This document shows, piece after piece, positions 1 through 64,000 of a DNA stretch of 64,000 nt (positions within the stretch are counted from its first letter, which is position 1; the number at the start of each line of letters is the position of its first letter). Where the stretch lies: positions 1 to 64,000 of the forward strand of contig JAJTTP010000023.1 of assembly GCA_023313575.1 (NCBI GenBank), read 5' to 3'. Both the position numbers and the translations under genes were made by a program. The notes under the pieces were generated by a model. It was not told where the DNA came from. It made no database searches and worked only from the letters and a program-made list of their open reading frames with translations. The DNA comes from Eutypella sp. D-1. Taxonomy: Eukaryota; Ascomycota; Sordariomycetes; Xylariales; Diatrypaceae.

Positions 1-1250
1 CGAAATTATTATAACGTAATATCGTTATTAATTTAACCCTTTTTTATTAAAATAAAAAACTAATTTCTTAAACTTTTTAACCGTTTAATTTATTAATATT
101 AAACCGTAATATTAATAAATACAATTAATAAATTAAACGTACGGCTTACCGTGTTAATATATATAAATAATAATATTTATTTATAATTATAAACGTTTTT
201 TAATCGTATTAAATATTATTTAACCGTATTAAAAATTAAATTATTCGTTTTTATACTTTTTATAAATTTAATTTTATTTATATTTTATCGATTAACCGGT
301 AAAATGTTTATTACGGCGTTAAAAATTATTTAATCGTATAAAGCCAGGGTAAAAATAAACGTAATACCGTTAAAACGTTAATAATTTATCGAAATACTTT
401 TTAAAATATATATTTTTAAATAACGTTTAAAAAAATAAATTATTTACTTTTTTTTTAATATTATATTTATAACGGCCGGTTTATTCTTAACTATTAATTT
501 AATCGAGGGGTTTATATTAATAAAAATATTAAAGGTTTTAAATAATAAATAATCACGTTTAGTATTAAAAGAAAAGGTATTTTAAGTAATTAAATTATAT
601 TATTTATATTTTTTATTTTTAATACCGGAATATAATATTAAATATTAAATCGTTAAAATAGCTAAATTATTTAAGCTATTTAAAATTATTAAAATAACTG
701 GGTTATCCAGGTTATCTTTTTTATTACGTGACCTAAGTAAGGCTTATTTTATCGTGGCTGTCCTTTTTAATGCCATGGTTAAGGATTATATTTATGCTAA
801 TCCTTTTTAAGCTTAATAACTTAGCCAGGTTATAATAATATTATTATTAACGTTAATAAAAATACGTTAAATAAATACTTTAAATCGAAAATATAACGGC
901 GTATATTTTAATTTATTTTAAATAATAATTTAATTTAATAATAAACTTTTTTATTATTGTAATAACTTTTACCGGGCTTTATTATTTTTTTTTAATTAAT
1001 ATATTTTCGATAACGTATTTACTAACGTAACGGGAAACGGCTTTATTATATTAATAATCCCGTAAAGCTTATAACGTTCGATATTTAATAATAAAATTTA
1101 TATTAATAAATAGCTTAAAAAATAAAGTTTATAAAAATAAGCTTTTTTTTATTAAAAACGCGGTAAAAAGTTATATATATAAGCAAAAGGTTAATATATA
1201 AGTTATTGTTATAAGTTATTACGTATTAAGCGTTAAAGGGTTTAGGCGTT
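1..1250. repeat. RIP-degraded AT-rich repeat relic
   Basis: The block is almost entirely A and T. CpA and TpG are nearly absent while CpG is still common, and TpA is very frequent. This is the expected result of repeat-induced point mutation, which converts CpA to TpA on both strands of duplicated DNA. No protein can be read through it. The original element cannot be identified by eye, and the block probably continues beyond the left edge. The right boundary is gradual, near 1220-1300. Confidence 0.8.
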
Positions 1251-1309
1251 AAAAGGGTTGTTTTTTTATAAAAGAGATTCTGGTATATAATAGCTCGAGT
1301 AAACCCAAA

Positions 1310-2396
1310 ATCGGCCGCGGAAATGTTCGTGTTTCGGTGGTCCGTCACCACCACCGACATAAGTGGTTTAAAGTCGGCGCGGATATCGATCGTGGTCTTA
1401 TCACGGAACCGAGCTACCGCTTCGAGCATCTTATCAAACGCCTTGTCCGTTGCGCTGTTGGTCATCTGGCGGATATGCAGCGCTATTTGGGGAAAACCCA
1501 CTTTGAGATGGCCTTTGCGGTAATGGGCTGCGGCACAGGTGCGACTAGGGACGGGGCTCCTGCCATAACGTTGTGCTATATCACGACGTGTCTAAGGACA
1601 TCATGCGCGGTATTTGGGGATGCTCAATCTGCGCACTTGAGGCTAGGACGGTGATGGCAGGGACGACGTTATTGGTGTGGATACGGCCACCGGTTCACTC
1701 ACTGTTTGGAAGAGTAACTGGGTTTCGAGTACTGATTTCGGCTTCCCCAAGTCGAGTATTGCGGGAAGCGACCAATGCAAGCAATGTTGGGGCTTTGGTT
1801 ACTTTGATAATGGCGTGGATTTTACGGACATCACGTGAGTCTACCTTAACATCTTAGCTTGATCTAGTATTGATATGACTATTATTACAGAGGCGAGCGC
1901 AAAGTTGACTACCTATGCAGGGAACCGGACGGACGTATAATCGCCTGGCTGAACGACAACATATCGACGTTATGCGATGTGGGCCCAGTTAAGTTTAGAA
2001 ACGACCTGGATATGGTTAATTATCGTTTTGCGGACGTGAATGGCGACGGCAGGGCGGACCTTCGTCTGGATCGATGAGTTCACTGGGGATGCTCGTGTGT
2101 GGAAGAACGGCGGCGAGCTAGACGAAGACAAACGGGAGAACGGTAGAAAATTCCACTGGGATGATCAAGGACTTCGATATCACGGCGGGCAGTAGCCGTG
2201 GACCGGACATGCATTTCCAGAGCCTCGGAGGACAGGGACGTGCTGATATGGTTCAGGTCAATCCAACTACCGGTCATGTAGGTTTTCTTTTCTGCTTTTT
2301 ATTTGTACGATCTGCGCTAACTCTTAACTTGTAGGGATATGGTTTAATACTTGCTCTGGGGGTAGGGATGACGATGATGAATCCAAACCTCCCTAG
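1310..2396 (+). pseudogene. Degenerate FG-GAP/VCBS-repeat protein gene (3' part)
   Basis: Pieces of a calcium-binding-loop beta-propeller protein can be read in changing frames. Around 1650-1834 there is a DGRDDVIGVDTATG stretch followed by a Trp-rich blade. A typical intron (1835-1890, GTGAGT...ACAG) joins it in frame to a blade containing DVNGDGRAD. A one-base frameshift near 2058 moves the reading to FVWIDEFTGDARVWKNGG, and a second shift near 2165 is needed to reach GQGRADMVQVNPTTGH. A further intron (about 2280-2334) leads to a short acidic tail ending at TAG 2394-2396. The upstream part (1310-1650), with HKWFKVGADIDRG, also needs a frameshift and its family is not recognised. Such repeats occur in many fungal secreted or cell-wall proteins. 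The neighbouring RIP block suggests mutational decay. The product is non-functional as written. Confidence 0.6.
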
Positions 2397-3115
2397 TTGC
2401 AATTTCCAATGGCCTTGATATTTAATTGTGTTGTCACGTCAAAGGATCACACATAGTGTGGTGAGAAAACGAAGATTGATCAAGACGATCTACTAGATAC
2501 AGTATGGGGTTCAGTGCTTGGCATCGGAGATTAGCAGCGGGGGAAATGGAGATCTCTTACGGAGATGCCAATACCGGGACCAAGTCAGGGGTCCCCTTTT
2601 TTATACGGCGCAATACCGAGAGGTTGAGATACTGCCGGGATGGCGAATCTTGGCTAGGCCGAACGCATTCCGAGTGTGGATCAGACTGTCTATTGTCAAT
2701 GATCTGCGTACCCAGGGCACAGCGACATCTCGATATAGGAGGCCCCAATACTATAGGTATAGATCTCATGATGACATGTCGACATGACGCTGATCATCAG
2801 TGGAGTAATCATAAGTCAACTGAACTGCATCCCAACATCACACTAAATCTCAGCATCTGTTGGCTCACTGATTGGTCATTGATTACACACGATCCAAAAT
2901 GGGGTCAAAACAATATTTGATTGAGAAAAGGTTATCTACTTCGTATTTGATTCTAGTGATCCCGGGTTTTACTTGATTAATGCACAGACCACCCACACCC
3001 ACACATCCGCACCGGGAGTCTAAGACGAGAAAGGGTCATCGGCAAAGCTTGGGGAGGTTAGCGACTACCTATGGCTGCAGCAGCAAAAAGAAACGAAAAA
3101 CAAACGGGGGGGGGC
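2397..3115. other. Intergenic, no gene recognised
   Basis: Short reading frames exist on both strands, but none has a recognisable motif, splice structure or composition unlike chance. There is no repeat or RNA gene that I can support. Confidence 0.5.
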
Positions 3116-3304
3116 TTACAAGGTGTTGCCGAGACCATCATCGCAAACAGTCCGGCCCTGGACTTCGGTGCATTGAGCGCCAGGCAGCACGAATCGGCCT
3201 CCGCTGTTATCCACGGCGTCGGAAGATTGGGGTTTAGGCGTAGGGGCGGCCATGCCAAGAGAGACGATGCTGGCAAGAGCGAGGATGATGGCTTGGAACT
3301 GCAT
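3116..3304 (-). CDS. Putative small secreted protein, 62 aa
   Basis: The product starts with Met, a Gln-rich n-region and a hydrophobic core (AIILALASIVSLGMA), then an Ala/Pro/Thr segment typical of a signal-peptide cleavage region. The mature part is short with two cysteines (AQCTEVQGRTVC). A TATATATA stretch at about 3484-3492 lies some 180 bp upstream of the ATG on the coding strand, which supports a real promoter. At the 3' end the stop codon overlaps a good splice donor (GTAAGC), with a GCTAACC branch-like site and a TTAG acceptor further on. The gene may therefore have a second exon extending to about 2980 and adding two more cysteines. No family is recognised. It could be a small effector-like or antimicrobial secreted peptide, or a chance frame. 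Confidence 0.45.
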   Translation of the reverse strand: MQFQAIILALASIVSLGMAAPTPKPQSSDAVDNSGGRFVLPGAQCTEVQGRTVCDDGLGNTL

Positions 3305-5291
3305 CTTGGCTGATGGTAAGATGGTTTTTGTGAATTGGGTGAACTGTAATGATTGACTAGGGTTTTAAGTCTGGCCGGCCAGGAAGATCAATTGCGAAGA
3401 AGATAATAGTGGAAGAGAAGTAGAGAAGCACTGCTTGCAGAATCAAAAATCAAAAAGCGACTAGAGGATGCAGCAGTCATGATTTATATATACACTTTGA
3501 TGCTATTGTTGGAGCTATCACGGACGGCGCTTGTACTCAAATCGGTTAATCCCGGCCCTGGATGAAACGCAATTAGGAGGTCTTAGTCCAGGGGGCACGT
3601 TGCGAAACTCACCTTACTATGTAGTCACATCCACCGCCCCATTTGCTCGAACCTATCGTAAACATCCTTAATCCATTGACCGTGATATAATAAAGTATAT
3701 AAAGCCAGGGAAATGGGCAAACAAGGCTAGTATATTCGAGTAAAACAAGATTTATTATGAAGAATTAATGGTATGGTTGTTAAAAAGGGGTTGGTTCGAT
3801 GGATTACAATAGGTTCAACCATATAAGACGGTGGATGTAACTGGGACGCTGAAGCTACATACAGTATCCCCCTGGTGTTATCGTATGAGGGTATTGTAAT
3901 AACTTAAGACTTAATCCAAATTAATTGTATTCCCAGAGCGACTTTCTCATGATCTAAATAAAGAACTACCGTTCATCCCAAATGCGGGCTGCTCAGGGTC
4001 CTGTCAAGGTCCTTAAGGCTTTGCGCCTATTATGGGACCCCCCCCCCCCCCCACCCACCCACCACACACACACCATGGCCGCACTGGGGGTCTGTGGTGA
4101 TCTGCAGTGAAGGCAGGATCGAAAGAGCGAAGATCGAATGGTGTTTCTTAATCTACGAAGGCAGTGTTTAAAAGTTTTCGGTGCTTGGCAGGTCGAGACT
4201 TAGTACGAACTATGAATCTTGTACACTGTATTTCTTTTTTAATCGTCCCTTAGCTAAACAGGATTTCAGCGCAGGGCCCGCTATTACACCGCTGTAATAT
4301 CCTGCTAGAAAGTCTACGCTAGGGCTGCTAGCGGCTATCCTTATAGAGGCCGTATCTTAGCCGTGCCTGTGCACGTTCATAAACGTACTGTAAATCAACC
4401 TGCTAAAAACCGAAAACTTTTGAACGCTGCCTACGTATCGTATTTACTTTTCGAATTGAGGTGTGTGAGGTGCACGAGATGCACGAGATCCGCGCAAGGA
4501 TATCGGACGTGTCACTTCTGCTCAGAAGCATACTCCCTCGGGCACTGCATACAACAATGTAGACATGGCTACGAAGGGCCTGTACCTTAAGGAAACCAAA
4601 GTCGGCTTCTTGATCCGCCTTATTCATATCTCTTATGTAGAGGCCCCTGTAACCTCTCATCTTCTACTTCGCCTTCCACGGATGGGAGTCCTAAGTCTCT
4701 GCCTCTTCCCGCCCGGCTGCGCGTCGCTTCTCAATCTCCTTATCGCTCAGCTCGACCGTTAAGATGCGCCTTTTTTACGTCGCAGACTATCGCGTCGCCA
4801 TCTGGTACCGCCCCAAGACCGACTCGGGGTTCACCACCTCCGGAGAAACGTGCAGAGCAATCGGGCCTCCCACCGTGCCGCTTATCCTCCCATCGGAGAT
4901 TCAGCATATCCACGACGTCCCGGGACACCACTTTGCGCGGTATGGGAATCAGCCCTGCCTCGGGCATGCCTGGATTACAGACCGGTCCGATGTTCTGGAA
5001 TATCACAACGCTGTCCGGCGTGATGTCGAGATTGTCGTCGTCGTCGATCCGGCGTGCCATGTCTCCCGAGCCCGTAAACACGACCGCTTATCCCGAATGT
5101 TGCAATAATTGCGGATATTTAAATGCGCTTACCTTTATTATCGCGCCTTGAGGTGCGAGCTTTCTTCGGGATAAAAAGGTGAGTTAAATAGTTGGGGTTA
5201 GTACAGCTCCTGCAGGACCGCCACGATTGTCTCAGCGGCTAAAACCTTTCCCGGCGTTTTACCTATAATGGTTATCGCGTTAAGACATACA
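3305..5291. other. Long intergenic stretch, no convincing gene
   Basis: The stretch includes the likely promoter of the small secreted protein (3305-3500) and a C-rich/CA microsatellite. Overlapping open frames on both strands at 4740-5108, in GC-rich sequence, match nothing I recognise. Because both strands stay open there, neither is supported over the other. Confidence 0.45.
4038..4073. repeat. Poly-C / CCCA / CA microsatellite
   Basis: A run of C residues passes into CCCA repeats and then CA dinucleotide repeats. It is a simple low-complexity tract with no gene association visible. Confidence 0.9.
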
Positions 5292-5521
5292 TGTAACGAA
5301 GCCGTCACCACTGGTCTTGATTTTGTACAACAGAAGACGTAAAAGGGATAAATACTTAGAGTCATTGCTGGTTAACTAAAAGAGAGACTATCTAGATGGG
5401 AGCAGTCCCATACCCTTTATATAGAAAGGAGGTTATCACCGGTCGTTAGGATGGGCTTGGCGACGCTATCGCCACATGACCTTTCTCTTACTGTTTGATT
5501 AGGAATGAGTGGTTCGTAACA
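5292..5521 (-). mobile_element. Solo LTR, family 2 (230 bp)
   Basis: On the minus strand it begins TGTTACGAA and ends TTCGTTACA, matching short terminal inverted repeats of a TG...CA LTR. Inside is a TATATAA box followed by a small hairpin (ATGGGA/TCCCAT). Related copies lie at 17261-17461 and 51611-52048. No internal retrotransposon sequence is attached and I see no clear target duplication, so this is probably an old LTR-LTR recombination product. The family is distinct from the intact Copia element at 19.7-26.0 kb. Confidence 0.75.
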
Positions 5522-5837
5522 TCCGACGCCCACCAACGCATGCCGAGATACTTGTCACGCAGTTGTAGGTGATACTTGTGCGCTGATTGTACCAATATAC
5601 GAAGATATGGTACAACATGCAACGGGACAGTTCTACAGCAGGGTCTCTATGGTAAACGTTGGTAGAAAGTGTAATAATTGACACGGAATCGACGGTTGTG
5701 AGAGAGACCTGCTAAGTCAGCGCTTGATCTATGCTGTGGTGAGGGCGGCGGACGATCTCCCCAGTAGCGTCGTCGACCAGTTCCACAAGGCCTTGAAGCT
5801 GGCCAGACTGCGTGCATATAAATATACAATCCCACAC
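5522..5837. other. 3' flank of P450 gene, no gene seen
   Basis: Short gap between the solo LTR and the end of the P450 coding region. It presumably holds the P450 3' UTR. Nothing else is supported. Confidence 0.5.
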
Positions 5838-7587
5838 CTATCCCGGTATCATCTCGTTAATATTATCCAGGAATTCCCGCCGTACATGGTACCGCAGCCA
5901 AGGCCCGTCATGTTCTGCGCCAAATGTATCACGAATTTGGTACTCATGCTTCATCTTCCCCTCCGCCCCAGCCATTGACTTTACTACGATCTCATTCTGG
6001 CATGGGGCTTGCTCGAAGTCAAAATGCCAAAGTATCTTTGCCACCACAAGGCTGGCTTCTAGATATGCCATGAACTTGCCCATGCACGCCCTAGGACCTA
6101 ATGAGAACGGCGCAAATGCAGCTCTGGTTGACTTGCATACTTCTGGGCAACCATCCAGCCATCTCTCAGGTCTGAAGGCGAACGGTTCAGGAAAGTATGT
6201 TTCGTTGTGATGAAGGCTATATATGTTGACACCAACCTGTGTGCCTCTGGGGACCTGGTGGCTGTCTATCATCAGGCCTTGGTGTCCAAGACTACTCTTA
6301 GACACCTGCTCCCGCCAAAGTGTACCTGGTATGGGTGGAGACAGCCTGAGGCTTTCATCGATGCATGCACGTAGATATTGACAGCTTGACAGCTGCGGGC
6401 CATTGCGTATCTCGCTAGCGTGGCTAAAGGTGGACCGGATCTCCTGCGCTAGTCGGCGGTACGAATCTGGATATTTCGATAGGTAGAACAGCAGTGCACT
6501 GATGCAAGTCGACATGGTGTCACTCCCTAATTCCAGAAGAATTCATGTCAACATCGACAGTTATAAAAGAGTATGGGATTACCGTAGGAGCACTTACCCG
6601 CAGAGATTAAAAATGTTGCCTCTGAGCGAATTTCCTCGATAAATGTATCGTCATCGTCGGATATTCTAAGACTGTCCGTCATGAAGAAAAGCTTGTGTTT
6701 CGCTTTCTCACCTTCATGAAGGCGACTCCGAATCATCGACTTGAGTGTTTGACGGTAGTTATTCCCTCTGACTAGATACCTGATGAAAGACCGCAGATAC
6801 TGAAACCCAGGAAGATGAAGGTTACCGAAATATGGAAGCTGTAATGCTACATTCAGATAGAAGTTTGGGGTCTTGTCCGTCATAAAACGGAAGGTGCTTT
6901 CTGTCTGAAGACGTAGAGGATATCCGAAAACAAAATGACCCATTATATCCATGGTCAGGTACTCCAGGCGCTCTGTCATGTTTATAAAGGGTGGGCCTTT
7001 GTCTTTACATGATAGTAACAGCTGCTTCAGGAAGATGTCAATCTGTTGGATCATAGTAGGCTCGAAAGCTCGTATCGATCTGTCATTCACCACTGGGCCA
7101 AGCAGTTTGCGCTTTCTCTGGTGTGCGCTTTTGTTAAGCGTGTTGAACAGACCAGTAGCTCCTGGTGCTCTTTGGGATACAAGATGCGACCGAGACTTTG
7201 TGACATGGTCACTCTGGTATATATCTTGGACTGTTAGCTGCGATGAGGGGAGATAATGATGGTATGTATCTCACCCCGGAGAGCATTAACTGAACTAAAC
7301 ACAAGCTTGTTAGGTCCGTGGCGAATCGTCGGGCCTGTAGACCAGCAGAAGGAAGTCAGCGCAGGAGACCGGCCTGGTCGAGACGTTGTTCTCTTACCAT
7401 ATAGAATATGGTCTTGCCATGTCCTCAGATGGAGATTGGTCCTAAATGCGTACAAGGCACCGTAGACATCGGTAAGTTTGGCAGAGACAGGACCGGGATA
7501 CTTTCTCAAAGGATGAAAAAAAAGCCTGTAGCAGCAGAGCAATATGCACTTCACTATAGTTAGATATTTCGGCCCAGAAATAGCCAT
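5838..7587 (-). CDS. Cytochrome P450 monooxygenase (P450-1), 4 exons
   Basis: Exons are placed at 7587-7398, 7334-7275, 7230-6598 and 6526-5838, giving 523 aa in one frame. A hydrophobic N-terminal segment is followed by a proline-rich hinge (HPLRKYPGP). The I-helix motif AGSDT is assembled across the last intron. The K-helix ESLR, the FRPERW motif and the heme loop FSLGPRACMG with its cysteine ligand are all present. It is therefore a probably functional, ER-anchored microsomal P450 needing an NADPH-P450 reductase. Sequence style suggests a secondary-metabolism or xenobiotic P450; the substrate is unknown. The start used lies just after an in-frame stop. A Met-rich upstream exon near 7660 with a stronger membrane anchor is possible, but I could not find a splice that keeps frame. 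A broken fragment of a close relative lies at 51262-51341. Confidence 0.85.
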
Positions 7588-8124
7588 GTATTACGTACAT
7601 ATGCAATGACCAAATATGCAGCATATCGCGACGCTGCAGTGAAGAAAACGTAGGAATCCATAGTTACACTAGAGAATGATAGAGACTGATGACATCAAAA
7701 TGCTTAAAACGCAACAACGTCTGCAGCACTGGTAAACGGGCAGGCAGGCTAAGACGATGAGATGTATTAATAGGGGACCTCTACCATGAATGCATGATTT
7801 AGAAGAAGCCCAAGAGGAGGCTAGGTTCCAGTGTCTACATATTGGTTGTGGGATATGGTAACCGGCCCTTCCTGACTGATTGACTTTATGTATAAATATA
7901 TGGGCACCTGATTTTCTGCACAGGGTAAAAAAGTCCTGTTACATATAGGTTTCTGGGCTGGGACCGTTAATAAAACTGCATTATACGTTAAGAATGCGAT
8001 CTCTAATTGGTCCACACTCAAGGCTGCGGCTCGACAGTTATATTATTCAATTCGTCGGAAGATTTTTACCTAAGCTGGCTAAGATAGTGGACCTAAATTT
8101 ATTTATCTTTTAATTTGCCGCTAT
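7588..8124. other. Upstream region of P450-1, no separate gene
   Basis: It contains the presumptive promoter of P450-1 and possibly an unassigned first exon (ATG near 7660 on the minus strand, followed by a hydrophobic stretch). No other element is recognised before the AT-rich block. Confidence 0.45.
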
Positions 8125-9145
8125 TAAGGGTGTAACTAACTGTATTATTATACCGTAATGCATATTATTAATACGTACTATTTAACTGCACGGTATATAT
8201 TAAGCCTTTTTTTTAATACGTATTATTATATTATATTATATTAAAAGTTTTTAATATAATGGTATAATATAAATATAACGTACGAAAATAAAAAAATATT
8301 AAGCTTATTATTAATATTTTTTATATATTTATATAATATTATTAATAAATAATTAAAAAAATAACTAATTTATAACTTAATATTTTAAATAAAGTTTAAT
8401 TTTTAAAAGCTTTTAATTAATAAAAAAAATTATAAAAATACTTAAAATAATATAAATTATATTTTTTATATAAATTTAATTAAAAAGTTTATAACGTTAT
8501 ATAAATTAATACGTATAATAAAGTATAAACGATATTTATTATATTAAATCTTTTATTATTATTTTTTAAAATAAAATATTATTAATATTTTTTAAAAACA
8601 TGTTAATATTATAATCCGCGTTTTTTATTTTAAGGTTTTTAATAAATTTAATTAAGCGCAGTTTTTTTTTTCCTTTTTTTTAATTTTTTTAATTTTTTTA
8701 TTTTTATTTTTATTCCTTTATAACTTTAATTAATATAATTAAACGCGTTTATAATTTATTTCAAGCCCCGGTTAATTTCGAATTTATTATTTTTTTATAA
8801 TCTTATTATAACCGGTTGGGTTATTAAGCCGAGTGGGGCTAATATAATAAAAAAAAATCTTTAACTCCAGTTTTAAAAAAAAAGATAGCCATATTAAAAT
8901 AAGCTATATACGCCATACGATTAAAAAAGATCGGTTAAATCGGTAATAATTTTAACGATTTAATAATAACTATATATTTTAATGTTAAAAATAAAGGATA
9001 TAAATAATATATAGTTACGTTTATTATTTTTTTTAAAATAATTTTTAAGCTTATTAGCTTATAATATAATTTAATTACTTAAAGCATTTTTTTTTATTAT
9101 TATTAAATATAATTACTTATTATTTAAAACCTTTAGCACTCCTAT
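8125..9145 (+). mobile_element. RIP-mutated hAT-type transposon relic
   Basis: The left end (TAAGGGTGTAACTAACTG at 8125) is the C-to-T/G-to-A mutated form of the terminus of the clean MITE at 18651 (CAGGGGTGCAACTAACTG). The two can be aligned by eye for about 290 bases, including the shared TTTAACTGCACGG and an oligo-T tract, with differences almost all C-to-T or G-to-A. Beyond about 8415 the block continues AT-rich and CpA-poor with no counterpart in the MITE. It may be the inside of a larger, once autonomous element. No right terminal inverted repeat was found, so the right side is truncated or too mutated. Confidence 0.7.
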
Positions 9146-10070
9146 TAACATAAACCCTTCGACTGGACTAATAGTTAGGAATAGACCAGCCGTTACATAC
9201 CCGTGGGTAACCGGAGAGTACCCACCGAGAAAATCAAGTATGGATACTCCCTTGGATAATCCCGGTTTCTTCACGGGTACCCAGTGGGTATTTAACCCTG
9301 CCTGCAGGTAAATCTTGATGGGTGGGCAATCCCAAGCCTAAAATATGCGGATCAAGATATCTGGCACCGCCCCCACGGCGCCCTGGGACTACGCGCCAGC
9401 CCCACCCGCCGGAGGGGCCGGACCATGAATTCATAATACCGCCCGCACGACAAGATGTTGGCTGCAATGGCACACATGAAATTCCTGATGCAATCGCCAT
9501 GGTGTCGCACTTTGATTTGTACACCCCAGCTGATCATTACTCTATTCGAGTATCCTTGCTTTTCAACCACGGGGCGGCCTAGGCCTTGGATTACCCATCC
9601 AATAGAGACTCGTGGGTAAGAATTTGTGGGTGAGTAATGGCCAACAAAACCACCCACGCATGGGGTTCTCAGTGGGCACTATACAGGCTGCCACGGCGGT
9701 TCTGTTCTGGTTTTGTACAAACCGGTATGTGGATCAACCCGGGGCCAGGCTTTGCACTATAGGTTCCGCTCTGTGCCATGACATTTTGTTACATAATCTT
9801 GTAGTTGAAAGATCTATTTGCATTTTTGCCGTCTCGCCTCGCACACTCCTGCTATTTCCGATACTTAGAGAACACCTTGTCTTCAAAAGCCGGCTTAGCC
9901 TTTCTTGGTAGGCCACGGACATGGATCAAAGTATTTCAGACTTGAAGACTTCCCAAATGTTCCAGCTTATTATCTTCGTTCCAAGCCATCAGCGCAAAAG
10001 CCTGCTAAACTCATACGCTCTACCGGCATAACACCACCTTGCTAAATGAACACACTGTTCTCTATCCAAG
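9146..10070. other. Intergenic, GGGTA/TACCC-rich
   Basis: At 9195-9680 short GGGTA and TACCC motifs recur in both orientations. This is the kind of subterminal pattern seen in hAT elements, but I could not define terminal repeats or a target duplication. Open frames on both strands here have no recognisable domain. The right part includes the P450-2 3' flank. Confidence 0.4.
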
Positions 10071-11680
10071 TCATAACAGTTGGGCACTGGATCGTGGGCT
10101 GAGTTTCACCATGAGAGGCCCTTTGTTCCAAAGAACAAACACACGTTGGGAAGAAATCCAATCCTCCTGTCCTTCCAGTACCTTCATGTCGAATTTCCAA
10201 AGTAGTCGAGCGACGACAAGGTGGAGTTCTGCGTAGGCGAGGTTCTTCCCGATGCAATCTCGAGGCCCGGCGGCAAATGGCCTGAAAGCTGCTTTGTTGT
10301 CGCCGGAGTAGCGCATATCGTATAGAGGATGTGTAGCTGGAAGAAAGCGTTGTGGCTTGAATGTGTCAGGGTCAATAAAGTTACGGGGAGAATGATGGGT
10401 GGCCCATTGATATATGGACATGTAAGTCTAACATTCGGTTAGCATGTATTGGCGCTTGGACAGCGAGTCTGGGGCGCTTACTCCTTTGGGGATGTAATGT
10501 TCGCGCACGAAGTCTCCTGGAGAACGCCTCGGTGGTGTCTCTCCCGCAGGTGGGTAGACACGTAAGGTTTCCTCCACACAGGCGTGCAAGAATTGAAGAG
10601 ATGCCGCAGACTTGATGTTGATCTCCTCCTCGGTCGTAAAAGCCCCGCGAATCTCTTCGGTGAGGATGTCGTAGATCTCCTTGTCACGACCTAAGTGGAA
10701 GGTCAATCCCGACAATGTCGTTGCAGTGGTCTCGCTGCCGGCGACAAGTAAAGCCGATGCATTTTGAACCTTCTCCTCCTCGGTCATTCCAGTGCCATCC
10801 TTATCATGGCGGAGAATATAAGTGAAAAAGTCTTTGCGCGTATCGCCTCCAAGAGCCAATCTCCTTGCCGTCTTGACTCGGGCTAGCTCTTCAGTCTCTG
10901 CTCTATTCTTGATGTGCTTGCGTCCAAAAACGAGGATCAGCGGTTTTAGAAGTGGATAGTGGTTGAAAAATAGCAACGTGGCGATAGCCTTAAGGTTTCC
11001 AAAGAGTTTAGCAATCCAGGGGTGGTAATCACTGTTCTCCAGAGACTGGAAGGGTTCACCAAATGCCAGTTCACCGACAATATCGAATGCTAGGTAGTTA
11101 AACCAGCGTGTGATATCAACAGGACGATCGGCTTCACTAGCCTCTCCAAGCTTTGTCATGAGGAGGTCAACGTAATGCTTGATGTATCCCTCTTGGTCGC
11201 TTATCGCCGCTGCCGAAAAAGCGTGGGCCAATGTTCGTCGCTGGCGCCGATGATCCTCGCGGCAACTTGGAAGGATTCCAACTCTGTCGCTCGAGCCGTA
11301 AGATTGTGGCACTTTATCGAATTCTGCTTGATGCGGACGACGAGCGAAAACGTCAGGCCATCCGATAGAGCCATCGACGGAAAGTCGATCGGGTGAGATG
11401 CGGACGATGGGTCCATACTTTTCGTGAATCTTGAGCACGTCTTTGACAAAGGTTCCTTGAAGCTGGTTTTGAATGAGGAAGGGAAGATACGACGCGGCAT
11501 AGAGCTTCGGCCCTGGGAAACCAGCCAGAGGATGCAAGAACACCCTCCATATCATCAAGCCAATGCGATAGGCTAGGAACTGTGCTTGTTAGGTTGCTTG
11601 TTTGCCTTTTCAAGTAAAATATAGGATAGGCTACGTACTACTAATCCTATCACCAGCCATCCAGTTGACGGAAGAGTCAT
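10071..11680 (-). CDS. Cytochrome P450 monooxygenase (P450-2), 3 exons
   Basis: Exons 11680-11639, 11579-10482 and 10427-10071 give 498 aa. The small first exon plus the start of exon 2 provides a hydrophobic membrane anchor (GWLVIGLVVFLAYRIGLMIW) before the HPLAGFPGP hinge. The I-helix has AGSETTATT, the K-helix EETLR, and the heme loop FAAGPRDCIG carries the cysteine ligand. The C-terminus (LWNKGPLMVKLSPR) is typical of the CYP65/isotrichodermin C-15 hydroxylase-like group of ascomycete P450s, which often act on terpenoid or polyketide products. The substrate is unknown. All motifs are present and the splice sites are standard, so the gene looks intact. It sits beside a multicopper oxidase on the opposite strand with a 1.4 kb divergent spacer. 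Confidence 0.88.
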
Positions 11681-13113
11681 TTCTGGCATGTGTCCTAGCA
11701 AATTTTCCGCTATAACACCACTATAAAGTGGAAGTTACTGAATCCACGACGTTTCGAAGAGCGGTCTCGTTGACTGATGGCTCTCAGAGTGTTTATGGTG
11801 CTCGTAACCAGGATATCCACTGGCGATTATTGGAATGCGGCAGGGCAGATGCATCCTTCAAGTCAGGGAAGCTCCCTTGGATTAAGTATTCCGGTGCGAG
11901 GTGGTTCAAACATAGTGGACGTGGCCTTGGGGAATTGAGGTGGGAAAATTATACCAGTCGTGACACATAAGGAAGCGACTAATTATTCGTGCAGCAATAA
12001 TCACAAGCATAAAGTATAGTGGAGCTCTCCTGCGGCGAAAGCCACCTCAAGATGCATGACAATTCTAAAACGCTATACGCAAGCCCATATGTCATATCCA
12101 ACAGAACATTGTTTAGCTCTTCTCCTGTGGAATTTAGCTTCTATCCAGGATGGAAACCCGAGAGTATATTGCAACTTATTACGTAGTAGATGTTTTGCTA
12201 CTAGTTCGCAACTCCACACCATCTCCGCTAGCACTGCTATAATGCAGGCGCAGTAAGCCCGCAAGTCCGCTAGTTTCGGTAAATGATTACAATCCGTGTA
12301 CCAGGCCCCAGAAGTCATTCTGCCCATGATAAGAATACTTCGAACCCCGGACTTTCGGGAGATGAATCCATTCGTGTGGAGAACACTCCGAGAGAACATT
12401 CTGAGAGAACAGCAACGTCGAAGCATTCAGGGCTTCTGATGTGGGTGATCGAGACAATAGGGACTCAAACCTAACCTCGCGGCCTCGGTCATGTAGCATA
12501 GCCCGACGGCATGGACGCTCTCAACCTCTAATATTTCAATTCCTCAATCAATAGCCATTTACCCTGTCTTGACTCTTGAGATAAGCGTCCTCGTAGGACT
12601 AACCTGAGGTGAAAGGGACTTCGTAAGAGTCCCTTTAGTGTTAGAAATATTGGCCTATAGAGGTTCCCTCATGCCCGCTACGAGCAGACTCAAGCCTGAT
12701 GGATCTACCGTTTCGCGGAGCAATATTCCCAAGCCGTCTACGCAGATTACACAATATTTATTAAACTTTTGATAAACTACATTTCTGCGGTTGGCAGCGA
12801 GAAGCAGCGTCATCCGCTTTATGCTGCAGGGCTATGCTATCCCATCTCTGATTGACCACGTCTTTGCGCAAAGTTGTAAAGAGGCATAACGAGTACGCAA
12901 GACTGTAAACACCGAGATCTGATAATCGCTTACGTCGTCTCTCAGCTAAGGCTGTTCTCCGGTTCTTCCGTGACTATGTTTAGAATTTCGCATTCGTCGT
13001 GAGATATATAGAACGGTAATAGCATCTATATCTTCTTAATAGCTTGTCAACACTGCGATTCTTCAGATAACCCAACTTCATCACTCTCATCACTCTCATC
13101 ACTCTCACATAAT
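11681..13113. promoter_or_regulatory. Divergent spacer between P450-2 and multicopper oxidase
   Basis: This 1.4 kb stretch has no supported gene. It must contain the promoters of both divergent neighbours. A small tandem repeat of CATCACTCT units lies at about 13079-13108, directly upstream of the oxidase start, where CT-rich leader sequence is common in fungal genes. No specific operator could be named. Confidence 0.5.
13079..13108 (+). repeat. Short tandem repeat, CATCACTCT-type, in 5' leader
   Basis: Three near-perfect consecutive copies end six bases before the multicopper oxidase ATG. They probably lie within its 5' UTR and make a CT-rich leader. Confidence 0.7.
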
Positions 13114-15082
13114 ATGATATTTTTTCAGCTGCTCCTTGCACCCCTGTTCTTGTTCCCTGGGTCCCAGGCCTTGGAAAGGAACCACGAAAGGGTCTTTGAT
13201 CTAACTCTCACATGGGAGTCTTATGCACCTGACGGCTTTAAACGGGACATGATTTTAGTCAACGGCCATTCTCCGGGCCCGTTGATAGATCTCGTGGAAG
13301 GCGATGATGTTGAGGTCAATGTTCAAAACGAGATGCCTTTCAATACGACTATTCACTTTCACGGTATGATTGACTGCCGGCCCCTAATAGCCTTTCGATC
13401 GATAGCCGATTAATTTTCCAGGAATCGAGATGCTTCACACCCCTTGGTCTGACGGAGTACCCGGTCTAACTCAGGTCCCTATCCCCCCTGGCACAAGCTT
13501 CTCATACAGGTGGACCGCAACCCAACATGGAAGTTATTGGTACCATTCCCATGTAGGAGCTCAACTCAGTGATGGACTCTACGGACCCATCATCATCCAT
13601 CCGCGCAAGGACAAGCAAAAGCCTTTTAGCCTAATTTCCGAGGATCCGGCCTCGATCAAGGCTATGGAAGACGCCGAGCTGAGAACAAAGCCAGTCGTGC
13701 TATCCGACCTTCGACACGTGCCCTCGTTTGAAGCGTGGGACATCTCCACCAAGGCGAATATGGAATTAACGTGTTGCGACTCAATCCTAATCAATGGGAA
13801 AGGGAGATCGCATTGCCGGAGGCCTCAGGAGATTGATGAGCTGCTCACACCAGAGCAGCGGGCCTTATTAAAGGGTAGTAATATGAGCATGACAGACAAG
13901 GGGTGAGCGACAGCGTTCTTCCAACATCTAATAATACTGATCCTCACTGACTGGTAGTCTAATAATAGTTGTCTCCCTCCTGAATTCATGGCCAGAGGCG
14001 TCGGCGATCCTACCGCTATTCCTAATGGCATATATCGCGGCTGCGAAAGTTCCGATGGTGGCGAGACCGTGATAACATTTGAAAAGAATCCCTGCCAAGT
14101 AGAAACTTGGATCGCACTGGACTTAATTGGTGCCTTTGGCATCATTACCTCCATGGTCTCCATTGATGGATTGGCTATGTGGGTATATGCTGTGGACGGG
14201 GACTATGTTGTGCCCCAGAAAGTCGAAGCTATCCCCGTCTCTAATGGTGACCGTTACTCGGTTCTGATCGAACCTAATGCAATAGGCAACTACACTTTAC
14301 GCGTCGCCTCTATTGCGGCAACACAGATTCTAAGTGGTTACGCAACTCTCTCTATCCAACAAGCGGGCCATGGTTCGACCAGCAATCATACCTCTGTACA
14401 AAGTCACACACAGTACATCCGTGATAATGGCATCCCGACCTACCCAGAGGTAGTAATCTTCGAAGAAACTTTGGCCAAGCCCTTTCTCCCTTCACCTATT
14501 CCGAGAGAAGCCGATATCTTGTATAAACTAGAGATGCAGCCATTCGGATCTTCCCTCTACTGGGCCATCGACGAGACACCCCTCCACCCGGCACAATACG
14601 AGTACCTGGAATCTCCCATTCTATTTGACAAGCAAGCCGCCAGTTCTTTAGGCAATCATAGTATCTCGACCAAAATCGGCCAGTGGGTTGATCTCATCTT
14701 CACGTCTAAAGTGTTCCCGATGCCCCCTCACCCCTTACACAAACACGGCAACAAGCTGCGTCTTCTTGGGAAGGGAACGGGAGAATGGATATGGAATTCG
14801 GTCGCTGAGGCAGCAGCTGCTATGCCCGGAGTATTCAACCTCATTGATCCACCCAGAAGGGACGCGTTCTCGTCGCCAAACGCAGGAGACGAGCCGGTGT
14901 GGTTAGCAGTTAGGTACAATGTAGTGAACCCTGGGCCGTGGCTGATGCATTGTCACATTCTAACACACTCGGAGGGAGGCATGTCGTTTGTTATTCAGGA
15001 TGCGGTTGACGACTGGCCGGAGGCGCCAGATTACTATTTACAGATTAGCAAGAAAGACGAGGAGTACTCTGGAGGATACTGA
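13114..15082 (+). CDS. Secreted multicopper oxidase (laccase/ferroxidase-like), 3 exons
   Basis: Exons 13114-13363, 13422-13902 and 13969-15082 give 614 aa. The N-terminus is a signal peptide (hydrophobic to SQA at about residue 19). All four copper signatures are visible: TTIHFHG (His81/83), SYWYHSHVG (His125/127), HPLHKHGN near residue 500, and GPWLMHCHILTHSEGGM near 560 with the type-1 Cys. It should oxidise phenolic, pigment or metal substrates outside the cell with reduction of oxygen to water. The first half (LTWESYAPDGF...RDMILVNG) is closer to the ascomycete pigment/Fet3-like group (Abr1-like) than to basidiomycete laccases; this is from memory. The third signature has Lys-His where classical enzymes have a His-Leu-His arrangement. 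No transmembrane tail is seen, which argues against a membrane Fet3. The last intron uses an AATAATAG acceptor rather than the nearer GGTAG to keep frame. Confidence 0.88.
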
Positions 15083-15607
15083 GCACCTAATTAGATCAAA
15101 ACGTTGATGTTCTGCTATTTCTCATCATGCAAGTGCCCTACATGGTTTCGCACATCCTATACGCAAACTTGCGAAATGACATGCTGCACTATAGGTAGCT
15201 GATTGTCTGATAAAACCAGCATTCCATAGCATCAAAATTGGACCTGCGTGACATTTCTGCGGCCGTTATCCATGGTTTGCTATGTCGGGCTTAATCTCAA
15301 TTCCTCGGATATTAGCATGGTAGATGCTTCAGGGTCGCCGATTGGTGGGATAATGTGTTCAGCTTGATTTGAATTGCGGTACGATGGGGAACACTTTAGC
15401 CGCCTGTGGAGTAATGCTCCGAGCGCTTTTGGATCTCCGCCCTGTATTATTCATTATAAGGGGTATCGGAGCGAGCCGAATTGGTACGAGAAAGGCAAAG
15501 GGGCTAATGCCTAGTATTATAAGACCCGAACTTGTCATGCGAGGTCCTACGATTATCAGCCCGAATCAATTCTGTTCTTTCGTTGCTTGCGCAGTTCTAC
15601 TGCCAAG
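15083..15607. promoter_or_regulatory. Spacer upstream of GH43 gene
   Basis: It contains the 3' flank of the oxidase and the GH43 promoter. No other gene is supported. A TATTATAAGACC stretch near 15513 could be a TATA region about 90 bp upstream of the GH43 start. Confidence 0.4.
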
Positions 15608-17194
15608 ATGAAGAATACGCTTATACGTTGGGGTTGGCTGTTGGCTAGTGTATATGGGGCCAAGATAGTCGAAAGCCAAGATACATCTTTTACAAACCCT
15701 ATCATCTACGAGGACTACCCTGATAATGACATATCCCTCGGACCGGACGGTGCTTATTATTTCTCTGCTTCCAACTTTCATTACAGCCCGGGCGCTCCTA
15801 TCCTGAGGTCCTTTGATCTCGTCAACTGGGAGCCGATCGGTCACTCGATCCCTCGCTTGAATTTTGGGGATGGTTATGACCTGCCCGATGACGGCGAGAG
15901 GGCGTATCGAGGGGGCACTTGGGCGTCGACTCTCAGATACCGGGAAAGCAATGGTCTGTGGTACTGGATAGGATGCACCAACTTCTACAACACTTGGGTC
16001 TTCACGGCCGAGTCAATTGAGGGCCCTTGGGAGAACTCAGCGAACTTGGGTGGGGGCAACTGCTATTACGACTGCGGGCTCCTGATCGATGACGACGATA
16101 CCATGTACGTCGTGTACGCGTCGAACGAGGTACGGGTTGCCCAGCTGTCCGCCGATGGGTTTGATGAGGTGCGGTCGGAGAATGTGTTCAACGCCTCCGA
16201 CGTGGGCGCCGAGAGCATCGAGGGCAACCGCCTGTACAAGATTAGAGACCTTTACTATATCCTGAACGACCTCCCGGGATCCACTACGTATATCTGGAAG
16301 TCGGAAAGCCCATGGGGCCCCTGGGAAGCCAAAATCCTCGTAGAGAGCGTCACGTCTCCGCTGGAAGGGGGCAGCTCTCCGCATCAAGGTAGCCTCATCC
16401 AGACGCCCGACGGGGACTGGTACTACATGTCCTTTACGTGGGCCTTCCCTGCAGGTCGATTACCCGTGCTAGCTCCGCTGACTTGGGGCGACGACGGTTT
16501 TCCTTCCCTCGTAGAGGGTGACAATGGCGGTTGGGGTAAAACATATTCTATGCCGGACCTGGGCGAACCTCTAACGAACTGGACCGGAGTGGACACATTC
16601 CAGGGTACCTCCCTCGGTGTGCAGTGGGAATGGAACCACAACCCAGATGACAGCTCTTACGAGGTTAATGACGGCCTCACTCTGAAGACTTCGTCGATGA
16701 CAGAGGACCTCTACTCGGCCCGAAACACCTTAACTCATCGTGTCCACGGCGAGTTCCCTGTCGCTACCGTCGAGATCGACTTCTCAAACGCCGCACACGG
16801 TGACCGCTTCGGGCTCTCGGCTTTCCGGGACCGCAGCGCATACATTGGACTTCACCACAGTGCCGATGGGGCCGAGATCGTCGCAAAGTTTAACATGACT
16901 ATCGATGAGTGGTCCGGTGAGACATTAGATCTCGGTCAGATTGTGGCCACCGAGCCGCTACAAGAGGGGATAACCAAAATATGGTTTCGCACGGAGATGG
17001 ACGTCAGGCCAACCGGCGACCGAGCCGCTAACTTCTCGTTCAGCATGGACGGAGATAGTTTCTACCAATTAGGCGGGACATACAGACTCTACGATGGTTG
17101 GCCATTCTTCCTGGGGTACCGCTTTGGTATCTTTAATCACGCGACGGCGGATCTAGGGGGGTCTATCAGAGTGCTATCTTTCACAACTGAATAG
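15608..17194 (+). CDS. Secreted glycoside hydrolase family 43 enzyme
   Basis: A single exon encodes 528 aa. The ATG at 15608 gives a short positively charged N-terminus and a hydrophobic stretch (WGWLLASVYG), so export is likely. The first 320 residues look like the five-bladed GH43 propeller. The N-terminal NPIIYEDYPDNDISLG carries the Asp base region, YYDCGLLIDDDDTMYVVYAS the transition-state Asp, and ESIEGNRLYKIRDLYYIL the general-acid Glu. The C-terminal about 200 residues, with VEWDF-like repeats, fit the beta-sandwich (GH43 C2/DUF1349-like) that accompanies many fungal beta-xylosidases and alpha-L-arabinofuranosidases. It likely trims xylan or arabinan side chains. The catalytic Asp region reads YPDND rather than the usual DPS, so specificity cannot be stated. 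It lies immediately downstream of the oxidase on the same strand; joint regulation is not shown. Confidence 0.85.
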   Translation: MKNTLIRWGWLLASVYGAKIVESQDTSFTNPIIYEDYPDNDISLGPDGAYYFSASNFHYSPGAPILRSFDLVNWEPIGHSIPRLNFGDGYDLPDDGERAYRGGTWASTLRYRESNGLWYWIGCTNFYNTWVFTAESIEGPWENSANLGGGNCYYDCGLLIDDDDTMYVVYASNEVRVAQLSADGFDEVRSENVFNASDVGAESIEGNRLYKIRDLYYILNDLPGSTTYIWKSESPWGPWEAKILVESVTSPLEGGSSPHQGSLIQTPDGDWYYMSFTWAFPAGRLPVLAPLTWGDDGFPSLVEGDNGGWGKTYSMPDLGEPLTNWTGVDTFQGTSLGVQWEWNHNPDDSSYEVNDGLTLKTSSMTEDLYSARNTLTHRVHGEFPVATVEIDFSNAAHGDRFGLSAFRDRSAYIGLHHSADGAEIVAKFNMTIDEWSGETLDLGQIVATEPLQEGITKIWFRTEMDVRPTGDRAANFSFSMDGDSFYQLGGTYRLYDGWPFFLGYRFGIFNHATADLGGSIRVLSFTTE

Positions 17195-17260
17195 TACTTG
17201 ATACCCATGGTTTGATCGCATAATGCGATAATTTAAGTGCTAGGATCAATCAATTAAAAA

Positions 17261-17461
17261 ACAAGCCGTCACCACTATATGACGGGATATGTAGAAGGGA
17301 TCATTACTTAGATTGATTGCTGGCTAGCAAAAGAGAGACTATCTAAGATGGGTGCCATCCCGGATCCATTAGCAAAAGGGGCATCACCAAAAAGAGGTGA
17401 CTGCCAAGCCGTCGGCTTGGCAATCAATATCGCCACGTGACCGTTATCATGGTTTGTAACA
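17261..17461 (-). mobile_element. Solo LTR, family 2, slightly truncated
   Basis: On the minus strand it starts TGTTACAAACC and keeps the CACGTGGCGATA block, the GATGG/CCATC hairpin and the AGTGGTGACGGCTT end seen in the copies at 5292-5521 and 51611-52048. The last bases (CGTTACA) are lost. It lies 44 bp past the FMO pseudogene stop codon, so it inserted in that gene's 3' flank. Confidence 0.7.
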
Positions 17462-18650
17462 TTTATCATCCCAGCAATGTCACGCACTTGCATGCCACCT
17501 GTAATCATTCTGAACAAGTGTAGGGTTTGTTGAGACCATTCTCAACCGCGGCGATCTGTAGTGAAAGGGCTACGGAGAATTGCCGACACCACATAAAGCT
17601 CCCCGTCATGTACCAAAAACCAGGCATAACAGTCGGGCGCCACCACTAAACATATTTGTGAGTACTTCGGCATTATTTTGGGAGTGACCGGTTACTTACC
17701 CCGTCTCGTTCGTTCTCTTTATCTAAGAGTCCGAAGTTTGGCATCTTCTCCGCAACTTCGCGCCCAAGAAATTGCTCGACGGTGAAGATGTTTCGGTGGT
17801 AACCAGTAGCTAGCACGACAATGTCAGCCTCGAGCTTCTTCCCATCAGCGAGGGTAAGGCCGTCTTCGTGAAATTCCTTCACCCCCTCTTCACACCTGTG
17901 GATCTTGATTCGCCCATCGATGATCATCTGGTTCGCGCCCTGGTCGATGTAGAAATCACCGCCTTTAATGAGCTGGTGATCCGCGAGACCGTACCCATCC
18001 TCTCCCGTCCTGAGCGCCAGACCCGCTGCCCTCAGCCCATCTACCATGTCTTTGTCAAAGTGGGTGATTGCTCGCGTAAGATCGATGCTCATGGTGCGGA
18101 TGACAGCCAAGGGGATGGAATTCCCCACAAGATCTGCATCTTCGGTACTCAGTTCTGGCATGTTCCAAAGTGCGAGTTGTAAAGTCTCCAGGGCTTCAAC
18201 GGAAAATGAGAATATCGGATGTCGCTGTACCATGGATACTTCCTTTGCTCCCGAGGCGACGAAGTCCTGCGCGATATCATGCGCACTGGTACCGGCGCCG
18301 ATGACCACCACTCTCTTGTTGCTAAGACCGGGTACTTGGCTTCCACTTTGGTGCTTGTTGGAATGGTAGAGTTGTCCTTTGAATAACTCCTGCCCAGCGA
18401 ACTCCGGGATGATTCATGAATGGGTAATGGTCTGTGTATTTCGGGGTGTTCAGGGTGAGTGTCTTGTATCTAGTTCTCCACGAGTCGCCTAGTCGAGGGT
18501 GCTTGTCGACGAGAAGTGTTCTAATCCCCAAGTTCTTTAAGCGGGCACCAAGAGCAAGTCCAGCTTGTCCTGTAATATTAATTAGTAATTATCAGAAGTC
18601 CGGTGGATGAAAGACCTACCTGCACCGACGATCAGGACTTGTGGATTCTC

Positions 18651-19267
18651 CAGGGGTGCAACTAACTGCACTATTGCACCGTGGTGCGCACCGTTAGTGC
18701 GCACCATTTAACTGCACGGCACGCACTGGGCCTTTTTTTTCAGTGCGTACTATCGCACGGCACGCATTAGGGGTCCCTAATGCAACCCGTGCCGTGTAGA
18801 TATAACGCACGAGAATGTGATACCAGACCTACTGTTAATATTCCTTATATATTTATATAGCACCATTAACAGGTGGCTAAGGTGGTGGCTGGGTAGTGGC
18901 TTATAATGGCTAATAGTGGCTGGTAATGGCTTAATATTTTAATAGAAACCCCTTACTAGCCACCACCAGCTAGTAGCCATTATAGTAGCCACCACCAGCT
19001 ACCATAGTAGCTACCATAGTAGCCCCCATACCTAGGTAATAGCCATTATAATAGCCACTAAAACACCAAAAATTTATATCACGATACCAATCTTAGGCTT
19101 TATTTTACCCCCCCGGCAACCCCATAACTTGCACTATCGCACCAGTGCAGTGCGATAGTGCATATATAACGCACTGCACGGCACCAAAATGAAGGTGGCC
19201 GTGCATGTGCTGCACTGCAACGCACCAGGACCGTCAGTGCCGTGCCGTGCAGTTAGTTGCGCCCCTG
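18651..19267. mobile_element. hAT-type MITE, 617 bp
   Basis: Terminal inverted repeats of about 20 bp are visible: the left end reads CAGGGGTGCAACTAACTGCA and the right end is its complement with one mismatch (CAGGGGCGC...). The element is flanked by an 8 bp direct duplication GGATTCTC (18643-18650 and 19268-19275). An 8 bp target site plus a CAGGG terminus indicates the hAT superfamily. There is no transposase coding capacity. The interior has GTGGCT/AGCCAC repeats in inverted orientation (18870-19050) and GTGC-rich subterminal repeats. It disrupts the FMO coding sequence, shows no RIP, and is related to the RIP-mutated block at 8125. Confidence 0.88.
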
Positions 19268-19717
19268 GGATTCTCCCTATCGGAATCGGTCGGTCCGCTA
19301 ATCGAAGAGGAGGGGGCCAGCCGTGCCGCTGCAGCTGGATTTCGCATCTTCTGGACGTCCAATTCGAGTTGAGCATCGAGTTTCTCTAGCTGAGTAAAGA
19401 CAATCCATGCTTTCCAGTTGTGTTGATCCACATTCGCCAGGCGCACGATCCCTCGGCCTTCTCCATGTCCAATAGTATTGGTTTCAGGCCACCCAACTTG
19501 ATCGCTTGTATATCTTCGAGATGGCCGTCGGCATCATGGGGATATTTGCCAATGGCTTCTTGTCCATGCTTGGACCGAAAGTCCCATGTAAGGCCAAGAA
19601 TGTCCCGCCACCAGCAGTCTTCGATGAAAATACCGGAAAGGTCGTCGAATGAGTGTTCCGTGAGAACATCTTGCAATCTGGCCAGCCAAGTACTAACTAT
19701 CTCCTCAACATTAATCT

Positions 19718-19918
19718 TGTTGGTTGTTATTGGTCACGGGTATGGACCCACATACCAGTAGGAAGTACCTATGTACCTATCTCCCGTTTATATAAAGGAT
19801 ATGGGCTTCGCCCATATCCCTCATAGATAGATCTTAGACCTTAGACCAGAATACAACACCAGTCTCACCACCTTTCATTCTGTTATATCTCCTTCCTTTA
19901 CGTACGTACCTACCAACA
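19718..19918 (+). repeat. 5' LTR of Copia element
   Basis: 201 bp with TGTTGG...CCAACA ends. A TATATAAA box at 19789-19796 is followed at once by a perfect 10-bp-stem hairpin (GGATATGGGC / GCCCATATCC, 19797-19819) that would lie at the start of the transcript. Confidence 0.95.
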
Positions 19919-19949
19919 CTGATCAGTGTTGCTAGACAATTAGCAACAC
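19914..19949 (+). other. Palindrome and hairpin at the expected primer-binding site
   Basis: An 18 bp perfect palindrome (19914-19931) straddles the LTR end. It overlaps a 9-bp-stem, 6-nt-loop hairpin (GTGTTGCTA / TAGCAACAC, 19926-19949). This is where a tRNA-complementary primer-binding site is expected; I do not recognise a standard initiator-Met PBS there. Confidence 0.6.
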
Positions 19950-20051
19950 AGATTGGCAAGGTCAGAAGAGTCACTGTCGCGACAACCTGAGGATCCCATC
20001 GCGTCAAAACCATCAACAGATCCTCACAACCACCACACTTTGCCCGTCCCT

Positions 20052-23000
20052 ATGACGAGCAATAACCCATTTCAACCTATATCACCATATAATACCCCTC
20101 TCCCACCTTCATCAGCATCATCGTCAGAGTCATCTTCATCACCCACCATGTCGGACGATCAGCAACAGGCCGAAACCTCAAGGGCCGCTGAAAAACGACC
20201 CTACACCGGAGCCCCTTGGCAAACATTAACGCAAAGGGAAATGGAAGAAGCCAGAAATACTTTGTTACGACTTCTCAATCACCTACAGGGACGCACTGCT
20301 CCACTCGTCCCACTCTTTGACCCCACAGTCGTAACATGGACGGAATTCGACCCAGCACAGGCCACTAACCCCCAGAAGGCAACGTGGGCACTACTGGCCA
20401 TCGACGACTTCGAAGAAACTGACAGCAGACCAGGAACCAGCCGGACAACTGAGGAGACCTTCGAGCAGTACCAAGACCACTTCCAGGGATTTACGAGGGC
20501 AGACTTTGAGGCTATGCCAAAAGCGCTTCGGTCTGCATTAAGGACCGCACTAATACAGAGAGGCGTGTACGTTGGAAAACATAATGCCAACTTCGCAGCA
20601 GCACTGGCCAACCTTGTCACGCAACCTGAACTTCCGGTGTGGGACTCCAAGGAGCTTGAACTGGCAAAGAGCCGATGGCCTGGCGCCCTGGCATGGAGGG
20701 CTTCGATTCATAACACGGAGCAAGGACCGGTCTACCCACAGACCCACAAGATGTCCACCCATTCCAACCTGCGGCTCGGAACACCCGCAGGGCCGCCCGA
20801 CGAATCCCAGCAACAACCAAGGACCCCAGCGGCACAGGTCATGCCAGAATCAACAACCCCTGCTGGCCCTCCTCCCGCAGCTGCACGCCAGTTTCTTCCC
20901 GACCCCAGCCAACCCCCTCTTCATTTTCCCGCGCCCCAACAAACAGCCCCGACTAACCCTGCCCCTGAACACCAACCGCAACCAACCGGAAGACCCCAGC
21001 CCGAGCCCCAGGTGCCACGTAGCATGCCAACGGTACCAACCAACCCTTCGCCGTTAGGACAAACACATTCCCCTCCTACCGGCGCCCAACCTCCTGCTGG
21101 CACTCGCCCCACCCCTACTGCCCAAACCCCCCCGGCTGGCATCCAACCACCTCTCGGCAATATGGGGCAACCATACCAATACCCCTTCCCTCCGGGCTAC
21201 CCACCATACCCTGGCTATCCCCCTCCCACTGCCTACTACCCGGGTTACCCGCCTTGGCCCACATACAACCAATGGCCCCCTGGACAGCCTTACCCAACGA
21301 TAGAGAGGGATGACCGGACCGTTCCCCCTCCAGGAATCCAGACTAACCCGTATGCTGCAGGACCTGGACAGTTTGGAAGATACCAGCCCTCAGCGCCACC
21401 TCCCCCTCCCCCTCCCCCGCCGACTGCCCCAAACGAGGGACCGGGGCCCGGAAGGACCCCAGGAGGTTACGATTCCTCCTTCCAGATGGTGCCTGGGCCT
21501 ACCCCGGGACCTGAACTGTCACCTGGCCGGACCCCCATGCCCGTCGGCAACCAGCAGGAGCAGACCTACTATGCTGTTCCCCCAGTAAGTGTCCCGAATG
21601 AGTTGTGCCCATCAACGATTGTGGGACAATTCAAAAAGGCCTGGAACAAGGAGAACAACTACACGGGAGAAGTCTACGACATCCTGGAAGACAAGTTCCG
21701 GTTCTTCCTTGACGTGTGCTACACCAGCGGTATCCGACAGACCCAATTTCACGCCGTGTTCTCAACAATCCTGTCAGGACGTGCAGCACTGTACTTCCTC
21801 CACAATGTCCCCCGTCACCTGACGTTCGCCGAAATGTATCTTGCTATGGAACGCCACTTCAACACCGAGCAGAACAAGATCCAGTACCATCACGACTGGA
21901 CTTCCACAACTTTCTTCAGTATCAAGGCTGAAAACGCTGGCAAAAGTGACTTGGAGGTCCTCCAGATCATGCTTGACAAACTCTCCTTGTGCCAGAGGGC
22001 TTTAGGGCCCGATTTTCGAGGAGAACAACAGCTGATCACCGCTGTACACCGAGCCTGCCGCACTGTCCCCCAGCTTCAACATGCCCTCTTCGAACCTGCC
22101 ACCCGCTTTGAAGATCTGGCAAGCAAACTACGCGCCTCCATTGGCACCTATGAGGTCATGAAGGGAGCAGCCCAATACATGGCCACCGAGGACGACAGCG
22201 ACAGCAGTGACGACAACAATGCATTCTACACAGACCGCAGATACCACCGGAACGACAGAGGCGGGAAATACCACCAGAAGCAGAAACCCGACCGACAATG
22301 GAAGCGCAAGTGCTGGGTATGCAAGAAAGAAGGGTGCTGGTCCACGAAACATCCAGAGCGGGAACGCAGGGAGGCAAAAGACAGATGGAAGGCTAAGAGG
22401 GTAGACCGACGCGCCAACTATTCAGCCTTCCTAGCAGAATACGAAGGCATTGAGCCCACCTCGGAGCCAGAAGAAGAAGAAGACACCGCAGAACACTCTG
22501 ACCAATCGGATAATGGCCAGTACCTCACAGCTGCATATCTGTCCAATCAATCCTTCCAGCACCGAATCAACCCCTCCCCACTAACAACAGAGGACAAAGT
22601 GCCGGATACCATATTCATCTTGGACAGATATACCAGGAGCGTGTTCCAGGGAATCATGCCAGACACAGGAGCCGCCAGAGTATCCACTGCAGGGAAGGAA
22701 CAATGCCTGGCTTTGATGAAGGAACATCCTAACCAACGACTAAGGATGGACAAGAACCGCGCAGGAGAAGCAAACATCCGCTTTGGAGACGGACCCCTTA
22801 TTGAATCACTTGGCACAGTCTCCGTCACTACGCCATTCGGCCAAATCGATTTCCATGTAATGGAGACAGACACCCCGTTTTTGATGTCAATCAAAGATAT
22901 GGACCGTCTTGGCATATACCTCAACAACGTCACCAACCAGCTAGTCGGCAAAAACGGTGTGACAGCAAACGTCACTCGGAAATGGGGACACCCGTGGTTC

Positions 23001-25703
23001 AAGTTCGACGACATCACCTACTTCACGGAGGCAGAACTACGCAGGATTCATACGCGCTTTGGACACCCATCTGTCAGCAAATTACACGAACTATTGGACA
23101 AGGCAGGGCACGATGTCGATGTCAACGCACTCAAGGAAATCAACAAGTTCTGCCACCATTGTCAGATCAAGGGTAAGGCCCCTCAGAGGTTCAGATTCAG
23201 CCTGAAGGACCCTGAAATCGACTTCAACTTTGAGGTAATCGTTGATGTGATGTATTTGGACGGGAAACCAGTTCTTCATGTCGTCGACGCAGCCACAGGT
23301 TTCCAAGCAGCACGGTTCATGAGGAATATGTCCGCCAAGGAGACATGGGATGTACTCAAGGAGTGCTGGATCGACACGTACCTAGGACCCCCGGACATCA
23401 TCACTCACGACGCTGGTACAAACTTCGACAGTACTGAGTTCCGCAATGAGGCACGTCTAGTTGGCGTAACCTGCCACCAAGTGCCGGTAGAAGCTCACTG
23501 GTCCATCGGCAAGGTAGAAGGGTACCATGGTCCCATACGCAGAGCCTATGAAATCATCACAGAAGAACTCGGAGGCACTGGACCAAGATCACTGCGCCTA
23601 CAAATGGCAGTGAAGGCAGTCAACGACACAGCCAACCCCGACGGACTTGTCCCTACCCTCTTGGTCTTTGGAGCTTACCCTCGTATCAATATGGATTCAC
23701 CCCCTACCCCCACACAGACCCAGAGAGCCCAGGCTGTGCAAAAAGCCATGACAGAAGTCAAGAAGATCAAGGCACAGAGATCGGTCCAAGACGCGTTGAA
23801 CACCAGGAACGGCCCAAATACGCAGAAGACCCTGCCAGGGTCTCTCCCACTAGGCAGCGAGGTGCTCGTGTACAGGGAAAAGGGTGGCTGGAAAGGACCA
23901 TTCAAGGTCATTGCGGTCACCGACAAAGACGTGACGGTGGACTCGAAGGCAACAGGAGGCACAGCAACCTTCCGAAGCTCACACGTCAAACCCTACACCC
24001 AGCCAAAAGAAGCCCCTACCCAGGAAGAACCAGAAATCATCACCGTCAAAGAGGTCGAGACGATGCGAATGAATTTCCAATACGTCAGTACCAAGGAGAA
24101 AAACGACAGGACACTTGCTCTTAAGCTGAGGGCAGATGGCAAGATTGTGACGCCCGGCAAGCCATTCGAGGCTTCTGACCTCAAAGAACTGAACGCCCTA
24201 TTCGAGGAAGGTATACTTCGACCCGAGATGTACGACGCCGCCAAGCACCGAGGTATGACGATATTCAAGTCAAGAATGGTCCGCGAGATAAAAGGCAAAA
24301 ACACCCCATCGCCGTATGAGAAATCACGGCTAGTCGTCCAAGGCTACGGAGATCCAGACAAGACTTCCATCATGACCTACGCGCCCACCATCCAACGAGC
24401 CAGCCAACGTCTCATCCTGGCGATAGCCCCCACTCTGCGGCTCAGAGGGATGAGGATCATGATACGAGACATCACCATGGCCTACACCCAGTCCAAAACG
24501 CCAATGCAACGGACCATCTTTGTACGACTGCCCACTGAATTAAAAGAAAAATACCCCGAGGGGACGCTGTTGCGTGTCGTCAAACCGTTGTATGGACTCG
24601 CGGAGTCAGGCACCTACTGGTTTGAGACCTATTCACAGCACCATCAGCGAGAATTGCACATGAATCCTTCAGCGTTTGACCCTTGTCTATTGATATCGGA
24701 CTCAGGACCGTTCGGGATCACAGGACTCCAGACAGACGATACCCTCAACGTCGGCACTACGGAGTTCATGGCCCTGGAAGACAAAGCACTCGTCGAAGCA
24801 GGGATCAAGGCACGCCCCCAGAAGATACTGGAAAACGGATCAACCGAAGACTTCAACGGCTCACGAATCATCATCCGCAAACACGAGGTGTCTGCCATAC
24901 AAAAAGGACAGGCTGAAAAGCTGGAACTCCTAGACCCAAAGGCACCTCCCCAGGAACTGATGAAGAAGTACGTCGAACAGCGAGCACGGGGAGCTTACAT
25001 CTCCTCCATCTGCCAGCCAGAGGCTGCATTTGACTACTCCACGGCAGCGCAACATACCGAACCCGGCCCCAAAGAAGCCAAGGTACTGAACACCAGAATC
25101 CAATGGCAGAAGGACAACAAAGACCGCGGGCTCACATATGTCGAGCTGAAACCCGAGGAATTGAAACTGTATGTCTTCGTCGATGGTTCATTCGCCAACA
25201 ACAAGGACATGAGTTCGCAAATCGGCTACATCATCGTCTTGGGCAACGAGGAACCAGGACACGACAATGAGCTCAACGTCAGGGGCAACATCATCCATTG
25301 GTCATCCACCAAGTGCAAACGCGTCACCCGCAGCGTTCTGGCCAGCGAGATATATGGTATGGTCCAGGGGTTTGATGTGGGCTATGTCATCCACCACACG
25401 CTGAACACCATCCTGACCCGACTGACACTCCCCCGCGCCCCATTGGTCCTGTGTACTGACTCCTTCTCTCTATACCAATGCCTAGTACAAATGGGCAGTA
25501 CTAATGAGAAGAGATTGATGATCGATCTGATGGCGCTGCGACAGTCGTACGAGAACAGGGAGATTGACGATATCCGATGGATCCATGGTGCCTGCAACCC
25601 TGCCGATGCCATGACGAAGGCCACCCCCAATGAGGCTATGAGGACACTTGTCGAAGACAACCAGATTGCCCTGAAACTGGAGGGGTGGGTGAAACGGGAG
25701 TAA
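20052..25703 (+). CDS. Copia gag-pol polyprotein, 1883 aa
   Basis: The first ATG in the frame is at 20052 and the frame is open to TAA 25703. The order is: a Gag region with a long Pro-rich segment (about 20780-21420), capsid-like sequence, then a zinc-knuckle-like CWVCKKEGCWSTKH; an aspartic protease (MPDTGAARVS); the GAG-pre-integrase HHCC region (HTRFGHPS...CHHC); the integrase catalytic core with the Asp, THDAGTNFDS and KVEGYHG acidic residues; reverse transcriptase with RDITMAYTQSK and QTDDTLNVG; and RNase H with FVDGSFANN, SEIYGM and CTDSF. All enzyme domains look intact, so the element could be active. The knuckle is C-x2-C-x4-C-x4-H instead of C-x2-C-x4-H-x4-C. The usual Tyr before the Asp-Asp is replaced (Gln-Thr-Asp-Asp). 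Gag and Pol share one frame with no frameshift or stop between them. Confidence 0.95.
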   Translation: MTSNNPFQPISPYNTPLPPSSASSSESSSSPTMSDDQQQAETSRAAEKRPYTGAPWQTLTQREMEEARNTLLRLLNHLQGRTAPLVPLFDPTVVTWTEFDPAQATNPQKATWALLAIDDFEETDSRPGTSRTTEETFEQYQDHFQGFTRADFEAMPKALRSALRTALIQRGVYVGKHNANFAAALANLVTQPELPVWDSKELELAKSRWPGALAWRASIHNTEQGPVYPQTHKMSTHSNLRLGTPAGPPDESQQQPRTPAAQVMPESTTPAGPPPAAARQFLPDPSQPPLHFPAPQQTAPTNPAPEHQPQPTGRPQPEPQVPRSMPTVPTNPSPLGQTHSPPTGAQPPAGTRPTPTAQTPPAGIQPPLGNMGQPYQYPFPPGYPPYPGYPPPTAYYPGYPPWPTYNQWPPGQPYPTIERDDRTVPPPGIQTNPYAAGPGQFGRYQPSAPPPPPPPPPTAPNEGPGPGRTPGGYDSSFQMVPGPTPGPELSPGRTPMPVGNQQEQTYYAVPPVSVPNELCPSTIVGQFKKAWNKENNYTGEVYDILEDKFRFFLDVCYTSGIRQTQFHAVFSTILSGRAALYFLHNVPRHLTFAEMYLAMERHFNTEQNKIQYHHDWTSTTFFSIKAENAGKSDLEVLQIMLDKLSLCQRALGPDFRGEQQLITAVHRACRTVPQLQHALFEPATRFEDLASKLRASIGTYEVMKGAAQYMATEDDSDSSDDNNAFYTDRRYHRNDRGGKYHQKQKPDRQWKRKCWVCKKEGCWSTKHPERERREAKDRWKAKRVDRRANYSAFLAEYEGIEPTSEPEEEEDTAEHSDQSDNGQYLTAAYLSNQSFQHRINPSPLTTEDKVPDTIFILDRYTRSVFQGIMPDTGAARVSTAGKEQCLALMKEHPNQRLRMDKNRAGEANIRFGDGPLIESLGTVSVTTPFGQIDFHVMETDTPFLMSIKDMDRLGIYLNNVTNQLVGKNGVTANVTRKWGHPWFKFDDITYFTEAELRRIHTRFGHPSVSKLHELLDKAGHDVDVNALKEINKFCHHCQIKGKAPQRFRFSLKDPEIDFNFEVIVDVMYLDGKPVLHVVDAATGFQAARFMRNMSAKETWDVLKECWIDTYLGPPDIITHDAGTNFDSTEFRNEARLVGVTCHQVPVEAHWSIGKVEGYHGPIRRAYEIITEELGGTGPRSLRLQMAVKAVNDTANPDGLVPTLLVFGAYPRINMDSPPTPTQTQRAQAVQKAMTEVKKIKAQRSVQDALNTRNGPNTQKTLPGSLPLGSEVLVYREKGGWKGPFKVIAVTDKDVTVDSKATGGTATFRSSHVKPYTQPKEAPTQEEPEIITVKEVETMRMNFQYVSTKEKNDRTLALKLRADGKIVTPGKPFEASDLKELNALFEEGILRPEMYDAAKHRGMTIFKSRMVREIKGKNTPSPYEKSRLVVQGYGDPDKTSIMTYAPTIQRASQRLILAIAPTLRLRGMRIMIRDITMAYTQSKTPMQRTIFVRLPTELKEKYPEGTLLRVVKPLYGLAESGTYWFETYSQHHQRELHMNPSAFDPCLLISDSGPFGITGLQTDDTLNVGTTEFMALEDKALVEAGIKARPQKILENGSTEDFNGSRIIIRKHEVSAIQKGQAEKLELLDPKAPPQELMKKYVEQRARGAYISSICQPEAAFDYSTAAQHTEPGPKEAKVLNTRIQWQKDNKDRGLTYVELKPEELKLYVFVDGSFANNKDMSSQIGYIIVLGNEEPGHDNELNVRGNIIHWSSTKCKRVTRSVLASEIYGMVQGFDVGYVIHHTLNTILTRLTLPRAPLVLCTDSFSLYQCLVQMGSTNEKRLMIDLMALRQSYENREIDDIRWIHGACNPADAMTKATPNEAMRTLVEDNQIALKLEGWVKRE

Positions 25704-25804
25704 TATCACTGACGTTCATTACTTGACTATTCATTTGTTCATTCACTCATTCACCTTCCATAGCACTTCGTAACCAATGGGTTACGAAAAGAAAATAGAG
25801 TGAG

Positions 25805-26005
25805 TGTTGGTTGTTATTGGTCACGGGTATGGACCCACATACCAGTAGGAAGTACCTATGTACCTATCTCCCGTTTATATAAAGGATATGGGCTTCGCCC
25901 ATATCCCTCATAGATAGATCTTAGACCTTAGACCAGAATACAACACCAGTCTCACCACCTTTCATTCTGTTATATCTCCTTCCTTTACGTACGTACCTAC
26001 CAACA
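25805..26005 (+). repeat. 3' LTR of Copia element
   Basis: It matches the 5' LTR over all 201 bp by eye and is followed by the target duplication AATCT, which restores the FMO reading frame. Confidence 0.95.
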
Positions 26006-26074
26006 AATCTTGTCCCGGTCAACACCACTGTGAAGGGATAGCTTTGGGATCGAGGGGAGAGAAGAGCCATCCAT

Positions 26075-28013
26075 CTCTAGGGTCACGGTGGGAAGGAGAC
26101 CAAAGACCAATCTGCAATACAGCACACAGTGAATACTATGCCACTTGGAAATCCCATTGAAGTGTGAACAAGAGGGCTAGTGCTTTACTGGCAGGGTTCC
26201 GTCCTTCATATGAAAGAACAATGAGCAGCCATTAAAACCGGGCACGCACTGATGCAATTCACAGAATGCTACCTCATGCGACCGACCTCGGCACCTCTCA
26301 TTTTTGAGCAGCGTGATCAAACGACATCGGCGATTTCCTCCAAGGAAATGTCTCTGTACTCGTAGGGATCAGTGGGATGAGTATGATGTCGTAATTGATT
26401 TCCTATGCCCCACAACTATCCCCAACGATCTTGGTTCGGTAGGGATGTGATGATACCATACGGTCGATCTGATTGATTAGATTAGATTGATTAGATTAGA
26501 TTGATAAGACCATTCACGGCCCTTACCAGGGAATATCATCTGCCTTGGGAAGGAAGCCAGCCGATCATTTTGTATGTAAGCGGCAGCCGAAGAATGTTTT
26601 TAAGCAGAAGGTGGGAAATGAAACCCCTGCTCTGAAAATTTTATTCATATTCCCTGCCATTCCTGGGTGGTTAGACACTCCGAAATCGCTATAAACGTGG
26701 TCATCGCCCCTTAACTACTGGAATTGGCTAGTTCATGATCATAGGAGCATGGTAGACACAGCCGAATCATGCACGCCCCCTATAATATAACAGCCACCTA
26801 CGCACCGGTCGGATGCAGTCTTTTACTCAATGGCATTGGCTCGAATGGTTGTCCCAGGTCCCACATAAGATCCCCAAGCCCCTCCAGGGATATATTCCTA
26901 CCTCGCCCTGGCCTCCTTGGGGGGGGGGAGTGAAATGTGCCAAGTGCATATACGAGGTGTCGTTGTAACTATTTTCCTATAGTGCAGGCAAATAAAGAGT
27001 CCCTTTCCTAGCCTCAACCAAACATTGTCACCATTTTCGTATTATAGATATTAATTACATGGTATATTTCGTTCCAACTTCATTCCTGTCGAGGTACAAG
27101 CTTTACATGATATGACCAGGTTCGAAAGTAGCCACTCTTGGTGGCCATTTTCAAGCACTAATACGGGATTCATAGTTTCCACACCACGCGCTGCAGAACA
27201 GCTTTCCACTGAATTTCATCGTCAAGCAGCTCGCCCCTCTTGCTCCGCTCTTTTCATATGTTCAGCTTGGTGCTCGCTCCTAGGCACAGTGTTGTTCAAA
27301 CCGCTTCGGCTGTATGCATATCGGGCACAACTCCCTACCCGGTGCTCTCGTCGATGCCTGCCAAGACCACCCATCGTGTTGTCTTTGCACTTAAGGGCCC
27401 GTGAAAATTCGTTCCGTACTCGGCCACCTTGGTTGATATGGCATTCTAGTTTCTGGTGGGCCCACTGTCGGCATGCCAGGTAATCTCTTTTGCATGAGTG
27501 GAAAGCCTGATAATAGTCCCGAGGAAGGTATTCTTGGCCATGATATATGCCCAGTAGTCTGTCTTCCTCGTCGCCACCCCAAAGGCAAGGACCTAGATGA
27601 TATCGAAAGTCAGCCCAGTTGCACCCCTTGGGCATCTTCATGTCCCGGGCACCCTGGCCGCCATGTATTATTACCGCAGCGGATCCCGTTACTGGGCGCG
27701 CCTGGCGGTGATGTTTTTGGCACCTCGGTCCGCTGTCTTTCCGCGGGTCTGGAGAACGCGGACTGGCCAGCCGGAAGTGAGGCCCCAAAGGCCTAGAACT
27801 CTGTGGTTCATGGTGGCTCCCAGACTCATATGTTGAAGTCCAGTTTTAAGACTGAGATACGCCACATATATATAAGGGACCTCTTCATCTAGATAAATCT
27901 GTAAGTCAATCTACTTATATTATCCTCCATTTCAACAGGGTACTGCCAATCGGCAATTTCCTTCCAGTCTGATGTCTTATAGGCCTGTAGTTATTGTGAC
28001 AATATCCCAGATT
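26075..28013. other. Intergenic, no supported gene
   Basis: It contains the former FMO promoter and a GATTA-type microsatellite at about 26466-26505. At 27220-27840 several frames are open on both strands, including a 188-codon minus-strand frame with clustered Cys/Trp. None has a recognisable domain and the overlap argues against choosing one. A run of G lies near 26921-26930. Confidence 0.5.
26466..26505. repeat. GATTA/GATTGATTA microsatellite
   Basis: Imperfect tandem GATT/AGATT units form a simple repeat of about 40 bp, with no evident function. Confidence 0.85.
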
Positions 28014-29002
28014 TTAAGCACCATTTGCATCAAGCATGTAGTCATCATGAACAAACGGCTCCTCGCCTCTCTCCGTCCGCCACCGATTCGTCGCCTCCAT
28101 AAGACCCGGCAACCCATTAAACAACCACCCCCATTTCCTTAGGAACCCCTCTGACATCTCCCAGCCCGTGATATCCCAAGGCGGCGACCACGCAATCATG
28201 CCGCGTCGCTCGATCTCGTCGTCGGGAAAGCCCTCGTACAGCCCGCCGATGCAGTCGGCCCACAGCTCGTCCTCGTCGAAGGTGCCGGCGGCCAGGATAA
28301 GACGGTCTCGTCCCTCGGAACAAGGGAACATGTCGATCCAGTCGCCGTGTGGCACGGTTTGTTGGAGGGTGGTGGGCAGGAGTGTTGAAGGGAGTAGTCC
28401 AGGATTGCTGGGATAGGGGATGACGTGAACAACTTCCTCATCACAGTCGAGTGGTGTGACGAGGATGCCCGAGATGAATGTACGGTTGACGGCCAGGGCG
28501 CGGAGAGCGTTGAATTGGAGGAGTGTAATGAGGTGGTCTGGGCAGAGGGGAAAGACAAGGTCGAACTGCCTTGTTTGAGGTTTGTGTGGCAACAAGGGAT
28601 CTCTCGCATTGTGCTTGATACGGGACGCGGGGACGATGGAGACGCATTGTTGCTCAATGTCCCAGCATTCCACCAGCCCTTCTGATTTGATCAGTGTCCC
28701 TGTTGCGGCTTTCTTTGCCAAGGCTTTGCGTTTTCCTGCTGGACTGTGAGTTCCCATGATTAGTACCCGTTGGACGGAGGAACGGTGCCTTACGATATGC
28801 TCTTGTGTTGAGCCGAGTCTGTGCCCGTCTGCGTTCCGCGGCATCCTTGGTCCCAGTCCAGTCGTCTTCCCGGCTTATTGCCTATACGCGGTAAGTAAGT
28901 CATGTGTAATTGAGGGCGACCTGATACTACCTCGGCCAATTGCGGCATCGATGCAAGCTGGATGCACGGTGTTGAATCTGCAGTCTGATACATACTACCC
29001 AT
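28014..29002 (-). CDS. bZIP-type transcription factor with DUF3425 domain, 3 exons
   Basis: Exons 29002-28931, 28881-28794 and 28735-28014 give 293 aa. The basic region (DAAERRRAQTRLNTRAYRKRKA, about residues 34-55) is assembled across the second intron and matches the fungal bZIP pattern with the NxxAYRxRK core, although a regular leucine zipper is not obvious. From about residue 110 onward (CPDHLITLLQFNALRAL...DWIDMFP...GMIAWSPPWDITGWEMSEGFLRKWGWL) it fits the DUF3425 domain that accompanies such basic regions in ascomycetes. These are nuclear DNA-binding regulators, often of secondary metabolism or stress genes. It is transcribed divergently from a short-chain dehydrogenase across a 474 bp spacer that holds repeated 12-bp motifs and a TGACGTGA site. 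It may therefore control that neighbour and itself; this is inference. Confidence 0.85.
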
Positions 29003-29476
29003 GTTGTTAGAGGTGATGAGATTGATGATGAAAGATGCAAGTTTCATCGGGCCGGCCAGAGCGATATATGCAGTCTGCTCACAATGCTGACGCTGGGGAA
29101 CGGAGGAATCGAGATGCCTAATGAGGCGCAGACAGGGGTTCGTAAGATGGCCTAGCGTCATGCAGCCTGCTCACACATGGACCAGGGTCCAGGATCACGA
29201 GCTCCAGTTTCTCCACAGTTCATGCAGCTGGCTCACTCGCTGACTCGGAATTCCCATATTAGTCCATCTCTTCATGTGAAAGTGACGTGATTGGTCGAAG
29301 GGTTACGCAGCTTGTTCACGATATCTGATGTTCGGAATGGCATAATGCGAGTGTCAGACATTGTTCAAGGAAGTATAAAGAGCGCAACAACATCTTGATT
29401 TTAATGCAATGTTTCGTGCCATCAAACAAAGAACTCAATCCAAATATCACATCCTGACTCGTACACGGAGTTGAAG
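29003..29476. promoter_or_regulatory. Bidirectional promoter, bZIP/SDR, with four 12-bp motif copies
   Basis: Four copies of a CAGYYKGYTCAC-like motif lie in the same orientation at 29071-29082, 29163-29174, 29225-29236 and 29308-29319. A CRE-like TGACGTGA is at 29283-29290, overlapping a CCAAT box on the minus strand (ATTGG 29290-29294). GTATAAAG at about 29371 is a likely TATA box for the plus-strand gene. The copies were found by eye; their function is not shown. Confidence 0.55.
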
Positions 29477-30482
29477 ATGGCTTTCCATCCCGACACTCTC
29501 CCCGATCTCAAGGGCAAAGTGTTCATAGTCACAGGTGGAAATTCCGGCATGTAAGTCCCCCCCCTCAGCACGAAGCCCGAACCACTGATCTCACCAGAAC
29601 AGAGGCTACTACACCGTAGCCCACCTAGCCGAACACGGCGCTCACGTTTACATGTGCGCCCGATCCCCGGAAAAGGGCACAGAAGCCATTGCGAAGATCA
29701 AGAAGATGCACCCCTCAGCCAACATCGACCTCCTGGAAATGGACCTCATGGACCTCACTAGTGTCGTTGCGGCGGCTAAGCACATCCTCGCCTCCGAAAC
29801 GGCCCTGTACGGCCTGATCAACAACGCAGGCATCATGGCGACGCCCTTCGAATTGACCAAAGATGGTCACGAGGCGCAGTGGCAGACGAATTACCTCGCG
29901 CACTGGGTTTTGACGGAGCACTTGCTTCCTCTGATGCTGCGCACTGCCAAGACGCTTCCTCCTGGCAGCGTGCGCATCGTCAACCTCACTTCATCGGGCC
30001 ACTTGGGAGCACCTAAGGGCGGCATCAATTTCCAGGATCCATCGCTCAAGGAGAACAGCCCGTGGGTGCGGTACGGACAGAGCAAGCTCGCCAACATTCT
30101 GCACACTAAGACCCTACACAAGACGTACGGCCCTGGCTCTCTCAGTGCACGAAACGGGGAAGGCGAGATCTGGATTTCATCCGTGCATCCTGGTCTGGTT
30201 GAGACCAACATTGCCACGTCAGTGGGGGAGACTGGGTCGAGCATGATGAGTGTTTTCTCCGTCCTACGCATGTTTGGATTAGTATGGCCTGCCGATAAGG
30301 GGTCATGGACCAGTTTGTTCTGTGCGGCGAGTCGGAATATGAAGGCGGAGCAGAGCGGCACATATTTCGAAATATTCCGGCGGTTTGGCGAGCCGTGGTG
30401 GCAGAGCGGTGCAGCGAAGGATGGGAAGCTCGCCGAGAGGTTAGAGGAATGGACTAGAGGGGCGATGAGGAAGGAAGGGTAG
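29477..30482 (+). CDS. Short-chain dehydrogenase/reductase, 2 exons
   Basis: Exons 29477-29550 and 29603-30482 give 317 aa. The cofactor motif TGGNSGIG is joined across the intron. NNAGIM follows in the middle, then a VNLTSSG strand with the active-site Ser and YGQSKLAN with the catalytic Tyr-x-x-x-Lys. It is therefore a classical NAD(P)-dependent oxidoreductase with a Rossmann fold, of the retinol-dehydrogenase/WW-domain oxidoreductase-like size class common in fungi. It is soluble, with no signal peptide. The substrate is unknown. The divergent bZIP gene suggests local regulation. The gene looks complete and ordinary in length. Confidence 0.9.
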
Positions 30483-30668
30483 CTTCAGTGATGGGGCCAT
30501 AGTTTCGATATTTTACGATTCGATTCATAGATGTAATATTGTTTCATTCGATGTAAGACTACGATAAATGAGTGTCATGACATAACATACACACCTCGAA
30601 CCAACTAACGCCCTAAGCATCCGGACAGTGGGGGCTTTGCACTAAGCCTTACGGTGCTATGAATACAG

Positions 30669-33600
30669 CTATGCAGTCTCCTGGTATTCGGCCGGCGTCA
30701 GGGTCATTTTAGGGTCACCCTTGGGAGCTTGCGTAACCTTGTTCAAGTAATGGATTGATATCTTGGGCTGCACGGTCACCCTGGCGGGCGAGACGTTGAC
30801 CTTGACACCGCGCAAAACGAATGAAAGCTCGCGACAGCGGTTGGCAGGTACGTAACCAGTCAGGACGTCTGGTTGTGGATCAGCCATAGTCCGCGGTACG
30901 AGGCGGATAGTGAGCGAGCTGTACGTCTGGGAGGAGGTCAAGCTGGGGTTGAAACGTAGGTTGGACAACATGGCACCGCCGGACCCGTCATACGTGGCCA
31001 TCAGCGGACCAATGCTTGGATTCGGGTCCGTTGGGGCCGGCCCCTGTCGGATCTCGATTTCCACATACGTCACCTCGAATTCCGGGTAGGCGTTATCCAC
31101 AAGGTTAATACTGAATATGAGGTCCTGGGGCATTGGGTTGCCCTGAATATCTGTATACATAGGGATGGTCCCCGGAGCCGCGGGCGTGCCTGGCTTCTCA
31201 GCGGACCAGAAGAAGAATCGGAAGTCCGGAAAAAGATCAGTCCCGACAGCATCACCGCCAACCTCGCTACTGGCACCCGACATTGCCTTGGGAGCAACAA
31301 AGCGCGCCATGGACTCAGATGACCGTGGTATACGGCTGAGTCTGACATACCGTCCCATGGGGTTATAGCCAACCATCGGCCTATAGTTATGCCGGACGAG
31401 ACGGTCTTCAAATTTCACAAATTCTCCGTCATACCTAGTTTTTGTCTTATGCTGGACAGGGGGAGCCGGTAGCTGGGGTGGCGTGCGCCGGCTGACTGGG
31501 AGCTTTCTCGGGCGGGTCGAGACGGGGGAGTCAAACCCGGTGGGGGCTTTGATGGGCAGCAGATAAGCAGGTGTGTTGAGCTGCCACGCAGCCAGGGCAG
31601 AGCTGGGCACGGTGTCCGAGTAGTACTCGCTGTCCATGAGGGTGTTCAGTCGATCATTATAGTGTGTGACAAAGTTATCCATAAGGAGCGTATGAAGGCG
31701 AATGGGGGACTGTGTGAGGCTATCTTCGACTTCCCATAGATAGGCAACAGGTCTGTCCGTGGATCTGTCCGTGGAAGGTTTCTCTCTCTTCCACACGATT
31801 TCTTCCAGCGGTTTGTCGTAGTCGTCGTCTTGAGGGTTATCCACAGTGTAGGCGCGGCGGAGAGCTACAGTCAACTGCGTAGCCTCTACCTTTGCGCCGA
31901 GGGAGAACGTTTGCTGGTGGGGTGGCTGTGTGAAGGTGAGCTCCGTAAACGTGGACGGAGAGGGCGGCTGGCTGAATAAGCAGAGCATCGTACCCTTGTC
32001 GACCACCTCGTGCCGGAGAAGCACTGGCGGATCGTGCCCTGTAGGCCGGGGTTGCACATTCACAATAAGGTCCGGAAATTTAGCCACGATGTCAGAGCGA
32101 ATGTAACAACCGTATTTTGGAATGGGAGGCGGATAGTCAGAAAGAGGTAAGGGTGACTCGAGGTACCAGTCAATGGCGGATTTGATCGCATCTCGAACTT
32201 TATCCTTGGTTCGATCGACGTGATTGCCGAGGCTGAGTGCTCCGTCCACAAAGCAGTCCATCCATTGGTCATCAATGACGAAGAATCGAAGACTCTCTTC
32301 TGGTAGGTGCGCAGCATCGGGCAGAAGGTAATGGGAAGGGATGTCGTCTAAGAAGAGCCGGTCTAGGACCCAACGCAGAACGACAACCCAATCTGCTGAG
32401 AACGGGGCGTTGAACTCATTATAGGGCTTGTTGGACGGTTCGGAAGGGTTCTCTGGGTCTGGTGTGCTAGCAACTTCTCTCGCGGCCTTTTCCAGACACG
32501 TGTCGATGAGAGCATCGACAATAGGTCCTTGGTAGGCGAAGTTGATGGGTTCGACCGGGTCTCTCATCCACCTCCGCCTGATAGAACCCACTTGCATGAG
32601 AGAATGTCCCTTGGGTAGCTGCGCAAGGGTTTCCATGGAGCCCTTGAGAGCTGCGAGGAGCGCTTGTCTGTTCTTGTACCAGGTATACGTGGTTGCATAC
32701 TGCTCGTGGGATGCATCGGTGGCTCTCTGGAGAATCTGGGTTCGTACCCGGTATAGAGAGGTGGTGAACGCCTGGTCTGCAATAGCCATGGTTCGTCCTA
32801 GTTGCCACGCTGAAGAGTATGATATGTCCATTATCCCCATTCCTCTATCCAGGATGGAAAGGTCGGCCCCGAGCATGGAGGTTTCCGGAAGGATCTTCCG
32901 TGGCTCCTTTTCTACAGGAACAAAAGGGCCTCTCACGAAGCAGGTGGTGGTTTCGCCAGATTGCACCCTATATCGAGAGGCGGCATACCCCTGATCGATG
33001 CGTTCCAGCACCCGCAGACCTACCCACCCGGACTGCCCTATCTTTTGCCAGGTCTCTGCGGGGACAGATGGGCGCAGACGCGACAGTGTCTGTCCTAAAT
33101 GGACAAATTGGTCGCGCACATTTGGGGTTTCCGGGGGGAGGCAGATGTAGCTCCAGCTTGCCAGAGAGGCCAGGGCTACGAATCGAGTAGAGGCGTTGAG
33201 CGGCCATTCCTTGAGCTGCTCGACACCCTCAATGGAGACTAGGTGGGCGAATACAGGGGTGGGTACCGTGACGTCCGGTGGACCTGAGCGGTGAGAAACG
33301 ACTACACCAAAAGCACCCGTATCATCAGTACTTTCAGCCCCAGACACGGCCATGCCCTCCGTGTTCAGAATGCGCTTGTGGGCCAGGAAGCGATGGTGGT
33401 AGACGTATGGTTTAGAAGTAAGAATCACGTTTCCTGCGCTATTGTACTGAGAGAACAAGCCCGTGAAGAGATCTCTCTTGAGGAGAATCATGCCAGTGGA
33501 GGTTGTGTCGGCGCTGACGTCCGCGACGTAGGGGTTAGCGGTAGACAATATGTTGGAGACCTCGTTAATGGGGATGGTCAAGGCGAAATTCGAGTCCTGT

Positions 33601-34121
33601 TTGGCCCCTTCCTGGAGAGATGGGACATTCTTGAATAGACTCTCTTGGCCTGAAAGGGAGCTTTCCGGCAACCGTAGCTCGTCTTCCGTGAAGACAAACA
33701 AGGCCAACCAGGGGGTCCTGTTCCTGTCGAAGTCATCCGGAGGGGTCTTCTCGGCATCCCAGCTCCCTACTCGTTCCCAGGGGAACGTAGGGTCGTTGAA
33801 TATGACGTGAGGCAGTGTTTCAGCGGTGGCACTGAAGCCCTGTGGCGGATAGGTTGTGTGTATGGCCTTCTCGGGCAGGACAAAGCGTGGAGCCTGTACG
33901 TTGAACTCCTGTTTTGTCTCTAGCGTCTGCTGTTGTGCGCTACCTTCGACTGGCTGGCTAACCTCGATGGTGTGCAAGCCCGCCTGCATTCCCGGGATGA
34001 AGAACGAGCGCAGCCGTTCCTGGCCCGGGGTGAGGTTCTCATCAGGCTCATCGCTGAGGTTCCTCTTTCGAGCTGCCCGCTGTGCATGTTTGAATACCAG
34101 ATATCTCGGAGACCTGAACAT
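30669..34121 (-). CDS. Large intronless protein A, 1150 aa, unknown function
   Basis: One uninterrupted frame of 1150 codons starts at ATG 34121; the frame opens further upstream only with a non-ATG codon. There is no signal peptide or membrane segment. The N-terminal third shows LPHVIFND-x3-PWER (residues 103-117) and TPWLALFVFTEDEL (136-149). I associate this pattern, from memory and unchecked, with large bacterial proteins of unknown function. The rest mixes charged loops with beta-prone stretches and has no catalytic motif I can name. A 3.45 kb gene without introns is unusual for a filamentous fungus and would fit bacterial origin. It is divergent from protein B (spacer 1.35 kb) and part of the four-gene group to 50.6 kb. 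It is a real gene by length and composition; function not known. Confidence 0.85.
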   Translation of the reverse strand: MFRSPRYLVFKHAQRAARKRNLSDEPDENLTPGQERLRSFFIPGMQAGLHTIEVSQPVEGSAQQQTLETKQEFNVQAPRFVLPEKAIHTTYPPQGFSATAETLPHVIFNDPTFPWERVGSWDAEKTPPDDFDRNRTPWLALFVFTEDELRLPESSLSGQESLFKNVPSLQEGAKQDSNFALTIPINEVSNILSTANPYVADVSADTTSTGMILLKRDLFTGLFSQYNSAGNVILTSKPYVYHHRFLAHKRILNTEGMAVSGAESTDDTGAFGVVVSHRSGPPDVTVPTPVFAHLVSIEGVEQLKEWPLNASTRFVALASLASWSYICLPPETPNVRDQFVHLGQTLSRLRPSVPAETWQKIGQSGWVGLRVLERIDQGYAASRYRVQSGETTTCFVRGPFVPVEKEPRKILPETSMLGADLSILDRGMGIMDISYSSAWQLGRTMAIADQAFTTSLYRVRTQILQRATDASHEQYATTYTWYKNRQALLAALKGSMETLAQLPKGHSLMQVGSIRRRWMRDPVEPINFAYQGPIVDALIDTCLEKAAREVASTPDPENPSEPSNKPYNEFNAPFSADWVVVLRWVLDRLFLDDIPSHYLLPDAAHLPEESLRFFVIDDQWMDCFVDGALSLGNHVDRTKDKVRDAIKSAIDWYLESPLPLSDYPPPIPKYGCYIRSDIVAKFPDLIVNVQPRPTGHDPPVLLRHEVVDKGTMLCLFSQPPSPSTFTELTFTQPPHQQTFSLGAKVEATQLTVALRRAYTVDNPQDDDYDKPLEEIVWKREKPSTDRSTDRPVAYLWEVEDSLTQSPIRLHTLLMDNFVTHYNDRLNTLMDSEYYSDTVPSSALAAWQLNTPAYLLPIKAPTGFDSPVSTRPRKLPVSRRTPPQLPAPPVQHKTKTRYDGEFVKFEDRLVRHNYRPMVGYNPMGRYVRLSRIPRSSESMARFVAPKAMSGASSEVGGDAVGTDLFPDFRFFFWSAEKPGTPAAPGTIPMYTDIQGNPMPQDLIFSINLVDNAYPEFEVTYVEIEIRQGPAPTDPNPSIGPLMATYDGSGGAMLSNLRFNPSLTSSQTYSSLTIRLVPRTMADPQPDVLTGYVPANRCRELSFVLRGVKVNVSPARVTVQPKISIHYLNKVTQAPKGDPKMTLTPAEYQETA

Positions 34122-35471
34122 GTTCAAGAGCAGGTTATGAAAATGATGAAGTTGGAGAATAGGAAGAGAGTTGAACCTCACGATGGGGTCAGCATAGGAT
34201 TGAGTCCTAAAGGGTATGCGCACAATCGGGTGTGAGATCGAAGGCCGCCGGAGGTCTCCCATACATTGTCGACACACATCACTAGGACCACACCCATAAT
34301 TTTCTTGCAACACCTCACCTCACGGCTCCTTGTGCTGCAAGGCGTCAGTGAGTCCCTCCCTCCAACCCCCACTCCAGTGCTCAGACGATAATATCATGCA
34401 TATTAATCAGCCAGATCGCCCGATGTATTTGCTTGGCCTATTGTGGTCGTCAGCTGTTGTCGTACGCCGAGGTTGCGGGCTGCGACGTTAGAAACCCATA
34501 CGGAATGACTTGCAGACAGAGTGGCGCTGAACATGACACAATGCAACCCGAACTCGCGTTTCCAATAACAGGCTCATGCGTACACTCCTGGAATGCATGT
34601 CATCTGCAGCTGAATACTCAAATAATTGACTCCATAATGGACAAGGGTTTTCCAGAACAAGGTCGCTGCAGATTGTTTCAGCTCTGAAGTTTCCGGACAG
34701 AAGCCAATAGGGACTGAATTCAAATAACGCTACATAGGGTCATGATAAACTGGCTTCGCGGTTTAAACTAATTGCTTTTTATTTATTTGTTTATTATATT
34801 ATTATAATTAAATTAATAATCTTTAATCATTATATATAATGTATTTTAGATATATCCGTTATTTTATTAAAACACTCTCATAATAATCTCCGGTTTTACT
34901 GATAACTGTAACTGTTAGCATATTATTATTTACACATAAAGTAGAAAAGATAAGAAGGAATGTAATAAATAACATTCAAAATACGTGCTCTAGTTATAGT
35001 ATTTCTGTCGTTTAATATTGCCTTTTATAAATACACAGTGACGCATTTCAGCAGCGTCCTAAACCAAACCCCGTTGACTGAGGTCGTATAGAACCTATGA
35101 AGCAGGTTCGCATCAAACCTCCTGCTTCTCATCGGTGTGATACGGGTAGGGTTCACTTGCATAAGAATCCATCTGAATATCATGCAACAAGCCTCACTAT
35201 TCTGCAACCCATTGACCGGCCGGAAGCGTGCCGTTCTTGCCGGTGACGTCGTGCTGAACATTGTAGCAATCCCTTCCATGCCGAGACATCTCCATCCATT
35301 GTAACATCACAGGTATCTTTAGATCTTCTTCAGAGGTAGACATTGAGATGTAACTGCCGATTCAAACCTAAGAACATTAATCACTCATCATCTATGGTCT
35401 GAGGAAAGCTCGCGGTTCTCCTGGTGTGTCTATCCTCGAGCTTGAGAACTTTCAAGCAACGCCCAAGGACC
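34122..35471. promoter_or_regulatory. Divergent spacer between proteins A and B
   Basis: The 1.35 kb spacer should carry promoters for both giant genes. Its middle (about 34755-35000) is markedly AT-rich, with TTTATTTATT and TAATTA runs and weak RIP character, and may be a transposon remnant. No gene is supported; short frames here show no motif. Confidence 0.5.
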
Positions 35472-38400
35472 ATGGCGGAATCCAACATATCCATCCCGAT
35501 GAAGCTAGACGCGTTCGTCTTTAACCAAGACGTCTGCGACGGCGATAAGCTACAAGCGAAGATCGCTCCCATAACGCAGCCCAACTACACCTTCTTGCGA
35601 ATCCAGGGCGATTTGTTGCAGAGTGATCTCCTGGACGCTGTAGATCTGGCAAATGCGGCACCACACCGTCAAAATGCACGGATCACGGACCTAGGAACGG
35701 GAAAGATACGGAAGAACCGCCTGGGTGTATACCTGCACTGGGCCATACCTCGGCCCTACCGTTCCGGTGCGGCCGCAACTCCTGAAACGGAAGCACGCCA
35801 CTCAAACCTGTCTTCTGCCAATGACCCCTCCGCACCGAAGTTCAGGAACCCCCCCACAAGATGGCTGGTATTGCGGAAGATTGACCCCGATAGCATCCAG
35901 CCTGCCGGGGCACCCATTCAATGCTTGGAGGGGTGGGTTGTGGAAAGCGACAGGGTCCGACTACTAGATCAGATCCCCGACAGCGTTGACTTGCAGGTCG
36001 ACGTGTCACCATATATCCTGTCCTCTACGAGCGAAGAGGATCCGGCTCAAATCAGCATAAACAAACAGGCCGAGATCTTTGTGGGCTATAAGGAAAGCGC
36101 CGCGACCTGGAAGGAGTCGGGAGCGGCGAGGACGCGGGTTGATCTTAGTCTCCTAAATAGCTCAAACCAGCTATTCCCCGACTATCAGCCTCACAACAGC
36201 AACGTCTTCTCTGTACTGGACAGATTCACATACTCCGATGAGAATGGATCGCAGCGCACACTTACCGACGCCGTAGCTAGCTACTACGTGCTAGGCTGGC
36301 ATCCGGACAGCAACGATGATCCCTTCACCCTGCAGGGTTACACACGAAGCAGCCGGTTGTCGGAGCTCAACATGACCCTGGATCACATGGAGGAAGTTCA
36401 AGCCTGGCTTGACGCCACGGCCAACACTCGCGTCATCTGCCACGGGGCCATGTATCAGGTGGAGTGGCACGACCGGTGGATCCAGGGCGATAGCCCTGAG
36501 CCGAAGAAACCAGAAAGGGTCCCCGCCGACGTGTTTACCGAGGAACTTGTCACGAAAATGCCCGTCGCAGTAGGCACGACGCCGATGGACACTTTACTGG
36601 CATATATCCATGCGAATCACGAGGATGAACTGGAAAACGACATCTTCCGCATTGCGGCATTGCTTCGGGCGCAGAGCGATAGTGTAACTGATCAACAAGC
36701 AGCCGAAACAGAGGTTCAGAACTACAATTTCACCACTGAGGGAGGGGGGACTCATTACATCATGTCCGTCGACAACGAGCGGCCAGCCCAACCGCCGTCT
36801 GCCGAGGACCAGTCCTACCTGAAGGAGATCAATCAAGCCCAAGCCCTCATCAATGCAGCAGAGCGCGCGCAAACGACAACGCAGTGGGACATCTTTTCTC
36901 TCTGGTGGAAGTATACCACAGACCCGGACAAGGGTACAGGAGGCATTGACGGAGACTACAAGCATAAGGCAGACGGCCTGTGGAGTAAGTACGAGACTCT
37001 TCGCGGCTTGTTGGAGCAACAGCGCAGCCGCCGACAAGCCAGTCTCGGAAAGCTGTCACAGGAGCCAAAGACGGCCACGTTTCCCGAGTTCAACTTGGCA
37101 ACGGACCCCAGCGTCGTGGTCGTCGGTGCTAGGGCTGGCTGGCCGGAGGACTTCCTGCAAAACCTGCTGTGCAGACTGGACTATCAAATCGACGCCTTTC
37201 AGTCCCCAAGCCCTACCGAAGGAGACGATATTGTTAAATGCCTACCCTCGGTCCTGCAGAGAACTGCCCGTGCCCTACTACAAGAATTTCTCGAGAACAC
37301 GCCTGCTATAGCAGGGGAGGAACTGGAAGTTGTTGCGGCAGCCTACAAGACAGTACCGCCATTGTACCATGACCAAGGTGATCCTTCACAAGAGCAAGAC
37401 GAGAATGCGCCGTGGAGAGACCGGTGGGAAAGCACACAGCCATGGTTCCCGCTATTTGTGGAGTGGGAAGTAGAGTTCTTTCATGTCGAGTACGACAAGT
37501 GGACGCTCGATGCGTCGACGTCGTGGGCGGACAAGACAAAGAAATTTCGGCATGCCATCAAGACATCGGACAGACCCTTGTGGGAAGATGGTTCGGTAGC
37601 CCGGGATACGCGCATCCTGGCAGGTCGGTCGCTGATCCTGCCGCAGCCCGCCTTCTCTCTGAAGGCCCAGATCGAACAGCTCTTTAACAGCACATCGCCT
37701 GATATCTTGGACCCAATCCTGCCGCCTGAAGAGCGCGAAAGGCTGCTTGCCGACGTGTCAAAGATGCCCCTTCTCTCCTTGCCATTAAGTGGATTCGTGA
37801 ACCAACTCACGACGACGCTGCAAGGGAATCACCTCAAGCCAAACATTCGAGTTCCTGGAAGTGCGCCGACGCCTATTGTGGAAGCGTACGAGGCGAGTCA
37901 GCCTATCGGCTTAGGCGAGCCTCAGCTCGCGGCTGTTGGAGCCCAGACCGACATGACGCCATTTGGAAAGCTGGTGCCGCTGCCCAACAACGGCTGCGCA
38001 GCCTTCAAGCCTGCGACCCATGGCCAGTTCCGCTTCACGAAGCTTAACATCGTGGACAAGTTTGGACAGTGCGCTCCAGCGATTGACCAGCGGCCGAGCC
38101 GCACCGGACCGCCGCCGCTCTATCCATGCTTGAGCGACTATGTAGTGCCGCAGTCGTTCGGGGCCGACAACACCCCCAATGTAGCCGTCAAGCCCGAAAA
38201 GCTGGAATCCTGCGAGTTCGCACAGGTGCCGCCCCAGATCAATCAGGCGAGCCGCCTCAATTGTCAGTTCGTGACGCCCGACGAAGACGCCTCCCCGGCT
38301 AAAGGCGGGGCGTACTGGAGACCGGTTCGCGAGTGGGACAATCCGATCTGGGGCTGGATCGTGGTGAACTATGTCAATAACGGCATCCAGTTCTTCCTTC

Positions 38401-39602
38401 CAGACGGAACCTTTTACCGCGAGGCTCGAGTCGCTTCTCCCGACAACCCCCGCCCTGTCGCGGCCGGCAAGCGCTGGTTACCCTTTGGTCAATCCGAGGA
38501 GGGGCCCGTCCCTCCCGGTGCGCGTCAGATTGACCTTCTGATCCGTCAGTTCACCAACCCGGATGGCGGGCAGAAGTATCTCGAAGGCTTCATTGCCATG
38601 ATCACAGGGGCCGTGGACAGTATCAAGAGCTCGCCTCCGGCATATGGTCAATTTGTCAACGCGCTGGTCGGCAAGCCCCTCGCCCTTGTGAACGTAGGCT
38701 ACTCCTTGGAGCTTGCCACCGATGCCAAGGTCAACCAGTCACAGGAAGATAGTCAAGACGGCAAGTCCACGAAGTTCCAGCTGTTGCCAGCCAAGCCGCC
38801 CTCTAGCAACGAGGTGTATAGCTTTCAATTGAAACTAGGCGATCACGATCGCTTGGACGATAGCCTGGTGGGCTACTTCCGCGCACATGAAGATCCGTGG
38901 GGTCGCGACCAGCCTGCGGGGAACGAGCTCAAACTGGAAACGCTTTATACGACCTACTATGCTGATAACCCACACTTCGCCGCCATTGACGGGGCCAATT
39001 TCCCACAGCTCCAAGCGTTTTACACGAATCCCCTGGAGTTTGCGGCATCCGAGGAGCCCGGCCCCGCCTTCACGCGGGTCTATAACTCGAAGATGAACCC
39101 GACCGTGTTCGGATGTATTGTCGACCCATTCCTGGCGCTGCACGCGTATACTGGGGGCGGCGTCGCGCCGGTGCAGGCGCTCAAGCTCCCCGAATGGACG
39201 TGGCAAACCGCACTGCAGCGTATGACAGCCTTTTTCCATTTCGGGCCGCTGATGGTGACCGGGGACGTGCCGGGATTTGACGATAGGTACGTGCTGCCGG
39301 GTGGTAACTACGCGGCGGACCTCGGTCGCCTGACGGCCCCCGGCGCAGCCCTGCCCCTGCCGTCGCTGAAGACGGCTGACTGGCGCTGGCTGCAAGGCTA
39401 TATGGCCCAGGGTAGTGACGGTGAAGGCAACAGCGAGGGCGATGATGAAGACCCTCCTCAGAAGTACATGGCGTTGGCTTTGGGGAAATTGGACGCGACG
39501 CCTAGGTATGAACGCGGCCCGTACACGGCCATCGAGGGGTATCTGCAGATGGCCAGGCCAATCGAGGGGTCCAATAATGCTCCTCATGATGGCTCTCAGT
39601 GA
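35472..39602 (+). CDS. Large intronless protein B, 1376 aa, unknown function
   Basis: One frame of 1376 codons starts at ATG 35472, which has a good fungal start context (GACCATGG). No signal peptide or membrane span is seen. Near the N-terminus it has KLDAFVFNQDVCDGD, APITQPNYTFLR, then GVYLHWAIPRPYR (about residue 88) and PPTRWLVLRK (about 132). A second recognisable piece is IWGWIVVNYVNNGIQFFLPDG (about 958). The LHWA-x-P plus RWLVLR pair recalls, from memory and unchecked, a family of bacterial proteins of about 1000-1300 aa with no known function. There are no catalytic motifs I can name. Over 4 kb without an intron and GC-rich codons suggest possible transfer from bacteria. It is divergent from A and convergent with lectin-like C. 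Confidence 0.85.
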   Translation: MAESNISIPMKLDAFVFNQDVCDGDKLQAKIAPITQPNYTFLRIQGDLLQSDLLDAVDLANAAPHRQNARITDLGTGKIRKNRLGVYLHWAIPRPYRSGAAATPETEARHSNLSSANDPSAPKFRNPPTRWLVLRKIDPDSIQPAGAPIQCLEGWVVESDRVRLLDQIPDSVDLQVDVSPYILSSTSEEDPAQISINKQAEIFVGYKESAATWKESGAARTRVDLSLLNSSNQLFPDYQPHNSNVFSVLDRFTYSDENGSQRTLTDAVASYYVLGWHPDSNDDPFTLQGYTRSSRLSELNMTLDHMEEVQAWLDATANTRVICHGAMYQVEWHDRWIQGDSPEPKKPERVPADVFTEELVTKMPVAVGTTPMDTLLAYIHANHEDELENDIFRIAALLRAQSDSVTDQQAAETEVQNYNFTTEGGGTHYIMSVDNERPAQPPSAEDQSYLKEINQAQALINAAERAQTTTQWDIFSLWWKYTTDPDKGTGGIDGDYKHKADGLWSKYETLRGLLEQQRSRRQASLGKLSQEPKTATFPEFNLATDPSVVVVGARAGWPEDFLQNLLCRLDYQIDAFQSPSPTEGDDIVKCLPSVLQRTARALLQEFLENTPAIAGEELEVVAAAYKTVPPLYHDQGDPSQEQDENAPWRDRWESTQPWFPLFVEWEVEFFHVEYDKWTLDASTSWADKTKKFRHAIKTSDRPLWEDGSVARDTRILAGRSLILPQPAFSLKAQIEQLFNSTSPDILDPILPPEERERLLADVSKMPLLSLPLSGFVNQLTTTLQGNHLKPNIRVPGSAPTPIVEAYEASQPIGLGEPQLAAVGAQTDMTPFGKLVPLPNNGCAAFKPATHGQFRFTKLNIVDKFGQCAPAIDQRPSRTGPPPLYPCLSDYVVPQSFGADNTPNVAVKPEKLESCEFAQVPPQINQASRLNCQFVTPDEDASPAKGGAYWRPVREWDNPIWGWIVVNYVNNGIQFFLPDGTFYREARVASPDNPRPVAAGKRWLPFGQSEEGPVPPGARQIDLLIRQFTNPDGGQKYLEGFIAMITGAVDSIKSSPPAYGQFVNALVGKPLALVNVGYSLELATDAKVNQSQEDSQDGKSTKFQLLPAKPPSSNEVYSFQLKLGDHDRLDDSLVGYFRAHEDPWGRDQPAGNELKLETLYTTYYADNPHFAAIDGANFPQLQAFYTNPLEFAASEEPGPAFTRVYNSKMNPTVFGCIVDPFLALHAYTGGGVAPVQALKLPEWTWQTALQRMTAFFHFGPLMVTGDVPGFDDRYVLPGGNYAADLGRLTAPGAALPLPSLKTADWRWLQGYMAQGSDGEGNSEGDDEDPPQKYMALALGKLDATPRYERGPYTAIEGYLQMARPIEGSNNAPHDGSQ

Positions 39603-40305
39603 TGATTAGCTTCTTTTAGTTCTCGTCTTCAGTCAGACATGAGTTTCCTGATGATTTCGCGTCGCCTGTTCGTGATAAACCGCAGAGGGAGTAGTGAAGC
39701 TATCCCATTCCAAGAGCTGCTGCATATGAAGTAAAAGAAAGGCCGATTGACTGCCTATGTAACCGCACCTGGATGTAATACGCGAAGCGTTACATCAGAT
39801 CTCCAACTGGTTCTCCGATGTAGTGATGATTCTAAGTAGTCCTGCCAAAGCACTAGTATAACGGGCACAGACACTGCGGGGGCGGGGAATAGTATAGTAG
39901 ATACTCTCACTAAGCTGGCATTGCAATACTGGTGTTAAAACGGCCAACCGCAAGTTAGTAGTCCAGTCTCTGAGCAATGATGATGATGAAGCTGTTCCGA
40001 GGGACGTTGGTATTAGGTAGTGGGGGGGAACTGGGGCTGTCAGTGAAGCTAGACGCCCTAACAACCAAAGGTTACCGTGCCTATTTATGCACTACATAGT
40101 TATGGGCATATTAAATAACCCACTAAGCGGTGCGATATGGATCGCTCATTCGCCCATCAGGGAAAACGGCTTCATGTGCCTACCGTTTTAGATACCACAA
40201 GATAGTAAGGTGCAAGCCCTGGTTTACACTAGAGCATTCAATGATTCAATCTTTAATGAGCGACTTTTAGCACCCCCATTCCCCAGACTCTTCGCTCCTT
40301 GGTAC
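39603..40305. other. Convergent 3' region between B and C
   Basis: It should hold the 3' ends of both transcripts. No gene, repeat or RNA is supported. Confidence 0.5.
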
Positions 40306-41459
40306 TCAGTACACTTGGTGTTGACCCCCAACCACCTTGACACCATCATTTTCGGGGTCCGCTTCCTCGAAGGACACCGAATCCACACTGACAGGGCGCT
40401 TGAAATCATCCAGGTAGGAAACGTAGGCGTTCATGTCCGGCCTTCGAAAATAGACATGGTTACCCCCCCTATTAGTGTCGGCCAGGGCTGCCAGGCCAGA
40501 TGTCGTGGCCACGTCTCCCGCGTCGTAGATCTCCTGTTGCGTGCCCCAGCTACCGGCTGACTTGGTCCCCGTATACACCACGCGGGTCAGCTTGTTGATG
40601 TTGTCCACGTAGTACACGTAGATCTCAATCGTATTATCGGTGAAGGCCACGATTGTGGCAGCCAAAGGAGTGCCCTTGAGGGAGTTGTTGGTGCCCCTGA
40701 TAGACTGCTCTGAAGTCATGGGCGAAACTATTAGTGCCGGCTAAACGACATGATAGAGCATCAAGGAGTGTCGACAAAACAGGATGGCTTACTATGACCT
40801 AAATCGGACCATGAGTAGTAGATGAAGGGGTCCGTTCCATCATTGTTGCCTTGGAACAGGATCAACCGCGTCTTACTGCTTGGCTCGTAGATGGCAGCCA
40901 AGTTCGACGCGGGGTCAGGTCCTAGGTCTGTAAATACCTTCTTGGTCCCCTGGTTGTTCATGTTGAAGGTGAACTCCGTGATACGTGGCTTGGAGTCACC
41001 CGCGTCCTGCAAGAAGTAGACATAGTCGTGGTCAACGTTGTTGCTGGCCGCTGCGATGGCGTCGTACTTGCCCGGGTCGGCTCGCTTGTCCGCGACGGGA
41101 TCAATGGCCGTGTAGGTCGGCGTTAGACGGGAGACAGTCCTAAACTGCCCTTCCGAGTCTTCGTACGTGGCGATGCCATAGACAGCAAGCTATACGATGG
41201 AGTTAGAAGCTGGCTCAAGTCGAAGGACAGGATAACGTACCGTTCGGTTGTGGACAGCGGAGGCAAGTGACGTGGATACACGAATGGCACCCAGCGAAGC
41301 GCCGCCGTCACGGTACCGACTCCAGGAGTTGCCCTCGAGCATGTGAATGTCGACTCCTAGCTGCTTCTTCTTAGTGACGTACCATAGCAGCACATTCTGG
41401 TTGACCGTGGAGGTCGGGCTCACTGGGAGCGGGTTCAGAGTTGCAGCCACGCCGGACAT
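40306..41459 (-). CDS. Putative beta-propeller lectin-like protein C, 3 exons
   Basis: Exons 41459-41241, 41189-40793 and 40727-40306 give 345 aa. The product is built of repeated beta-strand units with a conserved rhythm (VLLWYVTKKKQLGVDIHML, DYVYFLQDAGDSKPRITEF, IYYSWSD, IEIYVYYVDNINKLTRVVY, HVYFRRPDMNAYVSYL). Spacing is about 50-60 residues, which is what a six-bladed propeller such as the fungal fucose-binding lectins would show. Length is close to that family (about 310-350 aa) and there is no signal peptide, as in cytosolic fungal lectins. I cannot identify the sugar-binding Arg/Glu/Trp set with certainty, so lectin function is an inference from architecture. All introns keep phase, which supports a functional gene. 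Its place between B and D suggests, but does not prove, membership of the same locus. Confidence 0.55.
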
Positions 41460-43444
41460 GTTGTACTTGAAGCTCAGGCGACTAAAGCGAAAACTAGTGC
41501 AGATGCCGTGGAAGGTGTGCTGCGGAGTCTAACGACATCGCATTGCGCTCCAGGACCCGAAGCCAAATAAATACGCCTATCGTCAAGGCGGATTGGAACG
41601 GCATTCAACAAGAGAGAGACTCTCCTCGTCTCTGGCACCCGGTTTCCCCGCTCGCGATGATGTCAACCTGATGTCCATTAGAACCACTCCCAGCCGTATG
41701 ATTACATTACCTGAAGGGTCAAAGCGTTTCTCCAACGCATGGGCTCTGCCTGGGACATCCGCAGAGATCATCGGATGTTCAATCACACAGCTGCGACGAG
41801 ACGGATAAGGTGATATCTTGATGCTACTGAAGCTGCACCGGGACGAGCTGAACAGACTCGTCATGCATAACACTGCGGGGACTGTTCTTGACATATGCAA
41901 CACGATAATGTCTCCTGCCGTTGCCGACTCAATATCACACTGGTGGGAAGTGGGATAGTGGGGGGTTGCAACAGTTTCCGCGGGGATATCGCTGTCGCGG
42001 CCACCCTGTGTTATGGGAGCTGAAGGACGTGGCGGCAAGGAAGAGTTTGCGACAGAGATGCTACAGTGAGACCGGGTTGCCTCAGCTACAGTAGGGGCAA
42101 AGATAACGCCAATTTCTTTTTTTTTAAGACGGCCATTTTGCCACCAAAACGCGTATATTTCTATAACAAATACCTTCACCAAAGTAGTAGGTACGACGAT
42201 GATGCGAGGTAGGTTAGATAAGGAATTGATTAAATAAAATATAGATGTTTTTATAAAGCCATATATTTAATGTGTTAATAACTATAAGCGTTTATAACGT
42301 AGGTAATCTTAGTGGTAACCCCGCTGTAAATTAATAACGTATTAACTATATTTTAGCGGTATCCAGCTATTACCGGTTTATAAACATTTTAAGGCATAAA
42401 TGCGTTACGTGGTTTAATTTTTATACGCTATATTAAAAAAAGCGTAAGCTTTTCTCCCCCGGTTGGCTTATGTTTTTTATATTAAATATTTACGGTAAGT
42501 ATATAATCTGTATACGTATTAATTTAACGCAGTAATAAATTAGTTTAAAAAAAGATTACTTAAAATTAAAAATAATTAAAATATATTAAACCATAAATAA
42601 CTATTAAATATTTAATATATAATAAAAAGGCGGGTAAGTATTTTTCGAACCGGTAGCAATACGTTTATACTTTTAAATTTATTATTATAAAGGTAAAGGT
42701 TTTAAGTAGGCCTTATTAGGCTTATAAAACTATTTATCTTTAAAAAAAGAATTAATAATTCGTGCAAAATTCCAGCGACGGCATATAAAAAGGAATAGCA
42801 GCCGAGGATGGCTAAAATCCTTGCCATTTTATTTTATTTACCTAGTAAACCAGACCCGTCTTCGTGGTATACACATAAAACGTACCTTATATTTATTAAT
42901 TTTAAATACGATTAATAACACAACTTTCACATAAAATAAAACGTGCAGTTACTTTAAATATCTAACCTAAAGTCGTATTCCACTGGTTCGGTGATTGACG
43001 AACGACCAACCATCAATGCTATGTCTGTATCGTTCAGAGAACGCATAGATGGCCCGGGGAAACGGCAGGGTGATGTACGCACCGTCTTTGCTGCATATAC
43101 CGGTGAACATCGCCAAGCGCCCTCTTCTTTGATCAATCGAAGTTACCCGCTTGGAGATATATTGGACGGGGACGATCGGAATAACACCCTGAGGGTTACA
43201 TGTCCCATACCAGATGATACGAGATGTACATTGTGCGGGATATGGACCTGACGCTGTATTCTCTCCAAGGGCTCTCGATTTCAAGGTGTGGGCTTGACGA
43301 GATTGACCTCGAGGGTCGCGTATAGTCCATGCTCTCCCCATTCGCAGCCTCCTGAATCAACTCTACCCACTAGGTACTCGACATTCCCCCAACTTTATTC
43401 TGGAGACATATTGTGGCAACTCTCTGGGGACGAGGACCGCCATC
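41460..43444. other. Divergent spacer between C and D, with a RIP block
   Basis: The ends should carry the promoters of C and D. A RIP-mutated AT-rich block occupies the middle. A 199-codon minus-strand frame (41583-42182) and a 124-codon one (42967-43341) have no recognisable features and are not called as genes. Confidence 0.5.
42190..42965. repeat. RIP-degraded AT-rich block between C and D
   Basis: TpA-rich and poor in CpA and TpG, with CpG retained, like the blocks at 1-1250 and 8125-9145. The source element cannot be identified. It shows that a repeat once sat inside the A-D gene group without destroying the genes. Confidence 0.7.
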
Positions 43445-46400
43445 ATGTCGTCTGGCATTTACGTCACGTCTTATCATATCAACGTCAAGGTCGGCGATGC
43501 CGCTATCCACCTAGTTATCAAGGGAAGCAGCGGTAATAAGGAAGTTCTGAGAGCTGTCCTCATCGATGGCGGATCGTCGAAACGTAATGATATCCTGGGA
43601 AAGGACAATGCTCTCAAGCGCATGGTTGATAGGCTCAGCAAGCTGTATGGAACTGTGCTGACCTTTGACACTATCGTCATCAGCCACTGGGACGAAGACC
43701 ATTATGGAGGGCTTGTGGATCTACTACGTGCGGACATGGTGAAAGCCGTGGAAAGCAATGAACAGCCCTCCAAGGTCCTGACATATCTGAAGTGGAAAAG
43801 GGAGAACAATGAAGAGGTCCCAGAGACCTACCTGTACTGCCCTAATGAGGTGTCTTCTGGTGCGAGCGTAAATGGCCTACCCCGGTTCTTTCGGCGAGGC
43901 CCCGACCCAACAACCGGGATTTTCGTCCAAGTCTGTACAGACAAGGATCCCAAGAAAGACACAGGTTCCTGGAAATCCTTTGCTCGCCTGAGATCGGCCG
44001 AGAAAGCCAGTGACTTATATACGGTTTTGGGAACGAACTTCTTCGCAAACACGGAGCTAACCAACAACCCTGGCAAAGTCACGCCGGCCGAGTTGATGGT
44101 CAAGAATCCACCACCGTCAGGTTGGCCGGGGATGTACTGTATAGGAGTCAAAAACAAGACGTTCGAGATGAGCAAGCCCCCCAGGATCATTCCAGAGGGT
44201 GTCACGAAAACAAACCAATGGTCTATAACCTGCGTCATCCTCTGGCCCAGCGCTGGCGGCGGCCCGCCCAAGTGTTCACACTACTCGGCAGGAGACGCCG
44301 ACGAGAAAAGAGAGGCAGAGTATATGGAATGGCTCCAGGTTGGTGGTATTACCAGTATGACCAACATGAAGCTTAGCCACCATGGCTCACGCTCATCCAC
44401 GCCACTCACCTCCAACCAATTGTTCCCGGTGAACATCATCATATCCAACCCTACGGGGTACTATTTTCATCCAGGTTAGTAGCATACCCCACACCGAAAA
44501 CAGTCAGGCTCAAGCCGTTTACACATTGCAGGCTGGGAAACGATGTTCTACTTCTGCCTTTTCACGCGATACTCCGTTGACCGGAATGCCAGCATGCCTG
44601 CCCGCGTTTTCGCTACCAAATACCCCTTTTACTTATGTGTGGACAACGCGGGCGAGTACATCAATCTCGGCAAGGACGACAAGCTCCTCAAGACCCATGC
44701 CTTCGACAATGCGGCCAGTGGATCCGCCTTCCGAGAGTATCTCACCAAGGCGTACAACGAAATGCAAGGATATAACGCCAATTGGAAGGCGGTCGTCAGC
44801 GAGCTGGATGAGTATAAGAAAGTAGGGAAGGATCCAAAGGAGCAGAGGAAAGTCATCATGGATTTACTCAAGGCGCGGTGGGATATGTTCTGTTGGCCAG
44901 GGGCCGATACCTACTCCAACGCGGACTTTCCCACGGGAAAACCAAACGCCCAGAAGACAACCACCCTGGCCGTCCCCGAGTGCCTCGTTGTCAGGTCAGC
45001 GAATGATTCCACCGATGGGCGAATCTCTTACATGGAGTATAACTCATCCGCTATTAAATCGTACATTAGGCCAACAACAACCACAGCGCAAAACAGCAAC
45101 GCGGTGCTCGGGAGGAAGCGCCCCATTAATGCCTTGAACACTGGAAACACGATTCCCGGATGGATGACCGTCCCCAAGAAGATGAAGAGGGGCAAGCAGG
45201 AGTCGCACCCCCCTATAGAGGGAGTCCTGGCGCAGGACACGGATGACATCAGCGTCGATAGGGAGCTCGCCAACCAGCCCGTGACCGAGAAAGGGGCTTT
45301 CTACACTCAGGAGGGCACGAACATCAACGAGATGGACCATCCGGACTGGCCCGTAGACGTCTCAATAAGCGAACAGCTACCCACAAAGGCCCCAGGCACG
45401 GCGCAGTTTTCGACCAGCTGGACGATCCAGCCAAGTTTGCCTGGCGACGACGACACCGATAACTGGTACATCTATTCCAGCAACATTCCCCAAACTTCCG
45501 TTGAAGCCGTCACCCAGCGTTATACTATTCTCTCCCCCGAGGATCCTTGGGATGGCTGGATCGCCTCCTTGCACTGCGCCGTCATCAGTCTCACCGCGGA
45601 CCCGGGAAATGATCCAGAAGTCCAATCGACACCCCTGAGTGGAGATGACGAGCTTGCCTGCTGGTTTCAGGATACCCTAGCCGCGACCGATGTGGTGATG
45701 ATCAAGTACACCGGATCCCAGGCAGCCAGTGTCGGTGGCTTTGCCGTATCGACGTCGCTGGTGGGCTCGGGCGGCACGCAACCGGAGCCTCCCATTGCCC
45801 TGTTGTTTAGCTCTGAGCATAACGCCTTATCAAATGCTTTTGCCGGGAGCCCACTCCCCCCCATGGGACTTCGCGATGGATCGACGTCGCTCGTGATGGC
45901 GCTGGATACCAGACGTCGAAAGCCGGAGACTGTGTCAATGGCCACGCTGGCTACATTCGTGGGCCTGGATGATTTATTTGAGAGCCCGTTCCTCGCACTT
46001 CTCAAGGATTTGCGCTACGTAATACCCGCCGAGGACAATCCCGGCACCGGGCACAGAAATGCCATTTGGTTCGTTCCACAGCAGTCTTACGCTACGACCA
46101 CTAGGCTACAGCTCGATCTCTCGTCGGATGATCTTGGGACCCTACAGACATTCCTGGATGTACTACATGGACGCGTCACGGGGGCATACGTGATTGCCAG
46201 GAGGAGGAACTTCTGGACCTCCGGCGAGACTACGGTGGCCTTCAACACCGAGGGCGAGCTAGTGCTCGTGTCGGAAATAGAAGTCGACAAGCTCGAATTC
46301 AATGCGGTAATGGAGCTACGGAAAGATCTCCTCGAAGTATCACTTATTCTTAAGACGAGGACGGGTCCCGTTCTTGACACCGTCCTTTCCTGGCTCAAGA

Positions 46401-49400
46401 GCAGCATCATTGGCGGTAAAGATGACGACCCCTTTCCTTTCAGGGAGTGGTTACGGAAGACAGCCGAGACCCTTTCGTTCCCCGAGTTCGACTTTCGGCG
46501 TGTCGTCATCTCATACACACCTCGGAGCCAGGACAGTACTTCCATGCAATTCTCCTGTCTTTCACTAGACATGGAAATGCAAGTCAAGGCTCGAAACCAG
46601 CGCGTCCTCACGTTGGTCACTTTTGTCTATTCGGCGGACGGAGGACCCGGAACCTCACTCACGGCGGATCTATGGGTCGGTAAGTGCTCATAAGAATCTA
46701 TTGAAAAGCTAGAACTGACCTCTGATACCAATAAGCTCCTACCTATGACGTCCACAATCCGGCCCTGCGCGTGCTTCCAGACTTTGAGAACTACGCCTGG
46801 TTCGAGCCACTAGGGATAACGACGCGGTTCGAGGAATGGCCAAAGTACTTGGACCTTGCAAGCCTCGCTGGTCTCGGGTCTGAAGACTCCCCGCCCGGGA
46901 TCTTCCCGACCATTCTCACGATGGCCCGGCTCCATGTCAACAAAGACTCGGTCGCGTTCAGCGGCGTCTTACAAGCTAAGCCCATGACAGGTGGGACTGG
47001 TCCGCCTATATTCTCGATCGACCAGGTTGATCTCTTCGCGGAGTACGCGTTCGGCTCGCATGATGGATCTGGCATCGCTATTGAACTTGGTGTTAGGGCA
47101 CTGATCCAGCCTCCGCCCGACTCGGATATCGACCCGGCAGAGATCAAAGCAGAGTTCCTGTATCCCGGGTCATCCAAGCCGTGGTCCCTCAAAGGATCTG
47201 TGGATAATCTTCTCCCAGCGCACTTCTACCAGTTCTTCCCGGACGATATGCGCGCCGCCGCCGCCGCCCTCCTCGATGGCATTGTAGTCAGGTCGTTAGA
47301 TATCGATTACTCCTACGCGAAAGGGGAAGCATCCATGTTCCAAGTCTCGGGGGTCCTAGGAATCGGAGCCCTAGACTTTGCCCTAACCTACAGCAACTAC
47401 GGCAGCGCGAAGCCTTGGGACTTCTACGCCGGAGTCGCTTTTAACTCTGAGGCTGACCAGCAGCACTCGTCCTTCCTGGCAATGCTAGCCAATCTCGTTG
47501 ATTTGGATAGCACCATTATCCCTAGCTTCCTCGGCAACATCGACGTCTCGATGAATGACCCCAGCGACGAAATCGGCCTCAGGCTAGTATCGGATCCCGA
47601 GAGTCAGTCGATGGTCTTCACCCTATGGGCGCGGATTGGCTCTCTTCGAATCCAATACATCCAATGCATTCATGATGTCCAGTCTACAATGTCTGCCACG
47701 GGAACGGCGTCGTATGCGAAGGCAAAGGCATCAGTGAAGCGTGTTCTGTTGACCTCCGTGGACAAGATTATGGAAGTCGACGTCCCCCTACTAGGAAACA
47801 TCACCCAGCCGTTTGACGAAGCACTCGCCATGTGGGTACAGTCGAAGGGCTCCGAGGGTCTCACGCTTGATGAGCTCGCCCTTGTGAACAGTGTCATCAC
47901 GGCCGATCCTCTCAATCAGAAGCCGCTGCCGTATAAGAGCGTGAAGAAGGATCCTGGAGGCCGAGATGTCGTGCTCAGAAATGGAGTCCACCTCATGCTC
48001 GTCCTAAAAAACGCAAATGGCGCGACCAGCGTTGCCCTCGATTACGTGTTTGGGAACAAGCAATCGGCCATGAACACCGGTGCCCTAAAATCCTCCTCGG
48101 ACGCTGATGGAGAGTCTGGCATGGTGGAATATCCCAAGACGGCCAATGCACTGTCGGTGCGCAACCTCGGCCTTAAGTATGCCGACAACATCCTCTCCAT
48201 CAAGGTTGACGGGGAGGTGAAACTGGGTCCGATCAGATTCGCCGTGCAGGGCTTTGCCATTCATTTGGAGTTCTCGCCTGGAGGGAACTCCAGTCTGTTC
48301 CACTTGCCCAGGCCCTCTGTCTCGCTCGAGGGGCTCTCCGCCACTTTCGACTCGCCGCCTATCAAGCTCGAGGGGATGCTGCTACACGCCGAAGACCCGA
48401 CGCTGAACATGTATGCCGGGGCTCTAGTGGCCGGCTACGTCCCCTGGCTATTCTCTGCCGCCGGCTGTTACGGGGAAGTGAAAGGCCTCAAGGGGTACAA
48501 GACGTTTTTCGTCTACGCCCGGCTTAACGGACCTCTGATCACGCTCGGGTTTGCCACTATCTCCGGCGTCGTCGCGGGGTTCGGGTACAACAGCACCATG
48601 CGGTTCCCGACCGCCGCCAGCGTGGAAAAATACCCTCTCATACAGGTCCCCACGCCTCCCGATGCGACCCCGCAGGAAGCTCTCTTGGGGCTGATAGGAG
48701 AATGGTTTAGTCCCAAGGAGGGGTCCTTCTGGATAGCTGCGGGTTTAAACGTCATCGCTTTCAAGATGGTAGAGGTTTCGGCCGTTATCGCCGTCGAGTG
48801 GGACCCCAACATCAAGATAGGCGTTTTCGCCCTCGGTGACGCAAGCATACCGCCCAAGGTAGGCGGCGGGTCCGGCTCTCGCTTCGCCCATGTCCAGTTG
48901 GGGATGACGGCAATTATAGACGTTGCCGCCGGAACCATGAAGCTCGACGGCCAGTTGACTCCTGCGTCTTACATATTGGACCCAAACTGCCACTTGACAG
49001 GTGGATTCGCGATGTACACCTGGTTTGGCGATGCGGCGCCGGAGCTGAAAGGAGACTGGGTATTCACCATCGGCGGCTACCATCGCCAGTTCAAGCTCCG
49101 TCCGCAGTACCCTACCCCGCCGCGCCTGGGTATCAGCTGGAAATTCGACAGCGCCATCAGCATCCGCGGCGAGGCCTATTTCGCCATCACCCCGAAGGTG
49201 TGCATGGGCGGGGGAAGGCTAGACGTGTCACTCAGTCTCGGCCCGCTCCAGGCGTACTATAATGCATTCATCGACTTCCTCATCAACTTCAGCCCCTTTT
49301 ATTTCATCGCGGATGGTGGCATTAGCGTCGGCGTCAAGTTCACCCTGGACCTCTGGCTCGTCACCATCCACATCAGTGTCGACCTGTCCGCCTCGCTGCA

Positions 49401-50613
49401 TATTGAAGGTCCCCCGATCCATGGCACAGTCCATGTCAACTTCTGGGTTTTCGGGTTCGATATCAACTTTGGAAGCCGCCGTCCGGGCGTCTCCGAGCTC
49501 ACTCTAGACGAGTTCATCACCTTGGCCTGTGAGTCAGGTGCGACCATGCAATCCGTGTTCCACACGATCGGCGTCCGTACCCCAGTGGGGAACTATCCGA
49601 AGCCGTACGAAGCGAAGGCGCAGGAGGGCAGCTTATTGTCTGACGGGGACCCCCGCAAGCCGCATGTCTTGGTGGTGCAGTCTGGCCTGATCCCGGAAAA
49701 CAAGACAACCTCGGAACCCAGCGGCGGGTTGTGGCAGGTCCGCGCAGCCAACTTTTCATTTGCCGTGTCGTGTAAGGTCCCTGTCGAAAAGGCCACGATT
49801 GTCACCGGCCGTCCTGAAAAATGGGAAGCAGAGAATGACCCGGAACCTCACGTCGTAGAAGGTACCGGTAACCCGATCAACGCTCGCCCAATGTGCGACA
49901 CCAAGAAATTGTCCTCGCAGGTAACCATAACCATTACCCCGGAGCCCCCGAAGCCGAGCCTCCTCACCGTGGGTGAGAAACTATATGAATCCGTGCCCGT
50001 GTGGAATAACAACGTTGGTATCGTCAAGAATCTGCCCGCAGGCCTATGGGGGAAGTGTGAGTAGCAGGCCAAGACGTTCCTGTTCGAATGATAGTCCGAA
50101 GCTAATCCCAACCCCTTCACAGATGACCCGGCGAAAGACCCCACCAAGCACGCTAACAATCCCGACTACCTCAACGGCAACTCAGCAGACTGCACGGTCT
50201 CGCTACTCTGTGGCGTAACCATCACGGTTCCCAAGCCGCTCGTCTCGGAGCTCGACACGACCTGGCCTTTTGACTTCAAGAAGTACATGGTGCTCGAGAT
50301 TGAGTCCGACTTCCACTTCCCCCGGATTATCCCCGAGGAGCCTGTCTTCCAACCGGCTCCCCTGGACGAGGCCGATAGGCCGAAACAGTGGGACGCCGTG
50401 CGTGACGCGTGGAATGCACCGGAATTGGGCGAGGGTGCGTCAATGCGGGCTAGCGAGCTTTGGCAGGAGGTGGGACTATCTGACTTGGGCTGGGACCAGA
50501 ACAAGATCGATTCAGAGGCAGGCCATGAGTTCGTTGGACGCGTGCCGGCTGCGGTGGTGAAGGATCTAGAAGACTACTACCTGTGGGCGCCTTTCCTGAC
50601 TAATAAGCCGTAA
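43445..50613 (+). CDS. Giant protein D: metallo-beta-lactamase fold plus DUF6603-like region, 4 exons
   Basis: Exons 43445-44474, 44532-46679, 46736-50056 and 50123-50613 join in frame to 2329 aa. Residues 1-345 look like a ComEC/Rec2-type metallo-beta-lactamase fold: AVLIDGGSS (about 37-45), ISHWDEDHYGGL (about 79-90, the HxDxDH metal motif), SAGDAD (about 281) and KLSHHGSRSS (about 309-318). A linker of mixed charge follows, then long beta-rich segments. At about residues 1550-1980 the pattern EGSFWIAAGL...GEAYFAITPKVCMGGGRLD...GPPIHGTVHVNFWVFGFDINFG resembles DUF6603, a domain of unknown function I know from bacterial and some fungal proteins. No signal peptide is seen. The enzyme part could hydrolyse nucleic acid, nucleotides or another phosphoester/ester; the target is unknown. 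All splice sites are standard and preserve phase, so it is one gene. It is the largest gene of the A-D group. Confidence 0.8.
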
Positions 50614-51610
50614 AGGTATAACCGTCCTCGGGCGCGCCCCAAGAGGTGGTGGCATGCGCCCTTTTTTCGTTACTCATTCCAACAAGTTCATTTGATATAG
50701 GCACGTTGCTTCGCCAAATTTAGCTTACCCTATCAATGTAGATCTCCCACGGCAGGCACAAAGGGAGCAGAATGTCTCACATACAGACACCATATAGCAA
50801 TAATCCGGGGCTACCTCATCAATTTGGGGCTTTATAGCACTTTATGATAAGGTCTTGGCATCCTTTTTAGAGACATATTGAATTAGTGGGACCAGTAACC
50901 CCTACCCCTATTATAAGTGGACTGGGCCCACATATCATCGAGGACTAAGCTTGACTACCGACTTTAGCATCGAACACAGTCTACAACTTTAAGCCCTTCT
51001 GGGAACCCAGTAAGCCTCGATGCAAACAGAGTGGAGAACATAATTCGTACTAATCTCCAATCGCAGTCGGTGACTTTCGAGTTAAAAAGTTAATTCCTTC
51101 CTTTTAGCTGTTCCACAGTGCACACTATCGTATCCGAAGTTGTGGGAAAGATGACGGAACAAAGCTTCCTGTCCCCTAAAGACAATCCCGCGAAGTTGCT
51201 GCGGGAGATTTATAATGAAATTTTTAAAACGAGTTGAAGTCAGATATTAGCATTGTCGTCGTGGGTGTCCAAGGCTACTCTTAGAAACCTGCTCCCGCCA
51301 AAGTATACCTGGAATAGGGGGGAGGCTTTCATCGATGCTGTGTGCTAGTTGGCTAGCGTTCTGGCTGTTTGACCGCATGTAGCCCTTGTCTAGCGGGATC
51401 GACGTGATTGAAGATCTCAACAATCAGCACTACACACCAACCCAGGGTGTACGATCAACAGTGATGTCTAGACCCCAGAACTTCCGTCGAGGAAGTGGAC
51501 TGCACCGCCGAACAGGCTCAGATGGGCTGCGGGGTTCTTACTGCAGCGGTGGAGGTGTCTGCCGCTATTTAGTTAGGTTTAATTCTAGAATTGAGCCCCA
51601 GCCACCATCG
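50614..51610. other. Intergenic, with a P450-derived fragment
   Basis: It holds the 3' flank of D. Apart from the short P450-like fragment described separately, no gene or RNA is supported. Confidence 0.5.
51262..51341 (-). pseudogene. Fragment of a P450-1 paralogue
   Basis: About 80 bases closely match P450-1 exon 4 (6279-6364). On the minus strand it encodes the K-helix region ID-ES-L...PPIPG-LWREQVSKSSLGH, with a deletion of about nine bases after the ESL codons and several substitutions. Nothing of the heme loop or I-helix lies nearby. It is a relic of a second gene copy, or a transposed piece. Confidence 0.7.
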
Positions 51611-52048
51611 TTCTACAAACCACTCATTTCTGGACAAAACAGTAATATAAAAGATCACGTGGTGATAACGTTGTCCAACTTATCTTGGCGACCACCCCAA
51701 AGTAGCGATAACCTCTCTTCTATATAAAGGGTACGGGCAAGCACCCATCTTGGTGTCACACGGAGGGACACTGTGGGCCAGGACCCCTGTTGGTCACGTG
51801 AGGACGGGTATATCAATTGGGCCTGTGCGGGGTTGGGAGACTTCTCCTCCTTCCCTTCTTCTTCTTTTTCCCAGGGACCTTGAGACCATAACCATTTATT
51901 ATCAAATGAATAGAAGTATCAAAGAATACAGATATTCCAAGCCGGGAGACCCCCCTTCCTTTAGCTAGCCAGCAATCAATTTAAGTAATTATCCGTTCTA
52001 CGTCTCCCGTTATATAAAATCAAGATCACTGGTGACGGCTTCGTTACA
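51611..52048 (+). mobile_element. Solo LTR, family 2, with extra internal sequence
   Basis: It matches the copies at 5292-5521 and 17261-17461 at both ends (CTACAAACCACTCATT at the left, GGTGACGGCTTCGTTACA at the right) and has the TATATAAAGGG box. It is 438 bp instead of about 230 bp because a stretch after the TATA/hairpin region (about 51760-51955) is absent from the other copies. Its right end is 14 bp from the stop codon of the neighbouring oxygenase. Confidence 0.7.
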
Positions 52049-52062
52049 AATCTCTGTCTCGC

Positions 52063-53171
52063 TCAAAACGTCACCCGCAGTTCCTGCGCCATCCCCCCCG
52101 ACAGCACGGTTTCCTTGCCCTGAATGTCATGCGGTAGCTCATACGTCTCATACTTTGTCAAATACCAGTTCTTGGCAGTCGACTCTCTATCATTGCTATC
52201 TTTGAACTCAGTCGCATCTGACGCCCTCAAAAAGTATGACACGGAGTAGCGGTCTTCCTGCTGGATGCCCCCTAGTGGAAGCACGCGATGTAGCGCCGAG
52301 CGGAAGCGTTTATTGGATAGGAACCTTAGGGTATCGGCGACATTGATGATTGCGTGACCCGGCCGAGGTCTGACGTACTCCCAGGCGCCTGTCACGGGCG
52401 AAACGACCTAGAGACCCCATTGCGGCGCGAAGAGGAGGGTCAGGGTGCCAATGTCGGTATGCATGTTCTGGCCGACCTCGTTCAGGTTCTGGGTGCCGGG
52501 TGGGTAGTGTAAGGAGTAGAGCGTGCTCTTGGAGCGGGCATCGTCGCGGTGATAGGTGTCTAGGCGGTTGCTTCCTTTGAGATTCAAACCGTCTGAGAGG
52601 CAGTCCAGGAGAAGCTTTAAGATAAAGTGGCAGGAGGCGTTGAATTGGTCGAATAGAGGTAAGTTGTCCTGGACAACCGAGGGAAGCGCCCAGCGGCCAA
52701 GCAGTTCGTTTCTCCCAATCTTGAATGGTTAGAGATTGTCCAGACCAAATAAGCAGTTGGGTTGATACATACCTTCAAAGCTTCGAAGCCATCTTTGAGC
52801 GATTCAACTGCTCCAGATTGGTTACCGGTAGCCTTGAATCTGATTTCAAGGCAATTAGTTGAGTGAGTAGTCAAAAAGGTTAACCAATACACGAACCCAT
52901 GTGCCAATGATACTGTAGGAGTTTTCAGTTTGACCTCAACTGGCTGAGCAAACCAGCGCTTGGTAATTTCGCCCACTCGGTCCAAGTCCTTCCACAGTGT
53001 CCCAGAGCCCGAGCCTTGAAGATCCAGATAGAAGAAGCCGTCCCTTTCACAGGCCTTGAGAAGAGTCTCTAACTCTTGCTCATCGCGATCGAAAAGGTTG
53101 TGAAACTTGACGGTACAGAGATCAGCAATATTGACATTGTCATAGGGGTTCGATGGTGTTCCGGACGGCAT
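52063..53171 (-). pseudogene. Fe(II)/2-oxoglutarate oxygenase with in-frame TAG (2OG-1)
   Basis: Exons 53171-52897, 52839-52773 and 52719-52063 give 333 codons, exactly the total of the paralogue at 56212-57319. The N-terminal DIOX_N-type part (LLKACERDGFFYLDL) and the C-terminal jelly-roll are present with the HTD iron ligands (NMHTDIGTLTLLF), the distal His (SALHRVL) and the 2OG-binding Arg (RYSVSYFLR). One codon is TAG (52410-52408) where the paralogue has CAG (Gln) in GLQVLSP. The stop falls after the HxD but before the distal His and Arg, so the truncated product should be inactive. The rest is intact, so the lesion is young. CAG to TAG is a C-to-T change in a CpA context, as RIP makes; a sequencing error or rare RNA editing are alternatives. 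Confidence 0.8.
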
Positions 53172-54202
53172 GGCGAAGGAGGTAGAGTGTTGGGGAGAGT
53201 ACAGCGACAGATGAAACGTGGGCGTAAGAAGATGCAGGGCTCAATTATTACTCCGGGTGGGCTATTAAATACTATGAGTGTTTGGGCGAGAGATGTACAT
53301 GCCTCGCCGCCCTCAAGCCACATCCATTAGTACACCTAGAACTATTTTCCGGATACGAATTCTCACGTTTGCTATGATTGCAGCCGGCTCGGGATATAAA
53401 AAGAAAAAAAAAAGGCCTATACGAATAATCTGACTCAGTACAAATCGATACTCTACACTTATCGCAGCTAGGCGTCATCAATACGTATATGCTGGTGTTT
53501 ACGGCTCGCATAACCATCGGGTTTCCGTCTCTCTATGAGGCGGCTTAAGCAACACAACCATTTCGACACTCTGAGTCTGAGATAAGGTACGTAGGCCACG
53601 TCGTAACTTGGTACGCTCACCACATCAGGCTATACTACCATGTACATAGGATGGATCTCCCGTCTTCGGTGCTTTTGAGACAATAGACGCTGGGGCCCAA
53701 AAGAAGAACGGAACCCAGCTAGCCACCTGCACGGAATGGTCAGATGTTCTCTGACTTATACTGCTTATGCAAGGATTTTCATTGAGCCGCTTCAACGAGG
53801 TGGTATTGATTCAAGGTGGGATAAAAAGGAAAGCACAAAAGAAGTGATAAGACCCTGCTAGGATGTCTCATACAGGATAGTACGCAGTATGACAATGTAA
53901 CTACTGTACATAGTAGCACAAGCACTTGTAAAGAGAGAGGGGTGGAGGCGCCAAGATGCTTGCCTCGCCTAACAAGCATTCATAACACGGTTGTACCATG
54001 TCTGAAATGCGAAATACGAATTTCTCGGTGTGCCCCGCGACGTGTCTTAGACATCGGATATATTTTATCATCAACACCGTTGCAAAATCCATACGTGTAC
54101 CTGGGAAACACTAGGTTCCTAATCTGCTAAGAACAAGACATTAAAATGGGCCCAAGTCCTAGGCGAGGGAACATAGTAGATGCAGACGCCGCCCGAGCCG
54201 CC
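53172..54202. other. Intergenic, no gene supported
   Basis: It contains the 2OG-1 promoter (minus strand) and the 3' flank of the PLP enzyme. An A-rich run lies near 53400-53413. Nothing else is recognised. Confidence 0.5.
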
Positions 54203-55264
54203 CTATCTCATCTCTGGAAAGGCACCAAGCGCTGCCTGTCCGCCCGTATGTACAAACAAGATATATTGGTTTTCATCAAATTCCCCTTGCTCCGCCTTGT
54301 GCAGGATGGCGCCCATGGTCCGACCCGAGTAGATCGGGTCGGTGACAATCCCCTCTTGTCTACCAAGCAACCTAACAGCTTTGGCCGTATGCTCGTCCCA
54401 TGCCACATGCGTCCCAGCATTGTACCTTGTATCGAGGACCACATCATGGGGCTGGACCGTATCTTCGCCTATCCCAATGAGTCTAGCCGTCCGCTGGGCA
54501 ATCTCGAGTATCGCGGCCTCGAGTACCCCGGCGGGCTTGTTGTAGGTGTCGATGCCGATGATGGCGCGAGTGCGGCGCTCACGAGACAAATCGCATACTG
54601 ACTCTTCTCTCAGTCGGTCAGCGAGTTTGAACCCGGCAATCATACCGCCAATCGTGCCCCCAGAGGCCACAGGGACAACGACGGTGTCGAAAAAGACGCC
54701 AAAACCCGTCTCTTGTTCAACTACCTCGAACGCCCACCGAGCGAACCCCAAACCGCCATGTAAATGGGCAGATGCACCCGGGGCAATAATGTACGGTCGC
54801 CCACCCCTTTCCTCTATATCCGCTGCAACGTCTTCGAGTGAGGCGTTGGGTTCTGCATACTGGGCCCCTAGTACACCGTTGACTTGCACATTCCCCGCCC
54901 GGTCAAAGGCCTCCGACTTGGACGGTCCATGAACCTGCGGTACCAAGACGGTCTTGAGGCCCAGGTAATTTCCGACGGCGACAACCTGGCGCATGTGGTT
55001 GCTCTGCGTGCCGCCAGTGGAGATAAGGGTGTCGCAGCTCCTGGCCAAGGCCGAGGCGACGACGTATTCAAGCTTGCGGATCTTGTTTCCACCAAGGCCA
55101 AGACCGGATGAGCAGTCCTCCCGCTTGGCCCAGATTTGGGCTTTGGTGGAAGTGGTAGAGTTGACATGCCGTGTAAGGTTAGGAAGCGGGTGGAGGGGAG
55201 AAGGCTGGTTGAAGAGGAGAGGAGTGCGCTCAAATGAGGCAAAGGGCTCTGGTAAGACGACCAT
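54203..55264 (-). CDS. ACC deaminase / D-cysteine desulfhydrase-type PLP enzyme
   Basis: A single exon encodes 353 aa, starting at ATG 55264. It is a fold-type II pyridoxal-phosphate enzyme. The PLP lysine is in LGLGGNKIRKLEY, the carboxylate-binding STGGTQSNHMRQ loop follows, the phosphate loop is ASGGTIGGM, and the C-terminal part has QEGIVTDPIYSGRT. Length and motifs fit 1-aminocyclopropane-1-carboxylate (ACC) deaminase, which breaks ACC into 2-oxobutyrate and ammonia. The closely related D-cysteine desulfhydrases have the same scaffold and cannot be separated by eye. It is probably cytosolic, with no targeting signal. It lies between two paralogous 2OG oxygenases and shares a 947 bp divergent spacer with the second. 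ACC deaminase can lower plant ethylene, which would matter for a plant-associated fungus; this is family knowledge, not shown here. Confidence 0.85.
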   Translation of the reverse strand: MVVLPEPFASFERTPLLFNQPSPLHPLPNLTRHVNSTTSTKAQIWAKREDCSSGLGLGGNKIRKLEYVVASALARSCDTLISTGGTQSNHMRQVVAVGNYLGLKTVLVPQVHGPSKSEAFDRAGNVQVNGVLGAQYAEPNASLEDVAADIEERGGRPYIIAPGASAHLHGGLGFARWAFEVVEQETGFGVFFDTVVVPVASGGTIGGMIAGFKLADRLREESVCDLSRERRTRAIIGIDTYNKPAGVLEAAILEIAQRTARLIGIGEDTVQPHDVVLDTRYNAGTHVAWDEHTAKAVRLLGRQEGIVTDPIYSGRTMGAILHKAEQGEFDENQYILFVHTGGQAALGAFPEMR

Positions 55265-56211
55265 GTTGATAGTTAGGCCGTTCGTGGTTGTCACAGTGTT
55301 AGTAGGTTACAACGAAATTGGGAGGCGGTGTTCAGAGAAAGGATGACGGGCAAGATAAATAAATACATTGCCAGCCGTTCTGCTTTTACCCCGAGACATA
55401 AATGACGATGGCCATCACCGCCGCTAAATTTCGGGTCATCTGCCGATACTGCCACTGACTTCCTACTATTCTCGTGCTGTGCGGCCAGATACTACGTGAA
55501 TATAGGTACCCATACTCTGTATGTCGGTATATTGACTAGCCCCATTTAGCGGCAGGGGTCAGAGGTCACCTCTCGCAACCGCGATGTACTTGTAGCAAGA
55601 TCTCAGCTACCCAGTCGTGTTTGTATTATAGCTTCAGCCGAAAAGCCCCGGGGTGATAGTGATGGTAGTTTCGGAATCTGTATTCTGGAGCTAACATACT
55701 TTTCTCATCGTACTACAGGTTCGTAGGACGTTTCGGGTGCATGCATGTCTCGGGAGTGTGCCGTCCCAAATTGAGCCAGCCACTGACACGCCATATTTCT
55801 AGGAGAAGAGAGCCTGAGAGTGCACCACCGATGTGATGAGACATGTGCGAGGTGCTGTATTTGTGCCAATCCGCCCACAGCGAGTCTACCAGTGTCTAAT
55901 ACACACTTTGGGGTGTGTCCTTTTTCAGCTTGCTTCTTTCGCCGCCCTGTAGTTGACCTGTCCGGGACCTATCTTCAGCTTACCCGCTCCGGCGCCATCT
56001 CGTTGCATATCACGATTTCTCCTCTCTCCGAAACCAGGGGATTGAATCAAAGGCTGTCACAACTACTGGGCTTGCGAGTTATGTTATTGGGTGGCCAGTG
56101 TAATTTTATAATATTAACGTTACGTACCGTCCACCATCTCGATCTTGTTCTCTACTATCTCGCCATCAACCATCTCCTTTTCACCAAACTGACGTGGCGC
56201 ACTTCCTTGTC
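55265..56211. promoter_or_regulatory. Divergent spacer, PLP enzyme / 2OG-2
   Basis: The 947 bp spacer should hold both promoters. No gene is supported; a 149-codon plus-strand frame at 55820-56269 overlaps the 2OG-2 start and has no recognised features. No repeated motif was noticed. Confidence 0.45.
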
Positions 56212-57319
56212 ATGCCTTCAAACACAGAACCGAATCCAGGCCCGGAGGAAGCCAATCTCCATATATTGAGTTTTTCTTCTTTGCTGAATGGGGACAAAAG
56301 TGAGTTGGCGAACTTGTTGTCCGCCTGTGAGGATCATGGGTTCTTCTACTTGGATCTCCGTGATTGGGAGTCTGGGAGAATGCTGCAACAGCTAGAGGCA
56401 ACTTGGCGAATCATGAAGCAGTGGTTCGATCAACCACTCGTGGAGAAGTTGAAGACCGAGACGATATCTGACGCTCATGGGTAGGCTGTCATAAGTTTTG
56501 GTGGCATCGTAGGCAAGGCTAACTCTTTCTCAAGTTTCAAGCCACCAGGTGTACAGTCGGGAGTCAACGAAAACTCGCGGGATGGATTCGAGGCCTTGAG
56601 GGTAACTAAGATCCCCGTGGGCAGTCTACCATAGATATGAACTAACAGAAATCCAGCTCAGCCGTGTTGGTCTTCTCAACCGCTCGAATCTTCCAGATGT
56701 GGTACACGAGAACATTGATCTCTTTAAATCTTTCCAGCTCTCTGCTCACTACGTGCTGAAGACCCTACTGGGAAGTCTTTCAGATGCCGCTGGACTCCAG
56801 GGCAATGATCGCTTCGAGAGCTACCATCCAGATGAATTGCCTTCGAAAAGCACGCTGTTCTTTCTGCATCATCCCGCCAGCGAGGCGCTTGAGGACAAGA
56901 CAGCTCGGGGCCACAACGCCCACACCGATGTCGGCTCTTTTACGCTCCTCTTCACCGAGCAACCAGGTTTGCAGGTGCTATCACCCAACACCAACATGTG
57001 GGAATATGTAGTTGCAAAGCCAGGCCATGCAATTATCAATGTTGCCGACACACTTCGATTCATATCTAAACGACGCTTCAGATCCGCTATGCACCGGGTT
57101 CTCCCCCCGGGTGGCAAGATGTTCAAGGATCGATACTCGGCAGCCTACTTTCTTCGGGCCAGTGATAGTGCTGTTTTCAAAGGAATCAATGGGGAGGAGG
57201 TGACGGCGGAACAGTGGTTTCTCAGCAAGTATAGCAGCTTTAACAAGAGTCTGCAGGAGCAGCGGCTGGATTCCATTGCAACCGGAGGGATGGATAAGGA
57301 CCTTGGTGTATTAATTTGA
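56212..57319 (+). CDS. Fe(II)/2-oxoglutarate oxygenase (2OG-2), 3 exons
   Basis: Exons 56212-56480, 56535-56601 and 56657-57319 give 332 aa. The N-terminal DIOX_N-like part (LLSACEDHGFFYLDL) precedes the catalytic jelly-roll with HNAHTDVGSFTLLF (His and Asp iron ligands), RSAMHRVLP (second His) and RYSAAYFLR (2OG-binding Arg). It belongs to the isopenicillin-N-synthase-like oxygenase family, which hydroxylates, desaturates or cyclises small molecules using 2-oxoglutarate, oxygen and Fe(II). The substrate is unknown. The middle exon is 67 nt, as in 2OG-1, and both genes total 999 nt, which shows recent common ancestry. All active-site residues are kept, unlike 2OG-1. It is followed 965 bp downstream by an MFS transporter on the same strand. 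Confidence 0.88.
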
Positions 57320-58283
57320 GCTAGGTCATTGATACACCCAGAGATGTGTGCTTGGAGGTGGATTCGAGTGAAGAGGTTTTGCTCCGAGGCTTTGTCGATC
57401 ACTCAAGAGGATCAAGTTGCCCACTCAACCGTTCATTATTCAGCCATGCAATATTAGTCTTCGTGTTCTTGTTGTCCTCTTCTCTGTCACACTACCGAAT
57501 GGAACCATAGTAGTCAAACGTTCTACAACGTAGGAGCTCTGACCATTTCGTTGCTAGCCTCACGCCTGTGACGCCTGTTGGTCCACCATCACCCAAACGT
57601 ATTGTTAACACTTAGCGTACGGCGTCCCGCTTCGTGTCGCTGGCAGCCAAAGACACGGTTTGTTTGCTTCCATTGTCTTACCAGTTAGCCGCGCGGGGTC
57701 TGGAAATGGAGACCAGTCGGAGGCGGCTAATGAAGGCGACTTGATACACCTTGTGGCTGAGACACTGTGCAGGACATGGTATTCGGTACAAAGTGGAACC
57801 ATGAAAATAATTCCATGGCATGAAGTACCGTAGTGAACACAAGCCACCCATGTCACTAGTGTCGTACCATGGCACAAGGGACCAAATTTTGCGGAAATGA
57901 TTCGGCCGTAGTATAAGCTAAGTATTCATCCCCATCCCGAGTGGCTATCGACTCCCAAGATTAATAGGGCCCTTGTAAATACTCATTAATTGGATCAATG
58001 ACTTATGTATGTACGTGTCTGGCAAGACTGACGTACAGGTCTTAAGAGCTGCAGATGGCTTCTAAGCCAATCAGGTAAGAGGTATCAAGGTGCACCAGGA
58101 ATCCTTAATCTTTTGAGCTGATTCAGTGGGTGGTTGAGGAATGGAGAGACGTATTCATTTACATGGCTCGTCACGGTCCCATCTTTCGTCTCTTTCTCTC
58201 TTTGTCCTCTTTCCTCTGTTGTCCACGCTCCTGGCTTTTGGGCCGCTACATTTTACATTGCCTCCTCGACCTCCCTTGGCATA
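57320..58283. promoter_or_regulatory. Spacer between 2OG-2 and MFS transporter
   Basis: It holds the 2OG-2 3' flank and the transporter promoter. The reading frame of the transporter is open upstream of its ATG but without a convincing start. No other gene is supported. Confidence 0.45.
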
Positions 58284-59960
58284 ATGCACGACGAACATCC
58301 CGGCTCTGGCGCTGTAGGTGCCAAGGCCAATGTCACGAATAGGGGCGGCGATGAAGAGTCTCCCCTTCTAGTTCACGACCAGACAAGGTCTCCCCTCTCT
58401 AGACGTTCCCCCGACACCGAGGCCGTAATCACCGACGAGGAGCCATCCACTAGATACCTTATCATTGTTTTTGGCAGCGTCTTTATAGGTGTCTTCCTGG
58501 CCGCTCTCGACACCACCATCGTCGCCACCCTCTCTATCCCCATCTCCAACTGCTTCGGCTCCCTGAGCCTCCTCTCCTGGCTCGGATCATCCTACCTCAT
58601 TGCAAATGCGGCGTGCCAGCCTCTCTCCGGTCGGTTGACCGACATCTTCTCCCGCCGCTCCGGACTCGTCGTCTGTAACATACTTTTTGGGGTTGGAACC
58701 CTCATGTGTGGACTTGCCACATCCAAATGGACCATCCTCGCTGGCCGGGTCGTGGCAGGCATGGGCGGCGGCGGACTGAATGCCATCACGGCGTTTGTGG
58801 CCAGCGACCTCGTGCCTCTGAGAAAGAGGGGCGTTGTTCAAGGCTTCGTCCATATCTGTTACGGCGTCGGGGCCGGTCTTGGGGGCTTGTTCGGTGGCTG
58901 GGTGAACGATCTCTGGGGATGGAGGGCCGCATTCCTCAGCCGTGTGCCACTGATTGCTATGTCCGCCATACTCGTCTGTTTGACCCTCAAGAACCCCCCG
59001 CCCAAACCGAATGATAAGTCGAGGCTATCGAGGGTGGACTTCGTAGGAGCCTTCACATTGTCTCTCACTCTAGTCCTACTCATCCTAGGCCTCAGTTCTG
59101 GTGGGAATGTTGTTGAATGGACACATCCACTTGTTTTGGTCTCGGTGTCACTGTCGGTGGTGGCCGCAGGGGCATTTGTTTTAGTCGAAACAAAATGGGC
59201 CTCGGAGCCTATCATGCCAATGCACCTGCTCCTCAATCGGACGGTTCTCGCTGCCTGCTTGATGAATTGGTTTATAACCATGGTTCTATTCATGGCGACA
59301 TTCTACGTCCCTATATTCTTCCAGGTTCATGGCTCTTCCACCACGGCTGCCGGCATACGTCTGCTACCTCAGAGTGTGGGTACCTCCATCAGTTCCCTCA
59401 CCTGCGGCTACGTCATGAAACGCACAGGAAAGTACAAGACGTTAGGCCTAGTCGTCCTTGCCTGTTCTGTTCTCGGCTTCGCCGGCCTCAGCACTATGAC
59501 CATTGACACCCCTACCCTTCTAGCCTTGCTATATACTTTCCTCGTTGGGGCAGGATATGGTGGCATGTTATCTGTTGCACTGCTTGCGACCGTCGCAGCC
59601 GTATCACACGATGAACAAGCTGTTGCTACCTCGGCCAACTACGCCTTCCGATCCACGGGCTCTACGATCGGTGTCACGATCGCCTCCGCCGTGTATCAAA
59701 ACTTGCTTCAAGAAGGTCTGCACCAGCGCTTCGACGGTCGCGAGGGATCTGCGGATGTGATACAACGTATCTTCGACTCCTTAGACGAGCTGAAGCACCT
59801 CCCTGAGGGATGGAGTGAAGGCGTATTTGAAGCATATGCCATTGCACTGCGGGGAGTGTTCCTAACTGGGCTGGGATTGGCCGCGTTGGGGCTGGTGGCA
59901 GCAAGCCTCATGCGGGAGCACAAGCTACACAATACCATCTCTCGGGCGGATAATGAGTAG
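58284..59960 (+). CDS. MFS transporter, DHA2 (14-span) drug/amino-acid type
   Basis: A single exon encodes 558 aa from ATG 58284. After a hydrophilic N-terminal tail of about 60 residues there are about 14 hydrophobic segments. FIGVFLAALDTTIVATLSIPI is the DHA2 motif in span 1, LSGRLTDIFSRRSGL the loop 2-3 signature, and AGRVVAGMGGGGLNAI and GLFGGWVNDLWGWRAAFL follow. The group includes the vacuolar basic amino-acid transporters of yeast (Vba type) and many fungal toxin or drug exporters; the sequence reads closer to the Vba-like subset. It acts as a proton-coupled carrier in the plasma or vacuolar membrane. Its place downstream of the oxygenase and PLP genes would suit an exporter of their product; this is inference. 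Confidence 0.88.
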   Translation: MHDEHPGSGAVGAKANVTNRGGDEESPLLVHDQTRSPLSRRSPDTEAVITDEEPSTRYLIIVFGSVFIGVFLAALDTTIVATLSIPISNCFGSLSLLSWLGSSYLIANAACQPLSGRLTDIFSRRSGLVVCNILFGVGTLMCGLATSKWTILAGRVVAGMGGGGLNAITAFVASDLVPLRKRGVVQGFVHICYGVGAGLGGLFGGWVNDLWGWRAAFLSRVPLIAMSAILVCLTLKNPPPKPNDKSRLSRVDFVGAFTLSLTLVLLILGLSSGGNVVEWTHPLVLVSVSLSVVAAGAFVLVETKWASEPIMPMHLLLNRTVLAACLMNWFITMVLFMATFYVPIFFQVHGSSTTAAGIRLLPQSVGTSISSLTCGYVMKRTGKYKTLGLVVLACSVLGFAGLSTMTIDTPTLLALLYTFLVGAGYGGMLSVALLATVAAVSHDEQAVATSANYAFRSTGSTIGVTIASAVYQNLLQEGLHQRFDGREGSADVIQRIFDSLDELKHLPEGWSEGVFEAYAIALRGVFLTGLGLAALGLVAASLMREHKLHNTISRADNE

Positions 59961-62641
59961 TTCACCACTGATATCGGTCACCTTGCTAAGAGCACCTCAG
60001 CTACCCGGGGTAGAATTAGGGGCCGAGACAGCTGATCTAGTAGCACAGCCTACATGAGAAGCAAGCGACTATATCAAGTCATTCTTAGATGATGCAGTAT
60101 ATGGTGATACGCTCTTTATACTCAACGGCCTTGAAAACGTCTTCAACGACTGGAGACCCCATCATATCGACAGCTTCTGTCCCCGGTTTCAATTTCACTG
60201 TATCCTTCCTCGAAAAGTCCACATGCTTTCATGAGGTCTATTAGAATTGAAGTCTAGATGAGCGCATGGAACTATATCAAAAGTCAGGGTCCATCCTGAC
60301 CCTCTGTTGGGGCAACCACGTCCAGTATAGTTATCTTATTACCTGGAGTATGTCCTAGAGACGTACCCTGTTAGCAGGAATTAGCTAATCAAAGTCCCTG
60401 TTATACCATGAAAGTTTTACTAGGCCTTGTAACGCTGGTGTTGATTAAGAGCAGTATTAAATAGATTTGGCAGGCTAAACAAGGGGCACAAATCGGATAG
60501 GAATGATATTCGACTGGGCCGAGGAAGATGTTTGGCCGTGCAATGCCACGAAATCTTTCCACCTTTTCAAAAGTCCATCGCACGACAGACGACCTTCGAA
60601 CAGTTCGTCCAGTGCGAATATCTCCAATCGAGGCCAACATGATCATATCAAGCCTTAAAACATCCTCTGTTTAGCTCCTCTGGTAAAGAAAAGAGTTACA
60701 ACAGTCGATTTCACTCCGACTCGTTTCCACCCACCAAGCTCCGTGGGCGGGACGGGTCCGATAGGCTGAGTTGGTCGTCAAGACACTGCCCCCCCCCCCG
60801 GAAGTCGCACAGGGACCAGACGCCAAGATTGACCAGACATGTGATATCTGAGCGTTCGACTGCATTTATCTGAAGTTCCTTCCCTGGCATCTACTCGGAT
60901 ATAATGACATCGACGCCAATTATTTCAAAAGACATTGCGACAAGATAGTAGGAGTCGCCATGTGTCGCATTGAAGTGAGCTCCGATTAAAGGGGTTCCAA
61001 AATAGGTTAGAATAGGGGTTGGGTCGGATGATCACGTGAGTTTTGATAACGTTACCTTAACCCAGAAAATTTCCAGGGAAATACAGACAGCTACTTTGTG
61101 CTTACCATTATTACTTTCCCTCTTTGCAACAAGACATACCATGCATTGTTCTTACTATCTGTTTTACGAGGCGACTGATCGTGATACCAGTCTATTACCA
61201 GGTGCCATGGTCAATTGAGCCCCACTCAGGTGGGGCGATTTCACAACAGGAGGATCGGATATGGTAAACCTGGAGACCTGATGTCCGGGGATCCCCTCGA
61301 CCCGTAGCTAGTTATCTTTCCTTGATGTCGATATACGGTTCTCGTTAGATCCGCCGAATAAAGCACCGGAGGTCAATCCTATTGCCATGCGGCCCCGTCA
61401 CCCTCACTGTGCGATCTGCCCGTACGCGGAATACTACGTTGAGTGCTGGACGGGATTCTACATTCAGCGTCTGGAGTAATGGAAGACGTCATTAATATCT
61501 TAGCGCATATGCCCACCGCGGCTAGGAGAGGAAAATTTGGCGGCGGGGTCTATAAAAAAGGCCATGGGACAAAGCACGACTGTAGGATTTACAACAGATG
61601 CAATTTGTTTTGCATGTGGGTGGCAGTCCCCCCCCCCCCCCACACCAATGCGTCCGCAAAGCAGAATCCGCGTTTACACACAGGACGGTTCTTAAGTCGT
61701 GCATCATTCTTTGAGCCTCTTGTCTGTTCCAGCCTTCTCGTAGTTAGTAATACAGGCAGCTACCGCTTTCAACACTTCCCAAGCACGCTACATGAGGTAA
61801 GCACGATGAGATTCTCATTCTATTCCTATGACTAGCCTCCGCGAAGCGTCCCTCTGCCCATTGTGTATCGGATATTGGGTTTGTTGGCATATTATGTCAC
61901 TACCGGCGGGAGACGCACGGTAGTATGTAACACGGATGAGACATATGAGACTTGGCTATGCAACCCAACCGGGTTTCCGGGTCACTCTTGGTCTAAGTGT
62001 ATATTCACATCGGTTGATAATGTCGGACTCGGAGTTATTCTCGTACATTTCACCATAGCCATGCAAACAATCGGCCAGTTGAACCCTCTGACGGGAATGA
62101 TCGACTATTGACCCAGTTGTTCTACGTAGATAGACACATCAGCCAATGCACGCAGCCAGGCTACTAGATGATCCCAAATGGTGGCGTCTCTAGCTCAGTC
62201 TGCAGGTCTCACCCGGCCGATGCCGGAATCAACATCTTCAAGTCTAGTGCTGTAATGCGATTGGTTTTGAATTCACGAACATCTATTCACGACAGGGAAC
62301 TAATCCGGGGTGCGGGGTTCGTGATACTCAAATACGCCATGCATTGGGGGGTTCATGGAGATCGTGTTGGTGGAACTACCTGAGACATACACCGCGATAC
62401 ACTATTTCAAGCGGATCGCCACGTTGCCACGTCACGAATAACCCCGAGAAGCAATGCATGTCGCGTGCGTAGTGAAACATCGGGATGGGATGCAGATCAC
62501 AGTAGCACAAGGCCCGCCGTTCGGAGTTGCTCCAGACGAGACTTCAGTTCCTTGCCAGTGTGCAATATCTACAAATACTCTTCTGATGCTCAATGACTTA
62601 ATATCTTGTCGTTTTCTTGTCTGGATTCTTACCATCTATCC
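59961..62641. other. Long intergenic stretch, no gene recognised
   Basis: 2.7 kb with C runs at about 60788-60799 and 61628-61640 and several short frames on both strands, none with a domain or splice pattern. The end includes the promoter of the peptidase gene. A degraded gene or a non-coding RNA cannot be excluded. Confidence 0.45.
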
Positions 62642-64000
62642 ATGATGAGGCACTTCTTGAACCACCTTATCACCCTCACGGTGAGCACGGCGTCTGCACT
62701 GACAGATGGGCCCCAATACCACCTTGGGCCGGAGGATATCCCTGGTGTTAAAGCCCCACATGATTTCCCCAGGCTGAAGTGTCCCCTCTCGCGGCCTGTT
62801 GATCCATCGGAGGACGGGCTGTTGAGCTCGCAGGACGTGTTCTGGGGACCCGACGCACTCCAGCTCATGGTGGATCGCCACCAGCCACTCGTCAGTATAC
62901 CGTCGGTCTGCTATGATGACCTGGGTAGTTTCGCGGAAGACGAGAGATGGGAACCGTTTAAAGAGATCCCTGATGTTTTGAAGGATAACTACCCGAACGT
63001 GTAAGTTAGAGCAAGCTTGTGATCATGACGTAGGACTAATGCACGAGCTAGGTACGAATATGCCACTGTTGACACGGTCAACGAATTTGGACTGGTTTAC
63101 ACTATCAAGGGCTCGGACTCGAATCTGGCCCCAATTCTCCTGACTGCCCACCAGGATGTCGTACCTGTAGAGGAAGAAACCCTCGACCAGTGGGAGTATC
63201 CGCCCTTCGAGGCGGTCTACAACAAGACTGATGGATTTCTGTATGGCCGTGGGGCCTCTGACGATAAGTCCGCGATTACAGCCCTCATGTCCGCCATGGA
63301 AGCTCTTCTTTCTCAGGAAGAGTATGAGCCTCGCCGCACCACCATCTTTGCTTTTGGCTTTGACGAAGAGTGTTCTGGGTTTCGCGGAGCTGCCGAAATC
63401 TCCAAGCTCCTGGAGGAGAGGTACGGTCAAGACGGGATTGCTGTCATCCTGGATGAGGGTGGCGGAGGTCTGCAGGCCTTGGGCGACACCCTATATGCGC
63501 TCCCTGCCGTGTACGAAAAGGGGTATCTCGACGTGTGGTTCGACCTCGACGTCATTGGTGGCCATAGCTCCACCCCTCCACCACACACAGCGATTGGGAT
63601 CATGTCGGAAATTGTCGTCGCTCTCGAAGAGAACCCGTTCGAGCCCGAGATTGTTCGGGATGGTCCCGTCCACCAGGCCTTGATCTGTTTAGCACGATAC
63701 TCGCCCTATGCCCTGCCCGAGCTTACCAAGTACATCTACCGGGGTGACCTCAGAGCAGCCGCTCGTGTCTTGGCGGACGTATCGCGTGACACGCAGTATT
63801 TCATTCAAACGTCGCAGGCCGTCGACTTGGTCTCGGGGGGAGAAAAGATCAATTCGCTACCAGAGTTCGTGACCATCGGAGTCAACCATCGTTTCGCCCC
63901 ACAGGATACCATCGGAGGAATCCAATACCGAATCGCGCACTTGGTTGAAGATGTCATCAGGAAATATGACATTGAACTTCAACCCTTCGAAGATGACCAA
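62642..64000 (+). CDS. M20-family metallopeptidase (carboxypeptidase S-like), 5' part
   Basis: Exon 1 is 62642-63000 and exon 2 runs from 63052 past the window edge, so the C-terminus is missing. The N-terminus (MMRHFLNHLITLTVSTASALT) is hydrophobic and could be a signal or membrane anchor. The zinc-site sequence is clear: LLTAHQDVVPV with the His and Asp, GRGASDDKSA with the bridging Asp, and FDEECSGFRGA with the catalytic Glu pair. IGGHSSTPPPHTAIG is the dimerisation/lid region His motif. Fungal relatives are vacuolar or secreted carboxypeptidase S-type enzymes that release C-terminal residues from peptides. No lesion is seen in the visible part. Confidence 0.88.

What the first reader, a model, noticed from the sequence alone, without database searches (positions are those of the whole stretch)
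30669..50613. Four-gene locus of giant unknown proteins, possibly one undescribed system
Within 20 kb lie two very large intronless genes (A, 1150 aa; B, 1376 aa) in divergent orientation, a lectin-like propeller (C) and a 2329-aa metallo-beta-lactamase/DUF6603-like fusion (D), with no ordinary metabolic gene between them. A, B and D each carry motifs I associate, from memory and unverified, with bacterial families of unknown function. Such co-location suggests they work together, for example as a large cytosolic assembly with a hydrolase and a recognition lectin, and may have been acquired as a block from bacteria. Seen: the genes, their sizes, lack of introns in A and B, and the motifs. Inferred: common function and transfer.
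Basis: partly seen in the sequence, partly recalled or inferred. Interest (0 to 1): 0.85.

Follow-up and report, generated by a model that had tools for sequence, protein, structure and literature searches.

The report
Undescribed giant-protein system in fungi, bacteria
Three very large neighbouring genes in this fungus turn out to be one conserved gene set that bacteria also carry as an operon, next to exchangeable enzyme and binding genes, which suggests an undescribed enzyme-carrying protein machine shared by microbes and fungi.

Summary
Of 55 prokaryote loci encoding A homologues (nine bacterial phyla, one archaeal MAG), 50 have DUF6603 and 45 have B on the same strand nearby. In 292 sampled cyanobacterial genomes DUF6603 is in 5, A in those same 5, B in 4 of them. 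Six other fungal records keep A, B and D within four consecutive gene numbers. The MBL fused to DUF6603 in fungi is a separate gene directly upstream of DUF6603 in some bacteria; other loci have nuclease-type, lipase or unassigned proteins there. A second variable gene carries LamG, tail-collar or kelch domains in part of the loci. I read it as a carrier (DUF6603, A, B) for an exchangeable hydrolase plus a recognition protein; this is inferred. DUF6603 models as a long amphipathic beta-meander; B shows no clear known fold. Fungal copies form one clade in three unrooted trees; transfer from bacteria is likely, not proven. Gene C as a lectin is weak. Searches for DUF6603 identifiers found no paper.

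The parts
30669..34121 (-). Gene A, 1150 aa, no intron; its first about 750 aa are homologous to the bacterial A family, with a C-terminal extension that bacterial A proteins lack
   Evidence: ORF; homologues; alignment with bacterial A; prokaryote loci; residues 801-1150 have no match at E 0.1 in the 3374 prokaryote ORFs
35472..39602 (+). Gene B, 1376 aa, no intron; homologous to the bacterial B family; the model of a bacterial B has a long alpha-helical hairpin between beta-rich parts
   Evidence: ORF; homologues; fungal-only B profile hits 45 of 55 prokaryote A loci; model
40306..41459 (-). Gene C, modelled with three exons (41459-41241, 41189-40793, 40709-40306), 339 aa, lectin-like at best; membership in the system unproven
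43445..50613 (+). Gene D, 2329 aa, exons 43445-44474, 44532-46679, 46736-50056, 50123-50613; N-terminal MBL + long middle part + DUF6603
43445..44474 (+). MBL domain of D with the motifs SHWDEDH and LSHHGS; related to a separate gene lying directly upstream of DUF6603 in some bacteria
46736..50056 (+). Exon 3 of D: DUF6603 region (Pfam core 48136-49530) and its flanks, a predicted long amphipathic antiparallel beta-meander

Best explanation
A, B and the DUF6603 protein are the three conserved core subunits of one undescribed system. I propose that they assemble into a large soluble particle made without an evident signal peptide. DUF6603, a very long amphipathic beta-meander, would be the shell or membrane-active part; B, with its helical hairpin, and A would be the scaffold that joins it to a recognition protein. 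A hydrolase is loaded on the particle: in this fungus the MBL fused to the N-terminus of D; in bacteria an MBL, an endonuclease/phosphatase-type enzyme or a lipase from the gene upstream. The recognition protein (LamG, tail-collar, kelch or similar) directs it to a surface, and the hydrolase acts on the target. In the fungus the most likely use is as a stored cytosolic defence or antagonism protein against grazers or competitors, in place of a secreted one. Shown: conserved linkage, joint presence and absence, MBL fusion against neighbouring gene, variable genes in the enzyme and binding slots, amphipathic beta architecture (predicted). Inferred: assembly, delivery, target and toxicity. That the three belong to one system I hold at about 0.95; the confidence below is for the carrier mechanism.
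For: One system: DUF6603 near A in 50 of 55 loci and a B homologue in 45 of 55, found with fungal queries only; 33 of 33 DUF6603-like proteins of these loci that I scanned match PF20248. Cyanobacterial sample of 292 genomes: DUF6603 in 5, A in the same 5, B in 4 of them. Actinobacterial sample of 346: DUF6603 in 11, A in 5, all within the 11. A- and B-tree distances over 14 shared loci correlate at r 0.91, 0 of 1000 permutations as high. Six fungal locus-tag blocks. Payload: a profile of the fungal MBL hits 7 of 3374 prokaryote ORFs; six of the seven lie directly upstream of DUF6603. Of 41 upstream genes, 34 scanned: Lactamase_B 8, Lipase_3 2, Exo_endo_phos 2 at E 0.01; three giant DUF6603 proteins carry PF07819. 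The MBL resembles ComEC, LmuA, RT-associated MBL and Avs1a enzymes. Recognition: 31 genes scanned gave LamG 6, Collar 5, Gp10_C 4, kelch 3. One gene downstream of B in L027 has a Hint domain. Strand alternation in the DUF6603 model 2.82 against 1.56 shuffled, 0 of 500.
Against: No experiment, expression or interaction data. No immunity gene was looked for systematically or noticed. About half of the proteins scanned in each of the two variable slots match no Pfam family. Some occupants of the enzyme slot do not look like payloads: a DsbD-type membrane protein and a DUF4135 protein. The M91, trypsin and S33 matches, one of the MBL matches (L027) and one EEP match (L023) lie below their cut-offs. 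B has no match at E 0.001 in PDB or viral models, and the A fold was not predicted. The DUF6603 model matches porins, LptD, ushers and apoB100 only as meanders, with rmsd mostly 11-14 A (one row, FhuA, 6.0 A over 215 residues) and 13 A or more, so it does not say whether it makes a barrel, a lipid-binding sheet or a shell. Absence of signal peptides was judged by eye. The genes I call recognition slot are not all homologous to each other. L045 has A without DUF6603 and L098 DUF6603 without a recognised A.
Confidence: 0.42

Rival explanations
1. Intracellular immunity: A/B/DUF6603 form a sensor or scaffold that switches on an exchangeable effector (MBL nuclease, lipase, EEP nuclease) inside the cell during phage or other attack, as in modular anti-phage systems.
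For: The MBL resembles effectors of Lamassu (LmuA), DRT (RT-associated MBL) and Avs1. Rare, patchy distribution over many phyla. No signal peptides seen by eye.
Against: The window's A, B and DUF6603 and one bacterial A and B match no PADLOC model, and no NTPase or known sensor domain was found in A, B or D. The second variable slot carries surface-binding and tail-fibre-type domains in part of the loci.
Confidence: 0.18
2. Cell-surface or extracellular matrix assembly: a structural coat or adhesive sheath, with hydrolases as processing enzymes.
For: LamG, kelch, collar and S74 domains; Foldseek's best rows for D are an S-layer complex and an usher; a Hint domain that could allow self-processing.
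Against: No signal peptide or anchor evident by eye; bacterial phyla with different envelopes, an archaeal MAG and fungi share it; hydrolase families vary between loci.
Confidence: 0.15
3. Lipid handling: DUF6603 is an apolipoprotein-like or bridge-like amphipathic sheet that binds or moves lipids, with A and B as partners and lipases or phosphodiesterases acting on the cargo.
Against: The rmsd is far too large for a shared fold; the MBL and EEP enzymes are nuclease-like; recognition domains are unexplained.
Confidence: 0.12
4. Chance neighbourhood: four unrelated giant genes in one fungal region.
For: None beyond the lack of experiments; C may be a true chance neighbour.
Against: Linkage repeated across nine bacterial phyla, one archaeal MAG and several fungal genera.
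Confidence: 0.01

Closest known systems
DUF6603 (Pfam PF20248)
   Same: D belongs to it by sequence (502.8 bits, cut-off 27).
   Different: The family has no function given, and no paper in the held library names DUF6603, PF20248 or IPR046538 (the last identifier is recalled). Its constant partners A and B and the variable slots are, as far as these searches reach, undescribed.
Tc toxin complexes, including the fungal Tc complex reported in Metarhizium (PMC13236867; outline, abstract and 12 passages seen)
   Same: Very large subunits, an enzyme carried by a large assembly, presence in bacteria and fungi.
   Different: A and B match no Pfam family and D matches only MBL and DUF6603; no Tc domain in 37 B homologues. 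Likeness is of kind only.
Polymorphic toxins and contractile-injection or tailocin cargo systems
   Same: Exchangeable hydrolase next to a constant carrier; tail-collar, S74 and gp10 domains in some recognition genes; a Hint domain gene in one locus.
   Different: No sheath, tube, Rhs or VgrG family among the 34 + 31 slot genes scanned; no immunity gene identified. One Paenibacillus plasmid has a baseplate-V gene about 9 kb upstream, which may be chance.
MBL effectors of anti-phage systems (Avs1a, LmuA, RT-associated MBL)
   Same: Sequence likeness of the MBL domain over roughly its first 100 residues.
   Different: A, B and DUF6603 match no PADLOC model.
Cytosolic fungal defence proteins against nematodes (PMC6238071 and others; search listing and abstract starts only)
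   Same: Cytoplasmic proteins as a defence of fungi against predation is an established idea.
   Different: Those are, from my own knowledge, small single proteins such as lectins; lectin identity of C here is unproven.

Membership tests
DUF6603 (PF20248) | Match over the curated score | tested here: met
   502.8 bits, cut-off 27, E 1.3e-150
Metallo-beta-lactamase superfamily (PF00753) | Match over the curated score | tested here: met
   31.1 bits, cut-off 22.7
Metallo-beta-lactamase superfamily (PF00753) | Metal-binding HxHxDH or HxDxDH motif | tested here: met
   SHWDEDH in D; a [ST]HxDxDH motif in 24 of 38 fungal D homologues; 11 of the 38 have no MBL match at all (many are shorter proteins). 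The role of the motif is recalled knowledge.
The A-B-DUF6603 system as defined here | A, B and DUF6603 encoded together | tested here: met
   Window; prokaryote loci; fungal locus-tag blocks
The A-B-DUF6603 system as defined here | Physical assembly of the three proteins | not testable with these tools
   Needs co-purification or structure
Tc toxin complex | TcA, TcB or TcC (Rhs-type) domains by sequence | tested here: not met
   A and B: 0 Pfam families at E 0.1; D: only MBL and DUF6603; 37 B homologues scanned, no Tc family among those listed
Polymorphic toxin system | Exchangeable toxin-type enzyme domain beside a constant carrier | tested here: inconclusive
   Enzyme slot varies but toxicity is untested and about half of the slot proteins match nothing
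Polymorphic toxin system | Cognate immunity gene | not tested
   No immunity family was searched for; none was noticed
Known anti-phage defence systems (PADLOC) | Core proteins match a PADLOC model | tested here: not met
   A, B and DUF6603 of the window and A and B of L002: 0 families at E 0.01; only the MBLs of the window and of L031 match effector models, the upstream protein of L027 matches none
Fungal fucose-specific lectin (PF07938), gene C | Match over the curated score | tested here: not met
   13.6 bits against 25.3 for one exon; joined model no match at 0.02
Outer-membrane beta-barrel | Same fold as a known barrel | tested here: inconclusive

The most novel reading that the evidence does not exclude
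A categorically new macromolecular delivery machine: DUF6603, A and B form a self-contained particle, unrelated to Tc, Rhs or phage-tail systems, that carries interchangeable hydrolases on interchangeable receptor-binding proteins, is spread across bacteria and archaea, and was taken up once as a block by an ancestor of Pezizomycotina, where the enzyme became fused to the carrier.
Probability: 0.35. Interest if true: 0.95.

Novelty: categorically new. Interest (0 to 1): 0.8.

Why it matters
Three giant protein families without any known function are shown to be parts of one system that spans bacteria, an archaeon (one MAG) and fungi. That turns a 'DUF' and two unnamed families into a testable machine with predicted enzyme and binding partners. 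If the carrier reading is right it would be a further class of protein-delivery particle, and a case of a multi-gene bacterial system adopted by filamentous fungi. Even if the mechanism is wrong, the linkage lets anyone pick the right partners to co-express, delete and image.

Tried and rejected

Viral origin: a scan of IMG/VR with the A alignment confirmed no relative, and INPHARED phages gave no match to one bacterial A. Plasmids hold A in 8 of 72,556 records, among them Streptomyces clavuligerus and Paenibacillus plasmids. B and DUF6603 were not searched there.

Does the C-terminal part of the window's A, the middle of D or its C-terminus match the prokaryote ORFs? No hit at E 0.1. Does the c3 recognition profile match any of the fetched A, B and D homologues? 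No hit.

DUF6603 without A: in Actinobacteria 6 of 11 genomes lacked an A match at first. Of 18 regions fetched around DUF6603 genes (17 from the two phylum samples, one a second copy in Azospirillum), 13 have A by profile, one of them only at E 3e-3, and 2 more by BLAST against such a divergent A'; in 2 the contig ends beside the gene; L098 has no recognised A. So a divergent subfamily D-A'-B' exists. B was missing in G114, whose DUF6603 frame is short (536 aa).

Rows dropped before counts: of 41 genes upstream of DUF6603 I scanned 34, leaving out seven (a near-copy, cases where the neighbour was B, c3 or a DUF6603 piece, and short ones); of 26 c3 members I scanned 16, with 15 other genes after B.

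Literature: DUF6603, PF20248 and IPR046538 gave 0 papers, four locus tags 0, the term set polymorphic toxin, metallo-beta-lactamase, lipase and LamG 0; this is one open-access library only. A search on gene transfer in Pezizomycotina was seen as a listing with abstract starts; two of its titles (PMC11273514, PMC11898892) question claims of such transfers, which counsels caution here too.
Full report
Observation. The window lies on contig C16 of a 48,474,653-base assembly in 72 contigs. A and B are uninterrupted ORFs of 1150 and 1376 codons on opposite strands. D needs three introns and gives exactly 2329 aa. Pfam finds Lactamase_B and DUF6603 in D and nothing in A or B; NCBIfam finds only sub-cut-off ComEC, Avs1a and similar MBL likeness in D. 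C can be modelled as a 339-aa gene but does not reach the lectin family's cut-off. A, B and DUF6603 have one match each in the whole assembly, all in this 20 kb.

Homologues. A has 89 database hits and B 410, of which 120 are listed. The listed eukaryotic hits that bear names are, by my knowledge of the genera, filamentous ascomycetes, except one record filed under the tree Carpinus fangiana, whose single contig carries A, B and D within four gene numbers and is most simply fungal contamination. The bottom of the A list holds bacterial proteins (Azospirillum, Streptomyces), which align with fungal A over about 750 aa.

Bacterial operon. A scan of the prokaryote species genomes (84,980 by the tool's description) with that alignment gave 55 loci. 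With the single window sequence of D's third exon as query, 50 of 55 loci contain a DUF6603 ORF; with a profile of fungal B alone, 45 of 55 contain B, in both cases on A's strand. With bacterial profiles the counts are 51 and 47; those profiles were built from many of the same loci, so the first counts are the independent ones. Three of the four loci without DUF6603 begin inside or within 200 bases of A, so the gene would lie beyond the contig end; L045 is an exception. The common order is DUF6603-A-B; in cyanobacterial loci B comes first. The loci in the tree belong to Pseudomonadota, Bacillota, Actinomycetota, Cyanobacteriota, Bacteroidota, Acidobacteriota, Nitrospirota, Chlorobiota and Chloroflexota, plus a Methanoculleus MAG.

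Sample started from DUF6603. The first scan starts from A, so I also started from DUF6603. In 292 genomes of the phylum of a Leptolyngbya DUF6603 is in 5, A in the same 5 and B in 4 of these 5. If A and DUF6603 were independent, the chance of the same five would be about 6e-11 by my own arithmetic, ignoring shared ancestry. In 346 genomes of the phylum of a Streptomyces DUF6603 is in 11 and A in 5, all inside the 11. Larger regions around DUF6603 genes (18 regions) showed A beside it in 13 by profile and 2 more by BLAST against a divergent A', with a matching B' in several, two contig ends, and L098 as an exception. A- and B-tree distances over 14 shared loci correlate at 0.91, with 0 of 1000 permutations as high.

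Fungal linkage. Locus tags put A, B and D in one block: Venustampulla BP5553_08823 (A), 08822 (B), 08820 (D); the Carpinus record FH972_023769, 023770, 023772; Xylographa MMC27_003896, 003894, 003893; Orbilia TWF694_005837, 005835, 005834; Bathelium M1822_009969, 009967, 009966; Stylonectria G7046_g948, g950, g951. Of the 38 D hits that I class as fungal (P0210-P0247, some unnamed), 17 share a contig length with a listed A or B hit (8 with both); this is my own reading of the three tables and a lower bound, as only 120 of 410 B hits were listed and assemblies differ.

The enzyme slot. The MBL of D has the motif SHWDEDH and a later LSHHGS. A profile of fungal MBL domains hits 7 of 3374 prokaryote ORFs at E 0.01. 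The three best (L031, L038, L008; E 2e-15 to 3e-12) and three more (L044, L042, L025) lie directly upstream of DUF6603; the seventh, in L041, is in an ORF that overlaps the 5' part of its DUF6603 ORF. So a gene that is separate in bacteria is fused to DUF6603 in the fungus. Of 41 genes upstream of DUF6603 I scanned 34: 8 match Lactamase_B, 2 Lipase_3, 2 Exo_endo_phos at E 0.01, and singles match DUF4135, DsbD, an M91-type effector and trypsin; about half match nothing, and not all of these matches pass their cut-offs. Three giant DUF6603 proteins of over 3000 aa carry a PF07819 domain themselves, with an AHSTAG motif near residues 1017-1142.

The recognition slot. A gene after B, or between B and DUF6603 in cyanobacteria, is similar in 25 of 55 loci (family c3). 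On the whole it has a conserved middle and variable ends. Of 31 genes scanned (16 of 26 c3 members and 15 other genes after B), 6 match LamG, 5 phage tail collar, 4 Gp10_C and 3 kelch; most of the other genes show no homology to c3, so the slot is defined by place as much as by descent. In L027, which groups with Lachnospiraceae in the tree, a gene downstream of B has a Hint domain.

Structure. The AlphaFold2 model of D's third exon (mean pLDDT 78.7, pTM 0.60) is well predicted over the DUF6603 part (ten-residue blocks mostly 80-97) and is a succession of long antiparallel strands. Foldseek and VIA rows are S-layer protein, LptD, ushers, porins and apoB100 with large rmsd: a shared meander, not a shared fold. 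Hydrophobic alternation within strands is 2.82 against 1.56 in shuffles, 0 of 500 as high. The model of a bacterial B (pLDDT 81.3, pTM 0.83) has two long helices at 360-401 and 412-449 among beta-rich parts and no clear relative. A was not modelled.

Trees. In DUF6603 (77 rows), A (46) and B (44) the fungal rows are one side of a branch with SH-aLRT 100; these are quick trees with several long branches. The DUF6603 fungal stem is long (1.25), and prokaryote phyla are mixed, with the archaeal copy in a clade of five that includes Azospirillum. The simplest account is one acquisition by an ancestor of these fungi from a prokaryote, followed by MBL fusion. The root, donor and direction are not established, and two recent titles question transfer claims for this fungal group (listing only).

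Mechanism. What is shown is a conserved three-gene core with two variable neighbours. That pattern, large constant parts, exchangeable hydrolase, exchangeable binder, is what carrier or delivery systems look like, and I give that reading 0.42, against immunity 0.18, matrix 0.15 and lipid handling 0.12, the rest being open. A Tc complex was reported in Metarhizium in 2026, with longer fly survival after a knockout (PMC13236867; outline, abstract and 12 passages seen), so a toxin complex in a fungus has a precedent; the present proteins have no Tc domains by Pfam.

Novelty. DUF6603, PF20248 and IPR046538 return no paper in the held open-access library; subscription papers and preprints are not covered. 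I file it as categorically new because none of the three core families has a described function in the libraries searched or a solved relative found by sequence, with the caution that the working principle may later prove to be of a known kind.

Noticed in passing
window 42250-42980: AT-rich island between C and D; parts of it match 15 further places on seven other contigs of the same genome at 74-88% identity, so it is a dispersed repeat, probably decayed, next to the cluster.
   Followed up: partly
window 1-2000 and 8001-10000: GC drops to 0.30-0.31 against about 0.5 in most of the window, possibly the same kind of decayed repeat.
   Followed up: no
window 19944-25703: A 1919-codon open frame on the plus strand with strong AT skew; not examined.
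   Followed up: no
   Followed up: partly
L116 (Paenibacillus polymyxa plasmid p-YT9A): The operon sits about 9 kb downstream of a phage baseplate assembly protein V gene and about 8 kb from a GH-E nuclease gene.
   Followed up: no
L009:3214-5070: The gene upstream of DUF6603 matches DUF4135 (E 1.4e-21), an unusual occupant of the enzyme slot.
   Followed up: no
window 34050-34121 (start of A): The fungal A proteins aligned share a basic N-terminal stretch (clearest in four of five rows) that the bacterial A proteins there lack; a targeting or binding signal is possible.
   Followed up: no
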